Notes: generated from the sequence alone by a model not told the origin. A stretch of DNA of 64,000 nucleotides from an uncultured Bdellovibrionales bacterium (GCA_903833275.1 CAILEP010000007.1:1-64000); one strand, 5' to 3'; positions 1-64,000 are shown, counted from the first letter of the stretch. Translations and numbers: made by a program.

Positions 1-103
1 CCTCATAACTGTAAACACCATATATTAGTCCGTTGTTATCATCCCCGTAAAACTCATTTAATCCCTCATTAAACCAATTTACTTTACTATGATTTGTTAC
101 CAT
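1..103 (-). CDS. partial hypothetical protein, window edge
   Basis: An ATG at 103 (minus strand) lies about 7 bases after an AGGGAG ribosome-binding site. The frame stays open for 34 codons to the window edge, so only the N-terminus is visible. It is rich in Asn, Tyr, Gly and Asp and has no recognisable motif. The DNA here is much more AT-rich than the genes that follow, which suggests a transferred segment. The function is unknown. Confidence 0.45.
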   Translation of the reverse strand, partial: MVTNHSKVNWFNEGLNEFYGDDNNGLIYGVYSYE

Positions 104-226
104 ACATTCTCCCTTTGGGCATAACCCGTTTATCAACACATTATTAAAACTACACTTACACATTATCGTAAAAAAATAAATTTATCTACCTTGCTTTATG
201 AATTCGTGATAAAAGCAACATAATAA

Positions 227-424
227 AAATATCCAAGTAGAATCCCGACGTTGATATTGCATGGCATGAAGGACACGACGATTCCGTTTAAATTTGGTGA
301 AGAGCTTTCAAGAAGCTTCGGGCCGGCGGCAAGAGTTAAATTTGTGCCGGTGCCTAATCGCGAACACAACGACATGTTTCAAGACGCTCTCGTCTGGCAA
401 AGCGTTTATAATTTCACGCATTAG
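227..424 (+). pseudogene. 3' remnant of an alpha/beta hydrolase gene
   Basis: A frame open from 227 to the TAG at 422-424 reads IPTLILHGMKDTTIPF near its start and ends with an EHNDMF stretch. This is the layout of the last third of alpha/beta hydrolases: a strand leading to HG..D with the acid residue, then the catalytic His segment. The nucleophile Ser half is absent and a stop codon at 224-226 closes the frame, so this is a decayed 3' fragment. AT-rich DNA replaces its 5' part. The stop overlaps the convergent gene by four bases. Confidence 0.6.
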
Positions 425-1653
425 TGGCGGTTCTGTTCAGCCTCAACTTGGTCAGCCGTTTTAATGAGATCTTCGATGATCTTTGCCTCTTTAATTTTTT
501 CGGCAATGACATCAGCTGACGCCGTGACTTCATAAATGGCCGGCTGGTTCGCAACATCGACGCTCTCGGCGGTTAGGCTGTTGCGAACCATGTAGTCCAC
601 GACCGAATCAACCGTGATGAGCTGAACAATGCCCACGCTGCGAAAGGCTTGGTCGTTGCAATTGAGAAGGTTTGTCGCATCCCAAAATGGGCCTTTTTTC
701 AACGAACAAGCCAAACTTTCTTTGAGGCCGACGGGTCGTAAAATACTAGGGCGATAGTTGGTTGCCATCAATTGATCTTGCGCTGTCGTGCGATCAAAGA
801 TTTGGCCTACGGGTTTTGTCGCCGCAGCCAAAACTTCAAGCGGCCACTGATTCGAATTTTGATCTTTCAGCTGATAATAGTTTTGCGGAGCCACGCCTTT
901 TCTATTTGAAGGGCCCTTCAGTCGAAAGGGGACGGCGGCGACATTGTACTGCAGGGTGTGAAGGCCCGTGCGAAAAATTTCTCGATGATCGAATATTTCT
1001 CGAATACGTGCCTGCACCTCAGGTATCGGTACGATGACCATGGCCGAATTGGCATAGGCTTTTTTGCTCAAAATCTTTGTGTCCCAAAAAAACTGGTCGA
1101 GAGTTTGAAAGAAAAGATCTGAAGCGCCGTAACGATCGCTTTTCTTATCGCACTCAGATAGCAAATGGGTGATATAAACCCAATCATCTTTTGGCTGTTG
1201 ATCCGCCGGCACGGCTGGGTTGCGCTTGAGCAAAATGCCCATATGCGAATACTTAAGCTGATTTTTAGTAAACAATCGATCCATCATCTGGTTCGACCCG
1301 CTCGTGCCGGTGGCCGCATCGCGATCTTGAGAGTTTGAAATCGCGTGTATCGCCTTCGTCAGTTCTTGAAGATAGTCTTGAAGCGCGACGTTCGGATCAT
1401 CTTTATATATGCGAAGCCCGCTCATGCTTTCGCCTCGACGGGCGATAAAAACAGCATTGAGCTTTTGGCCTTTTGCATTCATCGATTTTTCAACTTCCAC
1501 AACTTTATCGCGAACAAGATTAGCGAGATATTCAGAGGCAAGTTCTTTTGCGGGGGTCACATCTTCGAGGTGGCAGCCGCCGGCATAACTGAATGCGCCG
1601 CTCAATATTACGGTCAAACCGGCGATTGCTTTGGTAATAGTGTTGAGGTTCAT
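421..1653 (-). CDS. exported DUF2145 family protein
   Basis: This 410-residue protein has a signal peptide (cleavage likely near residues 24-26). Family hallmarks are an early AVFIARRGESMSGLR segment, a YSHMGILL motif near residue 136, a WVYITHLLSEC segment and a later LQYNVAAVPF stretch. This arrangement fits DUF2145, a family of unknown function whose conserved Ser-His and Cys positions suggest a cysteine-peptidase-like fold; that fold is an inference. It is longer than typical members, with extra C-terminal residues. It stands alone on the minus strand, and its promoter should lie between 1654 and 1788. Confidence 0.7.
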   Translation of the reverse strand: MNLNTITKAIAGLTVILSGAFSYAGGCHLEDVTPAKELASEYLANLVRDKVVEVEKSMNAKGQKLNAVFIARRGESMSGLRIYKDDPNVALQDYLQELTKAIHAISNSQDRDAATGTSGSNQMMDRLFTKNQLKYSHMGILLKRNPAVPADQQPKDDWVYITHLLSECDKKSDRYGASDLFFQTLDQFFWDTKILSKKAYANSAMVIVPIPEVQARIREIFDHREIFRTGLHTLQYNVAAVPFRLKGPSNRKGVAPQNYYQLKDQNSNQWPLEVLAAATKPVGQIFDRTTAQDQLMATNYRPSILRPVGLKESLACSLKKGPFWDATNLLNCNDQAFRSVGIVQLITVDSVVDYMVRNSLTAESVDVANQPAIYEVTASADVIAEKIKEAKIIEDLIKTADQVEAEQNRH

Positions 1654-1788
1654 TCGTTGCTCCCTAATGGTAACTCGCTATTGTTCGACAGTATAACGGG
1701 TGTATTCGCCTGAATGAAGGGGGTGGGCAAAGAAGAAAGGAGTGTCAATAGTTTGGTCAGATCTAGGGAGGTGTGAATGATTTTGAGC

Positions 1789-1819
1789 AAAAAAAAGCCG
1801 CACTCGAAGTGCGGCTTTT
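1789..1819 (-). terminator. intrinsic terminator of the repetitive exported protein gene
   Basis: A perfect 9-bp stem (AGCCGCACT 1796-1804 with AGTGCGGCT 1808-1816) has a CGA loop. On the minus strand a run of seven T residues follows it. It lies just downstream of the stop codon at 1852. The T-run sits on the minus-strand side, so it mainly terminates that gene. Confidence 0.85.
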
Positions 1820-1851
1820 GCCGAAGATAACAATCTTCAGAAACTTATAAA

Positions 1852-2586
1852 TTACTGACGGCCACCTTTTACAAGGGCGCTGAACGAGCCTTTTGAGCCG
1901 TTAGCAAGGTCAGTAAGAGCTGCTAGCGTAGATTTGCCAGAAGTCTGAGCAGAAGTTACGCTGCCGTTGCCGATGTAAGTGATCGTAGCAGTCGAACCGT
2001 TGTAAATTGCAACAGTTGTGTTCTTCGAAGCAGTGTATACATCGCCTGAAGCAGTCATAACCAACTGAACTGTTTCGCCAGAAGCTGTTTTCAAAGTTCT
2101 GCCTGATGCAGTCATAACGTTACCAGAAGCATCAACAGTTACGCGAATGCCACGGCCAGAAGCGTTAAGGCCACGTGTGCTTGCAGCAGCAGTAGATTGA
2201 ATAACCGCGCCTGATTCATTCACAGTCATGCGAAGAACTTGACCAGATTTAGTTACAACATACGTAGAAGCGGTGCCAGATGCATTAAGAGCAGTAGTAG
2301 AAGCTGCGCCTGAAGCATTTAGAGTAGTTGTAGAAGCTTGAACTGGGTGGCTGATAAGAAACACAGTGCCGTTTGCAACTGCAGTCGAACCTTTACCAAG
2401 TTCAGTAGCTGTCGACGCAACAGCTGCGCCTGATTTTTGTACAACAACAGTTAAACCTGCAGCTGTAGATTGGATCGAGCCAGTCGAAAGATCAGTGCTG
2501 CCTTGGCTAGAAGCTTGGACGCCTGCAAAAGCTGTTGTACCTAGGGTAACAACAAGAGCTGACAGGATCGTTTTAGTATTGGTCAT
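1852..2586 (-). CDS. exported Ser/Thr/Ala/Gly-rich repetitive protein
   Basis: The ATG at 2586 follows an AAGGAGGAACG ribosome-binding site; an upstream in-frame start would add nine residues without such a site. The product is 244 residues: a signal peptide ending near AFA, then a low-complexity body built on ASG, STTALNASG and TASG units. There is no Cys and little charge. The pattern suggests a beta-rich, extended or fibrous secreted or surface protein, but no family is recognised. It is a single-gene unit with its own strong terminator, which suggests high expression. Confidence 0.7.
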   Translation of the reverse strand: MTNTKTILSALVVTLGTTAFAGVQASSQGSTDLSTGSIQSTAAGLTVVVQKSGAAVASTATELGKGSTAVANGTVFLISHPVQASTTTLNASGAASTTALNASGTASTYVVTKSGQVLRMTVNESGAVIQSTAAASTRGLNASGRGIRVTVDASGNVMTASGRTLKTASGETVQLVMTASGDVYTASKNTTVAIYNGSTATITYIGNGSVTSAQTSGKSTLAALTDLANGSKGSFSALVKGGRQ

Positions 2587-2987
2587 TCGTTCCTCCTTAA
2601 AGAATCCCCGCAAAAGGATCGGTTATTGGTCTTTATCTTTTAATTCGTTATTTACGAGTGCCGTTATATCGCAGCGCCGCAATCACCGAAAGTGAGAACC
2701 ATATTTTGGTAATCATTCTATGCTTACTTGAATAATGTTCAGGAGATTCAATGAAATACTAGGGGATAATTACCCATAAATATTTTGTCATGAGCTTTCA
2801 TTCTGCTCCTTGATTTGGGCATTAAACATGATGCAAGACATGACTTAATATCAATAATTTCAAATAGTTAGCGCGCGCTGCACAAATTTGCGTCAATTGT
2901 GGCAAGGGCTTGAAATTCGCAACTTTTGGAATAGATTACAGGCGATAGGGATATTTAGCTCTTTCGAGCATAAAAAGGGGAGGACTT
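2587..2987. other. 401-bp divergent intergenic region
   Basis: This stretch separates two divergently transcribed exported-protein genes and should carry both promoters. Open frames here have no ribosome-binding site and look random. A GCGCGCGC run occurs near 2871-2878. No repeat, RNA gene or convincing -35/-10 pair was identified. Confidence 0.5.
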
Positions 2988-3725
2988 ATGAACGATCAAA
3001 TCTTATCAGTTTCGCGCACCTTAATTTTTGTGGCTTCTATCGCGGTGGCAGGTGCCGTCTTCGCAGACAATCCACCAGCAGATAAAGACCAGCCTGAGAT
3101 CGTGTCGGTTCCATTGACGAACGCTTACATCCCGAGCGGTTTTGATAGCAACGATCGCGTTCGCTTAATGGTTGAGGGTTACTTTCCGAGCACTTGCTAT
3201 CGCGTTCGCGAACCACAGTTAGACCGTAACGATGGGGCAATTGCCGTAAATCAAACGGCCTTTAAGTACAACGGCCCGTGCCTTTGGATGATGGTTTCTT
3301 ATTCTCAGCCAATCAATGTCGGTATTTTAAAATCAAGCACTTACACTCTTAAAGACAACCACACTGGTCGCGTGCTAGGCCAGCTACCCATTAAGGTGGC
3401 AGTAAATAACGGCCCCGATGATTTCATGTACGCAAACGTAAAAGATGCCTATGTGGCATTTGTTGATGGCAACAAGCGTGCAATCGTTCTCACTGGTGTT
3501 CTGCCCGGCGACTGTTGGTCGCTGAAAGAAAAAAGAATTTTTCAAGATGGTAAGAATGTGCTTACGGTTTTGCCCATTCTCGAAAAAACCGAGCGTGCTC
3601 AGTGTAACGATTATGAGATACCGTTCGTTTCGACGATTGATATCCCGGCCGTTGCGGCAGGTCGATACATGTTGCACGTTCGAAGTTTGAATGGCGACTC
3701 AGTTGCTAAGCTGGTTGATCTATAG
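2988..3725 (+). CDS. exported protein with two similar Cys-containing repeats
   Basis: The start is supported by GGGGAGGA seven bases upstream. The 245-residue product has a signal peptide ending near AVFA. After it come two related units of about 85 residues. Each has a G-(Y/V)-(F/L)-P-x-x-C-(Y/W) segment, a second Cys about 30 residues later, and a strand-rich tail. The Cys pairs could form one disulfide per unit in the periplasm or outside the cell. No named family is recognised. It is monocistronic. Confidence 0.7.
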   Translation: MNDQILSVSRTLIFVASIAVAGAVFADNPPADKDQPEIVSVPLTNAYIPSGFDSNDRVRLMVEGYFPSTCYRVREPQLDRNDGAIAVNQTAFKYNGPCLWMMVSYSQPINVGILKSSTYTLKDNHTGRVLGQLPIKVAVNNGPDDFMYANVKDAYVAFVDGNKRAIVLTGVLPGDCWSLKEKRIFQDGKNVLTVLPILEKTERAQCNDYEIPFVSTIDIPAVAAGRYMLHVRSLNGDSVAKLVDL

Positions 3726-3758
3726 TTCTTGATGTGAGCGATTGATAGAAATAGGCTA

Positions 3759-3824
3759 GCCCCCTGGATAAAGGTTCGGTTTTACTTCAGCATATGATAG
3801 TTTAACCGAAAAGAATCAGGGGGC
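3759..3824 (+). promoter_or_regulatory. nested inverted repeats masking the desaturase ribosome-binding site
   Basis: The outer arms GCCCCCTG (3759-3766) and CAGGGGGC (3817-3824) are perfect complements. The inner arms TTCGGTT (3775-3781) and AACCGAA (3804-3810) nest inside them. The AGGGGG of the outer right arm is the only ribosome-binding site for the ATG at 3830, so the folded leader would hide it. A cis-acting translational control, for example by temperature, is an inference. Confidence 0.55.
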
Positions 3825-3829
3825 CATGC

Positions 3830-4981
3830 ATGAGTGAAAATTCGAAGCCAAGCCACGCGTCTCAGTTTACCTTTAGAAATTTAAATTGGATCAACGCAAG
3901 CTTTCTTACGCTGGCGCCACTGCTCGTGGTGATCTCTTTGCCCGTCCATTTATACAAATATGGTTTTGATTGGCGACTTATCGCATTGTTTCTTTTTTAT
4001 TATATGGCGACCGGTGTTTCGATTACAGCTGGCTACCATCGTCTTTTTTCTCATCGAAGTTATGACGCCTCGAAATTTATTAAGATTCTCTATTTGCTCT
4101 TTGGGGCAGCGGCGCTCGAAGGCTCCGTTCTAAAATGGTGTACAGACCACCGACGGCATCACAAATTTGTCGACACCGAGGATGACCCTTATACGATCAA
4201 GCGCGGGTTTTTCTATGCCCATATTGGCTGGGTCTACCTCAAAGAAGACCCTAAGTATGCCGGCGTGAGAGCAGCCGATTTAGCAAATGACCCGCTTGTG
4301 CGCTGGCAAAATGACAATTATTTTGCGATCGCAATTCTCGTCGGGTTTTTATTGCCAACTTTGATCGGTTTCTTAATTGGCTCGCCATGGGGCGGTTTGA
4401 TTTTCGGCGGCTTTTTGCGAGTGGTCGTGACCCATCACTGTACATTTTTTATCAATTCTCTTTGCCATATGTGGGGCAGCCAGCCTTATGGAGATAAAAC
4501 AACTGCGCGGGATAATTTCGTTCTTGCGTTTTTAACCTACGGCGAGGGTTATCATAATTTTCACCATCGCTTTGAGGGTGATTTTAGAAATGGGTTGCGT
4601 TGGTATCAATGGGACCCAACCAAATGGTGGATTCAAACGCTCTCAGCTTTTAGCTTAGCCCGTAACCTAAGAAAAATATCAGAAAGTGAAATTCTAAAGG
4701 CGCGTTTGGTTGCGGACGAAACCAAACTCATTCAATGGGGTTTCTACGACGACAGCCTTCGCGAGCTTAAAAAAACAATTGAAGAGTCACAGAAAAAAAT
4801 TTTTCAATTTAAAGCGCGCTACAAAGAGTTGAAGAGCGATATTACAATACAGCGTGATGTGAAAATTCAAGAGATTAGGTATGAGCTTGAAAAAGCGCGA
4901 GCTGAGTTTAATCTAGCGCTTCAGCAATGGCGCAGACTCTGCCGGGCGTACAGTGAACAGGTCGCGATTCAGGCGTTGTAG
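3830..4981 (+). CDS. acyl-CoA/fatty-acid delta-9 type desaturase with C-terminal coiled coil
   Basis: This is a membrane di-iron desaturase that puts a double bond in acyl chains to tune membrane fluidity. The three histidine boxes are visible: HRLFSH near residue 70, HRRHH near 107 and EGYHNFHH near 240. They are separated by hydrophobic membrane segments. The family core ends near residue 290. The last 90 or so residues are charged and helical (repeated Lys/Glu heptads), an unusual coiled-coil tail. The leader can fold over the ribosome-binding site. Its 3' end overlaps the convergent protease gene by 69 bases. Confidence 0.9.
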   Translation: MSENSKPSHASQFTFRNLNWINASFLTLAPLLVVISLPVHLYKYGFDWRLIALFLFYYMATGVSITAGYHRLFSHRSYDASKFIKILYLLFGAAALEGSVLKWCTDHRRHHKFVDTEDDPYTIKRGFFYAHIGWVYLKEDPKYAGVRAADLANDPLVRWQNDNYFAIAILVGFLLPTLIGFLIGSPWGGLIFGGFLRVVVTHHCTFFINSLCHMWGSQPYGDKTTARDNFVLAFLTYGEGYHNFHHRFEGDFRNGLRWYQWDPTKWWIQTLSAFSLARNLRKISESEILKARLVADETKLIQWGFYDDSLRELKKTIEESQKKIFQFKARYKELKSDITIQRDVKIQEIRYELEKARAEFNLALQQWRRLCRAYSEQVAIQAL

Positions 4982-6046
4982 ACTAAAGATCGGGGCCCCT
5001 GAGGCGGTTTGCCCTTCGGGTAAGGTCGTAAGCGACGTCAGCGCATTTACGCAACCAGAGCTCTGCGTTTTATTTAACAATTGATCATTTATATCGACCA
5101 CAGACATCAGCTGGCGCTTTATGAATGCGGCACTTGGGTGTTCGGCGTGCATCGATAGATAGAGAGCGGCTACGCCTGTCACCAGAGCTGTTGCCTGCGA
5201 GGTGCCCGTCATCCGGCCGTAACGACCGCCTGGCAGGGTCGAAAACAGGTCTTCGCCAGGGGCCGCGATATCAACGGTCTTCGGGCCGAAATTACTTGAA
5301 GTTAGTAGACGGTCGGCGCCGTTGCGAAGCGAAGCTACGGAGATTAAGTTTTCGAGCCCGTAGGAGGCTGGGTAGAAACCATGCCGATCATTGTTCAGGC
5401 CACTATTGCCGGCGGCGGCGACGATAAGTATGTCGGTGCGGCTCGCTTCTCGAATCACCATTTCTTCGTCATTGCTTTTTGAATCGCCTCCACTTGAAAA
5501 ATTGATAATGTCGGCGTGCATTTTAATCGCATATTGAATCGCCGCTGTCGAACTCTCCAGGTTGCTGTGATGTGCAGCAACGGGATCGTAATATTTCAAA
5601 ACCATTAGTTTCACGTTGGGGGCGACTCCTTGAAAGGCGTAGGGGGCCATTCTTTTGGCAGCAATGAGGCCGGCAATGTGAGTGCCGTGACCATGATGGT
5701 CGCTCAAATCGTTATTGTTGCTGGCGAAATTCCAGCCATTAACGTCGTCAATAAAGCCGTTGCTATCGTCGTCAATTTGGTTTTTTTCTTTGGGCGCGCC
5801 GTTTGGGTCGCGGCCACTCTCACCCGGGTTTACCCATAATGCGTCCTTAAGTGCGGGGTGGTTCACATCGATGCCTGTATCGACGACAGCGATTAGCACA
5901 TGGTCGCCCTTCGCGAAGGAGTGCGACTGGCTGAGATGCATTCGCGAGTCGAGCGCGTCGGCGTCGGCAGGTTGAATGAAGTGGACGTGCACCAAAAGAC
6001 CGCAGAGCAGCCCAAGACATCTTGTGGTTTTACAATGACTAATCAT
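4913..6046 (-). CDS. secreted subtilisin-like serine protease (S8)
   Basis: A 377-residue S8 peptidase with a signal peptide and almost no propeptide. The catalytic triad is clear: Asp in AVVDTGID near residue 56, His in HGHGTHIAG near 118 and Ser in GTSQATA near 280, with the oxyanion Asn in AAAGNSG. An AGAGGTG ribosome-binding site precedes the ATG. The start overlaps the stop of the upstream Rhs-like gene by eight bases, so the two are translationally coupled. About 60 C-terminal residues after the catalytic core have no known domain. It probably acts outside the cytoplasm. Confidence 0.92.
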   Translation of the reverse strand: MISHCKTTRCLGLLCGLLVHVHFIQPADADALDSRMHLSQSHSFAKGDHVLIAVVDTGIDVNHPALKDALWVNPGESGRDPNGAPKEKNQIDDDSNGFIDDVNGWNFASNNNDLSDHHGHGTHIAGLIAAKRMAPYAFQGVAPNVKLMVLKYYDPVAAHHSNLESSTAAIQYAIKMHADIINFSSGGDSKSNDEEMVIREASRTDILIVAAAGNSGLNNDRHGFYPASYGLENLISVASLRNGADRLLTSSNFGPKTVDIAAPGEDLFSTLPGGRYGRMTGTSQATALVTGVAALYLSMHAEHPSAAFIKRQLMSVVDINDQLLNKTQSSGCVNALTSLTTLPEGQTASGAPIFSLQRLNRDLFTVRPAESAPLLKR

Positions 6047-6923
6047 ATTTCACCTCTTGTTGGTGACCATCGAGGTCGACAACGCGCAGTCGTCTTAATC
6101 TCATTTGCCCGGTGCCAGGTACAGGGGAGTGCACGAACTCATATTGATTTGTTTGCAATGCTTGGCCCCAGCAGAGACGGCGATGCTTGGTGGTTTGAAT
6201 CTGCTCGTGATTTACCAGATCTTTGGTGGCGTAATCGAACCAGTCAGTGCAGCGCTTGTCGTCAGCAATGGCAGTGACACGGTCATAGGCTAAGTCATAC
6301 TCGATTCGAAACTGAATTCTATCGTGAGCTTTTACTTCAACCAGATTGCGACTGAGATCGTAGCGATAAGACTCAGAGGCGGGGGCCGCCCCAGAGCCAA
6401 ATCCGCGAGGGACAACGGATTCGACGTGGCTCAGAATGTTATTTTTGTAGGTAAATCTCAAACCATAGCCATCGTCACGATTAATACCGACCAAAAGGGT
6501 TTGGGCTGTGTCGAAGGTGAAGATCACCCGGCGCCCTTGTTCGTCCGTCAGAAGCCAAGTCTGACTCGATATTTTATGTAAGCGGTTCGCGTAACTGTAG
6601 GTTGGTGGCGGGGTTGTTTCGCAAAAGCGCGGGCTTGCCGAAAAATTCAGGGGCTCTGAGTATGAGAAATATTTGTCAAAAGAGCTACACCAGCGAAATC
6701 CGAAAATGCCGCGGTAGTGTGAGCGGCTTCGGTACTGGCGATCGATCGTTAGAGGCGAGTCGTCAGCCGGCCCAACCTGGTTGAGCCATTGATTGGTAAA
6801 GCTGCCCTCGCGGGTATCGACGTCGGCCATTGTGGGTGGGGCGTAGGTTACCGTGCCTAGCACCAAAACGCCGATTACAACTAACTTGCTGGTGCTTGCT
6901 CTCTTTTTATTTTTGTTTTTCAT
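6039..6923 (-). CDS. short exported Rhs/YD-repeat-like protein
   Basis: The ATG at 6923 starts MKNKNKKR and a hydrophobic signal; a TTG 18 bases upstream is an alternative. The sequence has an Rhs N-terminal look (DUF6531-like): REGSFTNQW, then LTIDRQYRSRSHYRGIFGFRW, then strand-rich YD-type units such as GYGLRFTYKNNIL and YRYDLSRNLVEV. It stops after about 295 residues, without the long barrel or toxic C-terminus of full Rhs proteins. It sits first in a two-gene operon with the secreted subtilisin. It may be a cut-down Rhs shell or adhesin; its function is inferred only. Confidence 0.65.
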   Translation of the reverse strand: MKNKNKKRASTSKLVVIGVLVLGTVTYAPPTMADVDTREGSFTNQWLNQVGPADDSPLTIDRQYRSRSHYRGIFGFRWCSSFDKYFSYSEPLNFSASPRFCETTPPPTYSYANRLHKISSQTWLLTDEQGRRVIFTFDTAQTLLVGINRDDGYGLRFTYKNNILSHVESVVPRGFGSGAAPASESYRYDLSRNLVEVKAHDRIQFRIEYDLAYDRVTAIADDKRCTDWFDYATKDLVNHEQIQTTKHRRLCWGQALQTNQYEFVHSPVPGTGQMRLRRLRVVDLDGHQQEVKYD

Positions 6924-6944
6924 AACTAGGTGACATTGCAACCA

Positions 6945-6967
6945 AAAGGCCAGGTGTGTCGGCCTTT
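6945..6967 (-). promoter_or_regulatory. hairpin in the leader of the Rhs-like/subtilisin operon
   Basis: Arms AAAGGCC (6945-6951) and GGCCTTT (6961-6967) are perfect, with a 9-base loop. On the minus strand the stem is followed by TTTTGG and lies 21 bases before the ATG at 6923. It resembles a weak intrinsic terminator or attenuator inside the leader. Confidence 0.45.
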
Positions 6968-7156
6968 ATGCTGTCGTCGTCTGTTAGCATCCGCGCACTT
7001 GCCTGTTAGCAGAACGGTGTAGGGCGAATCGCACAGCTGCCTAATTGAAAGGTCGTGTTGATTTCTATGCACAGTTGTCTACGTTTTGTGCGGCTGGTTA
7101 AAAATGAGATTAGCGACCTCGGCGGTGGTCGAGTCCATAAGCGTTTTGGGGTCGGC

Positions 7157-7162
7157 TATAAT
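7157..7162 (+). promoter_or_regulatory. candidate -10 box of the diguanylate cyclase gene
   Basis: A perfect TATAAT sits 75 bases before the GTG start. The hexamer 17 bases upstream (TCCATA) matches a sigma-70 -35 box poorly. An activator or an alternative start region is possible. Confidence 0.4.
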
Positions 7163-7237
7163 CGCGGTAGCGTTCATATTGCTCGAGTGCTTTCCGATAA
7201 GTACTTATAGATTTAATCGTCGTTTACGAGGTCATGA

Positions 7238-8344
7238 GTGAAACAATGGGTTGCCAAATTAATCGAACAATTTGAAGTCGATCGCGGTGCAAAATCGACG
7301 CGGTTCTCAGGGCAATCTGATGACGCCGAGTTAAGCGAAGATCGTGCGACATTGCTTTATATAATCGACGTCTATAATAAAAACTTGTTTGATTTCGAAA
7401 AGCAACCTGTGCGAAAAGTTCGTGAGATTCTTGATGAATTTAGTAAGGCACTGATAAATAAAAATTCAAATTTTGACAAACTGCTCTTTCGAGTGCGGCA
7501 ATTTTTTTCAACCCATAGGGTGGATGAACACTCTTATGTTCAAAACACCTTCAATGATTTTAAAAATATCATTTGGGACTTTGCTGACCAACTGAGTGAA
7601 GATATTCGCTTTGAGCAGATTAAGGACGCTGAAATTCAAGAAAATCTTATTCAGTTGCGCGAGGCCGTTGAGGCCAATTCAATCGAAGATTTAAAAGTAA
7701 AATCTCGCGAGTTCATTGACTATTACGTCGAGCAGCAGACGCGAAGAGATGAGCGGCGCAGTAAGAGCTTATCGCTAATAAAGACAAACTTGAATCACGT
7801 AAAAGAGAAACTGGCGGTGGCCAATGAGCGAATGCTTGTTGACCACCTAACTGGCGCTTTCAACCGGTTGGCTTTTGACGAGAGAATCAGCGATTTGATT
7901 CGTGAAGCCAGACCTTCGAATCAATCAGCAATTCTGATTTATTTCGATCTCGATCATTTTAAAAAGGTGAACGACACTTTCGGGCACGACGGTGGCGACG
8001 AGGTTTTGAAGGAGTGCGTGAAGCGCGTCAAAAAATTATTTAATCGTTCGACCGACTTTTTTGCGCGAATCGGCGGAGAAGAATTTGCAATTCTACTCAA
8101 TGGCAGCTCAGTTGAAGAGTCAATTTTGCGCGCTGAAGAATTGCTTGCACTTGTGCGCGGCTCTTCGGTTGTACACAAAAGTTTTCAAATTCGCTTTACC
8201 GTTTCAATGGGCATCGCTGAACATTCGAAAAACGAATCGGCCGAAGACTGGATTAAGCGAGCTGATAGTGCCCTCTATCAGTCAAAGGCGTCGGGCCGCG
8301 ATCGATACACCTTGGCCCCGCCCGGGCATTTGCGTGTGGCCTAA
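7238..8344 (+). CDS. diguanylate cyclase (GGDEF domain)
   Basis: The C-terminal half is a complete GGDEF domain that makes cyclic di-GMP from two GTP. It has DHLTGAFNR, FDLDHFKKVNDTFGH and the active-site GGEEF near residue 279. RSTD lies five residues before GGEEF, so the product-inhibition I-site (RxxD) is kept. The first 200 or so residues are charged, helical and soluble with no membrane segment, probably a sensory or dimerisation region. A GTG start after ACGAGG is used; the nearby ATG is out of frame. The HD-GYP protein at 16337 could oppose it. Confidence 0.92.
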   Translation: MKQWVAKLIEQFEVDRGAKSTRFSGQSDDAELSEDRATLLYIIDVYNKNLFDFEKQPVRKVREILDEFSKALINKNSNFDKLLFRVRQFFSTHRVDEHSYVQNTFNDFKNIIWDFADQLSEDIRFEQIKDAEIQENLIQLREAVEANSIEDLKVKSREFIDYYVEQQTRRDERRSKSLSLIKTNLNHVKEKLAVANERMLVDHLTGAFNRLAFDERISDLIREARPSNQSAILIYFDLDHFKKVNDTFGHDGGDEVLKECVKRVKKLFNRSTDFFARIGGEEFAILLNGSSVEESILRAEELLALVRGSSVVHKSFQIRFTVSMGIAEHSKNESAEDWIKRADSALYQSKASGRDRYTLAPPGHLRVA

Positions 8345-8365
8345 TAGCATCGATCTTAGCGGCGG

Positions 8366-9595
8366 CTACAGCAGCCGTTTGTTCTCGAGTATATTCGAAT
8401 AGGCCAGCAAAATCGAAAATGCCCCAAACACCAGCGTGAGATGCAGAATCGAATTTTCAAAGCCGAACTTGTCGGTGTAAACACCGACCGGAAAGCTCAT
8501 CAGCGGACTGACTGAATTAAACCCTAAAGTTATGAGGGCACCGAGGCGCCCGCGATAGTCATCTGGGGTTGCGAGGTGCATGCTTTGGGTTAGTGAGGCG
8601 ACGCTTAAGTAGACAAAGAAGCCTGTGAGCCCCAGCACGATGGCCGCGACCATCGGTGACGGCACGGCCCTTACGAAGAGCAGTGATATTACGAGCGCCG
8701 GGATGCCGACAATAAGGTTTTTACTTGGGCGCTTGAGGGCCGCCAAAGTAAAGTAGACGGCGCCGATCATGGCCCCTAAGCCCGGAAACGAAAAAAGATA
8801 GCCGAACTGAGAGGCTGGTAAATGAAATTTCTCTTTTAGGTAACTTCTAAATACAACGTTAGACAGCGGCACAACAATTACTAGCGCAGCTAATAACTGC
8901 AATTGCAGGTAACGCATTTTAGGCTCTTGAAAAAAGAATTTGAGACCCTCGAGCGTGCCTCTTAACCCTCGAGATTGAATCGCTGGCCCGCGCGATTCTT
9001 TCGCCCGCAGCTGCACGCGCGTGATCATATAGATGACCCCGAGGTAGCTGATGGCATCGAAAAGAAAGACGTAGGCGGGGCTTTTGAAGGCGATGATAAG
9101 GCCGGCAACGGTGGGGCCTAGCATGCGCGAAATGTGAAAGCCCATAGATTGAATTGCCAGTGATTGCTGAAAATCTTCGCGAGGGGTTAGGCGGGCAAAA
9201 AGCGAAGTGAATGCGGGCCCGTCGAAAGAGCTAACAAAGCCTTCAATCGTTGCGAAAACCATTAGCATCCAAGGCTGAAGGTGGCCGGTGCTCGTAATCA
9301 AAAAGAGCGAAAATGCCGAAATCGTCAAAATCGTTTTGGTGGCAATTAAAAGGGTTCTCGTGTCGGTGCGATCGGCGATCATTCCGCCATAAAGTGTGAG
9401 AAAAAGCCCGGGTATGGCAGTGCAAAGAAGAAGGGTGCCCAACGCGGTGGCCGTGCCCACCATGTCTAGAATAAGCCAACTTCGCGCGAGTTCATGGGAC
9501 CAAGTTCCGACGAGCGAAAAGGCTTGGGCAAAGAAAAACAGCGTAAAATTGGGGTGTCGAAACGGGCTAAAGCGCTTTTTTAGAAAAACCAACAT
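8366..9595 (-). CDS. MFS exporter, EntS-like (MFS_3 type)
   Basis: The ATG at 9595 begins MLVFLKKRFSPFRHPNFTLFF, the usual start of this family; a GTG 63 bases upstream is in frame but adds an unlikely hydrophilic leader. There are about twelve hydrophobic helices. The loop GGMIADRTDTR after the second or third helix is the MFS motif A. Members export small molecules such as siderophores or drugs using the proton gradient; the substrate cannot be read. It is convergent with the diguanylate cyclase and divergent from the aldolase operon. Confidence 0.85.
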   Translation of the reverse strand: MLVFLKKRFSPFRHPNFTLFFFAQAFSLVGTWSHELARSWLILDMVGTATALGTLLLCTAIPGLFLTLYGGMIADRTDTRTLLIATKTILTISAFSLFLITSTGHLQPWMLMVFATIEGFVSSFDGPAFTSLFARLTPREDFQQSLAIQSMGFHISRMLGPTVAGLIIAFKSPAYVFLFDAISYLGVIYMITRVQLRAKESRGPAIQSRGLRGTLEGLKFFFQEPKMRYLQLQLLAALVIVVPLSNVVFRSYLKEKFHLPASQFGYLFSFPGLGAMIGAVYFTLAALKRPSKNLIVGIPALVISLLFVRAVPSPMVAAIVLGLTGFFVYLSVASLTQSMHLATPDDYRGRLGALITLGFNSVSPLMSFPVGVYTDKFGFENSILHLTLVFGAFSILLAYSNILENKRLL

Positions 9596-9720
9596 GTGAG
9601 ATTCTGTCTTTGAGAAATTCCAATTGCATTCGTCGTTTAATAATTCTAGCTTACCCACGTTTATATAGTTAGTTATCGGTAATAAAATTGCCTAATTTTT
9701 CAATGGGTAGCGAGGAACAT

Positions 9721-10641
9721 ATGACGCCTAGAGTTAGAGAGATATTGACCTGGTATGGTGCTGAAAACCCCGGAGTTCTAACAAGCTTAGCTCGCATTTT
9801 AAATCACGGCCGAATTGGTGGTTCGGGCAAAATGGTTATCTTGCCCGTTGATCAGGGCTTTGAGCATGGCCCGGCGCGAAGTTTTGCGAAAAATCCAAAC
9901 GGCTATGACCCTTCTTATCATTTCAATTTAGCAATCGAATCCGGATGCAATGCTTATGCGGCACCGCTGGGCTTTATCGAGGCCTGTGCGCGAGATTATG
10001 CTGGGGACATTCCATTGATTTTAAAAATCAATAACTCTGACACCTTAATGGACGTAAAAGATAATCCGATTTCGGCAGTCACCTCGTCGGTTGAAGATGC
10101 TTTGCGCCTTGGCTGTGTGGGCATTGGGTTCACAATTTACCCCGGCTCGGGCGAGCGCAAACAAATGTACGAAGAGATTGCTGTCGCTTCAAGACAAGCA
10201 AAAAAGGCGGGGCTCGCGGTTGTGATTTGGTCTTACGCCCGCGGCAAAGACATTTCTAAAGAAGGCGAAACGGCTATTGATGTCATTGCCTATTCGGCGC
10301 ACATTGCCGCACAACTTGGCGCCAACATTATTAAGGTGAAGCCACCCAGCTCGCATATCGAACAATCCGAAGCTAAAAAAGTCTATCAAGCCCAAGGTAT
10401 TAAAGTCGAAACTATGGCGGAGCGTTCAAAGCATGTGGTCGACAGCTGTTTCAACGGGCGACGTATCGTGATTTTCAGCGGAGGGGCCTCGAAGTCGACT
10501 GAAGAAATATTAGAAGAGTCGCGCGGCCTGGCACAAGGCGGCGCCTTTGGGTCGATTATGGGTCGCAATGCCTTTCAACGTTCAAAGAAAGAAGCTATTA
10601 AGCTGATTCAAGACGTAATGGATATTTACGTCGGCCGATAA
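9721..10641 (+). CDS. fbaB: class I fructose-bisphosphate aldolase, archaeal/DhnA type
   Basis: It cleaves fructose-1,6-bisphosphate to two triose phosphates, or runs in reverse. Motifs include MVILPVDQGFEHGP, VVIWSYARGKD and the Schiff-base lysine region IIKVKPPSS near residue 205, then IFSGGASKS for phosphate binding. An ATG at 9721 with GAGGA four bases before it is preferred over in-frame TTG 9688 and ATG 9703. It is 306 residues, normal for the family. It leads an operon with lysS 18 bases downstream. Confidence 0.9.
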   Translation: MTPRVREILTWYGAENPGVLTSLARILNHGRIGGSGKMVILPVDQGFEHGPARSFAKNPNGYDPSYHFNLAIESGCNAYAAPLGFIEACARDYAGDIPLILKINNSDTLMDVKDNPISAVTSSVEDALRLGCVGIGFTIYPGSGERKQMYEEIAVASRQAKKAGLAVVIWSYARGKDISKEGETAIDVIAYSAHIAAQLGANIIKVKPPSSHIEQSEAKKVYQAQGIKVETMAERSKHVVDSCFNGRRIVIFSGGASKSTEEILEESRGLAQGGAFGSIMGRNAFQRSKKEAIKLIQDVMDIYVGR

Positions 10642-10659
10642 ATACAAACGAGAGTAAAA

Positions 10660-12135
10660 ATGTCAGAAGTGAAAGACAATCCGCTAAGAGCTGAGAAAAA
10701 AAGAAAACTACATGAATTGCGCGAAAAGGGCATCGACCCTTTTCCGCATGAATTTGATAAGAAAAATAATGCCGGTGATTTGCATGCCAAGTTTGGACAC
10801 CTCAATGCCGGCGACAAGCTTGAAAATGAAAAGGTTGTCATTGCCGGTCGACTGATGACTTTGCGAGATATGGGCAAAGCGGCGTTCTTTACTATTCAAG
10901 ATCAATCGGGTCGAATTCAAATTTATTTTCGTTCGCAAGAGATGAGTGAGCGGGCTCAGGCCTCATTTAAATTAATCGATATTGGCGACATTGTTGGCAT
11001 TACGGGGTTTGTATTTAAAACCCAAAAAGGTGAGCTCTCAATTCACGCCACGGATTTTCAGATTCTTTGCAAGACGCTAGAGCCATTGCCTGAGAAGTAT
11101 CACGGGATTGCGGACGTCGAAATCAAGTATCGTTTGCGTCACCTTGATCTCATAATGAATGAAGAGTCGCGTAAAGTTTTCGTCACTCGTTCAAAAATCA
11201 TCAGCGAATTTCGCAATTTTTTGAATGCTCGTGGGTTTCTCGAAGTAGAAACCCCGGTTTTGCAACCGGTGTACGGCGGGGCCGCGGCGCATCCGTTTTC
11301 GACCCATCATCGAGCACTCGACATGACCTTGTATTTGAAAATTAGCCCCGAGATTTATTTGAAACGATTGATCGTAGGTGGCTTCGAAAAGGTCTATGAG
11401 ATTGCCACCAATTTTCGAAATGAAGGCATTGATCGCTCGCACAACCCTGAATTTCGCATGCTTGAGTTTTATGAGGCCTACACAGATTACAAATATCAGA
11501 TGCGCCAATTCGAGGAGCTCATCGCTCACGTCGCCAAAGCCGTGACGGGTTCAACGAAGGTCATGTATCAGGGCAAAGAGATTGAATTTGCCCCGCCGTG
11601 GCGTCGACTGACGGTCAAAGATAGCATTCGCGAATATGGCGGCATTGATGTTGATAAGCTTACCGAGCAACAACTTTTTGATAAAATCAAAGAGTGGGGC
11701 TCGCATCTTGAGAGGCCCAGCACGCGTGGTGAAATGATGATGGAGGCTTTCGATCTTAAGGTTGAGCACAATCTATGGCAGCCGACGTTTATTATGGATC
11801 ACCCTGTTGAAATTTCGCCCTTAACTAAAAAGCATCGTGAACACCCCGGGTTGGTCGAGCGATTTGAACCTGTTTGCGCGGGCATGGAGATCGGCAACGC
11901 TTACACCGAGCTTAACGACCCTGAAGATCAATTTCAAAGACTCAAAGAGCAAGAGGGCAAGCGAAAGACAGACGAACAGGCGCACCCGCTCGACGAAGAT
12001 TTCATTCACGCCATTGATGTGGGTATGCCCCCCACGGGTGGCGTTGGTATTGGCGTTGAGCGCATTATTATGCTGCTCACCGACCAACCGAGTATTCGCG
12101 ACATTATTTTCTTTCCGACCATGAAGTTGAAATGA
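10660..12135 (+). CDS. lysS: lysyl-tRNA synthetase, class II
   Basis: It charges tRNA-Lys. The N-terminal OB-fold anticodon domain (about residues 55-150) has the VVIAGRLMTLRDMGKAAFFTIQD stretch. The class II motifs follow: motif 1 around FLEVETPVLQP, motif 2 FRNEGIDRSHNPEF near residue 252, and motif 3 GVGIGVERIIML near 462. The length of 491 is typical. It is second in the aldolase operon, and its stop overlaps the next start as ATGA. Confidence 0.97.
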   Translation: MSEVKDNPLRAEKKRKLHELREKGIDPFPHEFDKKNNAGDLHAKFGHLNAGDKLENEKVVIAGRLMTLRDMGKAAFFTIQDQSGRIQIYFRSQEMSERAQASFKLIDIGDIVGITGFVFKTQKGELSIHATDFQILCKTLEPLPEKYHGIADVEIKYRLRHLDLIMNEESRKVFVTRSKIISEFRNFLNARGFLEVETPVLQPVYGGAAAHPFSTHHRALDMTLYLKISPEIYLKRLIVGGFEKVYEIATNFRNEGIDRSHNPEFRMLEFYEAYTDYKYQMRQFEELIAHVAKAVTGSTKVMYQGKEIEFAPPWRRLTVKDSIREYGGIDVDKLTEQQLFDKIKEWGSHLERPSTRGEMMMEAFDLKVEHNLWQPTFIMDHPVEISPLTKKHREHPGLVERFEPVCAGMEIGNAYTELNDPEDQFQRLKEQEGKRKTDEQAHPLDEDFIHAIDVGMPPTGGVGIGVERIIMLLTDQPSIRDIIFFPTMKLK

Positions 12136-13046
12136 GATTTTTTTCGTCAAAAGTGAATTGGCGCTTAATATTGTTTTTTCATATTGCGGTTGTGGGCTGC
12201 GCCCAGGCACCGACCAAGACTTTTACGACCGAAGATATTGACGTTTTATTTCTTCAAAAAAACTTAAAGGTGCCGATCGCCCTCAGCCCGCAGACGGTGA
12301 TTGTCGATGCGCGGCCGGCCTTCGAGTATGCGGTTGTCCACCCGCCTAATGCTATCAATCTTCAGTGGCGGGATTTCTGTGACCCTTCGGGGTCGGCCAG
12401 TGGAGTTTTGAGAAAAGATCAAACAGAAGGCGCGAGGCGGCTTTCTCTAATGGGTGTCACACCGAGTTCGCAAGTTGTTGTCGTTGGCGCGGGCCTCAAT
12501 GGTCGTGGCGAAGAGGGGCGTATCGCTTGGACTTTGCTTTATCTAGGCATTCAAGATGTTCAAACCGCCCAACTTGATTCTCTCGGTTTTAGATATTCAA
12601 ACACCGAGGCCCCCCCGCGAGCGAATAAGCCGCTCTGGGTGCCCAACCTTCGTTCGCAAATTGCCGTCGGGCTCGACGAATTTAAAGAGTTGATGCAGCA
12701 GAGTGAGAAAGCCCCGGCCGGTAATCTCGATGGTCGGGTGGTTTTTATCGATGTGCGGCCGGCGGAAGAGGTTCAGCTGACGCAACAGCTTGTAAGTCAG
12801 CGAGCTTCAAAGTTTCATCCGCTCAACTTAAGCTGGAACACTTTTTTTGGCCAAAACGGGCGCCCCGATTTTTCGGTGAGGCAGCGGCTTGCGGCATTAA
12901 AGATCGGAAGTAAAGATCGGATTATTGTTATATCAAATCATGGAGTGCGTTCGGGCGCTGTTACCTACGCTTTACTGGCGTTAGGTTATAAAAAAGCCGC
13001 CAACTATGCCGGCGGCTACGAAGAACTTTTAAATTTAAATAAATAA
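12132..13046 (+). CDS. lipoprotein with two rhodanese-like domains lacking the catalytic Cys
   Basis: A signal peptide ends in the lipobox VVGC, so this is a lipoprotein. Two rhodanese folds follow: the first from DARPAFEYAVVHPPNAINL to VVVVGAGLNGRGEEG, the second from FIDVRPAEEV to IIVISNHGVRSGAVTYALLALGY. In active sulfurtransferases a Cys begins the CxxGxRS loop. Here the second domain has N-H-G-V-R-S and the first has G-L-N-G-R-G, so neither keeps the Cys. A binding or structural role in the envelope is likely. It is translationally coupled to lysS. Confidence 0.85.
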   Translation: MRFFSSKVNWRLILFFHIAVVGCAQAPTKTFTTEDIDVLFLQKNLKVPIALSPQTVIVDARPAFEYAVVHPPNAINLQWRDFCDPSGSASGVLRKDQTEGARRLSLMGVTPSSQVVVVGAGLNGRGEEGRIAWTLLYLGIQDVQTAQLDSLGFRYSNTEAPPRANKPLWVPNLRSQIAVGLDEFKELMQQSEKAPAGNLDGRVVFIDVRPAEEVQLTQQLVSQRASKFHPLNLSWNTFFGQNGRPDFSVRQRLAALKIGSKDRIIVISNHGVRSGAVTYALLALGYKKAANYAGGYEELLNLNK

Positions 13047-13064
13047 ACTTCTAAGAGGCCGACG

Positions 13065-13090
13065 CTTAGCCCGAGGCTATTTTGTTTTTA
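13065..13090 (+). terminator. candidate intrinsic terminator of the fbaB-lysS operon
   Basis: A short stem TAGCC (13067-13071) / GGCTA (13075-13079) with a CGA loop is followed by TTTTGTTTTT. It lies 20 bases after the rhodanese stop codon and overlaps the 3' end of the convergent gene. The stem is only five pairs, so strength is uncertain. Confidence 0.5.
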
Positions 13091-13598
13091 GGGCTGAGCT
13101 CGCCGTTCGAAGGCACGAGCTAAGGTCGTCGACCGGCTTGGTCACTCCCTGACTCATTGAGCTGCCTTTAACGTGAACAGATAGATTTTTCACGCCGTCA
13201 AGACTCAGGCCCTGAACGAGGTCCCATGATTCTATAACTTTAGCCGTGCCGTCCGTTCGTTGGCCCTTTAAGTAGGAGTTAAACGACTGATGTTCACAAA
13301 CAAAGCGGGCGGTGCCCGTGATGTTGTTGGCTTTGTCATCGATTTTGTATTCGACGTTATCAGAGGGCAGCTGTGTCGATTGGTTGTCTTCAGTTAACGT
13401 GTAGATCGTTTGATTGTTCACGATCTCTTGCGCCAGAATCAGGGTGACATCTTTGCCTTCAGATTTACAGAGATACGAACCGGTCAAAATGGGGCAGGTT
13501 GCCGGGGTGCCCACAGCCGCGTAAGATAAAATAGGCCCGCCTAATGTAAGCCCTAAACCTATAAATAGTGCCAATATTGCTGAATTTTTGGTGATCAT
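13077..13598 (-). CDS. exported hypothetical protein
   Basis: A 173-residue protein with a signal peptide ending near SYA. GGGGGGA stands before the ATG. The mature part has four Cys (TCPILTGSYLC near the N-terminus, FVCEH in the middle, SSCLR near the end), consistent with disulfides in the periplasm. Strands dominate. No family is recognised. It lies just downstream of the barrel-like gene at 13681-14565 on the same strand, with an 82-base gap. Confidence 0.65.
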   Translation of the reverse strand: MITKNSAILALFIGLGLTLGGPILSYAAVGTPATCPILTGSYLCKSEGKDVTLILAQEIVNNQTIYTLTEDNQSTQLPSDNVEYKIDDKANNITGTARFVCEHQSFNSYLKGQRTDGTAKVIESWDLVQGLSLDGVKNLSVHVKGSSMSQGVTKPVDDLSSCLRTASSALKTK

Positions 13599-13680
13599 AA
13601 TTCCCCCCGGAATGTGTTGAAGTATCGAGTTGCGCCGGCCGGCAAGTCAAAGCCTTCGGTCGCTCTGTAAAAAATGCAGA

Positions 13681-14565
13681 CTAATCGAAGGTGTATGTTG
13701 CACCTAAGGTAATGGCAGAGGTCGCCTTGTACGCTTGCCCTGTAGCCGGATCGATACCTTCAGATTTGGTTCTAGAGAGTTCGGCATTGCTACTCCAGTT
13801 GTCGTTGAAGAAATACTCAGCGTTTAAGGCGGACGTCGAACTTAAGCTTTTGTCAAACGCGGATTGGCTTGAGCCCAGTGAGGCGCCGACGTCCAGTTTC
13901 TCAAAATGATAGGTCACATCGAGGGCATTGCTATAGTTAACCAACGTTTGTGCCAAGCTAAGTGTGTTGTTTGAAAATACTCTTGCGGCCTTTGACGTCG
14001 AAAGCAAAGTCATATCTTCGTTATAATCATGTTGCTCGGTCGAAATTCTCAGGTCCCAATTTGTGAAACCGGTGTAGGTATAGGCGAGATCAAATGAGAA
14101 ATCATTCACCTGTAAATCGCGGACTCTACCCCTCAAGGTTACGGCTTGAAATCGGATCGTGCCATCTGCCGGAGTGAGCTCGAGCTTCCAATTCTTTGCT
14201 TTATAGTGCAGCGGAGCGCGAATAGTGGCTTCGCTTAATATCCCTCTTACGCCAAACCACTTTATGCCTGCGCCGCCGCTGAATTTTTGGCGGGGGCTTG
14301 AGCTTAGGTCGGCCTCAAAGGCGCTCGATGAGCTTGTATTGCCCGAAGTGTCTTTTGTTTTTGTCGACTCGCCATCAAGATAAAGTTCATTGTTGTTTGC
14401 AAAAAAGATCGAGCCACTCAATTTGTTGGTTACATTCTTTTGCGAGTCGCCGCTGTATTCGTAGTGCACAGTATTCGGGTCGAGTTCTGGAGGTGCCGCG
14501 AAGGACTTTAGAGCAAAAAAACACAGTATAACGAGTAGGGCCCTTGTCAGTAGTCTCTGAACCAT
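13681..14565 (-). CDS. predicted outer-membrane beta-barrel protein
   Basis: A signal peptide (residues 1-23, ending SFA) is followed by about 270 residues of alternating polar and aromatic strands, for example WDLRISTEQHDYNEDMTLL and DVTYHFEKLDVGASLG. The chain ends in ATYTFD, close to the C-terminal aromatic signature that targets barrels to the outer membrane. About 10-14 strands are plausible. No specific family is recognised. It may be a pore or a structural barrel. Confidence 0.65.
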   Translation of the reverse strand: MVQRLLTRALLVILCFFALKSFAAPPELDPNTVHYEYSGDSQKNVTNKLSGSIFFANNNELYLDGESTKTKDTSGNTSSSSAFEADLSSSPRQKFSGGAGIKWFGVRGILSEATIRAPLHYKAKNWKLELTPADGTIRFQAVTLRGRVRDLQVNDFSFDLAYTYTGFTNWDLRISTEQHDYNEDMTLLSTSKAARVFSNNTLSLAQTLVNYSNALDVTYHFEKLDVGASLGSSQSAFDKSLSSTSALNAEYFFNDNWSSNAELSRTKSEGIDPATGQAYKATSAITLGATYTFD

Positions 14566-14652
14566 TTGAATCTCCGAAGTAAATACCTTGGTAATTCAAA
14601 TGATATCGAAGGCCTTGGGCTGGCGCAATTTGTGAAAGCCGAACCCGACCTA

Positions 14653-15075
14653 CTAGTTTTTCGGTCTGGCGGCGCGGCGGCGCTTCACTGTTTCGCGAAT
14701 TTGGGTGCGTCGCTCTGGCGAGAGTGCATTCCAGCGCTGCCAGCGTTGGCGAATGGCCGCTTGTCGATCGGCCGGCAACTCTTTAAATCGTTTGTAATTT
14801 TCGCGAATTTTATCTCGCTTTTCTGGGGGTAAGTCGCGAAAGCGCTGAAACGAAGCTTTGATTTTTTCTTGCTTCTCTGGCGGCATATCTTTGAATCGCT
14901 GCCATCGTTTACGGATCTCTTCGCGTTGCTCGGGGGTTAGGTTCTTCCAGCGATTGGTATTCTCGCTGTCTCCGTCGCTCGAGGGGGTTGTGTTCGCCGC
15001 AATCGCCGATGGGGCATTGAGGATGAATAGCGGGAGGGCGGCACCTAGCCATTTTAGAGCAGTTCTTCTATTCAT
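14653..15075 (-). CDS. DUF3106 repeat protein with a Tat-like signal
   Basis: The ATG at 15075 follows GGAG and gives MNRRTALKWLGAALPLF, a twin-arginine-like signal ending SAIAA. The mature part is four to five tandem units of about 20 residues with the form L-(P/T)-PE-(K/Q)-R-x-x-I-R-x-x-x-x-R-(F/W)-K, the DUF3106 pattern. Related proteins are often envelope-stress or metal-linked, but the function is not established. It is the last gene of an ECF-sigma operon and overlaps the previous stop, so sigma-linked expression is likely. Confidence 0.75.
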   Translation of the reverse strand: MNRRTALKWLGAALPLFILNAPSAIAANTTPSSDGDSENTNRWKNLTPEQREEIRKRWQRFKDMPPEKQEKIKASFQRFRDLPPEKRDKIRENYKRFKELPADRQAAIRQRWQRWNALSPERRTQIRETVKRRRAARPKN

Positions 15076-15289
15076 TGTGTTCTCCAGTGCCATCGGCGGG
15101 CGTTTCAGAGTTGCCAAAGGGGCTATTGCCAGCCGCATTTTTATGAGCTGTTTTTTCAATATTCTTATTTAGGTTTTGAGTGTCGCCCAGCATTCGCCAG
15201 TCGGCTTCAGTGTCAAGCACCTCAAAATCGGTTAAAATATCGAGCGATTCAATAAGTTCTGAATCGTCATTCGTTTTGCTTTTCGCCAT
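15068..15289 (-). CDS. small acidic hypothetical protein of the sigma operon
   Basis: A 73-residue acidic, soluble protein (DDSELIESLDILTDFEVLDTEADW near its start) with a disordered C-terminus. Its start lies inside the 3' end of the gene before it and its stop overlaps the next start, so it is tightly coupled. The LTDFEVLDTEADW part resembles acidic stretches found next to anti-sigma factors. The function is unknown, perhaps a partner of the sigma system. Confidence 0.6.
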   Translation of the reverse strand: MAKSKTNDDSELIESLDILTDFEVLDTEADWRMLGDTQNLNKNIEKTAHKNAAGNSPFGNSETPADGTGEHNE

Positions 15290-15593
15290 CGGATTCTCCG
15301 TCCCATTCTTCTAGGGTTTCAAGATCGCTAAAAAGATCCGCATCAGTCAGCATTTCGTGTTCGTGCTGAAGCAATTCGATTTCGTCATGATGGGGGCGCG
15401 ATTCGCGTCTGAATACAAAAACAGCCGCCAGTGCCGCCAGCGTAAGTGTGCTGATAAAGGCCCAACGCGAAGTGGATCGACTGGATTTGGCCGCGCCCAA
15501 TGATTGAGTCATCTCAAGTTGTGCCGCCGACAGGACACGATCAGAGTATTGAGGCGAAACCGGTTCATGAAAAAGCTCTGACCACTTTTTCAT
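15267..15593 (-). CDS. single-pass membrane protein, candidate anti-sigma factor
   Basis: 108 residues: an N-terminal cytoplasmic part of about 43 residues, one transmembrane helix (WAFISTLTLAALAAVFVF), then a short acidic tail. Its start overlaps the sigma factor stop (ATGA-like). Size, topology and position fit a small anti-sigma factor that holds the sigma at the membrane. No zinc-binding anti-sigma motif (HxxxCxxC) is present, so the assignment rests on context. Confidence 0.6.
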   Translation of the reverse strand: MKKWSELFHEPVSPQYSDRVLSAAQLEMTQSLGAAKSSRSTSRWAFISTLTLAALAAVFVFRRESRPHHDEIELLQHEHEMLTDADLFSDLETLEEWDGESDGEKQNE

Positions 15594-16201
15594 AACGCCC
15601 CTCTTTTGGCCGAGGTTGGCGAGGCAACGTTGGCAATCGAAGTGTTTTTGACCTGGCGATGGATTTGGGTTCGCGCCCGAAAGATCAAAGACTTTACGGC
15701 GGATACTGACGTCGACATTTCGCCGGCAATATCTTCATAGGTTAAATCTTCTACCGCATAGAGAAGCAGCGCCACTCGCTGTGTTTCGGGCAGTGAATCG
15801 ATAGCGGCTTTTAGCTCGAGCCAATTTTCTTTATTGAGAATTTCTTCTTCGAGCGATTGTTGGGCAGGGAGGTGCTCTCGACCCGCCGACTCGTCGCCAT
15901 CTACTGGTGATTCGGTCACAACGAGGCGATTTTCTTTTCGCAGTTCGTTGAGACAGAGATTGCGTGTTAATGTGTAAAGCCAAGCCACAAAATGCCCCTT
16001 GCCTTGATAGCTGGGAGCTAATCGAATCACCTTCATCCATATTTCTTGCGTGATATCTTCAGCGCGATCTCGCGCCAAAACGTATCGATTGGCATAGCCG
16101 AGTAAGTGGCCGCCATGTCGCAAGAACAGAACCTGAAAGGCCCGCATATCGCGAAGAGCGATTTTTGCGATCAATTCGTCGTCTGAGGAGGTGTCTTTCA
16201 T
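15590..16201 (-). CDS. ECF-family RNA polymerase sigma factor
   Basis: The ATG at 16201 has GGGAG five bases upstream. Region 2 is FLRHGGHLLGYANRYVLARDRAEDITQEIWMKVIRLAPSY, with the DITQEIWMKV promoter-melting helix. Region 4 is LPETQRVALLLYAVEDLTYEDIAGEMSTSVSAVKSLIFRAR, the -35-recognition helix-turn-helix. No region 1 or 3 is present, as in ECF factors. It leads a four-gene operon with a membrane anti-sigma candidate. A GTCTT-GAGAC palindrome lies about 90 bases upstream (16293-16307). Confidence 0.92.
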   Translation of the reverse strand: MKDTSSDDELIAKIALRDMRAFQVLFLRHGGHLLGYANRYVLARDRAEDITQEIWMKVIRLAPSYQGKGHFVAWLYTLTRNLCLNELRKENRLVVTESPVDGDESAGREHLPAQQSLEEEILNKENWLELKAAIDSLPETQRVALLLYAVEDLTYEDIAGEMSTSVSAVKSLIFRARTQIHRQVKNTSIANVASPTSAKRGAL

Positions 16202-16292
16202 ATACTCCCACAAGCTAGAAACACTCAGCTCTGGATAAAGTTGCGCTCATTCAAGAGTTCAACAAAAAGTCATTAGGTTCAAGGGGTTAGAG

Positions 16293-16307
16293 GTCTTGTT
16301 TTGAGAC
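16293..16307. repeat. degenerate copy of the GTCTCA/TGAGAC palindrome
   Basis: GTCTTGTTTTGAGAC differs by two bases from the 15-mer at 19843. It lies between the HD-GYP gene and the ECF sigma start, so it could be a regulatory site of the sigma operon. Confidence 0.35.
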
Positions 16308-16336
16308 AGCGCAGACCTTTGAAGGGCCCGTACGTT

Positions 16337-17293
16337 TTAGGGGCGGACCTTGTCTTCCATCTTAAATAAAACGGCATACATCGCTCTTAGCATGGCATCG
16401 TCATAGCGGCCAGCGAGCTTAGTGCGCATAAATTCAAGGGCAGCCGACGGCTTCATCGGCTTGTTGTAGGAGCGTTGTGTGGTCAAGGCATCAAACGTAT
16501 CGGCGAGGGCCACGATCTTGGCCATAGGGTGAATTTCGTGGGCTTGCAACTGCTGTGGGTAGCCATTGCCGGCCACGCTTTCGTGGTGCTCAAAGCAGCA
16601 GGCTTTGATGGCTTCGGTCGCTTTGTGTTCGGTTAAAATGACCAGCCCATATTGTGGATGCTTTTGCATCTGAGCCCATTCGACATCATTAAGTGGGCCG
16701 TCTTTGCAGATAATATCAACGCTCACCTGACGTTTACCAATGTCATGAAAGAGAGCGCCTTGCCCCATTTCAATTAGAGCCGCACTGTCAAAGCCGAGAA
16801 CTTGGCTGAGCCCCAAGCAGTAAATGCCGACATCAAGCGAATGCGTGTAGGTGTAAAAATCGTGACTTGAGAGCCCAATAAGATGCGCCATCGCCTCTGG
16901 CTCTGAGCCCATAAGCGCCACAAACTGTTGCACGATTTCTTTGGTTTCGACGAGTGCATTTTGTATATCAGGGCTTTCAAAAAGCTCTTCGACAAGGGTC
17001 AGCGAGCTTTCACGCAACATGATTGCTTTTTCAAGGGGGTTGAATTTTTTCGAATTCAAATTTTGGTGTACATATTTTTTGAATGCCGGTCGGTCTTCTG
17101 TGCGCACAAAAAAACTGTCGGGGGCCTTGTTTTCAAATTTAGCAAGTTTCTCTTTGGTTAGGCTGTCGCCCGCGCGCAGATAATGTATGAGCTTCTGATT
17201 AATTGAGACATAGAGGTCAAAAGGGATCGGTTCTTTCGAATCGAGCGAATGAAGTCGCACTTTTATGAAGTTTTCTGTATTTTGCTCCGCCAT
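16337..17293 (-). CDS. HD-GYP domain protein, likely cyclic di-GMP phosphodiesterase
   Basis: The HD pair is in ALFHDIGKRQV near residue 181, and the GYP motif is in HHESVAGNGYPQQL near 244, with DTFDALTTQRSY after it. In typical active members the sequence is HHERxDGxGYP; here ESVAG replaces ERxDG, so activity should be tested. The first 110 residues resemble the DUF3391-type N-terminal region. It is 318 residues and cytoplasmic. It probably degrades or senses cyclic di-GMP made by enzymes such as the one at 7238. No ribosome-binding site is obvious. Confidence 0.88.
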   Translation of the reverse strand: MAEQNTENFIKVRLHSLDSKEPIPFDLYVSINQKLIHYLRAGDSLTKEKLAKFENKAPDSFFVRTEDRPAFKKYVHQNLNSKKFNPLEKAIMLRESSLTLVEELFESPDIQNALVETKEIVQQFVALMGSEPEAMAHLIGLSSHDFYTYTHSLDVGIYCLGLSQVLGFDSAALIEMGQGALFHDIGKRQVSVDIICKDGPLNDVEWAQMQKHPQYGLVILTEHKATEAIKACCFEHHESVAGNGYPQQLQAHEIHPMAKIVALADTFDALTTQRSYNKPMKPSAALEFMRTKLAGRYDDAMLRAMYAVLFKMEDKVRP

Positions 17294-17385
17294 AACTGTT
17301 TCAGTCTGCCACGATTAATGGCAGTATCCAAAGCCGAGAGCAATGGCATAAGGACTAAAGGACAGACCCAATCGAAAGACGCACA

Positions 17386-19473
17386 ATGAATCTCACCTAC
17401 GACACCCACATTCAGTACTTAAAAGGCGTTGGCCCAAAATTGGGCGATGTTCTTCGTCGCCGCGGCGTTGGCACGGTGGGCCAGTTGCTCGAGTGGTTTC
17501 CGCGGGGTTATGAAGACCGGCGTATGGTTCGCCAAATCGCTTCACTCGAAGCTGATCAGGTCGTGAGCATTGAGGCAGTTGTTCAGGCCGTGCGGGCCAT
17601 ACCGATGGGCCGTAGTCAGAAGAAAATGTATGAAGTGGTGATCGGCGATTCGAGCGGTAAGATTGGCTGCAAATATTTTCGCATCCCCTACCGCGGGTAT
17701 TTTGAGCGCTTTACTCCGCAACAACGGGTCAGGGTCGCTGGCAAGGTCACGTTCTATCGCAATCATTTGCAATTTCATCACCCGGACATTCAACCGATTT
17801 ATCCTGAGGACGAAGGCGCGGCGGTTGATCAGTTGATACCGCTTTACACCGACACAGAGGGTTTAAGCCCGGCTAAGCTTCGCAAACTTATGGAGTCCGC
17901 CCTTGGCGAATTGGTTGAAAAACAAAATGTTATAACCGAAGTGTTTCCGTTATGGATTCGAGAGAAATATCAGCTTCTGACGCGCTCTGAAGCATTTCGG
18001 CAAATCCATATGCCGCCATCAGACCAGAGTGAAGAGTTTCTTAATTTTCGAGCCGCGCCTCAGAAACGCATTATCTTCGAAGAGTTTTTCTGGCTCGAGC
18101 TGTATATGGCTTTGCAAAAACAAGGCATCAAGCGCGAGAACGCATTGCCCATTTCTGGCCCTGGCAAACTGGCTCGTCAGCTTGAAGAAAGTCTGCCGTT
18201 TAAATTAACCGAGGCTCAGAAAAAAGTTTTCGCCGAGATAAAAATCGATTTGCGCGAGCCACACCCGATGCATCGCCTTGTTCAGGGTGATGTCGGCTCA
18301 GGTAAAACCATGGTCGCGCTGCTCGCGGCCTGTCTCGCCACCGAGAGCGGTATTCAATCGGCCCTTATGGTCCCAACCGAAATTTTGGCCGAGCAGCATT
18401 TTAAATCGGCCGAGAGATTCTTGGCTCCACTCGGGGTGCGCCCGGCGTTGTTGACCGGTAAAATGACAGCGAAAGAACACGCTGAAATTCGAGGCCGATT
18501 GGCAAAGGGCGAAATTGATTTGGTGATCGGCACTCACGCCTTGATCGAGGCCGATGTTGAGTTTGCCCGCTTGGGCTTGGTCATTATCGACGAGCAACAC
18601 CGGTTTGGGGTTGAGCAGCGCACAAAATTAAAGAAAGGCACCTCGCCTCATTTTTTGGTCATGACCGCAACGCCAATACCGCGCACGCTAGCGATGACGG
18701 TCTATGGCGATCTTGATATTTCGATTATTGACGAGTTGCCACCTGGTCGCTCACCGATCGTCACGCGTCGCGTATTTGAGTCGAAGCGAGATACGGTTTT
18801 TGATTTTATGCGCGAGCAGATTTTAAAAGGTCGCCAGGCCTACATAATCTACCCGCTAGTTGAAGAGAGCGAAAAGATTGACCTGAAAGATGCGCTCACC
18901 GAATTCGACAATTTGAAAAGAAAGTACCCTGATCTCATTTTTGGTCTTCTGCATGGCCGGATGAAATCAGAAGAGAAAGACGCTGTCATGAATGAGTTTC
19001 GCGCGGGTCGTATTCAAGCCCTAGTCTCGACGACGGTTATCGAAGTCGGGGTGGATGTCGCAAACGCCAATATGATGATAATTGAGCACGCCGAGCGTTT
19101 TGGATTGTCACAGCTTCATCAGCTGCGGGGCCGCGTCGGTCGTGGCGCGCACAAAAGCTATTGTGTGCTGATGCTTGGTTATGCCGTGTCTGAAGAGGCG
19201 GTGCATCGTGCCGATGTTATCGTCGGCACGACTGATGGCTTTAAAATCGCTGAAGCCGATCTCGAGATTCGTGGCCCGGGTGAGTTTCTGGGCCGTCGGC
19301 AGTCGGGTTTACCTGGCTTTAAAATGGCCAATCTCGTTCGGGATCTGCCGACCTTAAAGCTAGCCCGTGATGCCGCTCAAGAATTGATTCGTCGAGATGC
19401 TGATATCAAAGCGTCTGAGCATCGTCTGCTCAAAGAGGCGCTTCAACAGCATCGAAAATCAATTGTCGGCTAA
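17386..19473 (+). CDS. recG: ATP-dependent DNA helicase RecG
   Basis: RecG remodels stalled replication forks and Holliday junctions. The N-terminal wedge/OB part (about residues 60-150) is followed by helicase motif I GDVGSGKTMVA near residue 301, the DEQH box IIDEQHRFGVEQR near 400, and motif VI HQLRGRVGRGAHKSYC. The C-terminal RecG signature LEIRGPGEFLGRRQSGLPGF is present. The length of 695 is typical. The start follows an AGGAC-like site. Confidence 0.97.
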   Translation: MNLTYDTHIQYLKGVGPKLGDVLRRRGVGTVGQLLEWFPRGYEDRRMVRQIASLEADQVVSIEAVVQAVRAIPMGRSQKKMYEVVIGDSSGKIGCKYFRIPYRGYFERFTPQQRVRVAGKVTFYRNHLQFHHPDIQPIYPEDEGAAVDQLIPLYTDTEGLSPAKLRKLMESALGELVEKQNVITEVFPLWIREKYQLLTRSEAFRQIHMPPSDQSEEFLNFRAAPQKRIIFEEFFWLELYMALQKQGIKRENALPISGPGKLARQLEESLPFKLTEAQKKVFAEIKIDLREPHPMHRLVQGDVGSGKTMVALLAACLATESGIQSALMVPTEILAEQHFKSAERFLAPLGVRPALLTGKMTAKEHAEIRGRLAKGEIDLVIGTHALIEADVEFARLGLVIIDEQHRFGVEQRTKLKKGTSPHFLVMTATPIPRTLAMTVYGDLDISIIDELPPGRSPIVTRRVFESKRDTVFDFMREQILKGRQAYIIYPLVEESEKIDLKDALTEFDNLKRKYPDLIFGLLHGRMKSEEKDAVMNEFRAGRIQALVSTTVIEVGVDVANANMMIIEHAERFGLSQLHQLRGRVGRGAHKSYCVLMLGYAVSEEAVHRADVIVGTTDGFKIAEADLEIRGPGEFLGRRQSGLPGFKMANLVRDLPTLKLARDAAQELIRRDADIKASEHRLLKEALQQHRKSIVG

Positions 19474-19485
19474 AGCCGCTCTATT

Positions 19486-19758
19486 TTAGCGGCGAATCTT
19501 AATAAGCGTTACTTGCAAACCGCTATTGTCGCTGGCCTCGTGGGCCTTTAAATTGCGATTGTGATTCATCAGCTGACTCGCAATGTGGTCAGAGTCAGAA
19601 TCCATCTTTTTGATTGAGCCTTCGTACCTGTGTTGGTTCATATCGCCTGACTCGGCAGTGTTTAGGCTATCCGCTTTGACCAACACAATGTCGGCAGAAG
19701 CATGTAGCGAAGTAAGAAAAAGAGCACACGTAGCTAACGCACAGAATAATGTTCTCAT
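19486..19758 (-). CDS. small exported hypothetical protein
   Basis: 90 residues with a clear signal peptide (LFCALATCALFLTSLHASA). GGAGG lies seven bases before the ATG. The mature part of about 65 residues is rich in His, Asp and Ser and has no Cys. No family is recognised. It is convergent with recG; a GCCGCT/AGCGGC stem (19475-19493) spans the gap between the two stop codons. Confidence 0.6.
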   Translation of the reverse strand: MRTLFCALATCALFLTSLHASADIVLVKADSLNTAESGDMNQHRYEGSIKKMDSDSDHIASQLMNHNRNLKAHEASDNSGLQVTLIKIRR

Positions 19759-19842
19759 CTTGAACCTCCAATTAACGTCCTAATGTATCTATCGGAGACA
19801 CCTGGACCAAAGTTTAGGTCTTTTGTTACTTTTCTGAAACAT

Positions 19843-19857
19843 GTCTCATTTTGAGAC
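19843..19857. repeat. perfect palindromic 15-mer GTCTCATTTTGAGAC across the murJ stop
   Basis: It overlaps the TGA of murJ (19846-19848). The identical 15-mer occurs inverted at 37127-37141, and near-copies occur at 16293, 31961 and 37277. All are outside gene bodies or at a gene end. Confidence 0.65.
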
Positions 19858-21534
19858 AGTTCGTGATCTCAGCAGAGGCAAAGTTGAGAGCTCTTCGACT
19901 TTTAGCAGCCAGCAGGCAAAGAGATAGAGAACCCCGTATATAAGAGTCGTGTAAAGGGGCAAAAGGTTATAACCGAGTAAAGTTTTTATTTCTTTGGGCA
20001 TTTGGTAAAGCCAATCGTACCAATTGACGAGGGCCGTAATGAGGCCAGCTCCTAGGGCAGACGACCACACTTTGACCAGAAAAAACGTCGGAACTTTTAT
20101 GCCCGAAATACGGCGGCGCAGGGCTTTTCGCAATAATAAAAATTCGATCCAGCCGGCGAGACCGGCTGATATTGTGAGGCCCATCGAGCCGAGCCCTAAT
20201 TCGACACCTGGTAAATCGGGTCGGTGAAAGCCAATAATTTGAAATAGAAAATAGATGAGGGCCGGTCTTAGCGGAAAGGCAAAAAGCCACCCGAGTGCGC
20301 CAGTCAAAGTGACCCTCGCGAGAGCAAACTTAAGTGGGGTTCGAGTGTCTTGTATCGCGTAAAAAGCGGAGGATAAAAGTCGACCCCAAGTCGAGGCGAG
20401 AAGGCCGATCGATGAACCCATCAAAACATACCAAACAAAGAGTGTGTCTTCGTGGCCGAATTGGCCTGTCTGGTAAAGGGCCGAAACGATGTTGTTGCCA
20501 ATGAAGATAAAGGCAACAACGGAGGGCACCACAAAAAAGGCGATTCGCCGTTGGCTTCTTGAAATTCGTTCGCCTAATTTTTTTTGCGCTTCTGGAGTCG
20601 GCCCTGAGACGCGCGACATTTCAGGCAATTCGGCCGCTGCCACGGACATCCCAAATAAACTCACCGGTAAAAGATATATAGTCTGCGCGTAGGCAATGCA
20701 GGCCACCGAGCCGGGGCCCAGAAAGCTTGCGAGCATGCCGTCAATGTAGGCGCTGATTTGAACAACTCCGCGGCCGATAAAAACCGGCAAGGCGTTTCTG
20801 AATACGTCGCGCACCGCTGAAATCGAAACGTCTAAGCTGATTTTTAAAGTTTTTACGATTCGAAGAACAAAAATAAATTGAATCCCGAACTGCAAGAATG
20901 ATCCGACCATAGCGCCCCAGGCAAGTCGAATCGCAAGTTCATCTTGAGTGGTAGTTGCACTTGCGAAGACCAGCGCGCCGATCATGGCGAAATTCCAGAG
21001 CACGGGTGCGGTGTAAGAAATAAAAAATTGTCGATGGCTATTGAGAATGCCGAGGCACCAGGCCGACAGAACGAGCAGCCCGACACTCGGAAACAAAATG
21101 CGCACGATGGCAATGGTCAGATCGAGGGCCTCGCCTGAAAACCCGGGGGCGACGAGCGTGACAAAGGCGGGGGTTAGCAAAACGCCCACTAAAACAATGA
21201 GTGCGGTGAAAAGTGCCAATAGGCTGCCGACGACGCCGGCGATGCGATTTGCGAGTTCTTCTTTTTGCTCTGATAAGAGACGCGAATAGATCGGGATAAA
21301 AGAGGCCGAAAGAACGCCTTCGCCGAAAAGATTTTGCATAAAATTAGGTATGCGAAGTGCGGCTTTGAAGGCCCCAGCGGCTACAGAATTGCCCAAATAG
21401 TGCGCAAAAACCCGATCGCGAATGAGCCCGGCGATGCGGCTGAGCATAATCCCAGCGGCGACAAGAAATGCATAATTGCCAGTAGCTTTAAGGGGTTGCT
21501 GTTGGTCAGGTGTTTGTGCAGTAGGTGAAGACAT
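19846..21534 (-). CDS. murJ: lipid II flippase MurJ (MviN)
   Basis: MurJ moves the peptidoglycan precursor lipid II across the inner membrane. The N-terminus shows the family pattern GIMLSRIAGLIRDRVFAHYLG, then FRIPNFMQNLFGEGVLSASFIPIYSRLL. About 14 membrane helices fit. The length of 562 is normal. Its stop codon lies inside a GTCTCA/TGAGAC palindrome. The gene is monocistronic and divergent from the subtilase at 21746. Confidence 0.95.
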   Translation of the reverse strand: MSSPTAQTPDQQQPLKATGNYAFLVAAGIMLSRIAGLIRDRVFAHYLGNSVAAGAFKAALRIPNFMQNLFGEGVLSASFIPIYSRLLSEQKEELANRIAGVVGSLLALFTALIVLVGVLLTPAFVTLVAPGFSGEALDLTIAIVRILFPSVGLLVLSAWCLGILNSHRQFFISYTAPVLWNFAMIGALVFASATTTQDELAIRLAWGAMVGSFLQFGIQFIFVLRIVKTLKISLDVSISAVRDVFRNALPVFIGRGVVQISAYIDGMLASFLGPGSVACIAYAQTIYLLPVSLFGMSVAAAELPEMSRVSGPTPEAQKKLGERISRSQRRIAFFVVPSVVAFIFIGNNIVSALYQTGQFGHEDTLFVWYVLMGSSIGLLASTWGRLLSSAFYAIQDTRTPLKFALARVTLTGALGWLFAFPLRPALIYFLFQIIGFHRPDLPGVELGLGSMGLTISAGLAGWIEFLLLRKALRRRISGIKVPTFFLVKVWSSALGAGLITALVNWYDWLYQMPKEIKTLLGYNLLPLYTTLIYGVLYLFACWLLKVEELSTLPLLRSRTVSK

Positions 21535-21745
21535 CTAGTAGATCAGCATACAGTGCGGCGCATCTTGAGCCCAACAGTTTGCGTAGCGTTAGGCCCTGAA
21601 ATTTTTACTAGAACTAGGACTTTTGTCATGCTCTTATCGTGCAATTTTAATTTTGCCCAGATCTGAGGGGGTTTGGGTGAGATTCAACATGATTCAAGCG
21701 TGCGAGCCAGGGGGCCAACGCGAGAATTCTTATGGGAGGGGAACC

Positions 21746-23914
21746 ATGAGCCATACGTCTAATCATTCAAGAGTCCATCGACTTTGCGGGCTGTTTTCAT
21801 TTTCAGCGTTATCGCTGATCGCGAGTACAAGCTTTGGCGGTGAGGTTCTCAAGCTTCAAGTGGGTAACACCAAAATTGAACAACTAAACACAACGGGCTC
21901 GATGTTGGCGCTAGACGCTCTTGGCTCAAAAGAAGTTGCGGCACGTTCAGGCGCGGCTAATGAGCAAGGCACCTATATTATTCAATTCAAAAATCATGTG
22001 AGCATGGTCGAACAGCAGAATCTAAAATCGGCTGGAGTCGAAATTTTGCGTTATATCCCCGATGACGCCTATCTAGTTCGAGCGAGCGCCCTCGCTCTCG
22101 GCAATTATTCTAAGTTAAATCTAAATGTAAAAATGTTTACGGCTTATACGAAAAATTTAAAAGTCAGCCCGCTGACCCCGACTCGAAGTATTTTCAATAA
22201 AGGCGAACTGGTTTCGGTTAATTTACTGATTTTTCGCGGCGTCGATGTTCAGAAACTCGCAGAGCAATTGAGCGCTCAAGGCATCATCGTTGAGGCCGTT
22301 AGCGGCCAGACCATTGCGGTGCAAACGACGAACGAGAAAATCGAAACGTTGGCCGGTTCAAGCGCAATTGAATGGGTTTCTAGACCGAGCCGAATGCAAT
22401 TGCGTAATTTTGAATTTCAAAATAATGGCGCGGCCCAAGGTAGTGCGGCCGCCAACGGTGATTTCGCAACTTTGACAGGATATGAGCACGGCACGAAAAT
22501 TATGGGCATGGAAGCCGCCTGGTCGCGCGGCCTTTCGGGTCAAAATCAGGTCGTGGGTATATCTGACACGGGTCTTGATACAGGCGACATGAGTACGATT
22601 GCGGCTGACTTTACTCCAGCGGTGAGCAGCACAGTGGCTTTCGGTTATGGTTCGACCTCATGGGCTGATCACGTAGGGCACGGAACTCACGTCAGTGGCA
22701 CGGTCGCCGGTCGCGGTTTGCTTTCAAACGGCCAACTTCGTGGCAGCGCTTATGACTCAAAGATTGTGATGGAGAGTTTGTGGTCGGAAGAGTATCACAC
22801 CCTGACTGTCCCAAAAGACTTGGGGGAGTTGTTTCAGAAATCTTACGATTCTGGTGCAAGAATTCATTCGAACTCTTGGGGCGACCCCGAAAAGCGAGGC
22901 GTTTATGACGCTGAGGCGGGGCAGGTTGATCAATTTATGTGGGACCACCCTGACATGCTTGTGCTTTTCGCCGCCGGTAACGACGGAGCCGATCTTGATA
23001 AAGATGGCCGCGTTGACCCAGGTTCAGTGAGCTCACCTGCAACTGCCAAAAATATTATCGCTGTCGGCGCCTCGGAGAACTTGGTTAACTCGGGCGGTAT
23101 TCAAAAACGCGCCGGTGAAGTTTGCCCAGCCACAGGTTGTTTGTGGCCAGCAGAGCCTCTGGCTAGCGACACTTTTTCAAACAATGCAGATGGTCTCGCT
23201 GCCTTTTCTTCAAGAGGCCCAACTCAAGACGGGCGCATGAAGCCTGACCTCGTTGCGCCGGGCACAAATATTCTTTCAGACTGTTCTCATTTATCAGATG
23301 CCAGTGCATTGTGGGGCCGATTCAATGCCGACTATTGTTATTCGGGCGGTACGTCGATGGCGACTCCGCTAGCGGCCGGTGCCGCGGCAGTGGCTCGTCA
23401 GTATCTTTTAAAGAAAAGTGATTCGCCAAGCGCGGCGCTGTTAAAAGCCACTTTGTTAAATACGGCCCATGATATGTTCCCCGGGCAATTTGGTGAAGTC
23501 GGTAAAGAACATGGGCAAGAGCTTTTGACTCGCGCACCAAATAACGATGAGGGTTATGGGCGAATCGATATCGAGAATTTATTGAAGCAGCGTCTTACGC
23601 TGGTTGATGAAAAAGCAGGCGTCGGCACCGGTGAAAGTAAAACTTACGAAGCGACCGCGAGCGTTCGCAAGATTACTTTGGTGTACACAGATTACCCGGC
23701 CAGCCCCGCCAGCTCGACCGCGCTTGTGAACAATCTTGATCTTGAAGTGCATGTTGGTGATCAAGTGTTCAAGAGCAATTCAACCGTGGATAATACTGAG
23801 CAAGTGACACTTGAGGCTTCAGCAAAAGGCCGTGTTAAGATTGTGGTGGTCGGCACGAATGTTCCGATGGGCAAAGATGGTCGGCAGCCATTTGCTTTGG
23901 TATATTCACCTTAA
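21746..23914 (+). CDS. secreted subtilisin-like protease with propeptide and C-terminal beta domain
   Basis: The ATG at 21746 follows GGGAGGGGAACC; upstream in-frame starts lack such a site. The 722-residue protein has a signal peptide, an I9-like propeptide region (TYIIQFKNHVSMVEQQNLKSAG), and an S8 catalytic domain: Asp in GISDTGLD near residue 272, His in HVGHGTHVSG near 311, Ser in GGTSMATPLAAG near 535. About 120 C-terminal residues form a strand-rich domain starting VRKITLVYTDYPASP, as in KP-43-like subtilases. It is likely secreted to digest external protein. Confidence 0.93.
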   Translation: MSHTSNHSRVHRLCGLFSFSALSLIASTSFGGEVLKLQVGNTKIEQLNTTGSMLALDALGSKEVAARSGAANEQGTYIIQFKNHVSMVEQQNLKSAGVEILRYIPDDAYLVRASALALGNYSKLNLNVKMFTAYTKNLKVSPLTPTRSIFNKGELVSVNLLIFRGVDVQKLAEQLSAQGIIVEAVSGQTIAVQTTNEKIETLAGSSAIEWVSRPSRMQLRNFEFQNNGAAQGSAAANGDFATLTGYEHGTKIMGMEAAWSRGLSGQNQVVGISDTGLDTGDMSTIAADFTPAVSSTVAFGYGSTSWADHVGHGTHVSGTVAGRGLLSNGQLRGSAYDSKIVMESLWSEEYHTLTVPKDLGELFQKSYDSGARIHSNSWGDPEKRGVYDAEAGQVDQFMWDHPDMLVLFAAGNDGADLDKDGRVDPGSVSSPATAKNIIAVGASENLVNSGGIQKRAGEVCPATGCLWPAEPLASDTFSNNADGLAAFSSRGPTQDGRMKPDLVAPGTNILSDCSHLSDASALWGRFNADYCYSGGTSMATPLAAGAAAVARQYLLKKSDSPSAALLKATLLNTAHDMFPGQFGEVGKEHGQELLTRAPNNDEGYGRIDIENLLKQRLTLVDEKAGVGTGESKTYEATASVRKITLVYTDYPASPASSTALVNNLDLEVHVGDQVFKSNSTVDNTEQVTLEASAKGRVKIVVVGTNVPMGKDGRQPFALVYSP

Positions 23915-23991
23915 TATTAGAATATGTTTTGAAACGATTGCGGGGCACCGAGTAATGAATTCACACCGGTGCCAAAATTGGTCTTCAAAAA

Positions 23992-24020
23992 TTGATAAGT
24001 CGTGTCAAAAGTGCTATACC
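23992..24020 (+). promoter_or_regulatory. sigma-70 type promoter of the CarD-family gene
   Basis: TTGATA (23992-23997) and TATACC (24015-24020) are 17 bases apart and lie 41 bases before the ATG at 24061. Hexamers and spacing fit a housekeeping promoter. Confidence 0.5.
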
Positions 24021-24060
24021 CTTCAGAACTAATCGGATCTTCATCGAATAAGGAAGGGTA

Positions 24061-24576
24061 ATGTCACAAGTAAATAGCCTAATTCGAGCCCATAAGTTTA
24101 ACGTCGGTGACAATGCAGTTTACGCCGGTAGCGGCGTGGGTCGTATTGTTTCGGTGGAAACTAAAGAGCTTTGCGGTATCACGCAAACGTTTTATCGGTT
24201 TCAGCTCTATAATAGTAATATTTCTGCGTTGGTTCCTATTCAGAACCCGGAAGCCAAGCTCAGACCGATTATAACCAAAGAACAGGCTGACGAGGTCGTT
24301 TCTATCGTGCGTCGTAAGGACGTCAAAATCGACAAGCAGACCTGGAATCGCCGTTATCGTGAATATATGGAGAAGATCAAGACTGGCTCGGTCTTCGAAA
24401 TCGCCGAAGTTTTTCGCGATCTTTATATATTGCGAGGCGAAAAAGAGCTCAGCCACGGCGAGAAGAAGATGCTTGAGCTGGCTCGCGGATATCTATTTCG
24501 CGAACTGCAGTTGAGCATTGGTGAAGAGAATCTTCGCACTGAAGACGACATGGTTCGTTATATTGAGGCAACGTAG
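24061..24576 (+). CDS. CarD/CdnL family transcription regulator
   Basis: The N-terminal domain (about residues 12-75) has the family pattern FNVGDNAVYAGSGVGRIVSVE, ending near LVPIQNPEAKLRPI. It binds the RNA polymerase beta subunit. The rest is helical and binds promoter DNA just upstream of the -10, stabilising open complexes. AAGGAAGGG precedes the start. It is 171 residues, as usual, and precedes the tRNA-synthetase and excision-repair genes. Confidence 0.9.
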   Translation: MSQVNSLIRAHKFNVGDNAVYAGSGVGRIVSVETKELCGITQTFYRFQLYNSNISALVPIQNPEAKLRPIITKEQADEVVSIVRRKDVKIDKQTWNRRYREYMEKIKTGSVFEIAEVFRDLYILRGEKELSHGEKKMLELARGYLFRELQLSIGEENLRTEDDMVRYIEAT

Positions 24577-24728
24577 TTGCCGAAACAAGCGACGGAGGCG
24601 ATATAGCATCGTCTCTAGGTTTCTTCGAGACTTCTAATCGATTGATAAATCAGTACAAAAAACTCCAAAAATAGAGAATAATCGCGCGGTTCAAGAGTTC
24701 ATGGTCAGACCATAAGAGTGAGGACTAA

Positions 24729-26192
24729 ATGAGAACTAGATTCGCGCCAAGCCCCACGGGCTATTTGCACGTTGGTGGCGCCCGAACAGCTTTATATTGC
24801 TATCTTTATGCTAAAAACAAAGGCGGCAAATTTATTTTGCGGGTCGAAGACACCGACGAAGAGCGCTCGACAGAAGATTCAATGCGTATGCAGCTCGCTG
24901 ATCTTAAGTGGTTGGGTTACCACTACGACGAAGGCGTCGACGCCGACACTCTAAAAGACTTTGGTGCCTACGGCCCTTACCGCCAAAGCCAGCGAAAAAA
25001 CATTTATAAAGAATACGCCGATAAGCTGTTGAAGAGTGGCCAAGCCTACTATTGCTTTTTAACTGACGAAGAAATCGAAGTGCAGCGTCAGGCTTCGATG
25101 AAGGCTGGTCGCCCGCCGCAAGTGAATAGCCCCTATCGAGATTGGACTCTTGCCCAAGGCGAGAAAAAAATTGCGGAAGGTGGCAAAGCCGTGGTGCGTT
25201 TTCGGGTACCCGATCTCAATCGAGAATATAAATTTACCGATCTGGTTAGGGGCGAAGTGGCCTTTCCGTCAGATATGGTCGGCGACTTTGTATTGCTCAG
25301 AACAGGTGGCATGCCGGTTTACAATTTCTGCTGCGTAATCGACGATGCGCTCATGAAGATGACCCACGTTCTAAGAGCGGAGGAGCATCTTTCAAATACT
25401 TTGCGCCAGTTGATGATTTATGAAGGCCTCGATATGAAGCCGCCTGAGTTTGGTCATCTTTCAATTATTTTAGGTAGTGACCGTCAGAAGTTGTCAAAAA
25501 GACATGGCGCCACCAGCGTAAATGAATACAAAGAGCGCGGTTATTTGCCCGAGGCTCTCAGTAATTTTATCGCTCTATTGGGTTGGAGCTCGCCGAAGGC
25601 GCAAGAAATTCTATCGATGAGCGAAATGATCGAGCAGTTTTCGCTTGATCGTTTGCACTCGGCGGCGGCGATATTTGACGAGGTAAAGCTTAAGTGGGTG
25701 AATGCGCAGCATTTGCGAGCGATGCCCCATGCTGAGCTCTGGCAGCGATTGACTCCATTTTTTAAACAAGCCGGATTGGTTCTTAGCGACGACCCAAATT
25801 GGCAAGATCGTTCGTTGAGCGTGTATAAGACCTCAATGGAGGTTTTAACCGATGCGATCGAGCTCTATCGGCCGTTATCGTTGAATGGCTTTACGATTTA
25901 TGATGAGGCCAAAGAGGCCTTCGCAATGCCGACGACCCCGAATGTGGTTCGTGAGTGGCGCGATCAATTGGCCGCCTTAAGCGATGAGTTCGTTTCGGAG
26001 GCTCAGTTTCTGGCAGCTCAGGATGCCGTGAAGGCGAAGGCGCAGGTCAAAGGCAAAGAGCTCTTCTTTCCGATTCGCGTGGCGGTTGTCGGAAAGCCTC
26101 ACGGGGCCGAGCTGAAAATTTTGATTCCGTTATTGGCAAGAAAACTATTAATCGAGCGTGCTGAGACCGTCTTAAAGCACCTGAAGGCATAA
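24729..26192 (+). CDS. gltX: glutamyl-tRNA synthetase
   Basis: It charges tRNA-Glu (and perhaps tRNA-Gln if the organism uses GatCAB). The HIGH-type motif is in PSPTGYLHVGGARTALYCYL near residue 14, and the KMSKS-type motif is KLSKRHGATSV near residue 255. The ribosome-binding site is GAGGAC. Length 487. The cysS start comes three bases after its stop, so both are in one operon. Confidence 0.97.
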   Translation: MRTRFAPSPTGYLHVGGARTALYCYLYAKNKGGKFILRVEDTDEERSTEDSMRMQLADLKWLGYHYDEGVDADTLKDFGAYGPYRQSQRKNIYKEYADKLLKSGQAYYCFLTDEEIEVQRQASMKAGRPPQVNSPYRDWTLAQGEKKIAEGGKAVVRFRVPDLNREYKFTDLVRGEVAFPSDMVGDFVLLRTGGMPVYNFCCVIDDALMKMTHVLRAEEHLSNTLRQLMIYEGLDMKPPEFGHLSIILGSDRQKLSKRHGATSVNEYKERGYLPEALSNFIALLGWSSPKAQEILSMSEMIEQFSLDRLHSAAAIFDEVKLKWVNAQHLRAMPHAELWQRLTPFFKQAGLVLSDDPNWQDRSLSVYKTSMEVLTDAIELYRPLSLNGFTIYDEAKEAFAMPTTPNVVREWRDQLAALSDEFVSEAQFLAAQDAVKAKAQVKGKELFFPIRVAVVGKPHGAELKILIPLLARKLLIERAETVLKHLKA

Positions 26193-26194
26193 AG

Positions 26195-27661
26195 TTGGCG
26201 CTGCAAATCTACAACACCCAGTCGAGAAAAAAAGAAGAATTCGTTCCGTTAACTGCGGGTGAAGTTAAAATGTACGTGTGCGGCCCGACCGTCTACGATT
26301 TTTTGCACGTCGGTAATTTTTTTGGCGCGATCTTTTTCAATCTTGTGCGCAATTGGCTTGAGAAATCGGGCTACAAAGTGACTTACGTTTATAATTATAC
26401 CGATGTGGACGATAAAATTATCAATCGAGCGATGAAGGATGGGGTTACTCCGACGGAGATTTCTGAGAAGTACATCGCCGAATTTGAGAAAGACTATAAG
26501 TCGCTGGGTTTGAAGAAGCATACGGTAAACCCACGGGTCACTCAGTATTTGGGCCAGATCGTTGAGTTTATTGCCGATCTGGTGAACAAAAAGAAAGCTT
26601 ACGCACTCAATGGCGATGTTTACTTCGATGTCACAAGTTTTAAAGAGTACGGCAAGCTTTCGAATAAAAATATCGACGACCTCGTTGCGGGTACACGAGT
26701 CGATATCAATGATCAAAAGCACCATGTCGCCGATTTTGCGCTCTGGAAGAAAGCCAAGCATGGTGAGCCGGCTTGGCCTTCGCCGTGGGGTGAGGGGCGA
26801 CCAGGTTGGCACATCGAATGCTCTTGCATGGCTTTTTCGCTCTTGGGTGAGACAATCGATATACATGGCGGGGGGCTTGATTTGGCCTTCCCACACCACG
26901 AAAATGAAATTGCGCAGAGTGAGGCGAGATCAGGCAAGCCGTTTGTGCGTTACTGGATGCACAATAATATGCTTATTTTTGGCAATCAGAAAATGTCGAA
27001 ATCGATCGGTAACATTCGAACCGGCCGTTCTTTTATTGAAGAGTACAACGGCGAAATTCTTAAGTTTTTAATTTTATCATCGCACTATCGAAGCCAAATC
27101 GATTTTTCAGAAACCCAGATCGAGCGCATGATCGGCGGCTTGGCGCGATTCTATTCGAGCCTCTCTTATGCCGACAAATTGCGAAAATCGAATTTGCCCT
27201 TAGCTCCATTGCCGAAAAGTTTTGAGCAAGCCGTGAGCGTCGCCGACGATAAAATTGCAGCAGCACTCAATGATGATTTTAATACTCCTGAAGTGATGGC
27301 GGCGTTTCACGAAATCATGAAGATGTTCAATAGCCTTTGCCGCACGGCCGGCAAAGTGAAGCCCGAGCAGCAGGCAGTTGCGGAAGTATACTTTTCGTGG
27401 CTAAAGCGGCACGGCGAACTGCTCGCATTGTTTCAGGAGCCACCGGCGGCGTTTTTGCTTACGCTTGATGATATGATGCTGAGAAAGCGCGGCCTTGATA
27501 GGGCCCATATAGACCAATTGGTCAGTGACAGGGCAAAGGCGCGAATTGAAAAAGATTTTGCTCGTTCTGACGAATTGCGGGCCGAAATCACCAAGATGGG
27601 CGTGCAGGTGCAAGACTCGGCCGAAGGTTCGGTTTGGGAAGTCGACAAAACCCTTCTCTAA
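26195..27661 (+). CDS. cysS: cysteinyl-tRNA synthetase
   Basis: It charges tRNA-Cys. The zinc ligand Cys is in CGPTVYDFLHVGNF near residue 29, next to the HVGN form of HIGH. Other zinc ligands are in WHIECSCMA and LAFPHHENEIAQSEA, and KMSKSIGN is near residue 266. A TTG start is used, two bases after the gltX stop, with GAAGG nearby. Length 488. It lies 14 kb upstream of the only tRNA-Cys in the window. Confidence 0.97.
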   Translation: MALQIYNTQSRKKEEFVPLTAGEVKMYVCGPTVYDFLHVGNFFGAIFFNLVRNWLEKSGYKVTYVYNYTDVDDKIINRAMKDGVTPTEISEKYIAEFEKDYKSLGLKKHTVNPRVTQYLGQIVEFIADLVNKKKAYALNGDVYFDVTSFKEYGKLSNKNIDDLVAGTRVDINDQKHHVADFALWKKAKHGEPAWPSPWGEGRPGWHIECSCMAFSLLGETIDIHGGGLDLAFPHHENEIAQSEARSGKPFVRYWMHNNMLIFGNQKMSKSIGNIRTGRSFIEEYNGEILKFLILSSHYRSQIDFSETQIERMIGGLARFYSSLSYADKLRKSNLPLAPLPKSFEQAVSVADDKIAAALNDDFNTPEVMAAFHEIMKMFNSLCRTAGKVKPEQQAVAEVYFSWLKRHGELLALFQEPPAAFLLTLDDMMLRKRGLDRAHIDQLVSDRAKARIEKDFARSDELRAEITKMGVQVQDSAEGSVWEVDKTLL

Positions 27662-27670
27662 TGTCAGCGA

Positions 27671-29761
27671 TTGACTGAGAATGATACCGTGAAACGCAAA
27701 CGAAAATTTAAAATTGTTAGCGACTATAAGCCTATGGGTGATCAACCTGCGGCGATTGCCCAAATTCTTGAGCATTTTAATCAGGGTATGACCCAGCAGA
27801 CCCTGTTGGGTGTCACGGGTTCAGGCAAGACCTTTACCATGGCCAATGTGATCGAGAAACTAGGCCAACCCACGTTAATATTGGCGCCCAATAAAACTCT
27901 GGCCGCGCAGCTCTATGTTGAGATGAAAGAGTTGTTTCCGGGTAATGCGGTCGAGTATTTCGTTTCGTATTACGATTATTACCAGCCCGAAGCCTTTATA
28001 CCTTCGACCAATACTTTTATTGAAAAAGATTCGGCGATCAACGAGCAGATTGATCTGATGCGCCACTCGGCAACTCGGTCACTTTTTTCTCGCAACGACG
28101 TCATTATCGTTAGTTCGGTGTCATGTATTTACGGTATCGGAAGTGCTGAAGAATATGAAAGTATGACCATCGAGCTCAAAGCCAATTCTAAAATGAAGCG
28201 CGATGATCTGTTGCGAGAACTTGTCAAAATTCAGTATCGCCGCAAAGACATCGATTTTCATCGCGGCACATTTCGAGTGCGCGGCGATACGGTTGAAGTC
28301 CACCCAGCCTATGAAGAAAACCGTGTTGTTCGTATAGAATTTTTCGGTGATTTTATTGAGCGCTTGAGCTGGGTTGACCCGCTGACCGGCGTGCATATTG
28401 ATTCGCTGGATGAAATCGAAATATTTCCGGGTAGTCATTATGTGACCTCTGAGCAGAGAGTGAAGGGGGCGATTGATACCATTCGCGAAGAGTTGCGCGA
28501 GCGGATTCAGTATTACCGCGACAGTATTTTGAATAACGAAGCCGAGCGAATTGAGCAACGCACCATGCTCGATCTCGAAATGCTTTCAGAGATGGGTTTT
28601 TGCCCAGGCATTGAGAATTATTCGAGACATTTAACGGGGCGGAGCGCGGGCGAGCCCCCTCCGACTCTGATCGAGTATTTTCCGCCAGAATTTTTAATGA
28701 TTATCGATGAGAGCCATATTACTGTGCCACAAATTGGCGGTATGTATCGCGGTGATCGTGCGCGCAAGCAGACGCTTGTGCAGTTTGGTTTTCGATTGCC
28801 CTCAGCGCTTGATAATCGACCGCTTAATTTTCAAGAATTCGAGAAGTTGATGAAGCGGGTTGTCTATGTGTCGGCAACCCCGGCTGACTATGAGCTGAAA
28901 AGAAGCGATGGCTTGGTTGTCGAGCAAATCATTCGGCCGACCGGCTTGCTTGACCCCGTCGTCGAAGTGCGGCCGGTGGCCCACCAGGTTGACGATCTCT
29001 TGGCCGAAATTCGCAAGCGCGTGGTAAAAAAAGAACGCGTTCTGATTACAACATTGACCAAGCGCTCGGCTGAAGATTTGACTGAGTACTATGAGACCTT
29101 GGGTATCAAAGTTAAGTATTTACATTCTGACATTCACACACTTCAGCGCACTGAAATACTGCGTGATTTGCGGCTCGGGGTTTTTGACGTTCTGATTGGC
29201 ATTAACTTATTGCGCGAGGGCCTCGACCTGCCTGAGGTGAGCTTGGTGGCGATTACGGACGCCGACAAAGAGGGTTTTTTGCGATCAGCGCGATCGTTAA
29301 CGCAGACCATTGGGCGCGCAGCCAGAAACTCGAACGGGCTTGTGATCTTATATGCAGATCGCATTACAGACTCGATGACCAAGGCCATGAGTGAGACCAG
29401 TCGTCGGCGTGCGATTCAAGAAGAGTACAATAAGAAGAACGGAATTACTCCGCAGACAATTATTAAAAAAATTCAGGGCGATTTGTCAGAGGTTTATGGT
29501 TACGAGCGGCTCGATGAAAAAATTAAAGGCGTTAAGATCAAGATTTCTTCGCAACTTGAAAAATACAAAGACGACCCAGATGGCTTGAAAAAAGAAATTG
29601 AGAAACTGCGGGCTCAGATGAAAAAGCTCGCTTCGTCTTTGCAGTTCGAAGAGGCAGCAAGTGTGCGAGATGAAATAAAACGTCTCGAGCTTGTCGAGTT
29701 GAGAATGCGTGACGGCGAAGTCGACGAGATCAATCAACAGGTTGTCGATGGCACAGAGTGA
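27671..29761 (+). CDS. uvrB: UvrABC excinuclease subunit B
   Basis: UvrB verifies DNA damage and loads UvrC. Motifs include Walker [15 protein letters not shown] near residue 47, the beta-hairpin [13 protein letters not shown] near 97, the DESH box, the QTIGRAARN motif and a C-terminal UVR domain ([21 protein letters not shown]). The TTG at 27671 opens the frame; the GTG at 27689 ([19 protein letters not shown]) fits family length better and may be the real start. Ten bases separate it from cysS, and it overlaps uvrC by 14 bases. Confidence 0.96.
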
Positions 29762-31619
29762 TCGAATTGAAACTCTTAAAGCCAGGGTAAAAGAGCTGCC
29801 CAATGAGCCTGGCGTTTATTTAATGAAGGCTCAGGCTGAAAAAATCGTCTACGTTGGTAAGGCCAAAGATCTTCGCGCTCGCGTGCGCTCGTATTTTCAA
29901 GATTCAAAAAGCATCAGCGTTAAGACGCAGTATCTGGTCGCGCAGATTCAGCACATTGATTATATTATTACCAAGACCGAAGTTGAAGCTTTTCTACTTG
30001 AAGCTTCGTTAATTAAAAAACACAAACCGCGCTATAATATTCGGCTAAAAGATGACAAGGCCTACCCGTATATTCAATGTAGTTTGAATGATGACTTCCC
30101 GCGGTTTTACATTCAAAGGCGAGTGAAGCCCGATGGCTCTATGTATTTTGGGCCATACACTTCGGGCATGTACGTGCGCGAGACGATTCGATTTTTAAAC
30201 CGTACTTTTCACGTTCGGGATTGCACTGACGGTTTTATGAAATCTCGAAAGCGCCCCTGCCTGACTCATCAAATCGGTCGGTGCCCGGCCCCGTGCGTGA
30301 AATTGATTGCTAAGGCTGAATACTCTGTTGATGTCGATAGTGCGATTGATTTTCTCAAAGGCCGCGACAAAAAAGTGGTATCTGAGTTGACCAAGAAAAT
30401 GAAAGAGGCCTCAAAGCTAGAGCGCTTTGAGGCTGCGGGCAAATTGCGAGATAGCATTCAGGCCGTGGCCGCCATTTTAGAAAAACAGATCGTCGTTAGT
30501 ACTAAAGAGGATATTGATCAGGACGTGATTGCCTACTTCGGTGATGATCGCGGCACTCTCGTTGAAACCCTGCATATTCGGTCGGGGCGGGTGATCGGCA
30601 ATCGTTTTCAATTTTTGCCGAAACTCAATTGCAATTCGCCAGAAGAAGACCCTAAAGAGTGGCTGACATCATTTATGAATCAGTACTACAGCGAAAACGT
30701 CGTGCCGGACCAGATTATTTTGCCAGTGGATTTGAGTGGCGATATTCATAAGCTTTTTCGTGAAGTGTTTCGCGAGCGAAAGCAAAAGGCGGCGCAATTC
30801 GTTCATGCTCACGATCGCGAGCAAAAGAAATTATTTGAAATGGCGCTTAAGAATGCCGAGAGCCATTTTAGCGATTATGTAAATAAGCAAACCAATATGG
30901 CGCGTATTCTTGAAGAGATCCAGGCGAAGTTTCACCTGAAGCAGGCGCCGCTTCGTATTGAGTGTTATGATATTTCAAATTTTCAGGGTGAAGAGTCGGT
31001 CGCTTCGCAGGTGGTTTTTGAAGATGGTCAGCCGAAGCGCGATGATTATCGCAAATACAAGATTCGCACAGTTCAAGGCTCGAATGATTTTGCCAGCATG
31101 AAAGAGGTGCTTGAACGTCGGCTGAAGCACACCGAATACGATGACCCTCAGCTGATTGTCATAGACGGCGGCAAAGGGCAGTTGGGGATGGCTCTGAAGG
31201 CCCTTAAGGAGCTCGGTAGAGAAGAGATCCCGTGTGTAGGTATGGCGAAGGCTCGCGCCGAGGGTGATTTTAGCCAAAGTGAGGTTTCACATACTGACGA
31301 GAGATTCTTTTTGCCGGGTCGATCTAACCCGGTGTTGTTTCATCGCAATAGTGATGCGCTGAAGGTTTTGGTGGCGTTACGTGATGAGGCCCATCGTTTC
31401 GCCATAACGTTTCACCGTAAATTGCGCGATCAGAAAATGTTCGCCAGTGCTCTCGATGGTATTGAGGGTTTGGGTGAGAAGAGAAAGATCGCTTTGCTTA
31501 AGCATTTTGGTACGGTCGATGCGATCGCGGCAGCAAATATAAGCGAAATCGCCGACGTAAAGGGTATCAACATTAAAGTGGCCGAGAACGTCAAGGCCGC
31601 TCTAGAGAAACTGACGTAG
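29748..31619 (+). CDS. uvrC: UvrABC excinuclease subunit C
   Basis: UvrC makes the dual incisions in nucleotide excision repair. The ATG at 29748 gives [26 protein letters not shown], the family start. The GIY-YIG nuclease (residues 18-100, with GVYLM and [14 protein letters not shown]) is followed by a Cys cluster ([15 protein letters not shown]), a UVR motif, the RNase H-like nuclease ([11 protein letters not shown]) and HhH at the end. Length 623. It overlaps uvrB, so the two are co-translated. Confidence 0.96.
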
Positions 31620-31626
31620 TTTAAAA

Positions 31627-31881
31627 TTACTGTAAATGGTGAGAGTTGTCTTTTGTGCGAATCTTGCACGCCTCACAGTGAGCTTCTTCTTTCACTGATC
31701 CGTGCACAAAATTCGTAACGTGAGTGTAGAGCAGTTCGGTGCCACAAAGTGGGCATTCGTTGTACTCCTGCATAAACCGCTCAAGCGGAGTGGCATCACG
31801 AAAATGCGTCTTGAGATTGACGTCAATTGTCGCAATTACGTTGTCGAGTGCTAGGGGCTGCTTCTGTTTATGTGTGGCCAT
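31627..31881 (-). CDS. small zinc-ribbon protein
   Basis: The ATG at 31881 follows AAGGAGCC; an upstream in-frame start would add nine residues. The 84-residue protein has two CxxC pairs, CPLCG near residue 47 and CEAC near residue 70, which should bind one zinc. The C-terminal NSHHLQ is His-rich. It resembles small zinc-ribbon regulators or nucleic-acid binders, but no family is named. It is convergent with uvrC and divergent from 31991. Confidence 0.7.
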   Translation of the reverse strand: MATHKQKQPLALDNVIATIDVNLKTHFRDATPLERFMQEYNECPLCGTELLYTHVTNFVHGSVKEEAHCEACKIRTKDNSHHLQ

Positions 31882-31960
31882 AATGGCTCCTTGTGCTGTG
31901 CGCAACATCCTGTCGCGCTCTGTACCGTCTGCGGGCTTGCATGATCTATCGGCTAAACAC

Positions 31961-31975
31961 GTTTCAACTTGAGAC
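31961..31975. repeat. degenerate copy of the GTCTCA/TGAGAC palindrome
   Basis: GTTTCAACTTGAGAC lies 15 bases before the GTG start at 31991 in a divergent promoter region. Its half-sites match the 15-mer at 19843, with three changes. Confidence 0.35.
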
Positions 31976-31990
31976 GGTTGACCCCTTGAA

Positions 31991-32461
31991 GTGGCTAAAT
32001 TAGACTTTGGCCATGTTTTCTTAGGGGTACGTGTGCGACTAGGCGAAGGTCCGGCTCATATATTTTATCTAAACGAAGTACTCGGTGCGCGCGGCTACGT
32101 TGAAACGAATTCAACCAGCGCGGCCGTCACCGCGGGCCCAGGGGCGAAGTTGGCGGTATGCGTTTATATCGCGCAACCAGCAAGTGCTGCTGAAAATGAA
32201 GTCATACTAAAAATGTTGTCGGCTATTTCAATTTCGCCGGGCGAAGTGCTTTGGCAGATTGGCGAGTTCAATCCAGTTCAAGTTCAAGAAGCCAAAGTAA
32301 CTTTTGGATTGCGTTTCGGCGATGGGCCCATTGAAGCCAACGGCCTGAAATTTTTTGAATTACCGAGTCTTTCAGATATTTTGGGGGTCGAGACCAGTGG
32401 CGCGGCAAAGAAGCTTGCCTGGCAACAGCTGAAACTATTGCGCCAAGAGATGGATGCATGA
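31991..32461 (+). CDS. hypothetical protein of the NfeD/slipin operon
   Basis: A 156-residue soluble protein starting at GTG. It is rich in Gly, Val and Ala with alternating strands (HVFLGVRVRLGEGPAHIFYLNEVLG) and has no signal peptide. Its stop overlaps the nfeD start as ATGA, so it is translationally coupled to the membrane protease. No family is recognised. Context suggests a role with the protease or slipin. A palindromic site lies just upstream. Confidence 0.6.
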   Translation: MAKLDFGHVFLGVRVRLGEGPAHIFYLNEVLGARGYVETNSTSAAVTAGPGAKLAVCVYIAQPASAAENEVILKMLSAISISPGEVLWQIGEFNPVQVQEAKVTFGLRFGDGPIEANGLKFFELPSLSDILGVETSGAAKKLAWQQLKLLRQEMDA

Positions 32462-33831
32462 AAAAATTGATGCAGCTAAAAAAGCGAATTGTTCAAGCCG
32501 TTGCGATTGCGTCAGTTGTTCTGGGCGTGGCGATGTTGGTTGGGGCGCAAGCCGCCGACAACAAAGAGAGCGATTCGGCACCAACTGCACCTGCAGAAAA
32601 ATCGGTAAAGTCTGAAAAGTGCATTGTTGAGGCTGTTCTTGATAATACAATCGGGCTTGCGAGCCTTGATTTTGTAAAGCGCGCGAAAAAGAGAGTTGAA
32701 AGCCATGGCTGCGGTTCAGTGCTGATGCTGATAAATACCCCGGGTGGCAATTTGCAGACGACGCGTCTGATTGTCGAAGAGATTTTAAATTCACGCGTGC
32801 CTTTTCTTTGTCTCGTTTACCCGGCGGGTGCTCATGCCGGTAGTGCGGGTGCAATAATTCTTGAAGCTTGTCATTTAACAGGCGCGGTCGGGGCCACCAA
32901 CATAGGTGCGGCCACGCCGATATCAGAAGGCGGCGACAATATTCAGGCCGATTTGCGAAAGAAGATTTTGAACGACACCACGGCCTGGCTCGAGTCGATT
33001 GTTAAAACGCGCGGACGCAGTCAAAAGTTTGCTCATGATATTATTACTGAAGCCAAGGCGGTATCGGCTCAAGAGGCTTTTGAGTTGAAGGCCATCGATT
33101 TTGTTGGTGATTCAAAGGCCGAGTTTATAAAATTTGCTGCCGGTCGAACGGTTAAAGTCGATGAGAACCTAGAAATGAAAATTTCAGTCGGCCCAATCGT
33201 AGTTCTCGATCAAGATCTTCGTTTTCGTACCATGGATCTGCTCATGAACCCGCAGTTTGCCTATATGTTAATGATGGGCAGCCTTGCGCTGCTTTATTTT
33301 GAGGTCACTCACCCCGGGATGGTCGCGCCAGGTGTTGTCGGTGGCATTGGTCTTATTCTCTCGCTCATTAGTTTGCACATGCTTGATGCCACCTGGGGCG
33401 CCGTACTTTTGATTTTAATCGGCATTGGGCTTCTCGTCGCCGAGGCCTTCATCGCGGGCTTTGGTATTATTGGGTTTGGCGGGGTCGTTGCCTTTTTTAT
33501 TGGCAGTCTTTTTCTTTTTGACCCTGAGTCGACGGGTTACGCCTTGCCGATGATTTTGATTATCCCCACCGTCCTTACGGTGGGCGCCGTTATGCTGGGC
33601 ATTGCCTATCTAGCTTTTTCGGCCCGCAAACGAAAGCGCCGTACAGGTTTTGATGGCCTGGTCGGCCAATTTGGCAAAGTAACCGAAGTGCAGCCGGGCG
33701 ATGGGCGCTACGGTTACGTCGAAGTTGCTGGCGAGCTTTGGAAGTGCACGAGCGATATTGCGCTGAGAACTGGTGAGCGAGTCAAAATCACCGGCCATCA
33801 GGGTTTTACTTTGGATGTAAAAGCAAATTAG
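32458..33831 (+). CDS. NfeD-type membrane-bound ClpP-class serine protease
   Basis: 457 residues. A signal/anchor (residues 1-32) precedes a ClpP-like domain with VLMLINTPGGNLQTT and the nucleophile Ser in HAGSAGAIILEACH near residue 127. Four to five membrane helices (about 260-380) follow, then a C-terminal OB-fold NfeD domain. Long NfeD proteins cleave membrane protein tails and pair with a stomatin/slipin, which is the next gene. The start overlaps the previous gene by four bases. Confidence 0.92.
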   Translation: MKKLMQLKKRIVQAVAIASVVLGVAMLVGAQAADNKESDSAPTAPAEKSVKSEKCIVEAVLDNTIGLASLDFVKRAKKRVESHGCGSVLMLINTPGGNLQTTRLIVEEILNSRVPFLCLVYPAGAHAGSAGAIILEACHLTGAVGATNIGAATPISEGGDNIQADLRKKILNDTTAWLESIVKTRGRSQKFAHDIITEAKAVSAQEAFELKAIDFVGDSKAEFIKFAAGRTVKVDENLEMKISVGPIVVLDQDLRFRTMDLLMNPQFAYMLMMGSLALLYFEVTHPGMVAPGVVGGIGLILSLISLHMLDATWGAVLLILIGIGLLVAEAFIAGFGIIGFGGVVAFFIGSLFLFDPESTGYALPMILIIPTVLTVGAVMLGIAYLAFSARKRKRRTGFDGLVGQFGKVTEVQPGDGRYGYVEVAGELWKCTSDIALRTGERVKITGHQGFTLDVKAN

Positions 33832-33875
33832 AATTAAAGCCACCAATGTAATGGTAACGTAAGGAGTATTTTTTC

Positions 33876-34625
33876 ATGGGCCCCATACTTTTTCTCGTCG
33901 TTCTCGGTATCTTTCTTCTGTTTTCATCTTTCAAAGTTTTGTCTGAGTGGGAGCGCGCCGTCATTCTGCGTTTTGGTCGCTCGATGGGTATTCGCGGCCC
34001 TGGTATTATAATTTTGATTCCGATGGTTGAGCGAATGTACCGCATCGACACGCGAACGATCGCGATGGATGTGCCTCCGCAGGACGTGATCACTCGCGAC
34101 AACGTGACGTTAAAAGTGAATGCCGTGATTTACTTTCGTGTCGTTGGCCCAGAAGATGCGGTGACCAAAGTTGAAGATTACTATTTTGCCACAGGCCAGC
34201 TTTCGCAAACAGGCCTGCGTTCAGTGCTTGGTCAATTTACCCTTGATGACCTGCTGTCAAATCGCGACCGAATCAATCACACCTTGCAAGCGAATCTTGA
34301 TAAGTCGACCGAGCCTTGGGGCGTGAAAATCACCTCTGTTGAGGTGAAACAAATTGATTTGCCAAAAGAAATGCAAAGAGCCATGGCCCGTGAAGCTGAG
34401 GCTGAGCGTGAACGCCGAGCTAAAATTATTAGTGCCGAAGGCGAGTTAATGCGCTCTGAAAAACTCGCGCAAGCCGCGGACAGGCTCGCCAATTCTCCGA
34501 CGGCCATCCAGCTCGCTTATTTGCAGGCCATGGGTGAGATCCAAAAAGAAGGTAAAAACACAATTATCTTTCCGCTGCCCATAGACTTCTTAGCTGGGTT
34601 TATTAATAATAAACCCAAGCAATAG
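33876..34625 (+). CDS. slipin (stomatin/prohibitin-like, SPFH family)
   Basis: 249 residues. An N-terminal membrane hairpin (LFLVVLGIFLLFSSF) is followed by an SPFH/band-7 domain (EWERAVILRFGRSMGIRGPGIIILIP) and a charged helical tail. EITSVEVKQIDLP-type sequences are typical of slipins. A TAAGGAG ribosome-binding site is nine bases upstream. It forms membrane-associated oligomers and is the usual partner of the upstream NfeD protease. Confidence 0.93.
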   Translation: MGPILFLVVLGIFLLFSSFKVLSEWERAVILRFGRSMGIRGPGIIILIPMVERMYRIDTRTIAMDVPPQDVITRDNVTLKVNAVIYFRVVGPEDAVTKVEDYYFATGQLSQTGLRSVLGQFTLDDLLSNRDRINHTLQANLDKSTEPWGVKITSVEVKQIDLPKEMQRAMAREAEAERERRAKIISAEGELMRSEKLAQAADRLANSPTAIQLAYLQAMGEIQKEGKNTIIFPLPIDFLAGFINNKPKQ

Positions 34626-34714
34626 CGACATGAATCGTCGTTATTGAACGGTTATGACTTATCGATCATAGAAGATCGAGAGAGATCGTAATTGTCAGTC
34701 TCCAAGGAGGGAGG

Positions 34715-35956
34715 GTGGCTTTTGCAAAAGGCGTTCGCGCCTTTTTTATTTTTACAGGCCTTTGTCTTGCGAGCGCCGTCAATGGCGCAGAGGCCATTGG
34801 TTTAAAATCGGATGCCCCGCCCATTCGTGTGCGCACCTCACACAATCAAAAATTGGTTCTCGTTTCTGGCTTTGGTTTGCGAATTAACGGCGAAGAAATT
34901 TTGAAAACCAATTTACCTAAGAAATTTTCATTTCGAGTGAGTGCAGAAGCGACAGGTTGGAGCATTGATTTGGGTCGAGACGGTCATAAGGTTCAACCGG
35001 TTCATCTCACGTCGGATGAAGTAGAAGTCGTCGGTGACAACTTAACAGTCAACGGCCAGCCAACTGCAGATCGCTTTATTTTGATTAAGAATTCGCACGC
35101 CGTGGCCAAAGGTCAACGCGGGCCTGCAAGTGGTTTGCGCTTTGATGTCGTGTCAGTGCTCGCGCTAGACGACTATCTAAAGGGTGTCGTGCCGAGCGAA
35201 ATGCCATCGCGTTGGCCGCTTGAATCTTTGAAAGCCCAGGTCGTGGCATCGCGATCGTATGCGCTGACAGAAATGAAAGTTCACCAAGGCGAGAGTTTTC
35301 ACCTTGATGATTCGATTCTGCACCAAGTTTTTAATTGGTCGAAATTTCTTGGCGCGAGCCAGGTCGAACAAGAGCGCATCAATAAAGCCATTAACGAAAC
35401 AAGTGACGAAATTCTGGCAGATCGAAGTGGCGGCCCCTATCGGGCTTATTTTCATTCGGATTGTGGTGGGCACACCGAAGAGCCATCTGCGGTCTGGGGT
35501 GGGGCCCATAAGAACGGCACCGTGGCCGATCAGCATTGTGCACTCAACGCCAAGGGGCAATGGGCTGAAGAGATTCGTCGCGAAGAGTTTAGTCGCTTGG
35601 TAGCCCAATATTTTAATCTGCGAGAATCAGTCGAAGTGACAAGTTTAAGCGTAGGGGCGCTGAGTGCTTCAGGGCGAGTTCAAAACCTGGTGCTTGCATT
35701 AAATGATTCAGGCCAAACACAAAAGCGGGTTTTAACCTCACAGGCCCTTCGTCAAATATTCGGCTTTACGCGCATAAAGAGTGCGAATTTTCATTTCGAT
35801 TTAGATTCAACGCGAGTTAAATTTTCGGGTCGGGGCAGCGGGCACGGTGTTGGGCTTTGCCAACAAGGGGCTAAGTATATGGCCCTGACAGGTTCAGATT
35901 ATCGCGCGATTTTGAAGCGCTATTATCCCGCCGCCCAATTGGCACATAGATTGTAA
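34715..35956 (+). CDS. SpoIID/LytB-domain peptidoglycan lytic protein
   Basis: A GTG start follows AAGGAGGGAGG. The N-terminus has a signal peptide. The SpoIID domain is clear: ALDDYLKGVVPSEMPSRWPLESLKAQVVASRSYAL, HSDCGGHTEEPSAVWGG and GRGSGHGVGLCQQGAKYMALTG. The Glu in PSEMP fits the catalytic acid of SpoIID transglycosylases. Length 413. It likely trims denuded glycan strands in the periplasm; such proteins also occur in non-sporulating Gram-negatives. Confidence 0.9.
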   Translation: MAFAKGVRAFFIFTGLCLASAVNGAEAIGLKSDAPPIRVRTSHNQKLVLVSGFGLRINGEEILKTNLPKKFSFRVSAEATGWSIDLGRDGHKVQPVHLTSDEVEVVGDNLTVNGQPTADRFILIKNSHAVAKGQRGPASGLRFDVVSVLALDDYLKGVVPSEMPSRWPLESLKAQVVASRSYALTEMKVHQGESFHLDDSILHQVFNWSKFLGASQVEQERINKAINETSDEILADRSGGPYRAYFHSDCGGHTEEPSAVWGGAHKNGTVADQHCALNAKGQWAEEIRREEFSRLVAQYFNLRESVEVTSLSVGALSASGRVQNLVLALNDSGQTQKRVLTSQALRQIFGFTRIKSANFHFDLDSTRVKFSGRGSGHGVGLCQQGAKYMALTGSDYRAILKRYYPAAQLAHRL

Positions 35957-35968
35957 TCACCTTAAAGC

Positions 35969-36808
35969 ATGATGCTGAAGATTTTGCGAAAACGAAAATA
36001 CTCGTTTGCCGTGGTGGCCTATTTGTCGACCTTTTTGACGACTGGCTGCCAATTTTTGTTAGCGTCTATTGCTGGCTTAGCGTTTATTGCCGGGTCATCG
36101 TTGATTGGCAGTTCACCATTGGCCAATGCGGCCGCACGTGGCGGTGATAGTGATTATTTTAAACCCACTGCGCCTAGAGTTTATGAGTGCGTTAATCTTT
36201 TAAAAGACGACCATTCAAAAGTTGAATTCGATAGGTCTGGCAGAGTGGTGAATCTCACCCGCGGTGAAAAGGGTATTAATGAACAATACTATCGTACCAA
36301 TCGAAATTTAGGGTTAGTGGCCAATGAGCATTTTATAAAAGCTGAAGAACTACTTGGCTTTATGAAAGGCAAGATTTTAGATGCCGGCACGGGCGATGGC
36401 AAGTTGGTGAGAAATCTTAGAGAGAGAGGCATTGAGGCTATTGGCGTCGACATAGCCTTGAATGCAGAGCAAGAGCAAGACCCCCACATTTTCTCTCGTC
36501 AAGATTTGGCTTTTTTGACCTTTGCCGACAATAGCTTTGATACGATTATCAGCACTCAATCCGTTTTGACCTATGAAACCATCATTTGGAAGTTCAGTCG
36601 AAATGGCGATCATACGATTTTGATTCGCACATTGAATGAACTAAAGCGAGTTTTAAAACCGGGTGGTCGAATGTTAATTTCACCGATTGGTGATCTTGTT
36701 AACTTTAAAGGTGTTTTGGCTAAAGTTGGCGGCCTGCGAATAGAGAGAGAGATTTCTAAAGAATGGATGATGGCATCGGCCTTTGTTTTGGTAAAGGATG
36801 GGCCGTGA
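35969..36808 (+). CDS. SAM-dependent methyltransferase with lipoprotein-like N-terminus
   Basis: Residues 1-55 are basic then hydrophobic and contain the lipobox-like LTTGC near residue 27, followed by a second hydrophobic stretch. The class I methyltransferase fold follows: motif I ILDAGTGDGKLVRNL near residue 135, GVDI for ribose contacts, FADNSFDTIISTQSV and LNELKRVLKPGGRMLISPI. S-adenosylmethionine is cytosolic, so a periplasmic lipoprotein would be odd; the segment may be a membrane hairpin. The substrate is unknown. It follows the SpoIID gene by 12 bases. Confidence 0.8.
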   Translation: MMLKILRKRKYSFAVVAYLSTFLTTGCQFLLASIAGLAFIAGSSLIGSSPLANAAARGGDSDYFKPTAPRVYECVNLLKDDHSKVEFDRSGRVVNLTRGEKGINEQYYRTNRNLGLVANEHFIKAEELLGFMKGKILDAGTGDGKLVRNLRERGIEAIGVDIALNAEQEQDPHIFSRQDLAFLTFADNSFDTIISTQSVLTYETIIWKFSRNGDHTILIRTLNELKRVLKPGGRMLISPIGDLVNFKGVLAKVGGLRIEREISKEWMMASAFVLVKDGP

Positions 36809-36870
36809 GCTGTGCCGGATTATAGATTGAAATGAAGTAAATTTAGTGACCCCTGTGAAGGAGTTTTACG

Positions 36871-37098
36871 ATGAATAAAAAAATAATTTACGCTTTGGTA
36901 ATGATTTCGGCGTTCACTCAGGCGGCACAAGCCGAGGTGTTTAGGTTTGATGCCAAATCACCAAAGTTAATTAATCGCCAAATTTCAGGGCCCTCAACAT
37001 TTTCTATTGAAAATTTCGCAGGCAAAGTTCTATTTTACGAGAGAGCTGCACCTGGGGTAGGTGCGCGGTCAAAAACCACCGGCCAAGAAATCTTGTAA
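36871..37098 (+). CDS. small exported hypothetical protein
   Basis: A strong GAAGGAG precedes the ATG. A signal peptide ends near AQA, leaving about 56 mature residues with basic and Gly-rich parts. No Cys or motif is seen. It is followed by a palindrome-rich intergenic region. The clear ribosome-binding site and signal support a real gene. Confidence 0.55.
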   Translation: MNKKIIYALVMISAFTQAAQAEVFRFDAKSPKLINRQISGPSTFSIENFAGKVLFYERAAPGVGARSKTTGQEIL

Positions 37099-37126
37099 AA
37101 GCCTATTGGGCGGCACCGACTCGGGC

Positions 37127-37141
37127 GTCTCAAAATGAGAC
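37127..37141. repeat. perfect palindromic 15-mer GTCTCAAAATGAGAC
   Basis: This is the exact reverse complement of the 15-mer at 19843-19857. It lies 14 bases before the 40-bp palindrome. Confidence 0.65.
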
Positions 37142-37155
37142 GACCCATTTGCCCC

Positions 37156-37195
37156 CTCCAAAACTTGTAAAGGTATACCTTTACAAGTTTTGGAG
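37156..37195. repeat. 40-bp perfect palindrome with no spacer
   Basis: Arms 37156-37175 and 37176-37195 are exact reverse complements, starting CTCCAAAACTTG and centred on GGTATACC. It could extrude as a cruciform, bind a dimeric regulator, or act as a bidirectional terminator (a T-run is lacking). An assembly fold-back is an alternative to exclude. Confidence 0.8.
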
Positions 37196-37276
37196 TGCCC
37201 AAACCTGAGTAGCCCCGGTGTAAAATAACATGACAATTTACGTCGCTGTTCTTCAAGTTAGACACTTTTCAAAATC

Positions 37277-37291
37277 GTCTCATTTTTAGAC
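37277..37291. repeat. copy of the GTCTCA palindrome family, one mismatch
   Basis: GTCTCATTTTTAGAC differs from the 15-mer at 19843 at one position. It lies 55 bases before the sigma-54-like promoter of the next gene, where an activator could bind. Confidence 0.5.
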
Positions 37292-37345
37292 AGGCACCAT
37301 ATTTCACCCTTAAGTTTCAATAGCTTAGCTCCTGGCACAGGGTTC

Positions 37346-37360
37346 GGCACGACACTTGTA
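37346..37360 (+). promoter_or_regulatory. sigma-54-like promoter upstream of lipoprotein gene
   Basis: GGCAC (37346-37350), five bases, then TTGTA (37356-37360) fit the -24/-12 GGCAC-N5-TTGCA pattern with one change. It is 45 bases before the ATG at 37405. A matching element precedes comM. Confidence 0.5.
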
Positions 37361-37404
37361 ATAGTGATAGGTAAGAGCTCCACCAAACGGAGCAAGGAGA
37401 CCAC

Positions 37405-38256
37405 ATGAGAACCTCAATATATGCCCTCACACTGACCCTGGTTGCAGTATTTGCCGCCGGTTGCGGAAGTAATTCAAGTGGCGGCGGTTCAAACTCAGCT
37501 TCGGGCTACCCAGTGCCAGTGCCGACGACGACCCCGTCGCCAGGTTCAGGTACAGGCTCAGGGGCTTCAGCCTTGGTCGCGATTACAAGCCAATCGAATT
37601 TTGATAACTACTTGGGGTGGACGGCAAATGCCCCGACTAATATTCAAGTGACGGTCAATATGAATAAGATTGCGACCTACTCGAGTTCAACTGGTGGCAC
37701 GGATACAAGCTTTGGTGGTGAGGTTTCAATTTCATTTAAAGATGCGACCGGCCGGTCTTACACAGACTCTTTCAGCTCGCTTTTGCAGAGTGGCCCAAAC
37801 ACTGTTTCATCAGAAGCCCAAAACAATCAATATAACTTGCTGACAGCGAGCTACCCCGAAAACAACGGTTTGCCTGGCTACCACGGTTTTTTTCAAGGCA
37901 CGACTTATTGCGGTGGTTACCCATTGCCTCCGGGCACAGTGTGTGCCGGCCAGATATTTGGCGGAGCCGTCATTCTCGTTATAAAGAGTTTTGGTTTTAG
38001 TGCAGATGGCAGCGGCGCCACTACGGGCTCGGGTTCAGTCTGGTTTAAAAACTTTGTTGGCAGCGTACCGATGGGCCCCTTGCCAGGTACAAACTGCTGG
38101 TTTGTTTCAGCTGGCCCCTATCAGTGTCGTGAATGGCTTTCGGGCAGCGGTGTAAATACCAAATCATCGATTTACCCAAATGGTTCGGGCGGCTATCAAG
38201 AGCTTGGTACTTTTACAGGCTTAAGCTTGTCGGGCGCATTTAACGGTCAGCTGTAG
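37405..38256 (+). CDS. Gly/Ser-rich lipoprotein
   Basis: A strong AAGGAG precedes the ATG. The lipobox AAGC ends an 18-residue signal, so the protein is lipid-anchored. A Ser/Gly/Pro/Thr linker follows, then a strand-rich C-terminal domain with several Cys (TYCGGYPLPPGTVCAGQ, TNCWFVSAGPYQCREW). The family is unknown. It may be under sigma-54 control through the upstream promoter-like site. Confidence 0.7.
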   Translation: MRTSIYALTLTLVAVFAAGCGSNSSGGGSNSASGYPVPVPTTTPSPGSGTGSGASALVAITSQSNFDNYLGWTANAPTNIQVTVNMNKIATYSSSTGGTDTSFGGEVSISFKDATGRSYTDSFSSLLQSGPNTVSSEAQNNQYNLLTASYPENNGLPGYHGFFQGTTYCGGYPLPPGTVCAGQIFGGAVILVIKSFGFSADGSGATTGSGSVWFKNFVGSVPMGPLPGTNCWFVSAGPYQCREWLSGSGVNTKSSIYPNGSGGYQELGTFTGLSLSGAFNGQL

Positions 38257-38287
38257 TTTCTAACTGAAATTATAACGGAGCAGGTAA

Positions 38288-39067
38288 ATGAAAGAAGTTA
38301 AAGCAAACGCGAAAGACACAAAAGCTCAGGTCAAAGACTTTTTGACAGGAGTTTTCTACGGAGTCGCAATTCTTTCGTCTCTCGCGTTCATTTCATTCTT
38401 TGCAACCGGCTGCTCAAATCAAGTTCGCACTTCAAGCGCTCAAGTTACAGAAGAAGAACTAATGGCGTTTTACGCAACAATGTCGCAGGGCACGAGCGCG
38501 ATGTCGGGTTCTTCGGCTGTGGTGAGCGCGTTAAATGCCGGCAGCACCACTGAAATGTTTTTTGTCAAAGACGATGATTCGCGCCCACCTGAAAGTATTA
38601 TTGCAGTTGATGACCTCAGCTTTGTCGGTAGCCAATACAATGCTCCGGCTGGTGAGTTGCCCTATTCGAGTTACGACGTTGGAATGCAACACGCCCAGGT
38701 CTTTTTTCTCGATGGCTACGTTAACGATGGCTCGCAGCCGAATGACCCACGTGCGTTTGTATTAGAGTTGTCGATTGAAGACTCATTGACTGGTCAAATT
38801 AACTATTTTGAAGCCGAAAGCACCTATTCGAGCCAAACGGGCGAGAGCTCGTATAGCTTTAGCAAAACTGATTTTCAGGTAACCCTCACTTCGAATAGCG
38901 GCGGCAATATGACACAGATTATGCTCTATTCGACCGACGTGAACCCATCTTACGAAGGCGAGCTCAGTGACACGGCCAAATTTGAGATCTATGAGATTCT
39001 TGCTGACGGTAGCGTCGGCCGTGACCTCGGCCAGATCTCGGCGATGCACCTTTACGGCGCAAAATAG
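38288..39067 (+). CDS. predicted lipoprotein, hypothetical
   Basis: Residues 1-20 are basic and helical, then a hydrophobic stretch ends in FATGCS, a lipobox. The long N-region before the signal is unusual. The mature protein is acidic (DDSRPPESIIAVDDLSF) and strand-rich, with no further Cys. A GGAGCAGG site precedes the start, 31 bases after the previous stop, so it may share that transcript. The family is unknown. Confidence 0.65.
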   Translation: MKEVKANAKDTKAQVKDFLTGVFYGVAILSSLAFISFFATGCSNQVRTSSAQVTEEELMAFYATMSQGTSAMSGSSAVVSALNAGSTTEMFFVKDDDSRPPESIIAVDDLSFVGSQYNAPAGELPYSSYDVGMQHAQVFFLDGYVNDGSQPNDPRAFVLELSIEDSLTGQINYFEAESTYSSQTGESSYSFSKTDFQVTLTSNSGGNMTQIMLYSTDVNPSYEGELSDTAKFEIYEILADGSVGRDLGQISAMHLYGAK

Positions 39068-39145
39068 TCGATCAATCGGCAAACACCAATTAGTTTCACG
39101 CGTCGCTATTGACGTCGGCCAGGTCTTGGTTAACCATAATCGGTA

Positions 39146-40042
39146 ATGGCATTATCTCACTGGGTCGATTTCTTTGAAGAACTTCAACATGTGAAGGGCC
39201 GTTCGCTCAATACAGTGCTCGCCTATCGACGAGACCTTGAGCTTTATGATCAATTTTTATCAAAACACAAAGACGTCGCGCGCATCTACGAATTTTTGGC
39301 TCGCCACAAATTAAGTGCCAGATCGCAAGCGCGAGTGATCTCAAGCATCCGCAGCTATTTGCGCTATTGCGAACGCCGGGGCGAGAAAGTGCCGAGCCTC
39401 AGGCAATTGCGCCCACCAAAAGTGAAAGTCGCCTTGCCGAAAGCCCTGTCGGTCGGCGATTTTGAAAAACTCTCGCGCGCTTGCGAGACTGATAATCCAA
39501 ATCGCACGGCTCGAAATCACATTACTTTATATTTACTTTTCGGATTAGGCTGCCGGGTGAGCGAGCTTATCGGGCTCAATGTTCATGATTACAATCAAAC
39601 TGAAGGCTGGTTGCGAGTTGTTGGTAAGGGCTCGAAAGAGCGTCTCGTGCCACTGACTCAGCAATTGCAAAAAGAACTTGAGCTTTATATGGCGAGCATT
39701 CGACCTGGGTTGATGAAGGCGAAAACCCCCTCGGTGTTAATTAACGACAAAGGCAATCGACCGAGTCGCGTTGATATTTGGCGCTGGTTGGCCGCCTGGT
39801 CGCGCACGGCTGGTTTCGAAGACCCCATTAGCCCACATAAGTTTCGCCATGGCTGTGCCACGGCTTTATTAGAAGGTGGCGCAGATTTACGATCAATTCA
39901 GTTGCTGCTTGGGCATTCGAGTATTCAGACCACTCAAATTTACACCAGTGTCACCGGTCAAAAGGTGCGCGAAGAAATTGAGAAGCATCATCCGCTTGCC
40001 AATCTAAAAACGGACAAGTCTCGGACGGATCTGGACGTCTAA
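39146..40042 (+). CDS. Xer-type tyrosine recombinase
   Basis: 298 residues, the normal XerC/XerD length. An N-terminal SAM-like domain starts VKGRSLNTVLAYRRDLELY. The catalytic residues are Arg in LGCRVSELIGL near residue 137, Lys in VVGKGSKERLVPL, His-x-x-Arg in SPHKFRHGCAT near 231, His in LLGHSSIQTTQ, and the nucleophile Tyr in TQIYTSV near 265. It likely resolves chromosome dimers at dif. XerC and XerD cannot be told apart from sequence alone. Confidence 0.88.
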   Translation: MALSHWVDFFEELQHVKGRSLNTVLAYRRDLELYDQFLSKHKDVARIYEFLARHKLSARSQARVISSIRSYLRYCERRGEKVPSLRQLRPPKVKVALPKALSVGDFEKLSRACETDNPNRTARNHITLYLLFGLGCRVSELIGLNVHDYNQTEGWLRVVGKGSKERLVPLTQQLQKELELYMASIRPGLMKAKTPSVLINDKGNRPSRVDIWRWLAAWSRTAGFEDPISPHKFRHGCATALLEGGADLRSIQLLLGHSSIQTTQIYTSVTGQKVREEIEKHHPLANLKTDKSRTDLDV

Positions 40043-40065
40043 TTTTTCAGGATAGTTTTAGGCCC

Positions 40066-40080
40066 GGCACGACCCTTGCT
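40066..40080 (+). promoter_or_regulatory. sigma-54-like promoter upstream of comM
   Basis: GGCAC (40066-40070), five bases, then TTGCT (40076-40080) match the -24/-12 consensus closely. The ATG at 40094 is 14 bases after it, so the transcript would have almost no leader. Confidence 0.55.
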
Positions 40081-40093
40081 CTATGCGCAAGTC

Positions 40094-41569
40094 ATGCGTG
40101 TTTATTCGTTTTATAAAAAAGGTCTCGATTTATTGCCGGTCGAAATTGAAATTAGCCTGGTGCCCGGGGTGCCAGCGTTTCACGTCACGGGTTTGCCCGA
40201 CGCCGTGATCAAAGAGAGCATTTTGCGATTGAAGTCGGCCCTTCGGCATCAGGGTTTTGAAATGCCGACGCGCGAGCAGGTGATCTTTCACCTGCGACCT
40301 ACACACGAGCGAAAATCAAGTCAGGGGCTCGATTTGGCTCTAGCGGCGGCCTATCTTTTTAAAACCGGGCAGCTGCCAACCCCGGCGGCTGAAGGCGAGC
40401 GCTTGTATCTTTACGGTGAGCTCAGTCTTGAGGGTTCCGTCACCAAGCCTGATGATCTCGATTTTCTCGAGGGGCTTGGCAGCGGAGAACTGCTGATCAC
40501 TGGGCCCGGATCATGCGCCCTGCCTCGGGCTGTGGCTTCGAGTTTGAAAGATCTCGGAAGTCTCAAGTGGTGTGAGGGCGAATTTTCAGAGCCGCCGGTT
40601 GCCGCCGGAGCATCGATCTTTGATTCTTATGAGTTCTGCGAAAAATCAGCTCAGATGCTTTTGGTAGCGGCGACCGGCGAGCACAATGCTTTTTTGGCGG
40701 GGCCCGCGGGCAGCGGCAAGACAACTTTTGCACGCGTGCTGCATGAACTTCTGCGGCCGCCAACAATGACTGAGTGGCGCCGCATTTCGAAGATTGAACG
40801 CCTCGCTGGGCGAGCGTCGCCAGCGGTGGGCCCCGCTTCGAGCGAATTATCACATATTAGTGCGCGGCCGTTTATGGCGCCCCATCATTCGGCAACTGAT
40901 GTGGCTCTATTGGGCGGGGGAGTGCCGGCGACCCCCGGAGAAATCACCCGCGCCCAACACGGCATGCTTTTACTTGATGAGTTTTTAGAATTCAGCCCGC
41001 ACGTGGTTGAGTCGTTACGCGAGCCAATCGAGCGCCATGAAATTACGATCCTTCGTAAAGGAGTGAAAGTTCACTTCCCCGCCGACTTCATGCTCGTCGC
41101 GACCACGAACCTCTGCCCGTGCGGGGACTTTAAACCCAGCGAAAAAAATAAGTGCCAATACAGTCAGGTGCGCTGTCGGTCTTTTTTTGAAAAACTCAGT
41201 TTGCCGCTGCTCGATCGTTTTGACGTCGTCACCTTCACTCACACCTGGGGCTATAAGAAGGCCGCGACATTCGCTGAAATTCGCGACCGTGTTCAGGCTG
41301 CTCAAAAATTTGCGCTCGAAATGCGTGGCCAACTCAAAATGAATTCACGGCTTTCGGCCCTCGAGGTTGAGCCGCTGATTTCGCCGTTTGCATTGAAGAA
41401 TTTGTTGCCCGACAGTCTCAGTTCGCACCGCCGCCGGCTTTCACTTCTACGTGTGGCGCGCACAATAGCCGACCTTGCGGCTGATGAAATCGTTGAGTCG
41501 CGTCATTTGAAGCAAGCTGAAGACCTGACCCATCGGCCCTTTCTCGATTTTCGGCGCGCCTATAACTAA
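40094..41569 (+). CDS. comM: YifB/ComM-type Mg-chelatase-like AAA+ ATPase
   Basis: The N-terminal ChlI-like domain has MRVYSFYKKGLDLLPVEIE and VTGLPDAVIKESILRLKSAL. The AAA+ core has Walker A AGPAGSGKTTFARV near residue 203 and MLLLDEFLEF for Walker B. A C-terminal lid (SSHRRRLSLLRVARTIADL) is typical. ComM is a hexameric helicase that helps branch migration during natural transformation. The ATG at 40094 is chosen to match family starts. The tRNA-Cys gene lies 55 bases downstream. Confidence 0.9.
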   Translation: MRVYSFYKKGLDLLPVEIEISLVPGVPAFHVTGLPDAVIKESILRLKSALRHQGFEMPTREQVIFHLRPTHERKSSQGLDLALAAAYLFKTGQLPTPAAEGERLYLYGELSLEGSVTKPDDLDFLEGLGSGELLITGPGSCALPRAVASSLKDLGSLKWCEGEFSEPPVAAGASIFDSYEFCEKSAQMLLVAATGEHNAFLAGPAGSGKTTFARVLHELLRPPTMTEWRRISKIERLAGRASPAVGPASSELSHISARPFMAPHHSATDVALLGGGVPATPGEITRAQHGMLLLDEFLEFSPHVVESLREPIERHEITILRKGVKVHFPADFMLVATTNLCPCGDFKPSEKNKCQYSQVRCRSFFEKLSLPLLDRFDVVTFTHTWGYKKAATFAEIRDRVQAAQKFALEMRGQLKMNSRLSALEVEPLISPFALKNLLPDSLSSHRRRLSLLRVARTIADLAADEIVESRHLKQAEDLTHRPFLDFRRAYN

Positions 41570-41623
41570 TTCTTGACTCAGCTAGCAATTTCACCGAATT
41601 TCTTCATTCTGACTCTCATTTTA

Positions 41624-41697
41624 GGTGGTATGGCCGAGGAGTTAGGCACGGCTCTGCAAAAGCCGCTACGGGGGTGCGAGTCCCTCTACCACCTCCA
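41624..41697 (+). tRNA. tRNA-Cys (anticodon GCA)
   Basis: 74 bases with encoded CCA. The acceptor stem GGTGGTA pairs with TACCACC. The D-arm is GCC/GGC, the anticodon stem CGGCT/AGCCG with loop CTGCAAA (anticodon GCA at 41656-41658). The T-stem is GGGGG/CCCTC with one wobble. The T-loop is TGCGAGT, with G where U55 is nearly universal. The 3' end serves as the attachment site of the element that follows. Confidence 0.92.
41688..41697 (+). repeat. attL candidate (tRNA-Cys 3' end)
   Basis: ACCACCTCCA forms the last part of the tRNA and recurs at 50998-51007. The tRNA stays intact at this side. Confidence 0.6.
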
Positions 41698-42031
41698 TTT
41701 TTCTCCCCCCATTTTTGGGGCAAAAAGTAAGCAATCGAAAATACTAAACAATCATCTTATGTGCCCGTCAGGTCTTATTTTTATCGTAGTTTCTTAATAT
41801 TTCTTATCGTTTCTCTCGTTGGGCCAACTTTGGGCTGACGTTGGGCGAATTGTTCAGCGTCGCCCCAAGTGGGCTTTTCACACAAGCATAGTGAGCCGAT
41901 TTGGCGATCTATGACTCATTCATCCAAGATGGCCCTCAAAAGAGCTGAAAAGTTATTCTGTGAAAGCAATATGCCCTTTTGAAAGCCATCACGTTGAGAG
42001 TGCCTCTTTAATGGCCGAGAAAGGCAGGTAT
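41698..42031. other. 334-bp left-end region of the element
   Basis: A weak stem CCCC-ATTTTT-GGGG follows the tRNA but lacks a downstream T-run. Three TTGGGC repeats (41819-41846) lie further on, within an imperfect dyad up to about 41874. No gene was found; short open frames lack ribosome-binding sites. Confidence 0.5.
41819..41846 (+). repeat. three TTGGGC iterons with 11-bp period
   Basis: TTGGGC starts at 41819, 41830 and 41841, exactly one DNA helical turn apart. The right copy continues into an imperfect inverted repeat with CGTCGCCCCAAGTGGG (about 41858-41873). It could be a replication origin, an integrase-arm site or a regulator site. Confidence 0.55.
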
Positions 42032-42322
42032 ATGGAATTAAAGAGAATACTGAAAGACTTGCTTCATAAAAAAGACATAAGCGTTTCGCAGTTGGCTCGC
42101 GCTACGCGAGTGCCACGCCAAACGCTCGACAACTGGCTTGCGGGCCAAGAGCCGGGCAGCTTGAAGCAAGTCAAACAAGTCGCCAACTACTTCGCAGTGC
42201 CAATGGATTATCTCTGCTTTGGCGAGAGACAACCTGAAAGATCAATTCGTGAATACGAAGATGAAATCAACGCAGGGCTATTTGAAGTTGTACTTCGTAA
42301 AGTGAAACACAAGGGGCTTTGA
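42032..42322 (+). CDS. XRE-family helix-turn-helix regulator
   Basis: The ATG at 42032 follows AAGGCAGG; earlier in-frame starts give a non-conserved leader. The 96-residue protein has a classic lambda-repressor-like HTH (ISVSQLARATRVPRQTLDNWLAGQ, about residues 14-38), then a short tail. It resembles the Stl/CI-type control proteins of satellites. It is the first gene after the attachment site, and the next gene starts one base after its stop, so they are co-expressed. Confidence 0.85.
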   Translation: MELKRILKDLLHKKDISVSQLARATRVPRQTLDNWLAGQEPGSLKQVKQVANYFAVPMDYLCFGERQPERSIREYEDEINAGLFEVVLRKVKHKGL

Positions 42323-42323
42323 A

Positions 42324-43013
42324 ATGAACATTAAAGCAATATTGGTATTGGCTATTCTACTTGTTGCTCGCGGATCATTTGCTGGCCAAGGTGGCTTACC
42401 GTTTATGGACGGATTTAAAAATTTCTCGTGGGCCTCAAAGTTAGATGCTATCAAAAACACAGCGGGGTGCACAATTTTAGAGTTGGACATAGACCCTAAA
42501 ACCAAAAAATCGGCGACGGCCAAAGAGAGTCTGACTATGTTCTGCAATGAAAATTCGTTTCTACATTCGATGGCGCAATATAATTTTAGTTTCGTCGATG
42601 AAAAACTCGAAAAGGTCTTTATCACAATATTCACAAATGCAAAATACTTTGAATCTTTTAAACCAAACTATCCAAGCGACACCTATGTTCAAAGCGACCA
42701 GTTCAATCGCGGTTCGACTAAATATGTTAGGGTAGTATCACCAAATTATTTTCTACTTAAAGAGAAGTTCGGCTCAAAGATGAAATATTCGACGGAAGTC
42801 GATATAGAAACGTATCTTTCAAAGCGTGTGAACCGAATAGATGATGTACTGAAAGACCTGTGGCTGTCAGAATTTGCCAAAATTAAAAGCGGTGAAACAG
42901 AAGCCTTTGCCCCATATTCGTGGGTGCAGAAATCCACTAAATCGAAAGGCAAAACAACCTACATTCGTAAAGACTTTGGCAACTACGTCTCTGTCGAGAT
43001 AGATCGTCAATGA
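42324..43013 (+). CDS. exported hypothetical protein (satellite cargo)
   Basis: A 229-residue protein with a signal peptide ending near SFA. It is rich in Phe, Lys and Ser; one Cys pair (AGCTI, MFCNE) may form a disulfide. No family is recognised. It follows the HTH gene directly and overlaps the next gene by ATGA, so the three form an operon. Export from a satellite is unusual. Confidence 0.65.
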   Translation: MNIKAILVLAILLVARGSFAGQGGLPFMDGFKNFSWASKLDAIKNTAGCTILELDIDPKTKKSATAKESLTMFCNENSFLHSMAQYNFSFVDEKLEKVFITIFTNAKYFESFKPNYPSDTYVQSDQFNRGSTKYVRVVSPNYFLLKEKFGSKMKYSTEVDIETYLSKRVNRIDDVLKDLWLSEFAKIKSGETEAFAPYSWVQKSTKSKGKTTYIRKDFGNYVSVEIDRQ

Positions 43014-43492
43014 AACCATTGGGGATTGGGGGCAACTTGAAATTCTTGATCTTCGCCATCGGAATCTTGATTGTAAGACAGGCCGGTGCGGATGACATTC
43101 AGGTCGCGTGTCAGATCAATGCGTTGCAAAATACCTGTACGTTCACCAATACCGGCAACTTATCACAAAGCCAGTGCATTTTAGCGATGATGACCAATCA
43201 TAAGTCGAATACGAAAATTGACTCAATAGAACTTTGCTCTGGCGATCTTGAAGCGAAGTCATCTAAGTCCCTTGCTCTTGCATTTAAGGGCGGTATTTTA
43301 CCGGCGGCATTTTGTTTGGGATCAAATCTTGAGGGGAGCTGGGACGATTGTTCGCTCAAAGTAAACGAATCGTCATCAAGTGGCGGCTGGTCAACCATGC
43401 TGATGTGGTTTGCGATTGCCGCAATATTGGGGCTTTTTCAGGCAAAAAAGAAAGCGGTACGACCGAAGTCCGAATCTGAGCTGGCTTCTTAG
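43010..43492 (+). CDS. exported membrane-anchored hypothetical protein (satellite cargo)
   Basis: 160 residues. An N-terminal signal (FLIFAIGILIVRQAGAD) is followed by a Cys-containing domain (CQINALQNTCTF, CSGDL, CLGSN, DDCSL). A C-terminal transmembrane helix (TMLMWFAIAAILGLFQA) is next to a basic tail, which would leave the Cys-rich domain in the periplasm. It is coupled to the previous gene by ATGA. No family is recognised. Confidence 0.65.
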   Translation: MKPLGIGGNLKFLIFAIGILIVRQAGADDIQVACQINALQNTCTFTNTGNLSQSQCILAMMTNHKSNTKIDSIELCSGDLEAKSSKSLALAFKGGILPAAFCLGSNLEGSWDDCSLKVNESSSSGGWSTMLMWFAIAAILGLFQAKKKAVRPKSESELAS

Positions 43493-43494
43493 CG

Positions 43495-43554
43495 ACATAG
43501 ATTTTGCCCTGATTCAAAATGAAACAAGGGCGAAAAAATTTGACTGATCTATGT
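43495..43554 (+). promoter_or_regulatory. nested inverted repeats between cargo operons
   Basis: The outer arms ACATAGAT (43495-43502) and ATCTATGT (43547-43554) are perfect. The inner arms TTGCCCT (43504-43510) and AGGGCGA (43527-43533) pair with one wobble. No T-run follows, so a regulatory fold, operator pair or weak terminator is possible. Confidence 0.5.
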
Positions 43555-43629
43555 TAATTACCAATAAGTAAAAAATCCGAAAATACCGATGATTATTCGA
43601 CGGCAAATATCTAAATTCGGAGAGTATTC

Positions 43630-44286
43630 ATGAAAAGAAAATACAAGGTTGGCCTTTTCGTTCTGTTCGGTTTTTGCTGGTACATCGCTGTAAAATCGCC
43701 ATCAAGCAATTCTATGGCATCCTCTGATGAGGTGAATACCGAGCCGTCGGCAAAACAAGCAAAATCGCCGCAATCAAAAAAAGCGAAACAAGTTGAGTGG
43801 GACGGGCACTATGAGGGCTTAAACTGTGGCACTGCCGATCAATGTGCCGGGGTCGCAGCAACTCTTGTTGGTCAGAACAAAAACGCCGAGGCGACTGGTT
43901 ATTATGCAGCGGCTTGTGCAAAGGGAGGTGCTGGTTCGTGTTACCTCGTGGGCATGAGTTATGACGGCTTAACCGCGAAAGGCTCAACTGAAAAAATTAA
44001 AGCAGCGCGGGAGTGGTATAAAAAAGGTTGCGAAATTGATGGCGATTCAAATAATTGCTTTGGCGCAATAAATATCGATCTTGAATTAAGCAATCTTACC
44101 GAAGCGAAGTCACTATTTAAGGCCACTTGTGTCGTTGATGAAAAATGGTGTGAGCTTAATATTTCGGGCACAAATGATTCAAAGTATAAGAAGAGAAATG
44201 CTGCCGCGAAGCAAATGCTGAAATCTTCTTGTGATGAAGGTTTCGCCATTTCTTGCAATATTTTGGCGAAAAATGGGGGCAAATGA
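43630..44286 (+). CDS. exported Sel1-like Cys-rich repeat protein
   Basis: An N-terminal hydrophobic segment (KVGLFVLFGFCWYIAV) anchors or exports the protein. After a Lys/Ser-rich linker come TPR/Sel1-like helical repeats with regularly spaced Cys pairs (NCGTADQCAG, ACAKGGAGSCYLVG, GCEIDGDSNNCFG). This recalls the disulfide-linked Sel1-like repeats of Helicobacter cysteine-rich proteins. Such proteins bind partners outside the cytoplasm. Its stop overlaps the PLD gene start. Confidence 0.75.
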   Translation: MKRKYKVGLFVLFGFCWYIAVKSPSSNSMASSDEVNTEPSAKQAKSPQSKKAKQVEWDGHYEGLNCGTADQCAGVAATLVGQNKNAEATGYYAAACAKGGAGSCYLVGMSYDGLTAKGSTEKIKAAREWYKKGCEIDGDSNNCFGAINIDLELSNLTEAKSLFKATCVVDEKWCELNISGTNDSKYKKRNAAAKQMLKSSCDEGFAISCNILAKNGGK

Positions 44287-44846
44287 TATTGCCAATCCGC
44301 ACTTCATTCATTCTGAGCATTTCACTTTTAGCACAAATATCTTGGGGCGCAGAGGTGTACTTCAGCCCAAGTCGCGATTGCGAGACACAAATAGTTAAGG
44401 CAATAGACGCAACAAAATTAGAGATTGTAGCGGCGGTATATTCAATAAATAACAACCGAATAGTTGATTCTTTTAAGCGGGCCAAAGCGCGGGGAGTGAA
44501 AATTCGAATACTTACGGATCGCACACAAGCTGCAGGGCACAGTTCAAAAGTTGTCGAGCTGTCAAAGTTAGGTTTTGATATTCGTGTTCATTCAAAAAAT
44601 AAAATCGAACATAATAAATTTGGGGTATTTGATTCGAGCCTAGCCGTCAATGGCAGTTATAATTGGACAAATCCCGCAAGTGATTCAAATAGTGAAAATT
44701 GCGTTGTGTTCACTGAAAAGAATATTATTTCAGCATACCAAAAGCGATTTGGTGAGCTATGGCAAATAAATACAGACATGAAATCAAAACAATATTTGGG
44801 CAAAATCCAAAAATCTGTAGAGCGTCGTGCTGCGTCCGATGAATAG
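44283..44846 (+). CDS. exported phospholipase D-family nuclease (single HKD)
   Basis: The ATG at 44283 overlaps the previous stop (ATGA). A signal peptide ends near SWGA. A single HKD motif H-N-K-F-G-V-F-D near residue 111 is followed by NGSYNWT, the Nuc-type pattern; two subunits would form one active site. Length 187, close to the Nuc endonucleases of plasmids. The signal peptide implies action in the periplasm or outside, where it could cut DNA of a phage, a plasmid or a competitor. Confidence 0.85.
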   Translation: MILPIRTSFILSISLLAQISWGAEVYFSPSRDCETQIVKAIDATKLEIVAAVYSINNNRIVDSFKRAKARGVKIRILTDRTQAAGHSSKVVELSKLGFDIRVHSKNKIEHNKFGVFDSSLAVNGSYNWTNPASDSNSENCVVFTEKNIISAYQKRFGELWQINTDMKSKQYLGKIQKSVERRAASDE

Positions 44847-44894
44847 AAGCAATAGCGCGAACAAACTATGTTTTTTTGTATTTTAGGGGGCAAA

Positions 44895-45641
44895 TTGAAA
44901 TTGCCATTTTCGGTGCCAGCCATAGCGAATAGTTTAGCCCGCTTGGCAAAGCCAGCACGAATTTTCGCCTTTGTCTCAACCATGCCAATCATTTTGATTT
45001 CAAGAAACAATCTACTATCAGCGGAGTGGTCAACTTTGGCGACTTCAGCGGGATTGCTCTTTTCAATATGGGGAGTCTGGTTCACGCTTGAGATTTTCAG
45101 AATCGGAGTTGAATTTTCGGATCAGCAACAAAAGCTAATTGATGAGGTTCGTCGAACAGTTTTGGTCGGGCCAAAATTTCAACATTTGCAAGAGCTACGT
45201 CGGCTTTATACAGAATCTAATGGCAAGGGCGATGAAGAGCTGACGGCTTATTGGCATTTTATGTGGCGATTTGAGTCTTACAACACATTGACGCTAATGT
45301 TTAATGACAAGGGTTTTGTGAAAGTGCGGATTTTAGGGGTCAGCAATTCCCCGCTTGAGACTGAATACGAAAAAATAATACATCCGATTTACTCGGTTCA
45401 AGTGATCGATATTGGCGATCACGAGGGCTTGAAGGGCGGGCGGGCATATTGTTGGATCGTCAACGGTAAAGCATATATTAGCAACGAAGCAAATCAAATT
45501 GAACTGAAACAGCCAATGTACGAATTTAGAATATCGGGGCTTGGCTCGTCTCACGTACGCACTGTCGGCGACCGACCGAAAAATTTTAGGCGTTTGAAAG
45601 ATGTGTCGGATTTATCTTCGGCAAACGAAGATCAGGGATAG
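44895..45641 (+). CDS. membrane protein partnered with a PD-(D/E)XK nuclease
   Basis: The TTG at 44895 has AGGGGG four bases upstream; an ATG at 44868 in the same frame lacks any site. Two hydrophobic helices (FAFVSTMPIILI and LATSAGLLFSIWGVWFTLEIF) are followed by a soluble C-terminal region of about 165 residues with strand-rich segments. No known domain is recognised. The nuclease gene starts three bases after its stop. A membrane sensor or anchor for that nuclease is a reasonable guess. Confidence 0.6.
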   Translation: MKLPFSVPAIANSLARLAKPARIFAFVSTMPIILISRNNLLSAEWSTLATSAGLLFSIWGVWFTLEIFRIGVEFSDQQQKLIDEVRRTVLVGPKFQHLQELRRLYTESNGKGDEELTAYWHFMWRFESYNTLTLMFNDKGFVKVRILGVSNSPLETEYEKIIHPIYSVQVIDIGDHEGLKGGRAYCWIVNGKAYISNEANQIELKQPMYEFRISGLGSSHVRTVGDRPKNFRRLKDVSDLSSANEDQG

Positions 45642-45644
45642 GTA

Positions 45645-46511
45645 ATGTCGCAGATTAAAGATAAATTTATTGATTGGCGCGATGTTTTTAGAATTGATCG
45701 GGTACTTAAATCACGTGGTTTTGAAGTAACAAATGTTGGTACATTATCAAGCACTTTGCTGAGTCACGAAAATTGGTCAAACTCAGAAAAGCAATTGCTC
45801 TTCGATGTAATGAATTCCGATAAACTAAGAAGTCAACTATTGTTCTTTATCGAAGGCAAAGCCGGGTTTGAAATTGATCCTTTAGTTGAGCAGCTCATTA
45901 AAAACGCAAACTTTCGCAAGGATCGACAAAGATTTTCGACTTCGTTTGAGTGGTATTTGGGAGAATTATTTGTAAAGCACTTTGGAGCATTTTCGGGTGC
46001 ATTTGGCGTAGAGGTTTCAAATATCTTTCGGAATAGCACCGGCACAAAGGCTGGCGACTTCGATGTGTTGGCAGTTCTTGCCGACCTAAGTCTGTTATAC
46101 ATTGAAGCAAAGACTGAAGAATTTCAAAGAAAAAAGGTTGAGAAGGCATTGGAGCGAAGTATGGCCCTTCATACGTCAGCGGTTGTTATGCTTACAAGTG
46201 AGCAATTTGATCCGATTAAATTTAAGCCAGCTCTTAAAGACCTAGAACATCCAATTTGGGGCAAAACTCAGTCGTTCGACAAAATCAAAATCAAGGGTGA
46301 GCCGGACAGCGAAATTTTTCTTTGGTGTAATCAAATTTATTTTGTTTCGGCCAATGAACGCCACGGCAAATTAGAGCCTAAATTACGCATGGTGCTAAGA
46401 GATATTGGCTTTAAGCGATCAATTCACGGATTTTCGAGTGAAATCGCGAAAGATTATTCTGCTGCTGGCTATGAATATGAAGAGATTTTATTCGAGGCAC
46501 CGAAGCCATAA
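45645..46511 (+). CDS. PD-(D/E)XK-fold nuclease-like protein
   Basis: Residues about 137-155 show GDFDVLAVLADLSLLYIEAK, that is G-D-x-D followed by strand and E-x-K, the catalytic core of restriction-endonuclease-like enzymes. A helix with EWYLGELF precedes it, as the fold needs. The remaining parts are helical N-terminal and strand-rich C-terminal regions with no named family. Length 288. It is paired with the membrane protein before it and lies inside a satellite, a common setting for anti-phage systems. Confidence 0.7.
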   Translation: MSQIKDKFIDWRDVFRIDRVLKSRGFEVTNVGTLSSTLLSHENWSNSEKQLLFDVMNSDKLRSQLLFFIEGKAGFEIDPLVEQLIKNANFRKDRQRFSTSFEWYLGELFVKHFGAFSGAFGVEVSNIFRNSTGTKAGDFDVLAVLADLSLLYIEAKTEEFQRKKVEKALERSMALHTSAVVMLTSEQFDPIKFKPALKDLEHPIWGKTQSFDKIKIKGEPDSEIFLWCNQIYFVSANERHGKLEPKLRMVLRDIGFKRSIHGFSSEIAKDYSAAGYEYEEILFEAPKP

Positions 46512-46555
46512 TTTTAAAAATTCACAGTTTGATTCTGTTTGTCGAGGTATGGGGG

Positions 46556-47056
46556 GTGGAGCAAAAACGCGACGAATTGAATATAAAACAGAAGAAATTC
46601 TGTCTTAGCTACTTGATTGACTTTAATGCTACGAGAGCCGCCATTGAGGCTGGGTATTCAAAGCGATCAGCATATTCTATCGGCAATGCGTTATTGAAAA
46701 AACATGAGGTTAGAGCCTTTATCAAGCAATACCAAGATGAGTTGGCCGATAGTTTCTTTGTAAACCAAAGCCATATAATTTTTGAGTTGGCGAGATATGC
46801 GTTTCGCCAGCGAGGCTCTTCTTTCAAAGACGTGACGGCCAAAGACTCTATTGTCGCGCTTAATTTGCTTGGCAAGCACTTGGGAATGTTTCAAGAGAAA
46901 GAAGCTGTGCCGGTCGAACTACCTTACGAAAAGGCCCTGAAAGAGGCATTTAAGAAACTCGACGAGAAGAGGGATGCAATTAGATTAGAAGCTCAAAGTA
47001 ATTCAGTCGCAAATCCATCTAAAATTCCCATTGGCGGAAGTGAGCGGAGAGATTAG
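46556..47056 (+). CDS. phage terminase small subunit (TerS)
   Basis: A GTG at 46556 with GAGG nine bases upstream gives 166 residues. The N-terminal domain has LNIKQKKFCLSYLIDFNATRAAIEAGYSKRSAYSIGNALL, the Terminase_2 HTH pattern that recognises pac/cos DNA. A helical oligomerisation region and a charged tail follow. No large terminase gene is next to it. In satellites such a TerS redirects the helper phage motor to satellite DNA. Its 3' end overlaps the convergent gene by 38 bases. Confidence 0.85.
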   Translation: MEQKRDELNIKQKKFCLSYLIDFNATRAAIEAGYSKRSAYSIGNALLKKHEVRAFIKQYQDELADSFFVNQSHIIFELARYAFRQRGSSFKDVTAKDSIVALNLLGKHLGMFQEKEAVPVELPYEKALKEAFKKLDEKRDAIRLEAQSNSVANPSKIPIGGSERRD

Positions 47057-47861
47057 TTTCGTTAAGAATTTTGTATAGAGATATAACCAAAGAGCGTTCA
47101 TCAAATTTGAGCTGGCGGTCTTTTTCGTCATGAATATTTTCTGATTTATAAGTCTTACGATACTGTCTTTCAAGATCATACGACCACTTTTTTGAATCGG
47201 GTAAATCTGACCTCGACACTAGGTTCAATGGCGAATATCGCTTTAGAATATCTTCAGAGGTTTTTCTTTCAGCGATCGGACTATTGTGAGTTTTATAGAG
47301 TCTATCAATGTAGTTTTGCGCGGCCATTCGCTGATATTCGTGAACTGATGAGGTGCCAAGATATTCGCGATACCAGTTCATATTGGTATTGCTTCGGCGT
47401 AAATATTTTAAACCCGCCAAAATAGATGCTGCGATTTCTTTGGGCAACAACGATGGCCCTCGTTTTTTACTTGAAATGCTCACAAGTGCTTTTTTCAGTG
47501 CTTCTACATTAAGCAGCATATTGTCGCAAATTTTCTCCATTTTTTTAATGTTGTCAAGTTCGGCAGACCGATAATCAAGTATCAAAAAATTCAACGTCGG
47601 ACTTTTTAACACCAATTGATTGCGCAGTTGTCGTAGCAAATCTTGAATGGCTTTGACGCGTTTCTTTGCCCGATTTATTTCAACTTTAATGGCGATCTTC
47701 TTTTTCTTACCAGTTAATATTTTATCGTAAAAAAAGCCATGAACGATTTCATGGCAATGCGCCCTCAGGTAAAACTCGATTACCGCTTGAACTTTTTCAC
47801 ATTCGGCGTTTGGCGGCGGTTTAAGTCGAATAAATTCGGCTGGTTTTTTGTAGTTTTTCAT
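47019..47861 (-). CDS. hypothetical basic protein of the satellite
   Basis: 280 residues, basic, helical, with no signal peptide and many Lys/Arg/Leu. A GAGGAATTTCAA site precedes the ATG. Motifs such as SSKKRGPSLLPKEIAASILAGLKYLRRS are of unknown meaning. It is the only minus-strand gene in the element and faces terS, overlapping it by 38 bases. It is divergent from the replication operon. A nucleic-acid or phage-interference role is only a guess. Confidence 0.55.
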   Translation of the reverse strand: MKNYKKPAEFIRLKPPPNAECEKVQAVIEFYLRAHCHEIVHGFFYDKILTGKKKKIAIKVEINRAKKRVKAIQDLLRQLRNQLVLKSPTLNFLILDYRSAELDNIKKMEKICDNMLLNVEALKKALVSISSKKRGPSLLPKEIAASILAGLKYLRRSNTNMNWYREYLGTSSVHEYQRMAAQNYIDRLYKTHNSPIAERKTSEDILKRYSPLNLVSRSDLPDSKKWSYDLERQYRKTYKSENIHDEKDRQLKFDERSLVISLYKILNETNLSAHFRQWEF

Positions 47862-47912
47862 TTGAAATTCCTCGTCTAGTTGTCTGGCGAATCATCGTCT
47901 AAACCATTCGGC

Positions 47913-47930
47913 AGCAGCAATCAAGCTGCT
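47913..47930. promoter_or_regulatory. operator-like dyad before the XRE/replication operon
   Basis: AGCAGC (47913-47918) and GCTGCT (47925-47930) are perfect complements with a 6-base gap. It lies 19 bases before the XRE gene start in a divergent promoter. Binding by that protein is plausible. Confidence 0.4.
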
Positions 47931-47949
47931 AGGTAACTAAGGAGCGTAT

Positions 47950-48171
47950 ATGAACCGTTTAAGAAATTTGAGGCTAGATTTGAATTTGAGCCAGCATGAA
48001 TTGGCCAATATTAGTGGTGTGTCGAGGGCGACTATACAGCTCATTGAACGCGGATACAGACAGCCGAGCCAAAATGAATTGCTCGCTTTCGCTGAGTCAC
48101 TTGGGGTTAAAGAGAATGAAATACTCGGCGAACATAACGGTATGGAGGTGCGGCATGATAAAAGCGTCTAA
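47950..48171 (+). CDS. XRE/Cro-type DNA-binding protein
   Basis: 73 residues. The HTH (about residues 6-36) has NLRLDLNLSQHELANISGVSRATIQLIERGYRQPS, with the typical polar hinge. A strong AAGGAGCG precedes the start. It leads the operon that contains the replication, excisionase and integrase genes and overlaps the next start by 17 bases. A dyad at 47913-47930 is a candidate operator. It likely acts as a Cro-like control. Confidence 0.85.
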   Translation: MNRLRNLRLDLNLSQHELANISGVSRATIQLIERGYRQPSQNELLAFAESLGVKENEILGEHNGMEVRHDKSV

Positions 48172-49573
48172 GCCCAAAATGTCAGACGAAGTTAGGCCAA
48201 TTTTTTATAGCCAATGGTCTGATGATTGCGGGCCCATTTACTTAGTCGATAACGAAGGTCTTGCTATAGAGTTGAACTCTCGTGGATTGCCAGCGACCGC
48301 TTTTATTGGCGCCGCTCAAAACTGGAAGAGCGAGTATTCAATCTATTTTTCGCGCAAAAAAGTTATTTTGTTGTCGGAGGATAGGATTCAAGGATTGAGA
48401 TTTGCGAATAAGGCATATCGTGAATTAAGTAAAGTAGCGACTAGTGTCAGAGTAATCTTAATAAGTGAGCTGATAAACAATGCGGACGCTGTAAGTTATT
48501 TAAAAACTTTTGGTACATTGGAGGCGTTCATTTCTAAGGTCAACTCCGGTGAAGATGATATGCATAGGTTACAGCAAGAGCTATTAAAACGAGGAGAGGG
48601 AAGGCTCAATTTTTATTCAGCCGCCGAAATTCTTTCAAGCAAAATTCCACCTACAGATTGGTTGTGGGAGGGGGTGCTTCCGGCAGGGGGAGTATCGGCA
48701 ATAGTTGGTAAACCAAAAATGGGTAAGACAACTTTCGCAAAGTTTCTAGCCTCAAGAATGATAACGGGCGAGGGTATTTTTGGGCGAGCGACAAAAAAAT
48801 GCAGTGCATTGCTTATTTTGCTTGAGGAAGTTGAGTCAGAATTAAAAGTGACTTTGACCAAACTTGGAGTTGCGCCTGAGGCGCCAATGCATTTTCACAT
48901 TTGTTCTCAAGTTAGTGATGGGTTGTCAGAATTAGAATCGGTCATTGATGATTTATCGCCGGGCATTGTCATTATCGATCCGATCTTTCAGTTTATCGAG
49001 GTCAAAGATACAAACGATTATCCAGAAATTTCAAAGCGAATAAGGTCGCTGGTTTTGATCGCTCGAAAAAGCGGTGCGCATATCATGATTCTTCACCACC
49101 AGAATAAAAATGGCGTCGAAGCAAATGGTGTTCTAGGGAGCACTGGTTTTTTTGGCGCTCTCGACACCCTCATTTTGCTAGGACGCGAGAAAGATAGAGT
49201 TACACTTTCGAGCAAACAACGGTTTGGCGAGCCATTCGACCCGGCCATATATCTTAATTTCGACCAAAACACGGCATCGTTTAAAGTTGGCGGAGATCAG
49301 GCCACATCAACGGACATTGAAATTAGAGATAATATTCTTGGATTGTTTGTCTGTGATGAGCCCATTACATATCGAGATATTAAAGAGAACGTAACGGGCA
49401 AGGCTTCATCAATCGGTGCGATTCTTAATGATTTGGTTTCAAAAGGTACGTTAGTTAAAGAAAAGGGATCTAGGGGTGCTTTCAGTTTCAGGCTTGCGGT
49501 TCCCAATTCTCCCCCTTATAAGGGGGGCAACGGGAATGACTTTGAGACGCAAGGCAGCGGGGTAGCACAATGA
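48155..49573 (+). CDS. Toprim-like plus RepA-type AAA ATPase replication protein
   Basis: The ATG at 48155 follows GGAGGTG; earlier in-frame starts lie inside the HTH gene. The 472-residue product has an N-terminal Toprim-like part (VILLSEDRIQGLRFANKAYRELS near residues 60-90, then VRVILISELINNADAVSYL) and a RecA/RepA-type ATPase: Walker A VGKPKMGKTTF near 185, IVIIDP as Walker B near 270, and ILHHQNKNG near 310. It fits the satellite's replication initiator/helicase. It overlaps the excisionase gene as ATGA. Confidence 0.8.
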   Translation: MIKASKPKMSDEVRPIFYSQWSDDCGPIYLVDNEGLAIELNSRGLPATAFIGAAQNWKSEYSIYFSRKKVILLSEDRIQGLRFANKAYRELSKVATSVRVILISELINNADAVSYLKTFGTLEAFISKVNSGEDDMHRLQQELLKRGEGRLNFYSAAEILSSKIPPTDWLWEGVLPAGGVSAIVGKPKMGKTTFAKFLASRMITGEGIFGRATKKCSALLILLEEVESELKVTLTKLGVAPEAPMHFHICSQVSDGLSELESVIDDLSPGIVIIDPIFQFIEVKDTNDYPEISKRIRSLVLIARKSGAHIMILHHQNKNGVEANGVLGSTGFFGALDTLILLGREKDRVTLSSKQRFGEPFDPAIYLNFDQNTASFKVGGDQATSTDIEIRDNILGLFVCDEPITYRDIKENVTGKASSIGAILNDLVSKGTLVKEKGSRGAFSFRLAVPNSPPYKGGNGNDFETQGSGVAQ

Positions 49574-49773
49574 GGCACCAAGCTGAACATTCCGGGGTGC
49601 TCTTTGACAAAAAAATATGGATGAATACGAGTGAGGCGGCTGAATATCTTAGAATTTCGGTGAATAGTTTGCGACTTCGAGTTTGGAAGGGCCAAATTCA
49701 GGCGCATAAATTTAACCGGCTTCTACGTTTTAAAAAAGCTGACCTCGATTTGCACATAAGACCAACGAAATAG
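49570..49773 (+). CDS. excisionase-like helix-turn-helix protein
   Basis: 67 residues, start overlapping the previous stop as ATGA. The HTH_17/excisionase pattern is MNTSEAAEYLRISVNSLRLRVWKGQIQAHKFNRLLRFKKADLDLHI, from about residue 18. Such proteins bend DNA and direct the integrase toward excision. The position just before the integrase gene fits this role. Confidence 0.8.
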   Translation: MRHQAEHSGVLFDKKIWMNTSEAAEYLRISVNSLRLRVWKGQIQAHKFNRLLRFKKADLDLHIRPTK

Positions 49774-49782
49774 AGAGGTCTT

Positions 49783-50928
49783 ATGGCAATTCAAGAATAT
49801 GAAAAAAACAGCGAGCGGCTTTTTAAAGTTATTGTAAGAGTGCGGTCGAAACAGCATAGGCATTTGCGCTCGCAGAAATGTCAGTCTGGTATTAAATCGC
49901 GGCGAGAGGCTGAAAAGATAGAACGCCAATTGGCACGAGTTGCGCACACAAATTTATCGGCCAAAGAGAATAGAGACATTTGTTTTGGCACTCTAATCGA
50001 TAAGTGGGAGCTGGCTCTGAGACAAGGAACCGGTTCAATGCGTATGTTGGTCAAGACCACTCAAGAAGACTATGTGTATGTGCTTCGTAGTTTCGCATCC
50101 GACTGGTTCAAGCGACCGGTCGATCAAATCAGTGGAGCCGACGTTCGAGACGTGCTTGAGCAAATTCATACGGATGGTAAATCGCGAGATAGGCAGAAAC
50201 GATTCAAGACAGCTATTGACGGGATTTACAAATGGGGCATTGAGACGAGGCAAATTAAGGGCGTTCACTTCAGCCCGTCAAAAGGCGTCAGTCTTATCGG
50301 GCGAATTGTAGAGAAGCCGCCAGAGATTCTGACTATTGCCGAAATTCGACTTCTCATGAGCAAGGCGCGCGAGATGCGCCACTCTTGGTACCCCGTATGG
50401 GCGATGGCATTATTGACGGGTTGTCGGTGCGGTGAGCTTTATAGCTTGAAATGGACTGACGTTGATTTTGAGCAAAAGCGGATTCAAATATCAAGGTCGT
50501 ACAATAAGCGAACGCGAACATACGGCCCAACCAAAGCGGGCTATTGGCGCGACGTACCCATCAATGCCGACCTAGAGAAGCTATTAAAAGAGCTGAAGTT
50601 AAGTGGCGGGAGCGGCGAGTTTGTACTGCCCCATCACTCAATGTGGTCGAAATACCAGCAAGCGGCTGTTCTAAGACAATTTTGTACCGAAATCGGCATA
50701 TCGTCCGTGAAGTTTCATACGCTTCGAGCCTGTTTTGCTACTCAGCTTTTGAAAGACAGCGTTGCGCCGTCAGTGGTGATGAAGGTTTGCGGTTGGAAGG
50801 ATTTAAAAACAATGCAGCGATATGTACGAATGGCTGGCATTGAAGTCGAAGGCGCAACTAATTCTTTGAAGATCATGCCCGACGAAATGGTATATGGCCG
50901 AGTGGTCGAAATGTTCGATCCGAAGTGA
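49783..50928 (+). CDS. phage-type tyrosine integrase
   Basis: 381 residues. An N-terminal arm-binding region (residues 1-70) and a SAM-like core-binding domain are followed by the catalytic domain: Arg in LTGCRCGELYSLKW near residue 213, His-x-x-Arg in FHTLRACFATQLL near 312, and the nucleophile Tyr in MQRYVRMAG at 347. The second His position of the box is Trp (CGWKDLKT), as in many phage integrases. GAGGTC precedes the start. It probably acts at the tRNA-Cys site. Confidence 0.92.
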   Translation: MAIQEYEKNSERLFKVIVRVRSKQHRHLRSQKCQSGIKSRREAEKIERQLARVAHTNLSAKENRDICFGTLIDKWELALRQGTGSMRMLVKTTQEDYVYVLRSFASDWFKRPVDQISGADVRDVLEQIHTDGKSRDRQKRFKTAIDGIYKWGIETRQIKGVHFSPSKGVSLIGRIVEKPPEILTIAEIRLLMSKAREMRHSWYPVWAMALLTGCRCGELYSLKWTDVDFEQKRIQISRSYNKRTRTYGPTKAGYWRDVPINADLEKLLKELKLSGGSGEFVLPHHSMWSKYQQAAVLRQFCTEIGISSVKFHTLRACFATQLLKDSVAPSVVMKVCGWKDLKTMQRYVRMAGIEVEGATNSLKIMPDEMVYGRVVEMFDPK

Positions 50929-50997
50929 AAAATAGGGGTGTTTGGCGAATCTCAAGCGATAATGACGATAACTGATTGAAATTATTGATGAGGCGAC

Positions 50998-51007
50998 ACC
51001 ACCTCCA
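50998..51007 (+). repeat. attR candidate of the satellite
   Basis: ACCACCTCCA is identical to the tRNA-Cys 3' end at 41688-41697. It lies 69 bases after the integrase stop codon, where attR is expected. Confidence 0.6.
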
Positions 51008-51130
51008 AAATCGTTTTATACGCCCATCTGCTTTGTTGACGGCACCCTCGCTTCGTTGCGACGTACGTTTACGTACGCCTCACTTCGCTCGGGTTTGTCG
51101 CCGCGCAGCTGGGCGTATAAAACGATTTTG
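51006..51130. repeat. 125-bp imperfect palindrome (REP/MITE-like)
   Basis: The outer arms 51006-51026 and 51110-51130 are exact 21-bp complements (CAAAATCGTTTTATACGCCC followed by A). The centre has CGTACGT/ACGTACG around 51062-51076. The middle is only loosely paired. It could be a structured repeat mobilised by a transposase elsewhere. Confidence 0.75.
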
Positions 51131-51222
51131 CTGGTCGAAGATGGAAAGTCGGACTTGCAAGTTCGGGACGTGCGACCGAAAAGCCAGGATGGCCCGAAGC
51201 AGTCCCTAACCATCTCCAAATC

Positions 51223-51251
51223 TTGACATAACTTATATAGTATAGTACATT
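51223..51251 (+). promoter_or_regulatory. promoter of the toxin-antitoxin operon
   Basis: A consensus TTGACA (51223-51228) and TACATT (51246-51251) are 17 bases apart. The expected transcription start is at or near the ATG at 51258, so the message may be leaderless. Confidence 0.55.
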
Positions 51252-51257
51252 TATGGT

Positions 51258-51539
51258 ATGTGGGAAGTTTTAGAGAGCCGCATCGCTGAAAAGAACATTG
51301 ACCGGCTTCCAAAGAATATTCTTGAGAAGTATGAGTTTTGGAAAAGTGTTGTCCATATTTCAGGTTCAGAAGGTCTCAGGGCCTTTAAAGGCTTTAAGGA
51401 TCATCCACTTAAAGGTGAGTGGAAAGGTCATGGATCTTCTTACTTAAACGACACCTACCGAGTGATTTACATGACTGACGGTCAAAACGTGCGAGTCTAT
51501 GTTGTTGATGTAAATCCTCATGATTACAGAAGGAGATAG
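51258..51539 (+). CDS. RelE/HigB-like toxin, mRNA interferase family
   Basis: 93 residues. The C-terminal pattern GSSYLNDTYRVIYMTDGQNVRVYVVDVNPHDY matches RelE/HigB toxins that cut mRNA on the ribosome. It precedes its antitoxin, the toxin-first order of the HigBA class. No ribosome-binding site precedes the ATG. The gene sits just outside the satellite right end. Confidence 0.85.
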   Translation: MWEVLESRIAEKNIDRLPKNILEKYEFWKSVVHISGSEGLRAFKGFKDHPLKGEWKGHGSSYLNDTYRVIYMTDGQNVRVYVVDVNPHDYRRR

Positions 51540-51541
51540 AA

Positions 51542-51802
51542 GTGGCTGATTTCGTTAAATCAAAAAAAAGAGTGAGTTTAAGCCCTGGCGATGCGGTTCG
51601 AGTGGCTCGAGAAATGCTGGGCCTTTCACAGAATGATTTGGCTCAAAGGTGCAAAATTCCACAGCCCACAATCTCTGGGATCGAATCTGGCAAGATTTCG
51701 CTGGGGGTCGAGAGAGCGAAGAAGCTCGCTTTAGCAATGGGTGTTCACCCGGCTGTTTTGCTTTTTCCGGACTGGAAATTAAACACGTCGTCGGTAGCTT
51801 AA
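51542..51802 (+). CDS. XRE-family antitoxin (HigA-like)
   Basis: 86 residues, GTG start with AAGGAG eight bases upstream, two bases after the toxin stop. The HTH is VAREMLGLSQNDLAQRCKIPQPTISGIESGKISLG (about residues 19-55). HigA-type antitoxins neutralise the toxin and repress the operon. The strong ribosome-binding site contrasts with the toxin gene, which has none, favouring antitoxin excess. Confidence 0.85.
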   Translation: MADFVKSKKRVSLSPGDAVRVAREMLGLSQNDLAQRCKIPQPTISGIESGKISLGVERAKKLALAMGVHPAVLLFPDWKLNTSSVA

Positions 51803-51833
51803 TGTTCACAAACTTGTACCCAAGTCTGAATGA

Positions 51834-52310
51834 ATGCAGATGAAAACAATCACATTGAATCCAATCGGTTTTGTTCGTTCCACACGTAAAAAAGTTGAGG
51901 ATGATAATTGGGATAGTGAGCAAAGTTACGTCGAACTCGATTCTTTGCAGTTTTCATCCGAAGCTTTAGCTGGGCTTTCAGATTTTTCACATGTCGAAAT
52001 TCTTTTTCATATGGATAAAGTAGACCCAAGTAAAGTTGAAATGGCCGCTAGACATCCTCGCAACAATAAAGATTGGCCAAGCGTCGGTATCTTCGCTCAA
52101 CGGGGTAAGAATAGACCGAACCAAATTGGAGCGACGGTTTGTCGGGTGCTAAAAGTAGAGGGTGTTGCACTTTACTTGGAAGGACTCGATGCCGTTAATG
52201 GTTCGCCAGTTCTAGATATCAAGCCTTGGGTTGCCGAGTTTGCGCCTAGAGGATCTGTTTTTCAGCCAAAATGGATTTCTGAGTTAATGCTAAAATATTG
52301 GCAGTCATAG
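51834..52310 (+). CDS. TrmO/TsaA-like tRNA m6t6A37 methyltransferase
   Basis: 158 residues. The family signature is GIFAQRGKNRPNQIGATVCRVLKVEG (typical GIFATRSPxRPNPIG), followed by LEGLDAVNGSPVLDIKPWV. TrmO uses S-adenosylmethionine to methylate threonylcarbamoyl-adenosine at tRNA position 37. Ser-Pro is replaced by Gly-Lys in the signature, so activity may differ. The start may be 51834 or 51840; no clear ribosome-binding site is seen. Confidence 0.85.
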   Translation: MQMKTITLNPIGFVRSTRKKVEDDNWDSEQSYVELDSLQFSSEALAGLSDFSHVEILFHMDKVDPSKVEMAARHPRNNKDWPSVGIFAQRGKNRPNQIGATVCRVLKVEGVALYLEGLDAVNGSPVLDIKPWVAEFAPRGSVFQPKWISELMLKYWQS

Positions 52311-52483
52311 CATTGAAAAAACCGAATTTTGTAATATTTTGTAGTCCGTTGTAAATCGATGCAAGTGATGTCAATTGGCTGGTGGGGCGTAGATCCGCCC
52401 CGGCCGGACGCCAGTGTCGCTTCACCCCGCTTCTGCGTTTGAATCGAGTAAAAAGTTAGCCCATAGACCTGACTTCTACACTC

Positions 52484-52615
52484 TTAAGCCCCAGCAATTG
52501 CAGCTAGCTTCAAGACGAGTAACAAGATTTTGAGGGCCAAATAAATAAGTGTTAGCGCTATCTCAAGTCTTGCCATCGTCATGCCGAATTTAGAAACAAC
52601 GGGTTGTTTCTTCAT
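52484..52615 (-). CDS. 43-residue single-pass membrane peptide
   Basis: The ATG at 52615 lies five bases after AAGGAGGT, a near-perfect ribosome-binding site. The peptide begins MKKQPVVSKFGMTMARLE, then has about 22 hydrophobic residues rich in Leu, Ile and Ala, and ends in AGA. It is one transmembrane helix with a basic N-terminus. Size and make-up fit a small membrane regulator, a type I toxin or a respiratory-complex subunit; none can be chosen. It is too short for most gene finders. Confidence 0.7.
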   Translation of the reverse strand: MKKQPVVSKFGMTMARLEIALTLIYLALKILLLVLKLAAIAGA

Positions 52616-52786
52616 TGGTTACCTCCTTCTTCAGCAAAAGGGGGATCCGCGACGAGGTTTGGCCTTTGCAAATCTCGTTCTATTTTCTCTTCGCTTAAAT
52701 TTTAATTGGTGTCCGGAGACTTCCGAAGGCGGATCTATCGGCAGTCCGTTCGGATATTTTCGGTGATTGCATTTAGCACAGAGGCA

Positions 52787-53311
52787 TCAAATCGATTTAT
52801 CGAGAACTTCCATTTCTAAAGACGCGACCTTAAGAACGCCAAATTGTGGATGAACCGGAAAGGGCACAATTTTGCCGGTGCGACGATAACCGCGGCGCTC
52901 GTACCAGGCCATCAGTTCGTGACGTAAGGTGATAACTGTCATTTCCATTTTACTTGAACCATAGACTTCTTTAGCAAATTTCTCAGCTCGAGTAAGTAAA
53001 GCTCGCCCGACGCCTTGTGATTGGCCGGTTGGGTTTACTGTGAGCATGCCGAGGTAGCAGTTTGTTATAGAGCGCTTTTCGAGATGGACGCACCCGAGTA
53101 AATTGTCCTTTGAATCAAAAGCCAAAAGAAAATTACTTTCTTTTTGTGCGACCAGAGATTGGAGAATATTTTTATCTGTTCGCTGGCCATCGAGTAAGTC
53201 AGCTTCGGTTGTCCAGCCGGCGCGACTTTTATCGCCGCGGTAGCCGGCATTGATCAGCGTGGCTAAAGATTCGCAGTCGTTTTGAGTGGCAGGGCGAAAT
53301 TTGAGATCCAT
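52787..53311 (-). CDS. GNAT-family N-acetyltransferase
   Basis: 174 residues. The acetyl-CoA pyrophosphate loop is in LTVNPTGQSQGVGRALLTRAE near residue 95-115 (Q-x-x-G-x-G/A). Other strands fit the GNAT fold, and the C-terminal GYRRTGKIVPFPV is typical. The substrate is unknown. Its start and the chemoreceptor stop share one base at 53311, so they may be co-transcribed. Confidence 0.85.
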   Translation of the reverse strand: MDLKFRPATQNDCESLATLINAGYRGDKSRAGWTTEADLLDGQRTDKNILQSLVAQKESNFLLAFDSKDNLLGCVHLEKRSITNCYLGMLTVNPTGQSQGVGRALLTRAEKFAKEVYGSSKMEMTVITLRHELMAWYERRGYRRTGKIVPFPVHPQFGVLKVASLEMEVLDKSI

Positions 53312-55440
53312 TAGAACTGGGCTCCATGAGCACGGGCCCGAGGGGCAGGGGCGGTGCCTTTCTGTCGTTTGGGTAGGCGAATAAGATTACTGATTTTCGC
53401 AGCCGAAGCATGGGGGGCTCTCGAATTTTCAAGCGACCTGGCGCTTGAGCCTTCGACAAAGGCAATCAAACGAATAACGGCCTCGGCGAGTTCGTGAGCT
53501 TCGGCATTTAAATTTTCGGTGAGGGTTGAGCTTTGGCGAGCGACAGTTGAGTTCTGTTGAGTCAGTTCGTCGAGGGCGGCAATGGACTTGTTGATGTCGC
53601 TGACCCCGCCCGATTGCTCTTGCGAGGCCAAGGTGATTTGGGCGACCATGGCGGCCACAATTTTGGCTTTTTCAGAGATCTTAGCGAAGGTTTCTCGGCA
53701 GACTTCAGCCGATTTTTGGCCCAATTCAATTTTGGTTTTGCCGGTGGCAAAGAGCTGATCACCCTGTTGTTTTGCATTCTCAACAATCTCGGTGACCTTT
53801 TGGGCTGAAGTCGAAAGCAAAGTGGTGATTTCTTTGGCGGCATTGCCGCTCATCTGGGCGAGCTTACCAACTTCTTGGGCGACAACGGCAAAGCCTTTGC
53901 CTTGTTCGCCGGCCCGTGCGGCCTCAACCGAGGCATTAAATGACAGAAGTTTCGTCTGAAATACGATGTCATTGATGACATTGGTTTTCAATCCGATTTC
54001 TGAAATGATCTTTACGATCTCGCTGAATTCACCATTGCGCTCGGTGACTTTCGAGACCATTTCTTCATTAGCATGTCTTATTTCGTCGACCGCCGCCAAA
54101 AGCCGAGCGACACTTTCGCTGCCACTTTCAGAAATCAATTGATTTTGGTCAACCTCTGTTTTCGCCCGCAATGCCGAATCGGCATTTTGGCTCACGATTG
54201 CCGCGATTTCTTCTGTCGAAGACATGGTTTCTTGAATGCTCTCGGCTTGTCTCGAAACCGCTTCGCTCAGCTCGGTTGCCGACGATGCGCTTTGCTGTGA
54301 AGACGCCGAAATTTTGCCAGCAGACTTGTGCAAAAGGTTTGAAATCGAGCTGATGCTGGCGGTTAGATTTCGAATTGAAAACCAAGAAAAGCCTATCGAA
54401 AGCACGATCGCCACAAGACTTAAGAGGCCTGATATTATTTTCGATCGTTGTATAAGCCGTACGCGATTGCTGAGCAGGGTTTGAAGCTCAGCGGAGGCGA
54501 CATCCCAATAGTCAAAACTCGAAGCGAGGGCATGGTTTGAGCTCTGCACAAACTTTTCAACACTCACCAATCGCCCTGAGGCAATCTCATTTAGTGTTGC
54601 GACAAATTCGCCGTTTGATTTAACAAAGTTTGCGTGGGCCGGCGACAAGTTTTTCTCAAGGGTTTCAGATTTGCCATTGAAGTTAGAGTCTTCGTTTAGG
54701 GCGGTTTGAAAATCGCTTTTGATTTTATCAATGTCAGCTTCGTTTATCATTGAGACGTAAATGCTGGCTTGAATTTGGTCTTGGGCGCTAATTATTTTTT
54801 TATGAACGATAGGTTCGAGATCGACGATGGCGCTTTGAATACGGTCTTGGGCCTGTGGCAATGTCGCCAAGGTTATGTCACTTAAGTAGTAGCTATCGAG
54901 ATCTGGATCTAGAATAAGATTACTGGTGTCGCCGAGATGGCCAATCATGCCTCTGAGGTCAGCAATGAGGTGAGCGTGAAGCGCGTTGCTTTCGGTCGGC
55001 GTTAGTGCCATGAGTTTTTTCTTCAGCGCCACCCACTCGCTGGTCACATTTGAAATTTTGAGGTGATCGCGTTTTCGGCGGCTCAGACCCTGATCGGTAA
55101 ATTGTAAGCTTTCGCCAATATTGGCGTCGGTGGTTTTCGCGAGCTCAAGGGCTTGATCAATTGTTTTCTGCAGAGCCGGTAGCGCCGCTTGGCTTTCTCG
55201 CTCGCCGTAAAGGGCTCGTTGGGCGAGAGCACGATGGGTTGCAAACCCGCGCAGAGCCATTTCGAGCGGGCGTTGATATTCAACCCCCAAAGACTCAAGT
55301 TTGCCGAGTCGAATGGGCTCGTTTTTGGCTTCGAACAAAAGAACGAGAACGGTGGTTGCGATCAGCACAAAAAGTGAGATCACTAAGGCGAGGCGTTTTG
55401 CCAGAGAGTATTTCGCAAGCATTGAAAACATCGATAGCAC
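53311..55440 (-). CDS. methyl-accepting chemotaxis protein
   Basis: 709 residues. Two transmembrane helices (RLALVISLFVLIATTVLVLL near residue 22 and IISGLLSLVAIVLSIGFSW near 345) flank a helical periplasmic sensor domain of about 310 residues. The signalling hairpin tip has FQTKLLSFNASVEAARAGEQGKGFAVVAQEVGKLA, where FQT and LLALNA are usual. No CheR/CheB-docking pentapeptide is visible. An ATG at 55431 or 55422 may be the true start. It should signal to a CheA/CheW complex. Confidence 0.92.
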   Translation of the reverse strand: MLSMFSMLAKYSLAKRLALVISLFVLIATTVLVLLFEAKNEPIRLGKLESLGVEYQRPLEMALRGFATHRALAQRALYGERESQAALPALQKTIDQALELAKTTDANIGESLQFTDQGLSRRKRDHLKISNVTSEWVALKKKLMALTPTESNALHAHLIADLRGMIGHLGDTSNLILDPDLDSYYLSDITLATLPQAQDRIQSAIVDLEPIVHKKIISAQDQIQASIYVSMINEADIDKIKSDFQTALNEDSNFNGKSETLEKNLSPAHANFVKSNGEFVATLNEIASGRLVSVEKFVQSSNHALASSFDYWDVASAELQTLLSNRVRLIQRSKIISGLLSLVAIVLSIGFSWFSIRNLTASISSISNLLHKSAGKISASSQQSASSATELSEAVSRQAESIQETMSSTEEIAAIVSQNADSALRAKTEVDQNQLISESGSESVARLLAAVDEIRHANEEMVSKVTERNGEFSEIVKIISEIGLKTNVINDIVFQTKLLSFNASVEAARAGEQGKGFAVVAQEVGKLAQMSGNAAKEITTLLSTSAQKVTEIVENAKQQGDQLFATGKTKIELGQKSAEVCRETFAKISEKAKIVAAMVAQITLASQEQSGGVSDINKSIAALDELTQQNSTVARQSSTLTENLNAEAHELAEAVIRLIAFVEGSSARSLENSRAPHASAAKISNLIRLPKRQKGTAPAPRARAHGAQF

Positions 55441-55559
55441 TCATTTTTCAGCTAGGGCCCAAATCAACTTACATTCTCGATGAGTTCTCGAGCAGTTTGT
55501 AGTCTGTTTTTATTGTGAGTTTCATTGAGCAATAAGCGTATTTTTCCGATACAATCGCG

Positions 55560-58043
55560 ATGGGGTTTCGCTTTTTTGTCTTTATCATTATCCTTTGGTC
55601 GGGCTTGCCAATTTCGGCAGGCGAATCAACGGCTTCGAGCACCGCCGCGGGCCTTTGTCAGAACTGTTCGCAACAAAATGTAAACTCAGTTCTAGATCAA
55701 TCCTGCAGAAGAAGCTTTGAAATGCTCGGCTGCCAAAAGTTTTTAGACGAAAATCCAGACGCCAAAGACAAATTGAACTACTGCCCGCGCGCGACGGCCG
55801 GCACAAGGGCCAACCCGACGACCCAGATCAGGTCGAGCCATGGCAAGACGATTCTCGACTACGCCGTGGGTTGTGCCAAGGGCGGTTTGGATTTTGGTGT
55901 CGATACGGTTTTGTCACCCTATTACATTATCAAAGCGTTGTGGGCATTCAGCACGAACCCGATCGCATTGGACGAAAAGATTCTCAAGCGCGAACAGAAA
56001 TTTAGAGACTGCACGTCGGTACAATGTAAACGCGAAGTATTGGGCCCCTTTACTTATCTTTTTAGTAAAGATGAGATTGAGGGGCACCCAGAAGAGCGTG
56101 GCAAGGTCGACTGCGAAGATGTGGTGAACTACAGTTTCTGTTACGGCCTCTCGGCGGCGAGCTTATATCGCAAAATGATTGAACGAGTGGCGCCACTTCT
56201 TAAGAGCAAATCAATCGATGATGAGTGGATACCGGTGTGGAGCAATGAAAAAGAGAAATTGCCGCAGTACAAATCTCTAGGCCAGTGGTTTTATGAGAAA
56301 ATGGGCGTTCGCTATGAATGCTATGACGACGAGCACATCGCGAATCTGACTTGTTATATGCTGGCCACGGTGGCGACGCCGGCAGCGGCAAAGGCGGTCT
56401 TTAAGAAAGCCGCGCAGTACGCCGGGGCGCGATCGGCGGAGGCCGCGGCGTTGCGCAGATCGCTTGCGGAAGTCGACAAGATTGATCTTGAGAAGCTACC
56501 CGATGGAGTAGAGGTAACCCCACACGTGACGGGCGAGGTCGGCGGGCTTTCTCCGTCGCGAACTCGGTTTTTAAATGAATACCGTGGGCTAAAAGAAGAC
56601 CCATTTAAATGGCCCGAAGGGTTTAAAGAAGACAGCCAAGCTTTTATCGCCAAAACTAGAAACGCTAAGCCAAATGATAAGCAACTTATTTTTGAGGTCG
56701 AAAATTCTTCGCAAAAGAAATTGAATGATGTCATCAAGCGCAAAGATTACGTCGACGCTCTCAACAATAAATACAAAGATGTATTTTTGCGAGCGGTTCG
56801 CAACTTAAAATCAGGTTACCCTGACATTGAGGTGACCGCTTTTTCTGATTACAAAGGCCTGAGGCTTTTATTTGAAAGTAAAACCGGCCAGAAAATACCT
56901 GCAGAGTTGGCGGAGACTTTGGGCGTGGCATATAAAAAATCTTTGACTGAATATGCTGAATATTTAAGGGTCGAAAATCTGGTCTATGCCACAGACGACC
57001 CAAAGTTATGGTTTCGAAGCGGTATTGGTTCGACTGCCGATCGGGCGACCTTGGCCGCGCGTTACAGTCGCGTCATTGAGGCTGAGCCGGGTACGGCTGT
57101 TTTTGAAGACCCAAAAGTTGAGATGCATGTGCGGCACGGCCTTGAGATCACCGAAACGGCTCGCCGAGCAATTATGGAAGGGCACCCCGAGCTTTTCGAA
57201 AATGCAGGTGGGCTGCGCGTGCCGTCGGCCGAGGTGTTAGATTTGGTTCGTAAAACGGCGGATGCGCGCGAACTACGCAATGCTTTGGCCCAACGCTATA
57301 ATCTGACTTCGTTCAGTGCGCGTGATGCGACTGATCTTCAAAGTTATGTTCAGCGGCTGAACCAGTTTACTCCGTCAGTGCTGACGGCAGAACGAGGGTC
57401 GGCCACCCTTGCGGAGGCCCATACTGGCGGTTTTTCGATCGACCTAGCGGGCCAAGGCGGTGAAAATCTACGCGCCGTGGCCATTGCAATTCATTCGCTA
57501 ATTCGCACAAAAACCGTCAACGTCTCTGCCATTGAGACCGAGAGCTTTGTGCAGACCTTGCGCCGCCAGGATTTGGTGGCGACGGCCTCGCTTGAGGCTC
57601 GAAAGGCCGAGGTGAGAGCCGCAGTTGAGGCAACCTTAGGCAAAGACGCCGTGGTGAAGATTAGCGGGGACGACATTGTCGTCATACCAAAACAAGCGCT
57701 GACGGCAGCCGAGCAAAAAGCCTTTTTGGATAAACTTTCGAAAACCACCGGTGGCGGCGGCCTTCGGGCGACTTACATTGACGGCTCGAAAGCCTCGGCA
57801 GGGCGAATGGACGCCCTGGCGACGTGGGCGGAGGGGCAAGAAAAAGTATTGCGTGGTCAGGTCGAAGGGGTGATCCCGCGAGAAAAGCTACGCTCGATTA
57901 TTTTCTCGTCATCGGTGACGGAGGGTAAGCTTAGGTTTGAGTATCACTATCGCAATTCAAACGCGGCGACCCAACTGACTGAGGCCGAAGAGCGCCGGCT
58001 GAAAATCTTTATGCAAAAAGTCGAAAGCGAAGGTAAGCCCTAG
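55560..58043 (+). CDS. large exported Cys-rich hypothetical protein
   Basis: 827 residues with a signal peptide ending near ISA. The first 240 mature residues hold many Cys (LCQNCSQ, SCRRSFEMLGC, CTSVQCKRE, DCEDVVNYSFC), likely disulfides. A hydrophobic Ala-rich stretch (TCYMLATVATPAAAKAVFKKAA) lies near residue 270, then a long Lys/Glu-rich helical region. No family is recognised. The layout could be a membrane-associated envelope or effector-like protein. It is a single-gene unit. Confidence 0.65.
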   Translation: MGFRFFVFIIILWSGLPISAGESTASSTAAGLCQNCSQQNVNSVLDQSCRRSFEMLGCQKFLDENPDAKDKLNYCPRATAGTRANPTTQIRSSHGKTILDYAVGCAKGGLDFGVDTVLSPYYIIKALWAFSTNPIALDEKILKREQKFRDCTSVQCKREVLGPFTYLFSKDEIEGHPEERGKVDCEDVVNYSFCYGLSAASLYRKMIERVAPLLKSKSIDDEWIPVWSNEKEKLPQYKSLGQWFYEKMGVRYECYDDEHIANLTCYMLATVATPAAAKAVFKKAAQYAGARSAEAAALRRSLAEVDKIDLEKLPDGVEVTPHVTGEVGGLSPSRTRFLNEYRGLKEDPFKWPEGFKEDSQAFIAKTRNAKPNDKQLIFEVENSSQKKLNDVIKRKDYVDALNNKYKDVFLRAVRNLKSGYPDIEVTAFSDYKGLRLLFESKTGQKIPAELAETLGVAYKKSLTEYAEYLRVENLVYATDDPKLWFRSGIGSTADRATLAARYSRVIEAEPGTAVFEDPKVEMHVRHGLEITETARRAIMEGHPELFENAGGLRVPSAEVLDLVRKTADARELRNALAQRYNLTSFSARDATDLQSYVQRLNQFTPSVLTAERGSATLAEAHTGGFSIDLAGQGGENLRAVAIAIHSLIRTKTVNVSAIETESFVQTLRRQDLVATASLEARKAEVRAAVEATLGKDAVVKISGDDIVVIPKQALTAAEQKAFLDKLSKTTGGGGLRATYIDGSKASAGRMDALATWAEGQEKVLRGQVEGVIPREKLRSIIFSSSVTEGKLRFEYHYRNSNAATQLTEAEERRLKIFMQKVESEGKP

Positions 58044-58160
58044 TGGTGGCATCGCTTGTGCCTGCTCACCATTTGGTGTCGCGTCAAAGTTGGCCGCGGG
58101 CTCGCGATTGACGCCAAAAGCCATTTGGTGTCTCCAGAAATTCCTGTTAGCATTCTGCGC

Positions 58161-60215
58161 ATGAATGAAATTGCAAATCTCCTTAGAACTCATCGTTATC
58201 TGAAGTATTTGGCCTCGGTTAAATTGGCGGTGCCGTTGATGGTGACACTTATTGTTGTCGTCGCGATCGGCACTATTTTTGAGAGTCTTTACAACTCTGA
58301 TTATGCCAAAATGGCGGTCTACCAAACCACCTGGTTTTTTATTTTACTTTGTTTGCTGTGGGTTAATATTTTCTGTGCGGCGCTTTCGCGTTGGCCTTAT
58401 AAAATGCATCATCTTGGGTTTGTGACAACGCACGTGGGGATGCTCACTCTTCTTGTTGGCAGTTTTATGACGAGCATTGTGGGTTTGGATGCACAGCTCG
58501 CGATTGTCGAGGGTTCTAGCAATTCGACAATGGTGCTGCCTGAGACGGTTTTGGGTTATCAATTTGCCGATTCGCCGAAGTCACAGATCGTACCCATTCA
58601 GCGCGGCCTTTCGGCTTATGAGGCGACCGCTGACTCTTCAATAAACACTTCAACTAAACATTTGTTTTATATCAAAAGATATATTCCGTTTACCACGGCC
58701 AATCGAGTCGTTGTGCCGGCGGCGGCTGGTTCTGTGGCTAACAACTCGGGCAGTGTTGGGGTTAGTTTCAGAATGAAGAGTAAGTTTTTTGAAGTTTCAG
58801 AATGGCTGCATAGCCAAGAAAACCCCAGTATGTCATTGGGCCCCGCTAAGCTAGAATTAAAAGTCGGCCGTTACGCGGCGACACCTGGTGCCGGTTCGAC
58901 TGGTGGCGAGGCGAAACCGAAGCCAAAAGCAAAGCCAGCGCCTGCACGTAAGGCTGCATCTGAAGAGCCGGCGGCAGGCAATGTGATTCGTGTTACTGAC
59001 GTCAAAACCCAAAAGGTATTGGGCGAAAAATCGGCGGCAGAAATTGCACGCCATCCGTGGGCTATTGGCGGCGCCCAAATCAAAATTAAAAAAGAATATA
59101 AGTACGCCACTGTTGGTTCGAATAAAATTGCTGAAGGCACGGGCCCTGAGTCGAACCCGGCCTACGAATTTGAAGTTGTCAAAGCGGGCCAGACGAAGCG
59201 CGAGATTTTATTTGTACGTTTCGCGAATTTTTCTATAAATCCTGACGGAGTTTTCGGTCTGCGAATTGGGCTAGGCGGCGCGGGCGCGACAGCGGCGTCA
59301 CCTGAGATGATGGCGGCCCATGGTTCTGGCGCAGTCTCAAAGGGGGCGAACGGCGCCACGGCCCACGGTGAAACAACCGCCCAGCCGACGAACTTGCCGG
59401 CCGGGCACCCGAGCCTGGCAAATGCCGGTGATGGCGCTGCAGATGGCGCTGCTGACCGTGAAGCACCGATGGGTGCGGCAATGGAGGCGACCTCACCTGG
59501 CACTCCGCCGCCAATGGGCTCAGGCCGAAACGTGATTGAGTTTTGGGTTGACCCTGATGACAAAGAAGATCGCGCCGAGGTTGTTTTAAAAAAAGATGGT
59601 AAATTGGTAGCGCACGAAACCGTCACAGCTGGCCAAACTTATCAAACCCCGTGGATGGGCATGGCGATCACCCTTGCGAGTGTGGTGCGTGGCGGGCAGA
59701 CGCGAGTGGTGGCTGAGCCGGTTCAACCCACCAAGGGCAAAAATCTTCCGCCCAGTGCAATTGAAATTCAACTCGCTGATGGCAGCGATCATTTTTGGCT
59801 CACCGAAGGTTCGAGTCAGCAAGTGACGCTCATGGGTCGGCAGGCGCAGATTTTTTTCGATCGCCGCACGCTCGATTTGCCATTTCAGATGAAGCTCGAG
59901 AAATTTACTAAAAAAGATTACCCGGGCACCGAAACACCTATGAGCTACGAGAGTCTCGTGCAATTGCCGGCAACCGGCCAAACGCAATTGATCAGCATGA
60001 ATGAGCCGCTTAAAAAAGATGGGTTTACAATTTATCAATCAAGTTACGTTTTAGAAGAGGGCAAAATGCCCGAGTCTATATTTAGCGTTAACGACGACCC
60101 AGGTCGCCCAGTGAAATATATTGGCGCGATTATTCTCGCCTGTGGGATTATTCTTTTTACAGTTATGAGAAGTGATTGGTGGCTTCAGCGCAACAAAGAA
60201 AAAAGGGCGGCATAA
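58161..60215 (+). CDS. resB: ResB-like cytochrome c biogenesis protein
   Basis: ATG at 58161; the frame is open upstream but lacks a conserved start. The N-terminus LASVKLAVPLMVTLIVVVAIGTIFESLYN is the ResB/CcsB pattern; four membrane helices fit (three early, one near the C-terminus, IGAIILACGIILFTVM). The large periplasmic part has two low-complexity inserts: Lys/Pro/Ala-rich near residue 250 and Ala/Gly-rich near 400-450. Together with CcsA it moves haem and attaches it to apo-cytochromes c. Confidence 0.85.
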   Translation: MNEIANLLRTHRYLKYLASVKLAVPLMVTLIVVVAIGTIFESLYNSDYAKMAVYQTTWFFILLCLLWVNIFCAALSRWPYKMHHLGFVTTHVGMLTLLVGSFMTSIVGLDAQLAIVEGSSNSTMVLPETVLGYQFADSPKSQIVPIQRGLSAYEATADSSINTSTKHLFYIKRYIPFTTANRVVVPAAAGSVANNSGSVGVSFRMKSKFFEVSEWLHSQENPSMSLGPAKLELKVGRYAATPGAGSTGGEAKPKPKAKPAPARKAASEEPAAGNVIRVTDVKTQKVLGEKSAAEIARHPWAIGGAQIKIKKEYKYATVGSNKIAEGTGPESNPAYEFEVVKAGQTKREILFVRFANFSINPDGVFGLRIGLGGAGATAASPEMMAAHGSGAVSKGANGATAHGETTAQPTNLPAGHPSLANAGDGAADGAADREAPMGAAMEATSPGTPPPMGSGRNVIEFWVDPDDKEDRAEVVLKKDGKLVAHETVTAGQTYQTPWMGMAITLASVVRGGQTRVVAEPVQPTKGKNLPPSAIEIQLADGSDHFWLTEGSSQQVTLMGRQAQIFFDRRTLDLPFQMKLEKFTKKDYPGTETPMSYESLVQLPATGQTQLISMNEPLKKDGFTIYQSSYVLEEGKMPESIFSVNDDPGRPVKYIGAIILACGIILFTVMRSDWWLQRNKEKRAA

Positions 60216-60217
60216 GA

Positions 60218-61936
60218 ATGAGAACTAAATTTTTAGTCAGTTGGGTCATTGGGGCTTCGGTTTTGTTTTCGGCAGGGTTTTCAAGTCACGCCTCTGCTCA
60301 GGGCAATTTGATCGGCGAGGCCTATAAAGCGGTTTCGCCGACTCAAGCCATGCAAGATTACAAGTCGGTTATTGAAACGATCAATGCCGATTTGATTAAG
60401 GGTGCGGCGACCAGCCACGGCGGGCGGGTGAAGCCCTTCGATACGCTCGCGCGTGAAACTATGCTTTATGTTAACGGTCGCTATGGTCGCTACGGTGACC
60501 CGGCGCAAATGTACATCGCGATGATGGTTTCGCCCTCGAGCCCTTGGGTTGAAATGGTTGAAGTTCGTGAGCCTGACATTCGCACCCAGCTTGGGTTTTT
60601 GAAAACGCAAAGATTAGTGTCTTTGGCTGATCTCGAAGCGACCAATTTCATGTCGCGAGTTGAGCCGCTGCTGCAGAAACAACAAGAAGATTCGCATTCG
60701 CTTAATACTGAGCAAAAAGCCTGGATCGAATTGTTCAATCAATATTCGCTGCTGCGTTCGGTGGTCATGGGCGATCATTTGATCGGGTCGATGGATTTTT
60801 CTCATTTATTTAAAGGTGAAGCTTCAACCGTTGAAGCCACCAAAGCAAAGGTTGTTGATTATTTGAAAGCGGTGCGAGCGAACCCACAGCCCGATTCTCC
60901 GGCTGTGCAGACCGCGGCACAAGCTCTGGTTAGTTACTCTCGCGCTCAAAAAACACCTGACCTCTACGCGCACTACCTCGACAAATTAGATCTCGAAGTT
61001 TTGTTCAATAAAACTCAAATCTTTTTGTGGGCTGCGATTATGTATTTGCTTCTGGGTTCAGTTTTTCTTTACCCCGAGAGCCGTAAGAAAGTGACAAAAA
61101 AGACGGGCATCATTTTCTTCGCTATACCCTTAGCGATTCAAATAATCGGCCTTGGTTTGCGGGTGTATATAACTCGTTTTGCGCCGGTTACGAACATGTA
61201 CGGCACGATGATCTGGGTGGCGCTCGGCGTGAATGTATTCAGTCTTTTGCTCTACGCGCTCTACGGCAATGCTCTCATTTCAGGTTTTATGCTAATGACG
61301 AGCGGGGTGATTCTGTTTTTAGCCCAGAGCTTTCCGCTTATTTTGAGCCCCGATCTCGACCCGATTGTCGCAGTTTTGCGAAATAATTTTTGGCTGTCGA
61401 CTCACGTAACAACGATCACCATTTCGTACGCGGCATTTAGTATCGCGATGATTCTGGGCAATGTGACTCTTGTGAGAATGCTTCTCGGCTATGACACAAA
61501 AACTTTTGTGCAAGAATTCGAAAAGCACGCTTATCGTGCGGTTCAGCTCGGTTGTTTTTTACTTACCGTCGGTATTATTTTGGGTGGAGTATGGGCCGAT
61601 TATTCTTGGGGTCGCTTCTGGGGTTGGGACCCTAAAGAGACCTGGGCTCTGATCGCTGATCTCGCTTTCTTGGCACTTATGCACGCTCGTTTTATCGGTT
61701 GGTCGCGAGGCTTTATGTTTCTCGCGTTGACTCCGGTTGCTTATTTGATGGTGTTAATGGCCTGGTACGGTGTGAACTTCATTCTCGCCGCCGGTCTACA
61801 TTCTTACGGGTTCTCAAGTGGCGGGGCCATGGCGGTCAGTATTTTTGTGGTGATTCAGCTTTGCGTATTGGCGGCTGCTGTTATCAAGCACCAGCGCTCG
61901 CGTTCAGCTGGGGCCGGTGGCTCGGGCAGCGTCTAG
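60218..61936 (+). CDS. ccsA: CcsA/ResC-like cytochrome c assembly protein
   Basis: ATG two bases after the ResB stop. The tryptophan-rich haem-handling motif WGRFWGWDPKETWALI is near residue 470, with several membrane helices and conserved His around it. A signal peptide and a 260-residue periplasmic N-terminal domain (GGRVKPFDTLARETMLYVNGR) precede the helices, as in the long epsilon/delta-proteobacterial forms. With ResB it makes c-type cytochromes. The downstream multihaem protein is a plausible client. Confidence 0.9.
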   Translation: MRTKFLVSWVIGASVLFSAGFSSHASAQGNLIGEAYKAVSPTQAMQDYKSVIETINADLIKGAATSHGGRVKPFDTLARETMLYVNGRYGRYGDPAQMYIAMMVSPSSPWVEMVEVREPDIRTQLGFLKTQRLVSLADLEATNFMSRVEPLLQKQQEDSHSLNTEQKAWIELFNQYSLLRSVVMGDHLIGSMDFSHLFKGEASTVEATKAKVVDYLKAVRANPQPDSPAVQTAAQALVSYSRAQKTPDLYAHYLDKLDLEVLFNKTQIFLWAAIMYLLLGSVFLYPESRKKVTKKTGIIFFAIPLAIQIIGLGLRVYITRFAPVTNMYGTMIWVALGVNVFSLLLYALYGNALISGFMLMTSGVILFLAQSFPLILSPDLDPIVAVLRNNFWLSTHVTTITISYAAFSIAMILGNVTLVRMLLGYDTKTFVQEFEKHAYRAVQLGCFLLTVGIILGGVWADYSWGRFWGWDPKETWALIADLAFLALMHARFIGWSRGFMFLALTPVAYLMVLMAWYGVNFILAAGLHSYGFSSGGAMAVSIFVVIQLCVLAAAVIKHQRSRSAGAGGSGSV

Positions 61937-61946
61937 ATCGCTGAGG

Positions 61947-62792
61947 CTAAACGCCGAGAAGCAGCGAAGACGCCACGTGAATGACGGCCGCGACATACAT
62001 GAAAATCGCAAACGGAAAGTGAAAGGCATGCCAATAGCCCATCATCTGCTGAAAGGGCTCGATAAAGACCTGTTTGCGTTTGGTTTCGGCATACACCTGT
62101 AAAACTATCGAAAGTTTTTTGGGCCACGTTGGGCCGACGGGTACCTCGTTAAAGGCGAGGCGTATGTCGCCAATAATTGCAGAGAAAAACACGACAATGA
62201 GATTATAGTCTTCCATGTCAGCGGGTACCCCGGCCATTTGCATGGCGCGGCCCATGTACTGGGCTTTTTCTTCTGGCGGGATCACTAAATTACGCTTCTT
62301 AAAAGACGCATCAATACGTTGTGAAATGCGCTCGCATAGATTTTCTAGATCTGATTTTCGAGTCAAAAGTTGCACATAGAAGTAGCGCCCGATAATGCCG
62401 CTTGAGAAGGAGACCACCATGCTCCAAAAACTAATGGCGACAACGCCGCGTACTTTGAAATTGCAATGATAGAGAATGAGCGTCGGCCCGAGTAGGCCAC
62501 AAAAAATATGAAAATCGAGCCAGGCTCTTAGGCTGCCGAGCGGCCGCATAAACGCAAATTTTTTGCGCATCGAATAGAGGTTCATAATGATCATCAGCCC
62601 GAGGCCAACCCAACCCAGCCAAAGAGAAAGCGAACGACCAGGGACGGTTGAAACCACGAAAGCTTTTGGCAGAATGCCCGAATGCTGAAGTAGCATAAGG
62701 ATGCTACGGCCGGGCTGATGCGAAAGCGCCCAAAATTCGTAGCCGAAATAAACGGTTCCAATTATCCAAACTGAAATATACAAGATCATCAT
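61947..62792 (-). CDS. di-haem cytochrome b-like membrane protein
   Basis: 281 residues with about five membrane helices. Four His form two pairs 14 residues apart: His in DFHIFCGLLGPTLILYH and His in YWHAFHFPFAIFMYVAAVIH. Such pairs ligate two b haems across the membrane. It resembles b-type subunits that pass electrons from quinol to periplasmic cytochromes. It stands in the same direction as the multihaem cytochrome gene, 80 bases downstream. Partner and substrate are not known. Confidence 0.75.
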   Translation of the reverse strand: MMILYISVWIIGTVYFGYEFWALSHQPGRSILMLLQHSGILPKAFVVSTVPGRSLSLWLGWVGLGLMIIMNLYSMRKKFAFMRPLGSLRAWLDFHIFCGLLGPTLILYHCNFKVRGVVAISFWSMVVSFSSGIIGRYFYVQLLTRKSDLENLCERISQRIDASFKKRNLVIPPEEKAQYMGRAMQMAGVPADMEDYNLIVVFFSAIIGDIRLAFNEVPVGPTWPKKLSIVLQVYAETKRKQVFIEPFQQMMGYWHAFHFPFAIFMYVAAVIHVASSLLLGV

Positions 62793-62872
62793 GATCTAAG
62801 AATTTTATTCGTTGTTTTCGCTATTTACTAGTTGAGCGCAGCGCAAGCAGATCTAGGTCGGGGCAATTGATT

Positions 62873-64000
62873 CTACCAATTGCCGCCAGTGGTATAATTT
62901 AAAGTCGTGTTATTCCAGGTCGGGGGTTTCGCCCCCGAGTGTTGGTGGCAGGCCACGCAGCTCGTGGTCGCACTGAGCCCAGTGGTAGAGGTGCCGCCGG
63001 CGACTAAAGATGCCCCGGCCTCATGGCCTGGCGCCTTTTGGGTAAATCTACCCAAGTTAGTAGTGATCGTCGTGGCTGATACAACGAGGCTCGTGGTTGC
63101 ATGACAGAAACCACAATTGACACTACTTGCGCTGGACGGGTGATCCCAGCCGATAATCGAAGCTGTCGAGTTGTAGTTTAAGTGGCAAGTTGCACAATCA
63201 GAACTTGTGATTGCGTGAGTGGTGTTGGTCGTGATTTGGGTCGGGTGGGCTATTGTGACGGTTGTCGGGGTGCCCCACTTGGTATTGGCGGTAACAGCGA
63301 GCGTAATGGTCGCGGGCATTGCGCCGCTAGCCCCGAGCCAATTTGGCGCCGCGGCAGTACCTGTGCCCGGCACGTCATGACATGATTTGCAATCGCCGTT
63401 GCCGAGTGTAGCTGGATTATGATCGGGTATAACGTGCCCTGCAGTATCGGCAACGACACCATTGGCCGGACGCTCTTGTACGTGGCAAGTTGCGCAGTTA
63501 CCGGTGATCATAGACTTGCTTGAAAAATTAGTATGAAAGGTTGCGTCCTTCCACTTGTTGCCGGTTAGGCCGGCGGTGGTGTGACAGTAGTTACAATCTT
63601 TAGCGGCGACATCAGCCTCCGTATGTGTAACCTGCGCGTGAATAGTCGAAGCGCCAGAAATTAAAGAGGCTGATAATTTTGCAGAATTCGTCAACCCAGC
63701 AGGGATATCATTGCCCGTGCCGGCGACGGCACCACCACCATTAGTAAGACCATGACAAGCTTGGCAGCTCGGTGGTGTCGCAATGTTGATATGCACTTGA
63801 TCCGTGTTCTTCCAGGTCGTGGGTAGAGCAGCGGGGGTTGCGCTCGCCGTGAGATCGCCCTTGTGGCAAGTCGCACACTCAGCCGGTACATTTGGCGAAG
63901 CGTGGTTCATGTGTTGCGCGTCGTTAGCACTGATGGTCAATGTTAACGGTTTGGTCGTATGACAATCGACGCAAGAAGTGATTGCCGTCGGCGGGATATT
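62873..64000 (-). CDS. multihaem c-type cytochrome, 5' end beyond the window
   Basis: The frame remains open from 62873 to the right edge, so the N-terminus is missing. At least nine CxxCH haem sites are seen: CVDCH, CATCH, CQACH, CNYCH, CATCH, CKSCH, CATCH, CGFCH and CVACH. The spacers are Gly/Thr/Ala/Asn-rich. This suggests an exported electron carrier or a surface electron conduit. Haem attachment by the neighbouring ResB/CcsA is expected. No terminal signal or barrel can be judged from this partial sequence. Confidence 0.93.
   Translation of the reverse strand, partial: NIPPTAITSCVDCHTTKPLTLTISANDAQHMNHASPNVPAECATCHKGDLTASATPAALPTTWKNTDQVHINIATPPSCQACHGLTNGGGAVAGTGNDIPAGLTNSAKLSASLISGASTIHAQVTHTEADVAAKDCNYCHTTAGLTGNKWKDATFHTNFSSKSMITGNCATCHVQERPANGVVADTAGHVIPDHNPATLGNGDCKSCHDVPGTGTAAAPNWLGASGAMPATITLAVTANTKWGTPTTVTIAHPTQITTNTTHAITSSDCATCHLNYNSTASIIGWDHPSSASSVNCGFCHATTSLVVSATTITTNLGRFTQKAPGHEAGASLVAGGTSTTGLSATTSCVACHQHSGAKPPTWNNTTLNYTTGGNW

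Follow-up and report, generated by a model that had tools for sequence, protein, structure and literature searches.

Phage satellites are best known in Firmicutes cocci, Enterobacteria, Pasteurellaceae and Vibrio. Many Bdellovibrionota are predators of other bacteria, and phages and gene transfer in this phylum have been little studied. In this regard, a 64-kb stretch of the genome of an uncultured Bdellovibrionales bacterium (64,000 nucleotides, hereafter the window) raises the question of whether an element integrated at a tRNA-Cys gene, read in an initial annotation as a PICI-like phage satellite, travels in the particles of a helper phage or is better explained as another kind of island. 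We consider it practically certain that this is a mobile integrative element, and likely that it functions as a chromosomal, helper-dependent phage satellite of Bdellovibrionales. If true, satellites would be extended to a phylum of bacterial predators. As the initial annotation had stated for this kind of host, our literature searches, whose coverage is incomplete, found no description of a satellite in Bdellovibrio or Bdellovibrionota, and the island family presented below is provisionally regarded as new to the phylum.

An integrated element at the 3′ end of tRNA-Cys

The element spans 9.3 kb between two exact copies of a 10-bp sequence, ACCACCTCCA, which occurs exactly twice in the window, at the 3′ end of tRNA-Cys and 70 bp past the integrase stop codon (Table 1), in agreement with the boundaries originally proposed. 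A chance origin of this short repeat was rejected, since shuffling the 100 bp downstream of the integrase gene 200,000 times produced the 10-mer in 7 cases, and its spacing is that of related elements, where the att copy often lies 64–99 bp past int. The insertion at its 3′ end leaves the tRNA intact, with xerC-type and comM genes upstream and an unrelated flank on the other side. Moreover, the GC content of the island is 42.6% versus 48.7% in the rest of the window, and none of the other sampled stretches of the same length fell below 47%.

The comparison with tRNA-Cys genes lacking the element, suggested in the initial annotation, could be made within the genus: one genome (G005; locus L048) has a transporter gene after the tRNA and no element, a second (G001) keeps part of an integrase gene some 1 kb past the tRNA, and a third (G004) carries other sequence at this position, which together indicate that the tRNA-Cys site is a variable hot spot. 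None of these genomes, which share the comM-tRNA-Cys side and not the right flank, offered an uninterrupted counterpart of the site with its two flanks.

Gene content of the element

Table 1. Features of the element and of its ends (positions counted from the first letter of the window)
Feature	Position	Strand	Evidence or remark
tRNA-Cys (GCA)	41624..41697	+	ARAGORN; Rfam RF00005, 54 bits; last 10 bp are attL
attL core ACCACCTCCA	41688..41697	+	3′ end of tRNA-Cys
Three ~11-bp direct repeats	41817..41850	+	TTGGGC at 41819, 41830 and 41841; related copy at 50942, after int
XRE1, tRNA-proximal repressor-type regulator	42032..42322	+	HTH_3 3.1e-06; conserved tail INAG.FEVVLR.VK
Two cargo genes	42324..43492	+	N-terminal signal-like/hydrophobic segments; no family match
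Sel1/TPR-like cargo protein	43630..44286	+	weak TPR-S match, 0.004
PLD-family (PLDc_2) protein	44253..44846	+	Pfam 5.8e-25; DrmC-like by PADLOC, 6.9e-12
Membrane-like cargo protein	44868..45641	+	weak Yip1 match only
Possible PD-(D/E)XK nuclease, directly 5′ of terS	45645..46511	+	weak PADLOC CARF_PDDEXK match, 0.006; GDFDVL...EAKT motif by eye
terS, terminase small subunit (SPP1/SF6 type)	46529..47056	+	Terminase_2 2.9e-24; phrog_51 1.8e-29; PDB 3zqp 8.1e-13
Orphan helical protein	47019..47861	-	convergent with and overlapping terS; divergent from XRE2
XRE2, small HTH_3 regulator 5′ of rep	47950..48171	+	HTH_3 6.7e-15
RepA/AAA_25-type replicative helicase	47996..49573	+	AAA_25 5.8e-23; phrog_906/239/19 primase-helicase families
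xis/AlpA-type HTH_17 protein	49570..49773	+	PF12728 2.1e-10; PHROGs excisionase 8e-4
Tyrosine integrase	49783..50928	+	PF00589 2.6e-22; PHROGs 2.8e-49
attR core ACCACCTCCA	50998..51007	+	exact copy of the attL 10-mer

From the tRNA outwards, the element encodes XRE1, two cargo proteins, the Sel1/TPR-like, PLD and membrane-like proteins, the possible PD-(D/E)XK protein, TerS, the orphan, XRE2, RepA/AAA_25, Xis and the integrase. Almost all of these genes are co-oriented, and only the orphan diverges from XRE2. The conserved XRE1 coding sequence starts at 42032, not at 41960; the helicase likely starts at 48155 or 48179, and the xis start overlaps the rep stop.

Profile searches bore out most of the gene set first recognised from the sequence alone, namely the integrase, the excisionase-like gene, the XRE regulators (two proteins) and the terminase small subunit. 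The protein initially described as Toprim/RepA-type was upheld in its RepA/AAA_25 part, while Pfam gave no confirmation of a Toprim part in the window; Toprim_3 was confirmed in relatives of the element. A relative of this helicase adjoins Xis-Int in two other loci (L202 and L213) and lies 1.1 kb upstream of Int in a third one (L079). As for structural phage genes, which the initial annotation had described as absent, none was detected between 41.7 and 51.0 kb with Pfam, PHROGs and custom large terminase (TerL) and portal models, nor was a large terminase, portal or capsid gene found in the element.

An integrase accompanied by xis and rep and inserted at a tRNA would also fit a mobilisable element transferred by conjugation (IME), but Pfam finds no relaxase among the genes of the element and a TerS has no role in conjugation, which makes transfer of this kind extremely unlikely.

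The element also carries the Sel1/TPR-like, PLD-family and possible PD-(D/E)XK proteins, together with the orphan convergent with terS. No relative of the orphan appeared among 141 genomes of the order or in IMG/VR, and its AlphaFold model has a pLDDT of 40; the predicted fold of the possible nuclease (pLDDT about 40) was likewise uninformative.

A common backbone across Bdellovibrionota

The element of the window belongs to a family, defined in this analysis, of Bdellovibrionota XRE1-rep-xis-int islands sharing a backbone of tRNA 3′ end, XRE1, cargo, exchangeable replication gene, xis, int and att repeat, with the distinctive XRE1 repressor as its hallmark. Nine islands of 5.1–11.2 kb, window included, show the tRNA, XRE1, cargo, xis, int and tRNA-end repeat, and they occupy tRNA genes for Cys (2), Asp, Pro, Ser, Asn and Arg (3). 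Those checks proposed in the initial annotation that could be carried out all favoured its interpretation. One of them was to look for the gene set at tRNA-Cys in related genomes, and the backbone does recur there: a genome of another family (G038; locus L033) has a related island in a xerC-comM-tRNA-Cys neighbourhood, with a 12-bp tRNA-end repeat and with XRE1 (72% over the aligned domain), Xis (72%) and Int (64%) similar to those of the window, but its cargo is wholly unlike and its replication gene is a Prim-Pol/DUF3987 primase. Identity to the XRE1 of the window is 72, 66 and 59% in L033, L034 and L038, respectively; that of Xis is 72, 71 and 62% in relatives and that of Int is 64% for both L033 and L034. 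The copies outside tRNA-Cys have tRNA-end repeats of 12–34 bp and use the tRNA genes for Asp (genome G030, 17-bp repeat), Pro, Ser, Asn and Arg.

In most of the nine islands the replication gene lies upstream of xis-int, and its class differs between islands: Prim-Pol with DUF3987, DUF5906, Prim-Pol with AAA_25, zinc-ribbon/DUF7146/Toprim_3/AAA_25, AAA_25 alone or D5-like. Part of the cargo is defence-like, including the PLD/DrmC protein of the window, an NsnB-like AAA_15 in L189 and a PDC-S33 in L038. At a larger scale, XRE1-like genes were found in 129 of the 369 genomes of the phylum (only the stronger matches being examined further), and an integrase scan covering 84,980 species gave 79 loci, almost all of which bear the title of Bdellovibrionota or of groups once placed there. 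The tRNA 3′ end, the XRE1 tail motif, the HTH_17-int pair and the att repeat supply a simple signature for searching for such islands.

The terminase small subunit and its genomic context

Residues 12–128 of the window TerS align with the SF6 small terminase structure (3zqp), and other small-terminase entries matched over shorter lengths; the protein is therefore near full length. Terminase_2 matches were present in 25 of the 369 genomes of the phylum, and besides the window we examined the 12 strongest loci. With a TerL model that drew on viral contigs together with three annotated phages, a TerL was close to TerS in 36 of 44 viral loci versus none of these 12 loci, and none is near the window TerS either. 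Terminase_3, TerL_ATPase and Phage_portal gave no match in the 13 TerS-carrying genomes. A large terminase or portal, named at the outset as a sign against a satellite, was not found in the element, and with the families searched the single hit in those genomes was to phrog_2 in G121, on a contig other than that of its TerS.

Four of the 12 further TerS loci sit in islands bounded by tRNA-end repeats: L186 (tRNA-Pro, 19-bp repeat, 6.9 kb, with XRE1), L189 (tRNA-Pro, 21-bp repeat, 8.3 kb), L187 (tRNA-Glu, 52-bp repeat, 10.3 kb) and L192 (tRNA-Met, 45-bp repeat, 5.8 kb). In L188, from a single-contig genome, TerS has a D5 primase and an integrase as neighbours. The TerS tree joined L186 and L189 (100/95) and gathered five island TerS in a moderately supported group (80/85), with no firm placement for the window protein.

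TerS, integrase, Xis and XRE proteins are all prophage gene types, and one could think of a decayed prophage after loss of its structural genes. Such a remnant is nevertheless very unlikely, because a small backbone of 5–11 kb is kept across families and tRNA sites, with int, xis and rep intact and no structural genes found, and because none of the 12 other TerS loci has TerL or portal, as opposed to the usual vicinity of TerL in viral loci; moreover, the genes of the window element read as open and intact.

A more serious alternative is an integrative genomic island with defence or other cargo, replicating after excision and spreading by transformation or generalised transduction, in which TerS would be a captured passenger. 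TerS is present in a minority of the backbone family only, and the cargo is variable and, as seen above, partly defence-like. As most relatives lack TerS, transport by phages need not apply to the entire backbone, and TerS itself could also have a role other than packaging. Against the passenger role, TerS recurs, away from TerL, in several distinct islands that lie between tRNA repeats and whose cargo is unrelated, and its alignment covers nearly all of the SF6 protein, features which imply that it is selected for; accepted PICIs, too, have terS as an optional gene (PMC6092414). On this balance we hold the passenger explanation to be improbable, and TerS to be a packaging module that some but not all islands on the wider Bdellovibrionota backbone carry. 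A single backbone occurring both with TerS and without it would then offer a natural series on what makes an integrative island a satellite.

Returning to the satellite interpretation, the element encodes its integration and replication functions itself and has a TerS, without genes for a shell, so that packing into the particles of another phage is its most likely way of spreading. We infer helper dependence, mobilisation and packaging, the role of a helper being suggested by a TerS without TerL. A helper prophage in the source genome itself (G000) was rejected, as this draft assembly of 35 contigs (97% complete) gave no match to phrog_2, Terminase_3, TerL_ATPase or Phage_portal; any helper would consequently be external or undetected. 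Searches of IMG/VR viral contigs with XRE1 and Int recovered no close relative, and XRE1, integrase, RepA, the orphan and the possible nuclease gave nothing or one distant match each, so that this collection lends no support to packaging in virions.

At the level of the phylum, we lean towards viewing the islands with a tRNA-proximal XRE1 and a distal xis-int as a tRNA-targeted satellite family of Bdellovibrionota, with freely exchanged replication genes and TerS as a plug-in packaging module. Given that many members of the phylum prey on other bacteria, the vehicles of such satellites would be phages that infect predators.

Comparison with described satellites

The element resembles PICIs and SaPIs in its integrase, excision and replication genes, HTH regulators, optional terS, specific att site and variable cargo, and in lacking detected structural or lytic genes. 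The PICI-like label of the initial annotation holds for the gene set, the terS and the absence of structural genes, and fails for the regulatory layout and the size. PICIs have a divergent regulator pair, flanked by int next to the repressor and by xis-rep at the opposite side, and typically measure ~15 kb (PMC6092414), whereas the 9.3-kb element has no such pair: XRE1, XRE2, rep, xis and int all lie on the plus strand, with XRE1 at the tRNA end and the adjacent xis-int at the opposite one. None of the interference genes known from PICIs was found among its genes.

The model for PICMIs, minimalist satellites of Vibrionaceae, asks for int, AlpA (PF12728 or PF05930), a DUF3987/DUF5906 primase and integration at fis (PMC10803314). 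The window element shares with them the int (PF00589), the AlpA-like HTH_17 (PF12728), the small size and the direct-repeat att, but has an AAA_25 helicase in place of the primase. Two of its relatives (L033 and L034) do carry the primase and so match the int, AlpA and primase parts of the PICMI model, compared with int and AlpA only for the window. In contrast to the fis site, our islands lie at tRNA 3′ ends, and PICMI115 has no TerS, unlike the window element. Since these features of layout, size, primase and fis differ, we class the element as satellite-like and as neither PICI nor PICMI.

Tycheposons and VEIMEs are proposed marine satellite families (PMC11389934). A phage-borne mobility has been proposed for them too, and the former share a tRNA-associated tyrosine recombinase and variable cargo (PMC10872708), but both occur in other phyla. 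Among phages, those of the SPP1/SF6 type have a TerS homologous to that of the window (PF03592; 3zqp); in three annotated phages terL and portal directly follow terS, whereas they are missing after the window gene.

A putative satellite cycle

By analogy with established satellite biology, XRE1 and/or XRE2 would keep the element silent until a helper phage lifted the repression. Int and Xis would then excise it as a circle, which RepA could replicate with host or helper enzymes. The TerS of the element would recognise a pac-like site on its DNA and, with the large terminase and procapsid of the helper, direct loading into helper particles, and the element would finally reintegrate at tRNA-Cys. 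The cargo (PLD, Sel1-like and possible nuclease) may serve to counter rival phages or to benefit the host.

Short direct repeats at the element ends

The three ~11-bp direct repeats near the left end (Table 1), statistically weak by themselves (7 of 100 shuffles), are candidates for integrase arm sites or operators. Element-specific short direct repeats also occur near the left end of relatives, often again after int, and this placement at the left end and past the integrase is suggestive of arm sites.

Related islands and remnants

At the tRNA-Cys of a genome of the same genus (G001) an integrase remnant lies about 1 kb downstream of the tRNA gene, and the left end of this locus is similar to that of the XRE1-xis-int island family; the remnant is probably a decayed island at the tRNA-Cys site that the window element also uses. 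The window's own genome (G000) contains two more integrases of the same broad group, each beside an HTH_17 Xis-like neighbour, which may represent additional islands. The presence of an XRE1 gene about 350 bp past the attR of a tRNA-His island (L197) suggests a second element in tandem behind it.

As for cargo, a tRNA-Asp island (L038) encodes a 950-aa protein, N-terminally matching PADLOC PDC-S33, that is possibly a defence gene. A TerS-carrying tRNA-Pro island (L189) holds an NsnB/AriA-like AAA_15 ATPase (PADLOC 5.4e-52) and an adjoining gene, and would be a satellite that bears a likely anti-phage system.

Coordinates of the features described
Feature	Locus	Position
Integrase remnant	L047 (G001)	around 15970-17083
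Integrase	G000, C35	2158-2997
Integrase	G000, C20	197444-198457
tRNA-His island and XRE1 gene past its attR	L197 (G088)	about 3940-10700
attR, 25-bp repeat	L197 (G088)	10051
950-aa cargo protein	L038	5773-8625
AAA_15 ATPase and adjoining gene	L189	7627-10115
Inverted repeat	Window	51001-51135
Toxin, antitoxin-like genes	Window	51258-51802

Right end of the window element

An inverted repeat (31-bp arms, 90% complementary; 73-bp loop) starts inside the attR core and reaches into the chromosomal flank, with no second copy of its arm elsewhere in the window. Directly outside attR, a YafQ/YoeB-like toxin gene is followed by an HTH_3 antitoxin-like gene; relatives of the toxin occur in three loci retrieved on account of their integrase (L061, L074 and L091).
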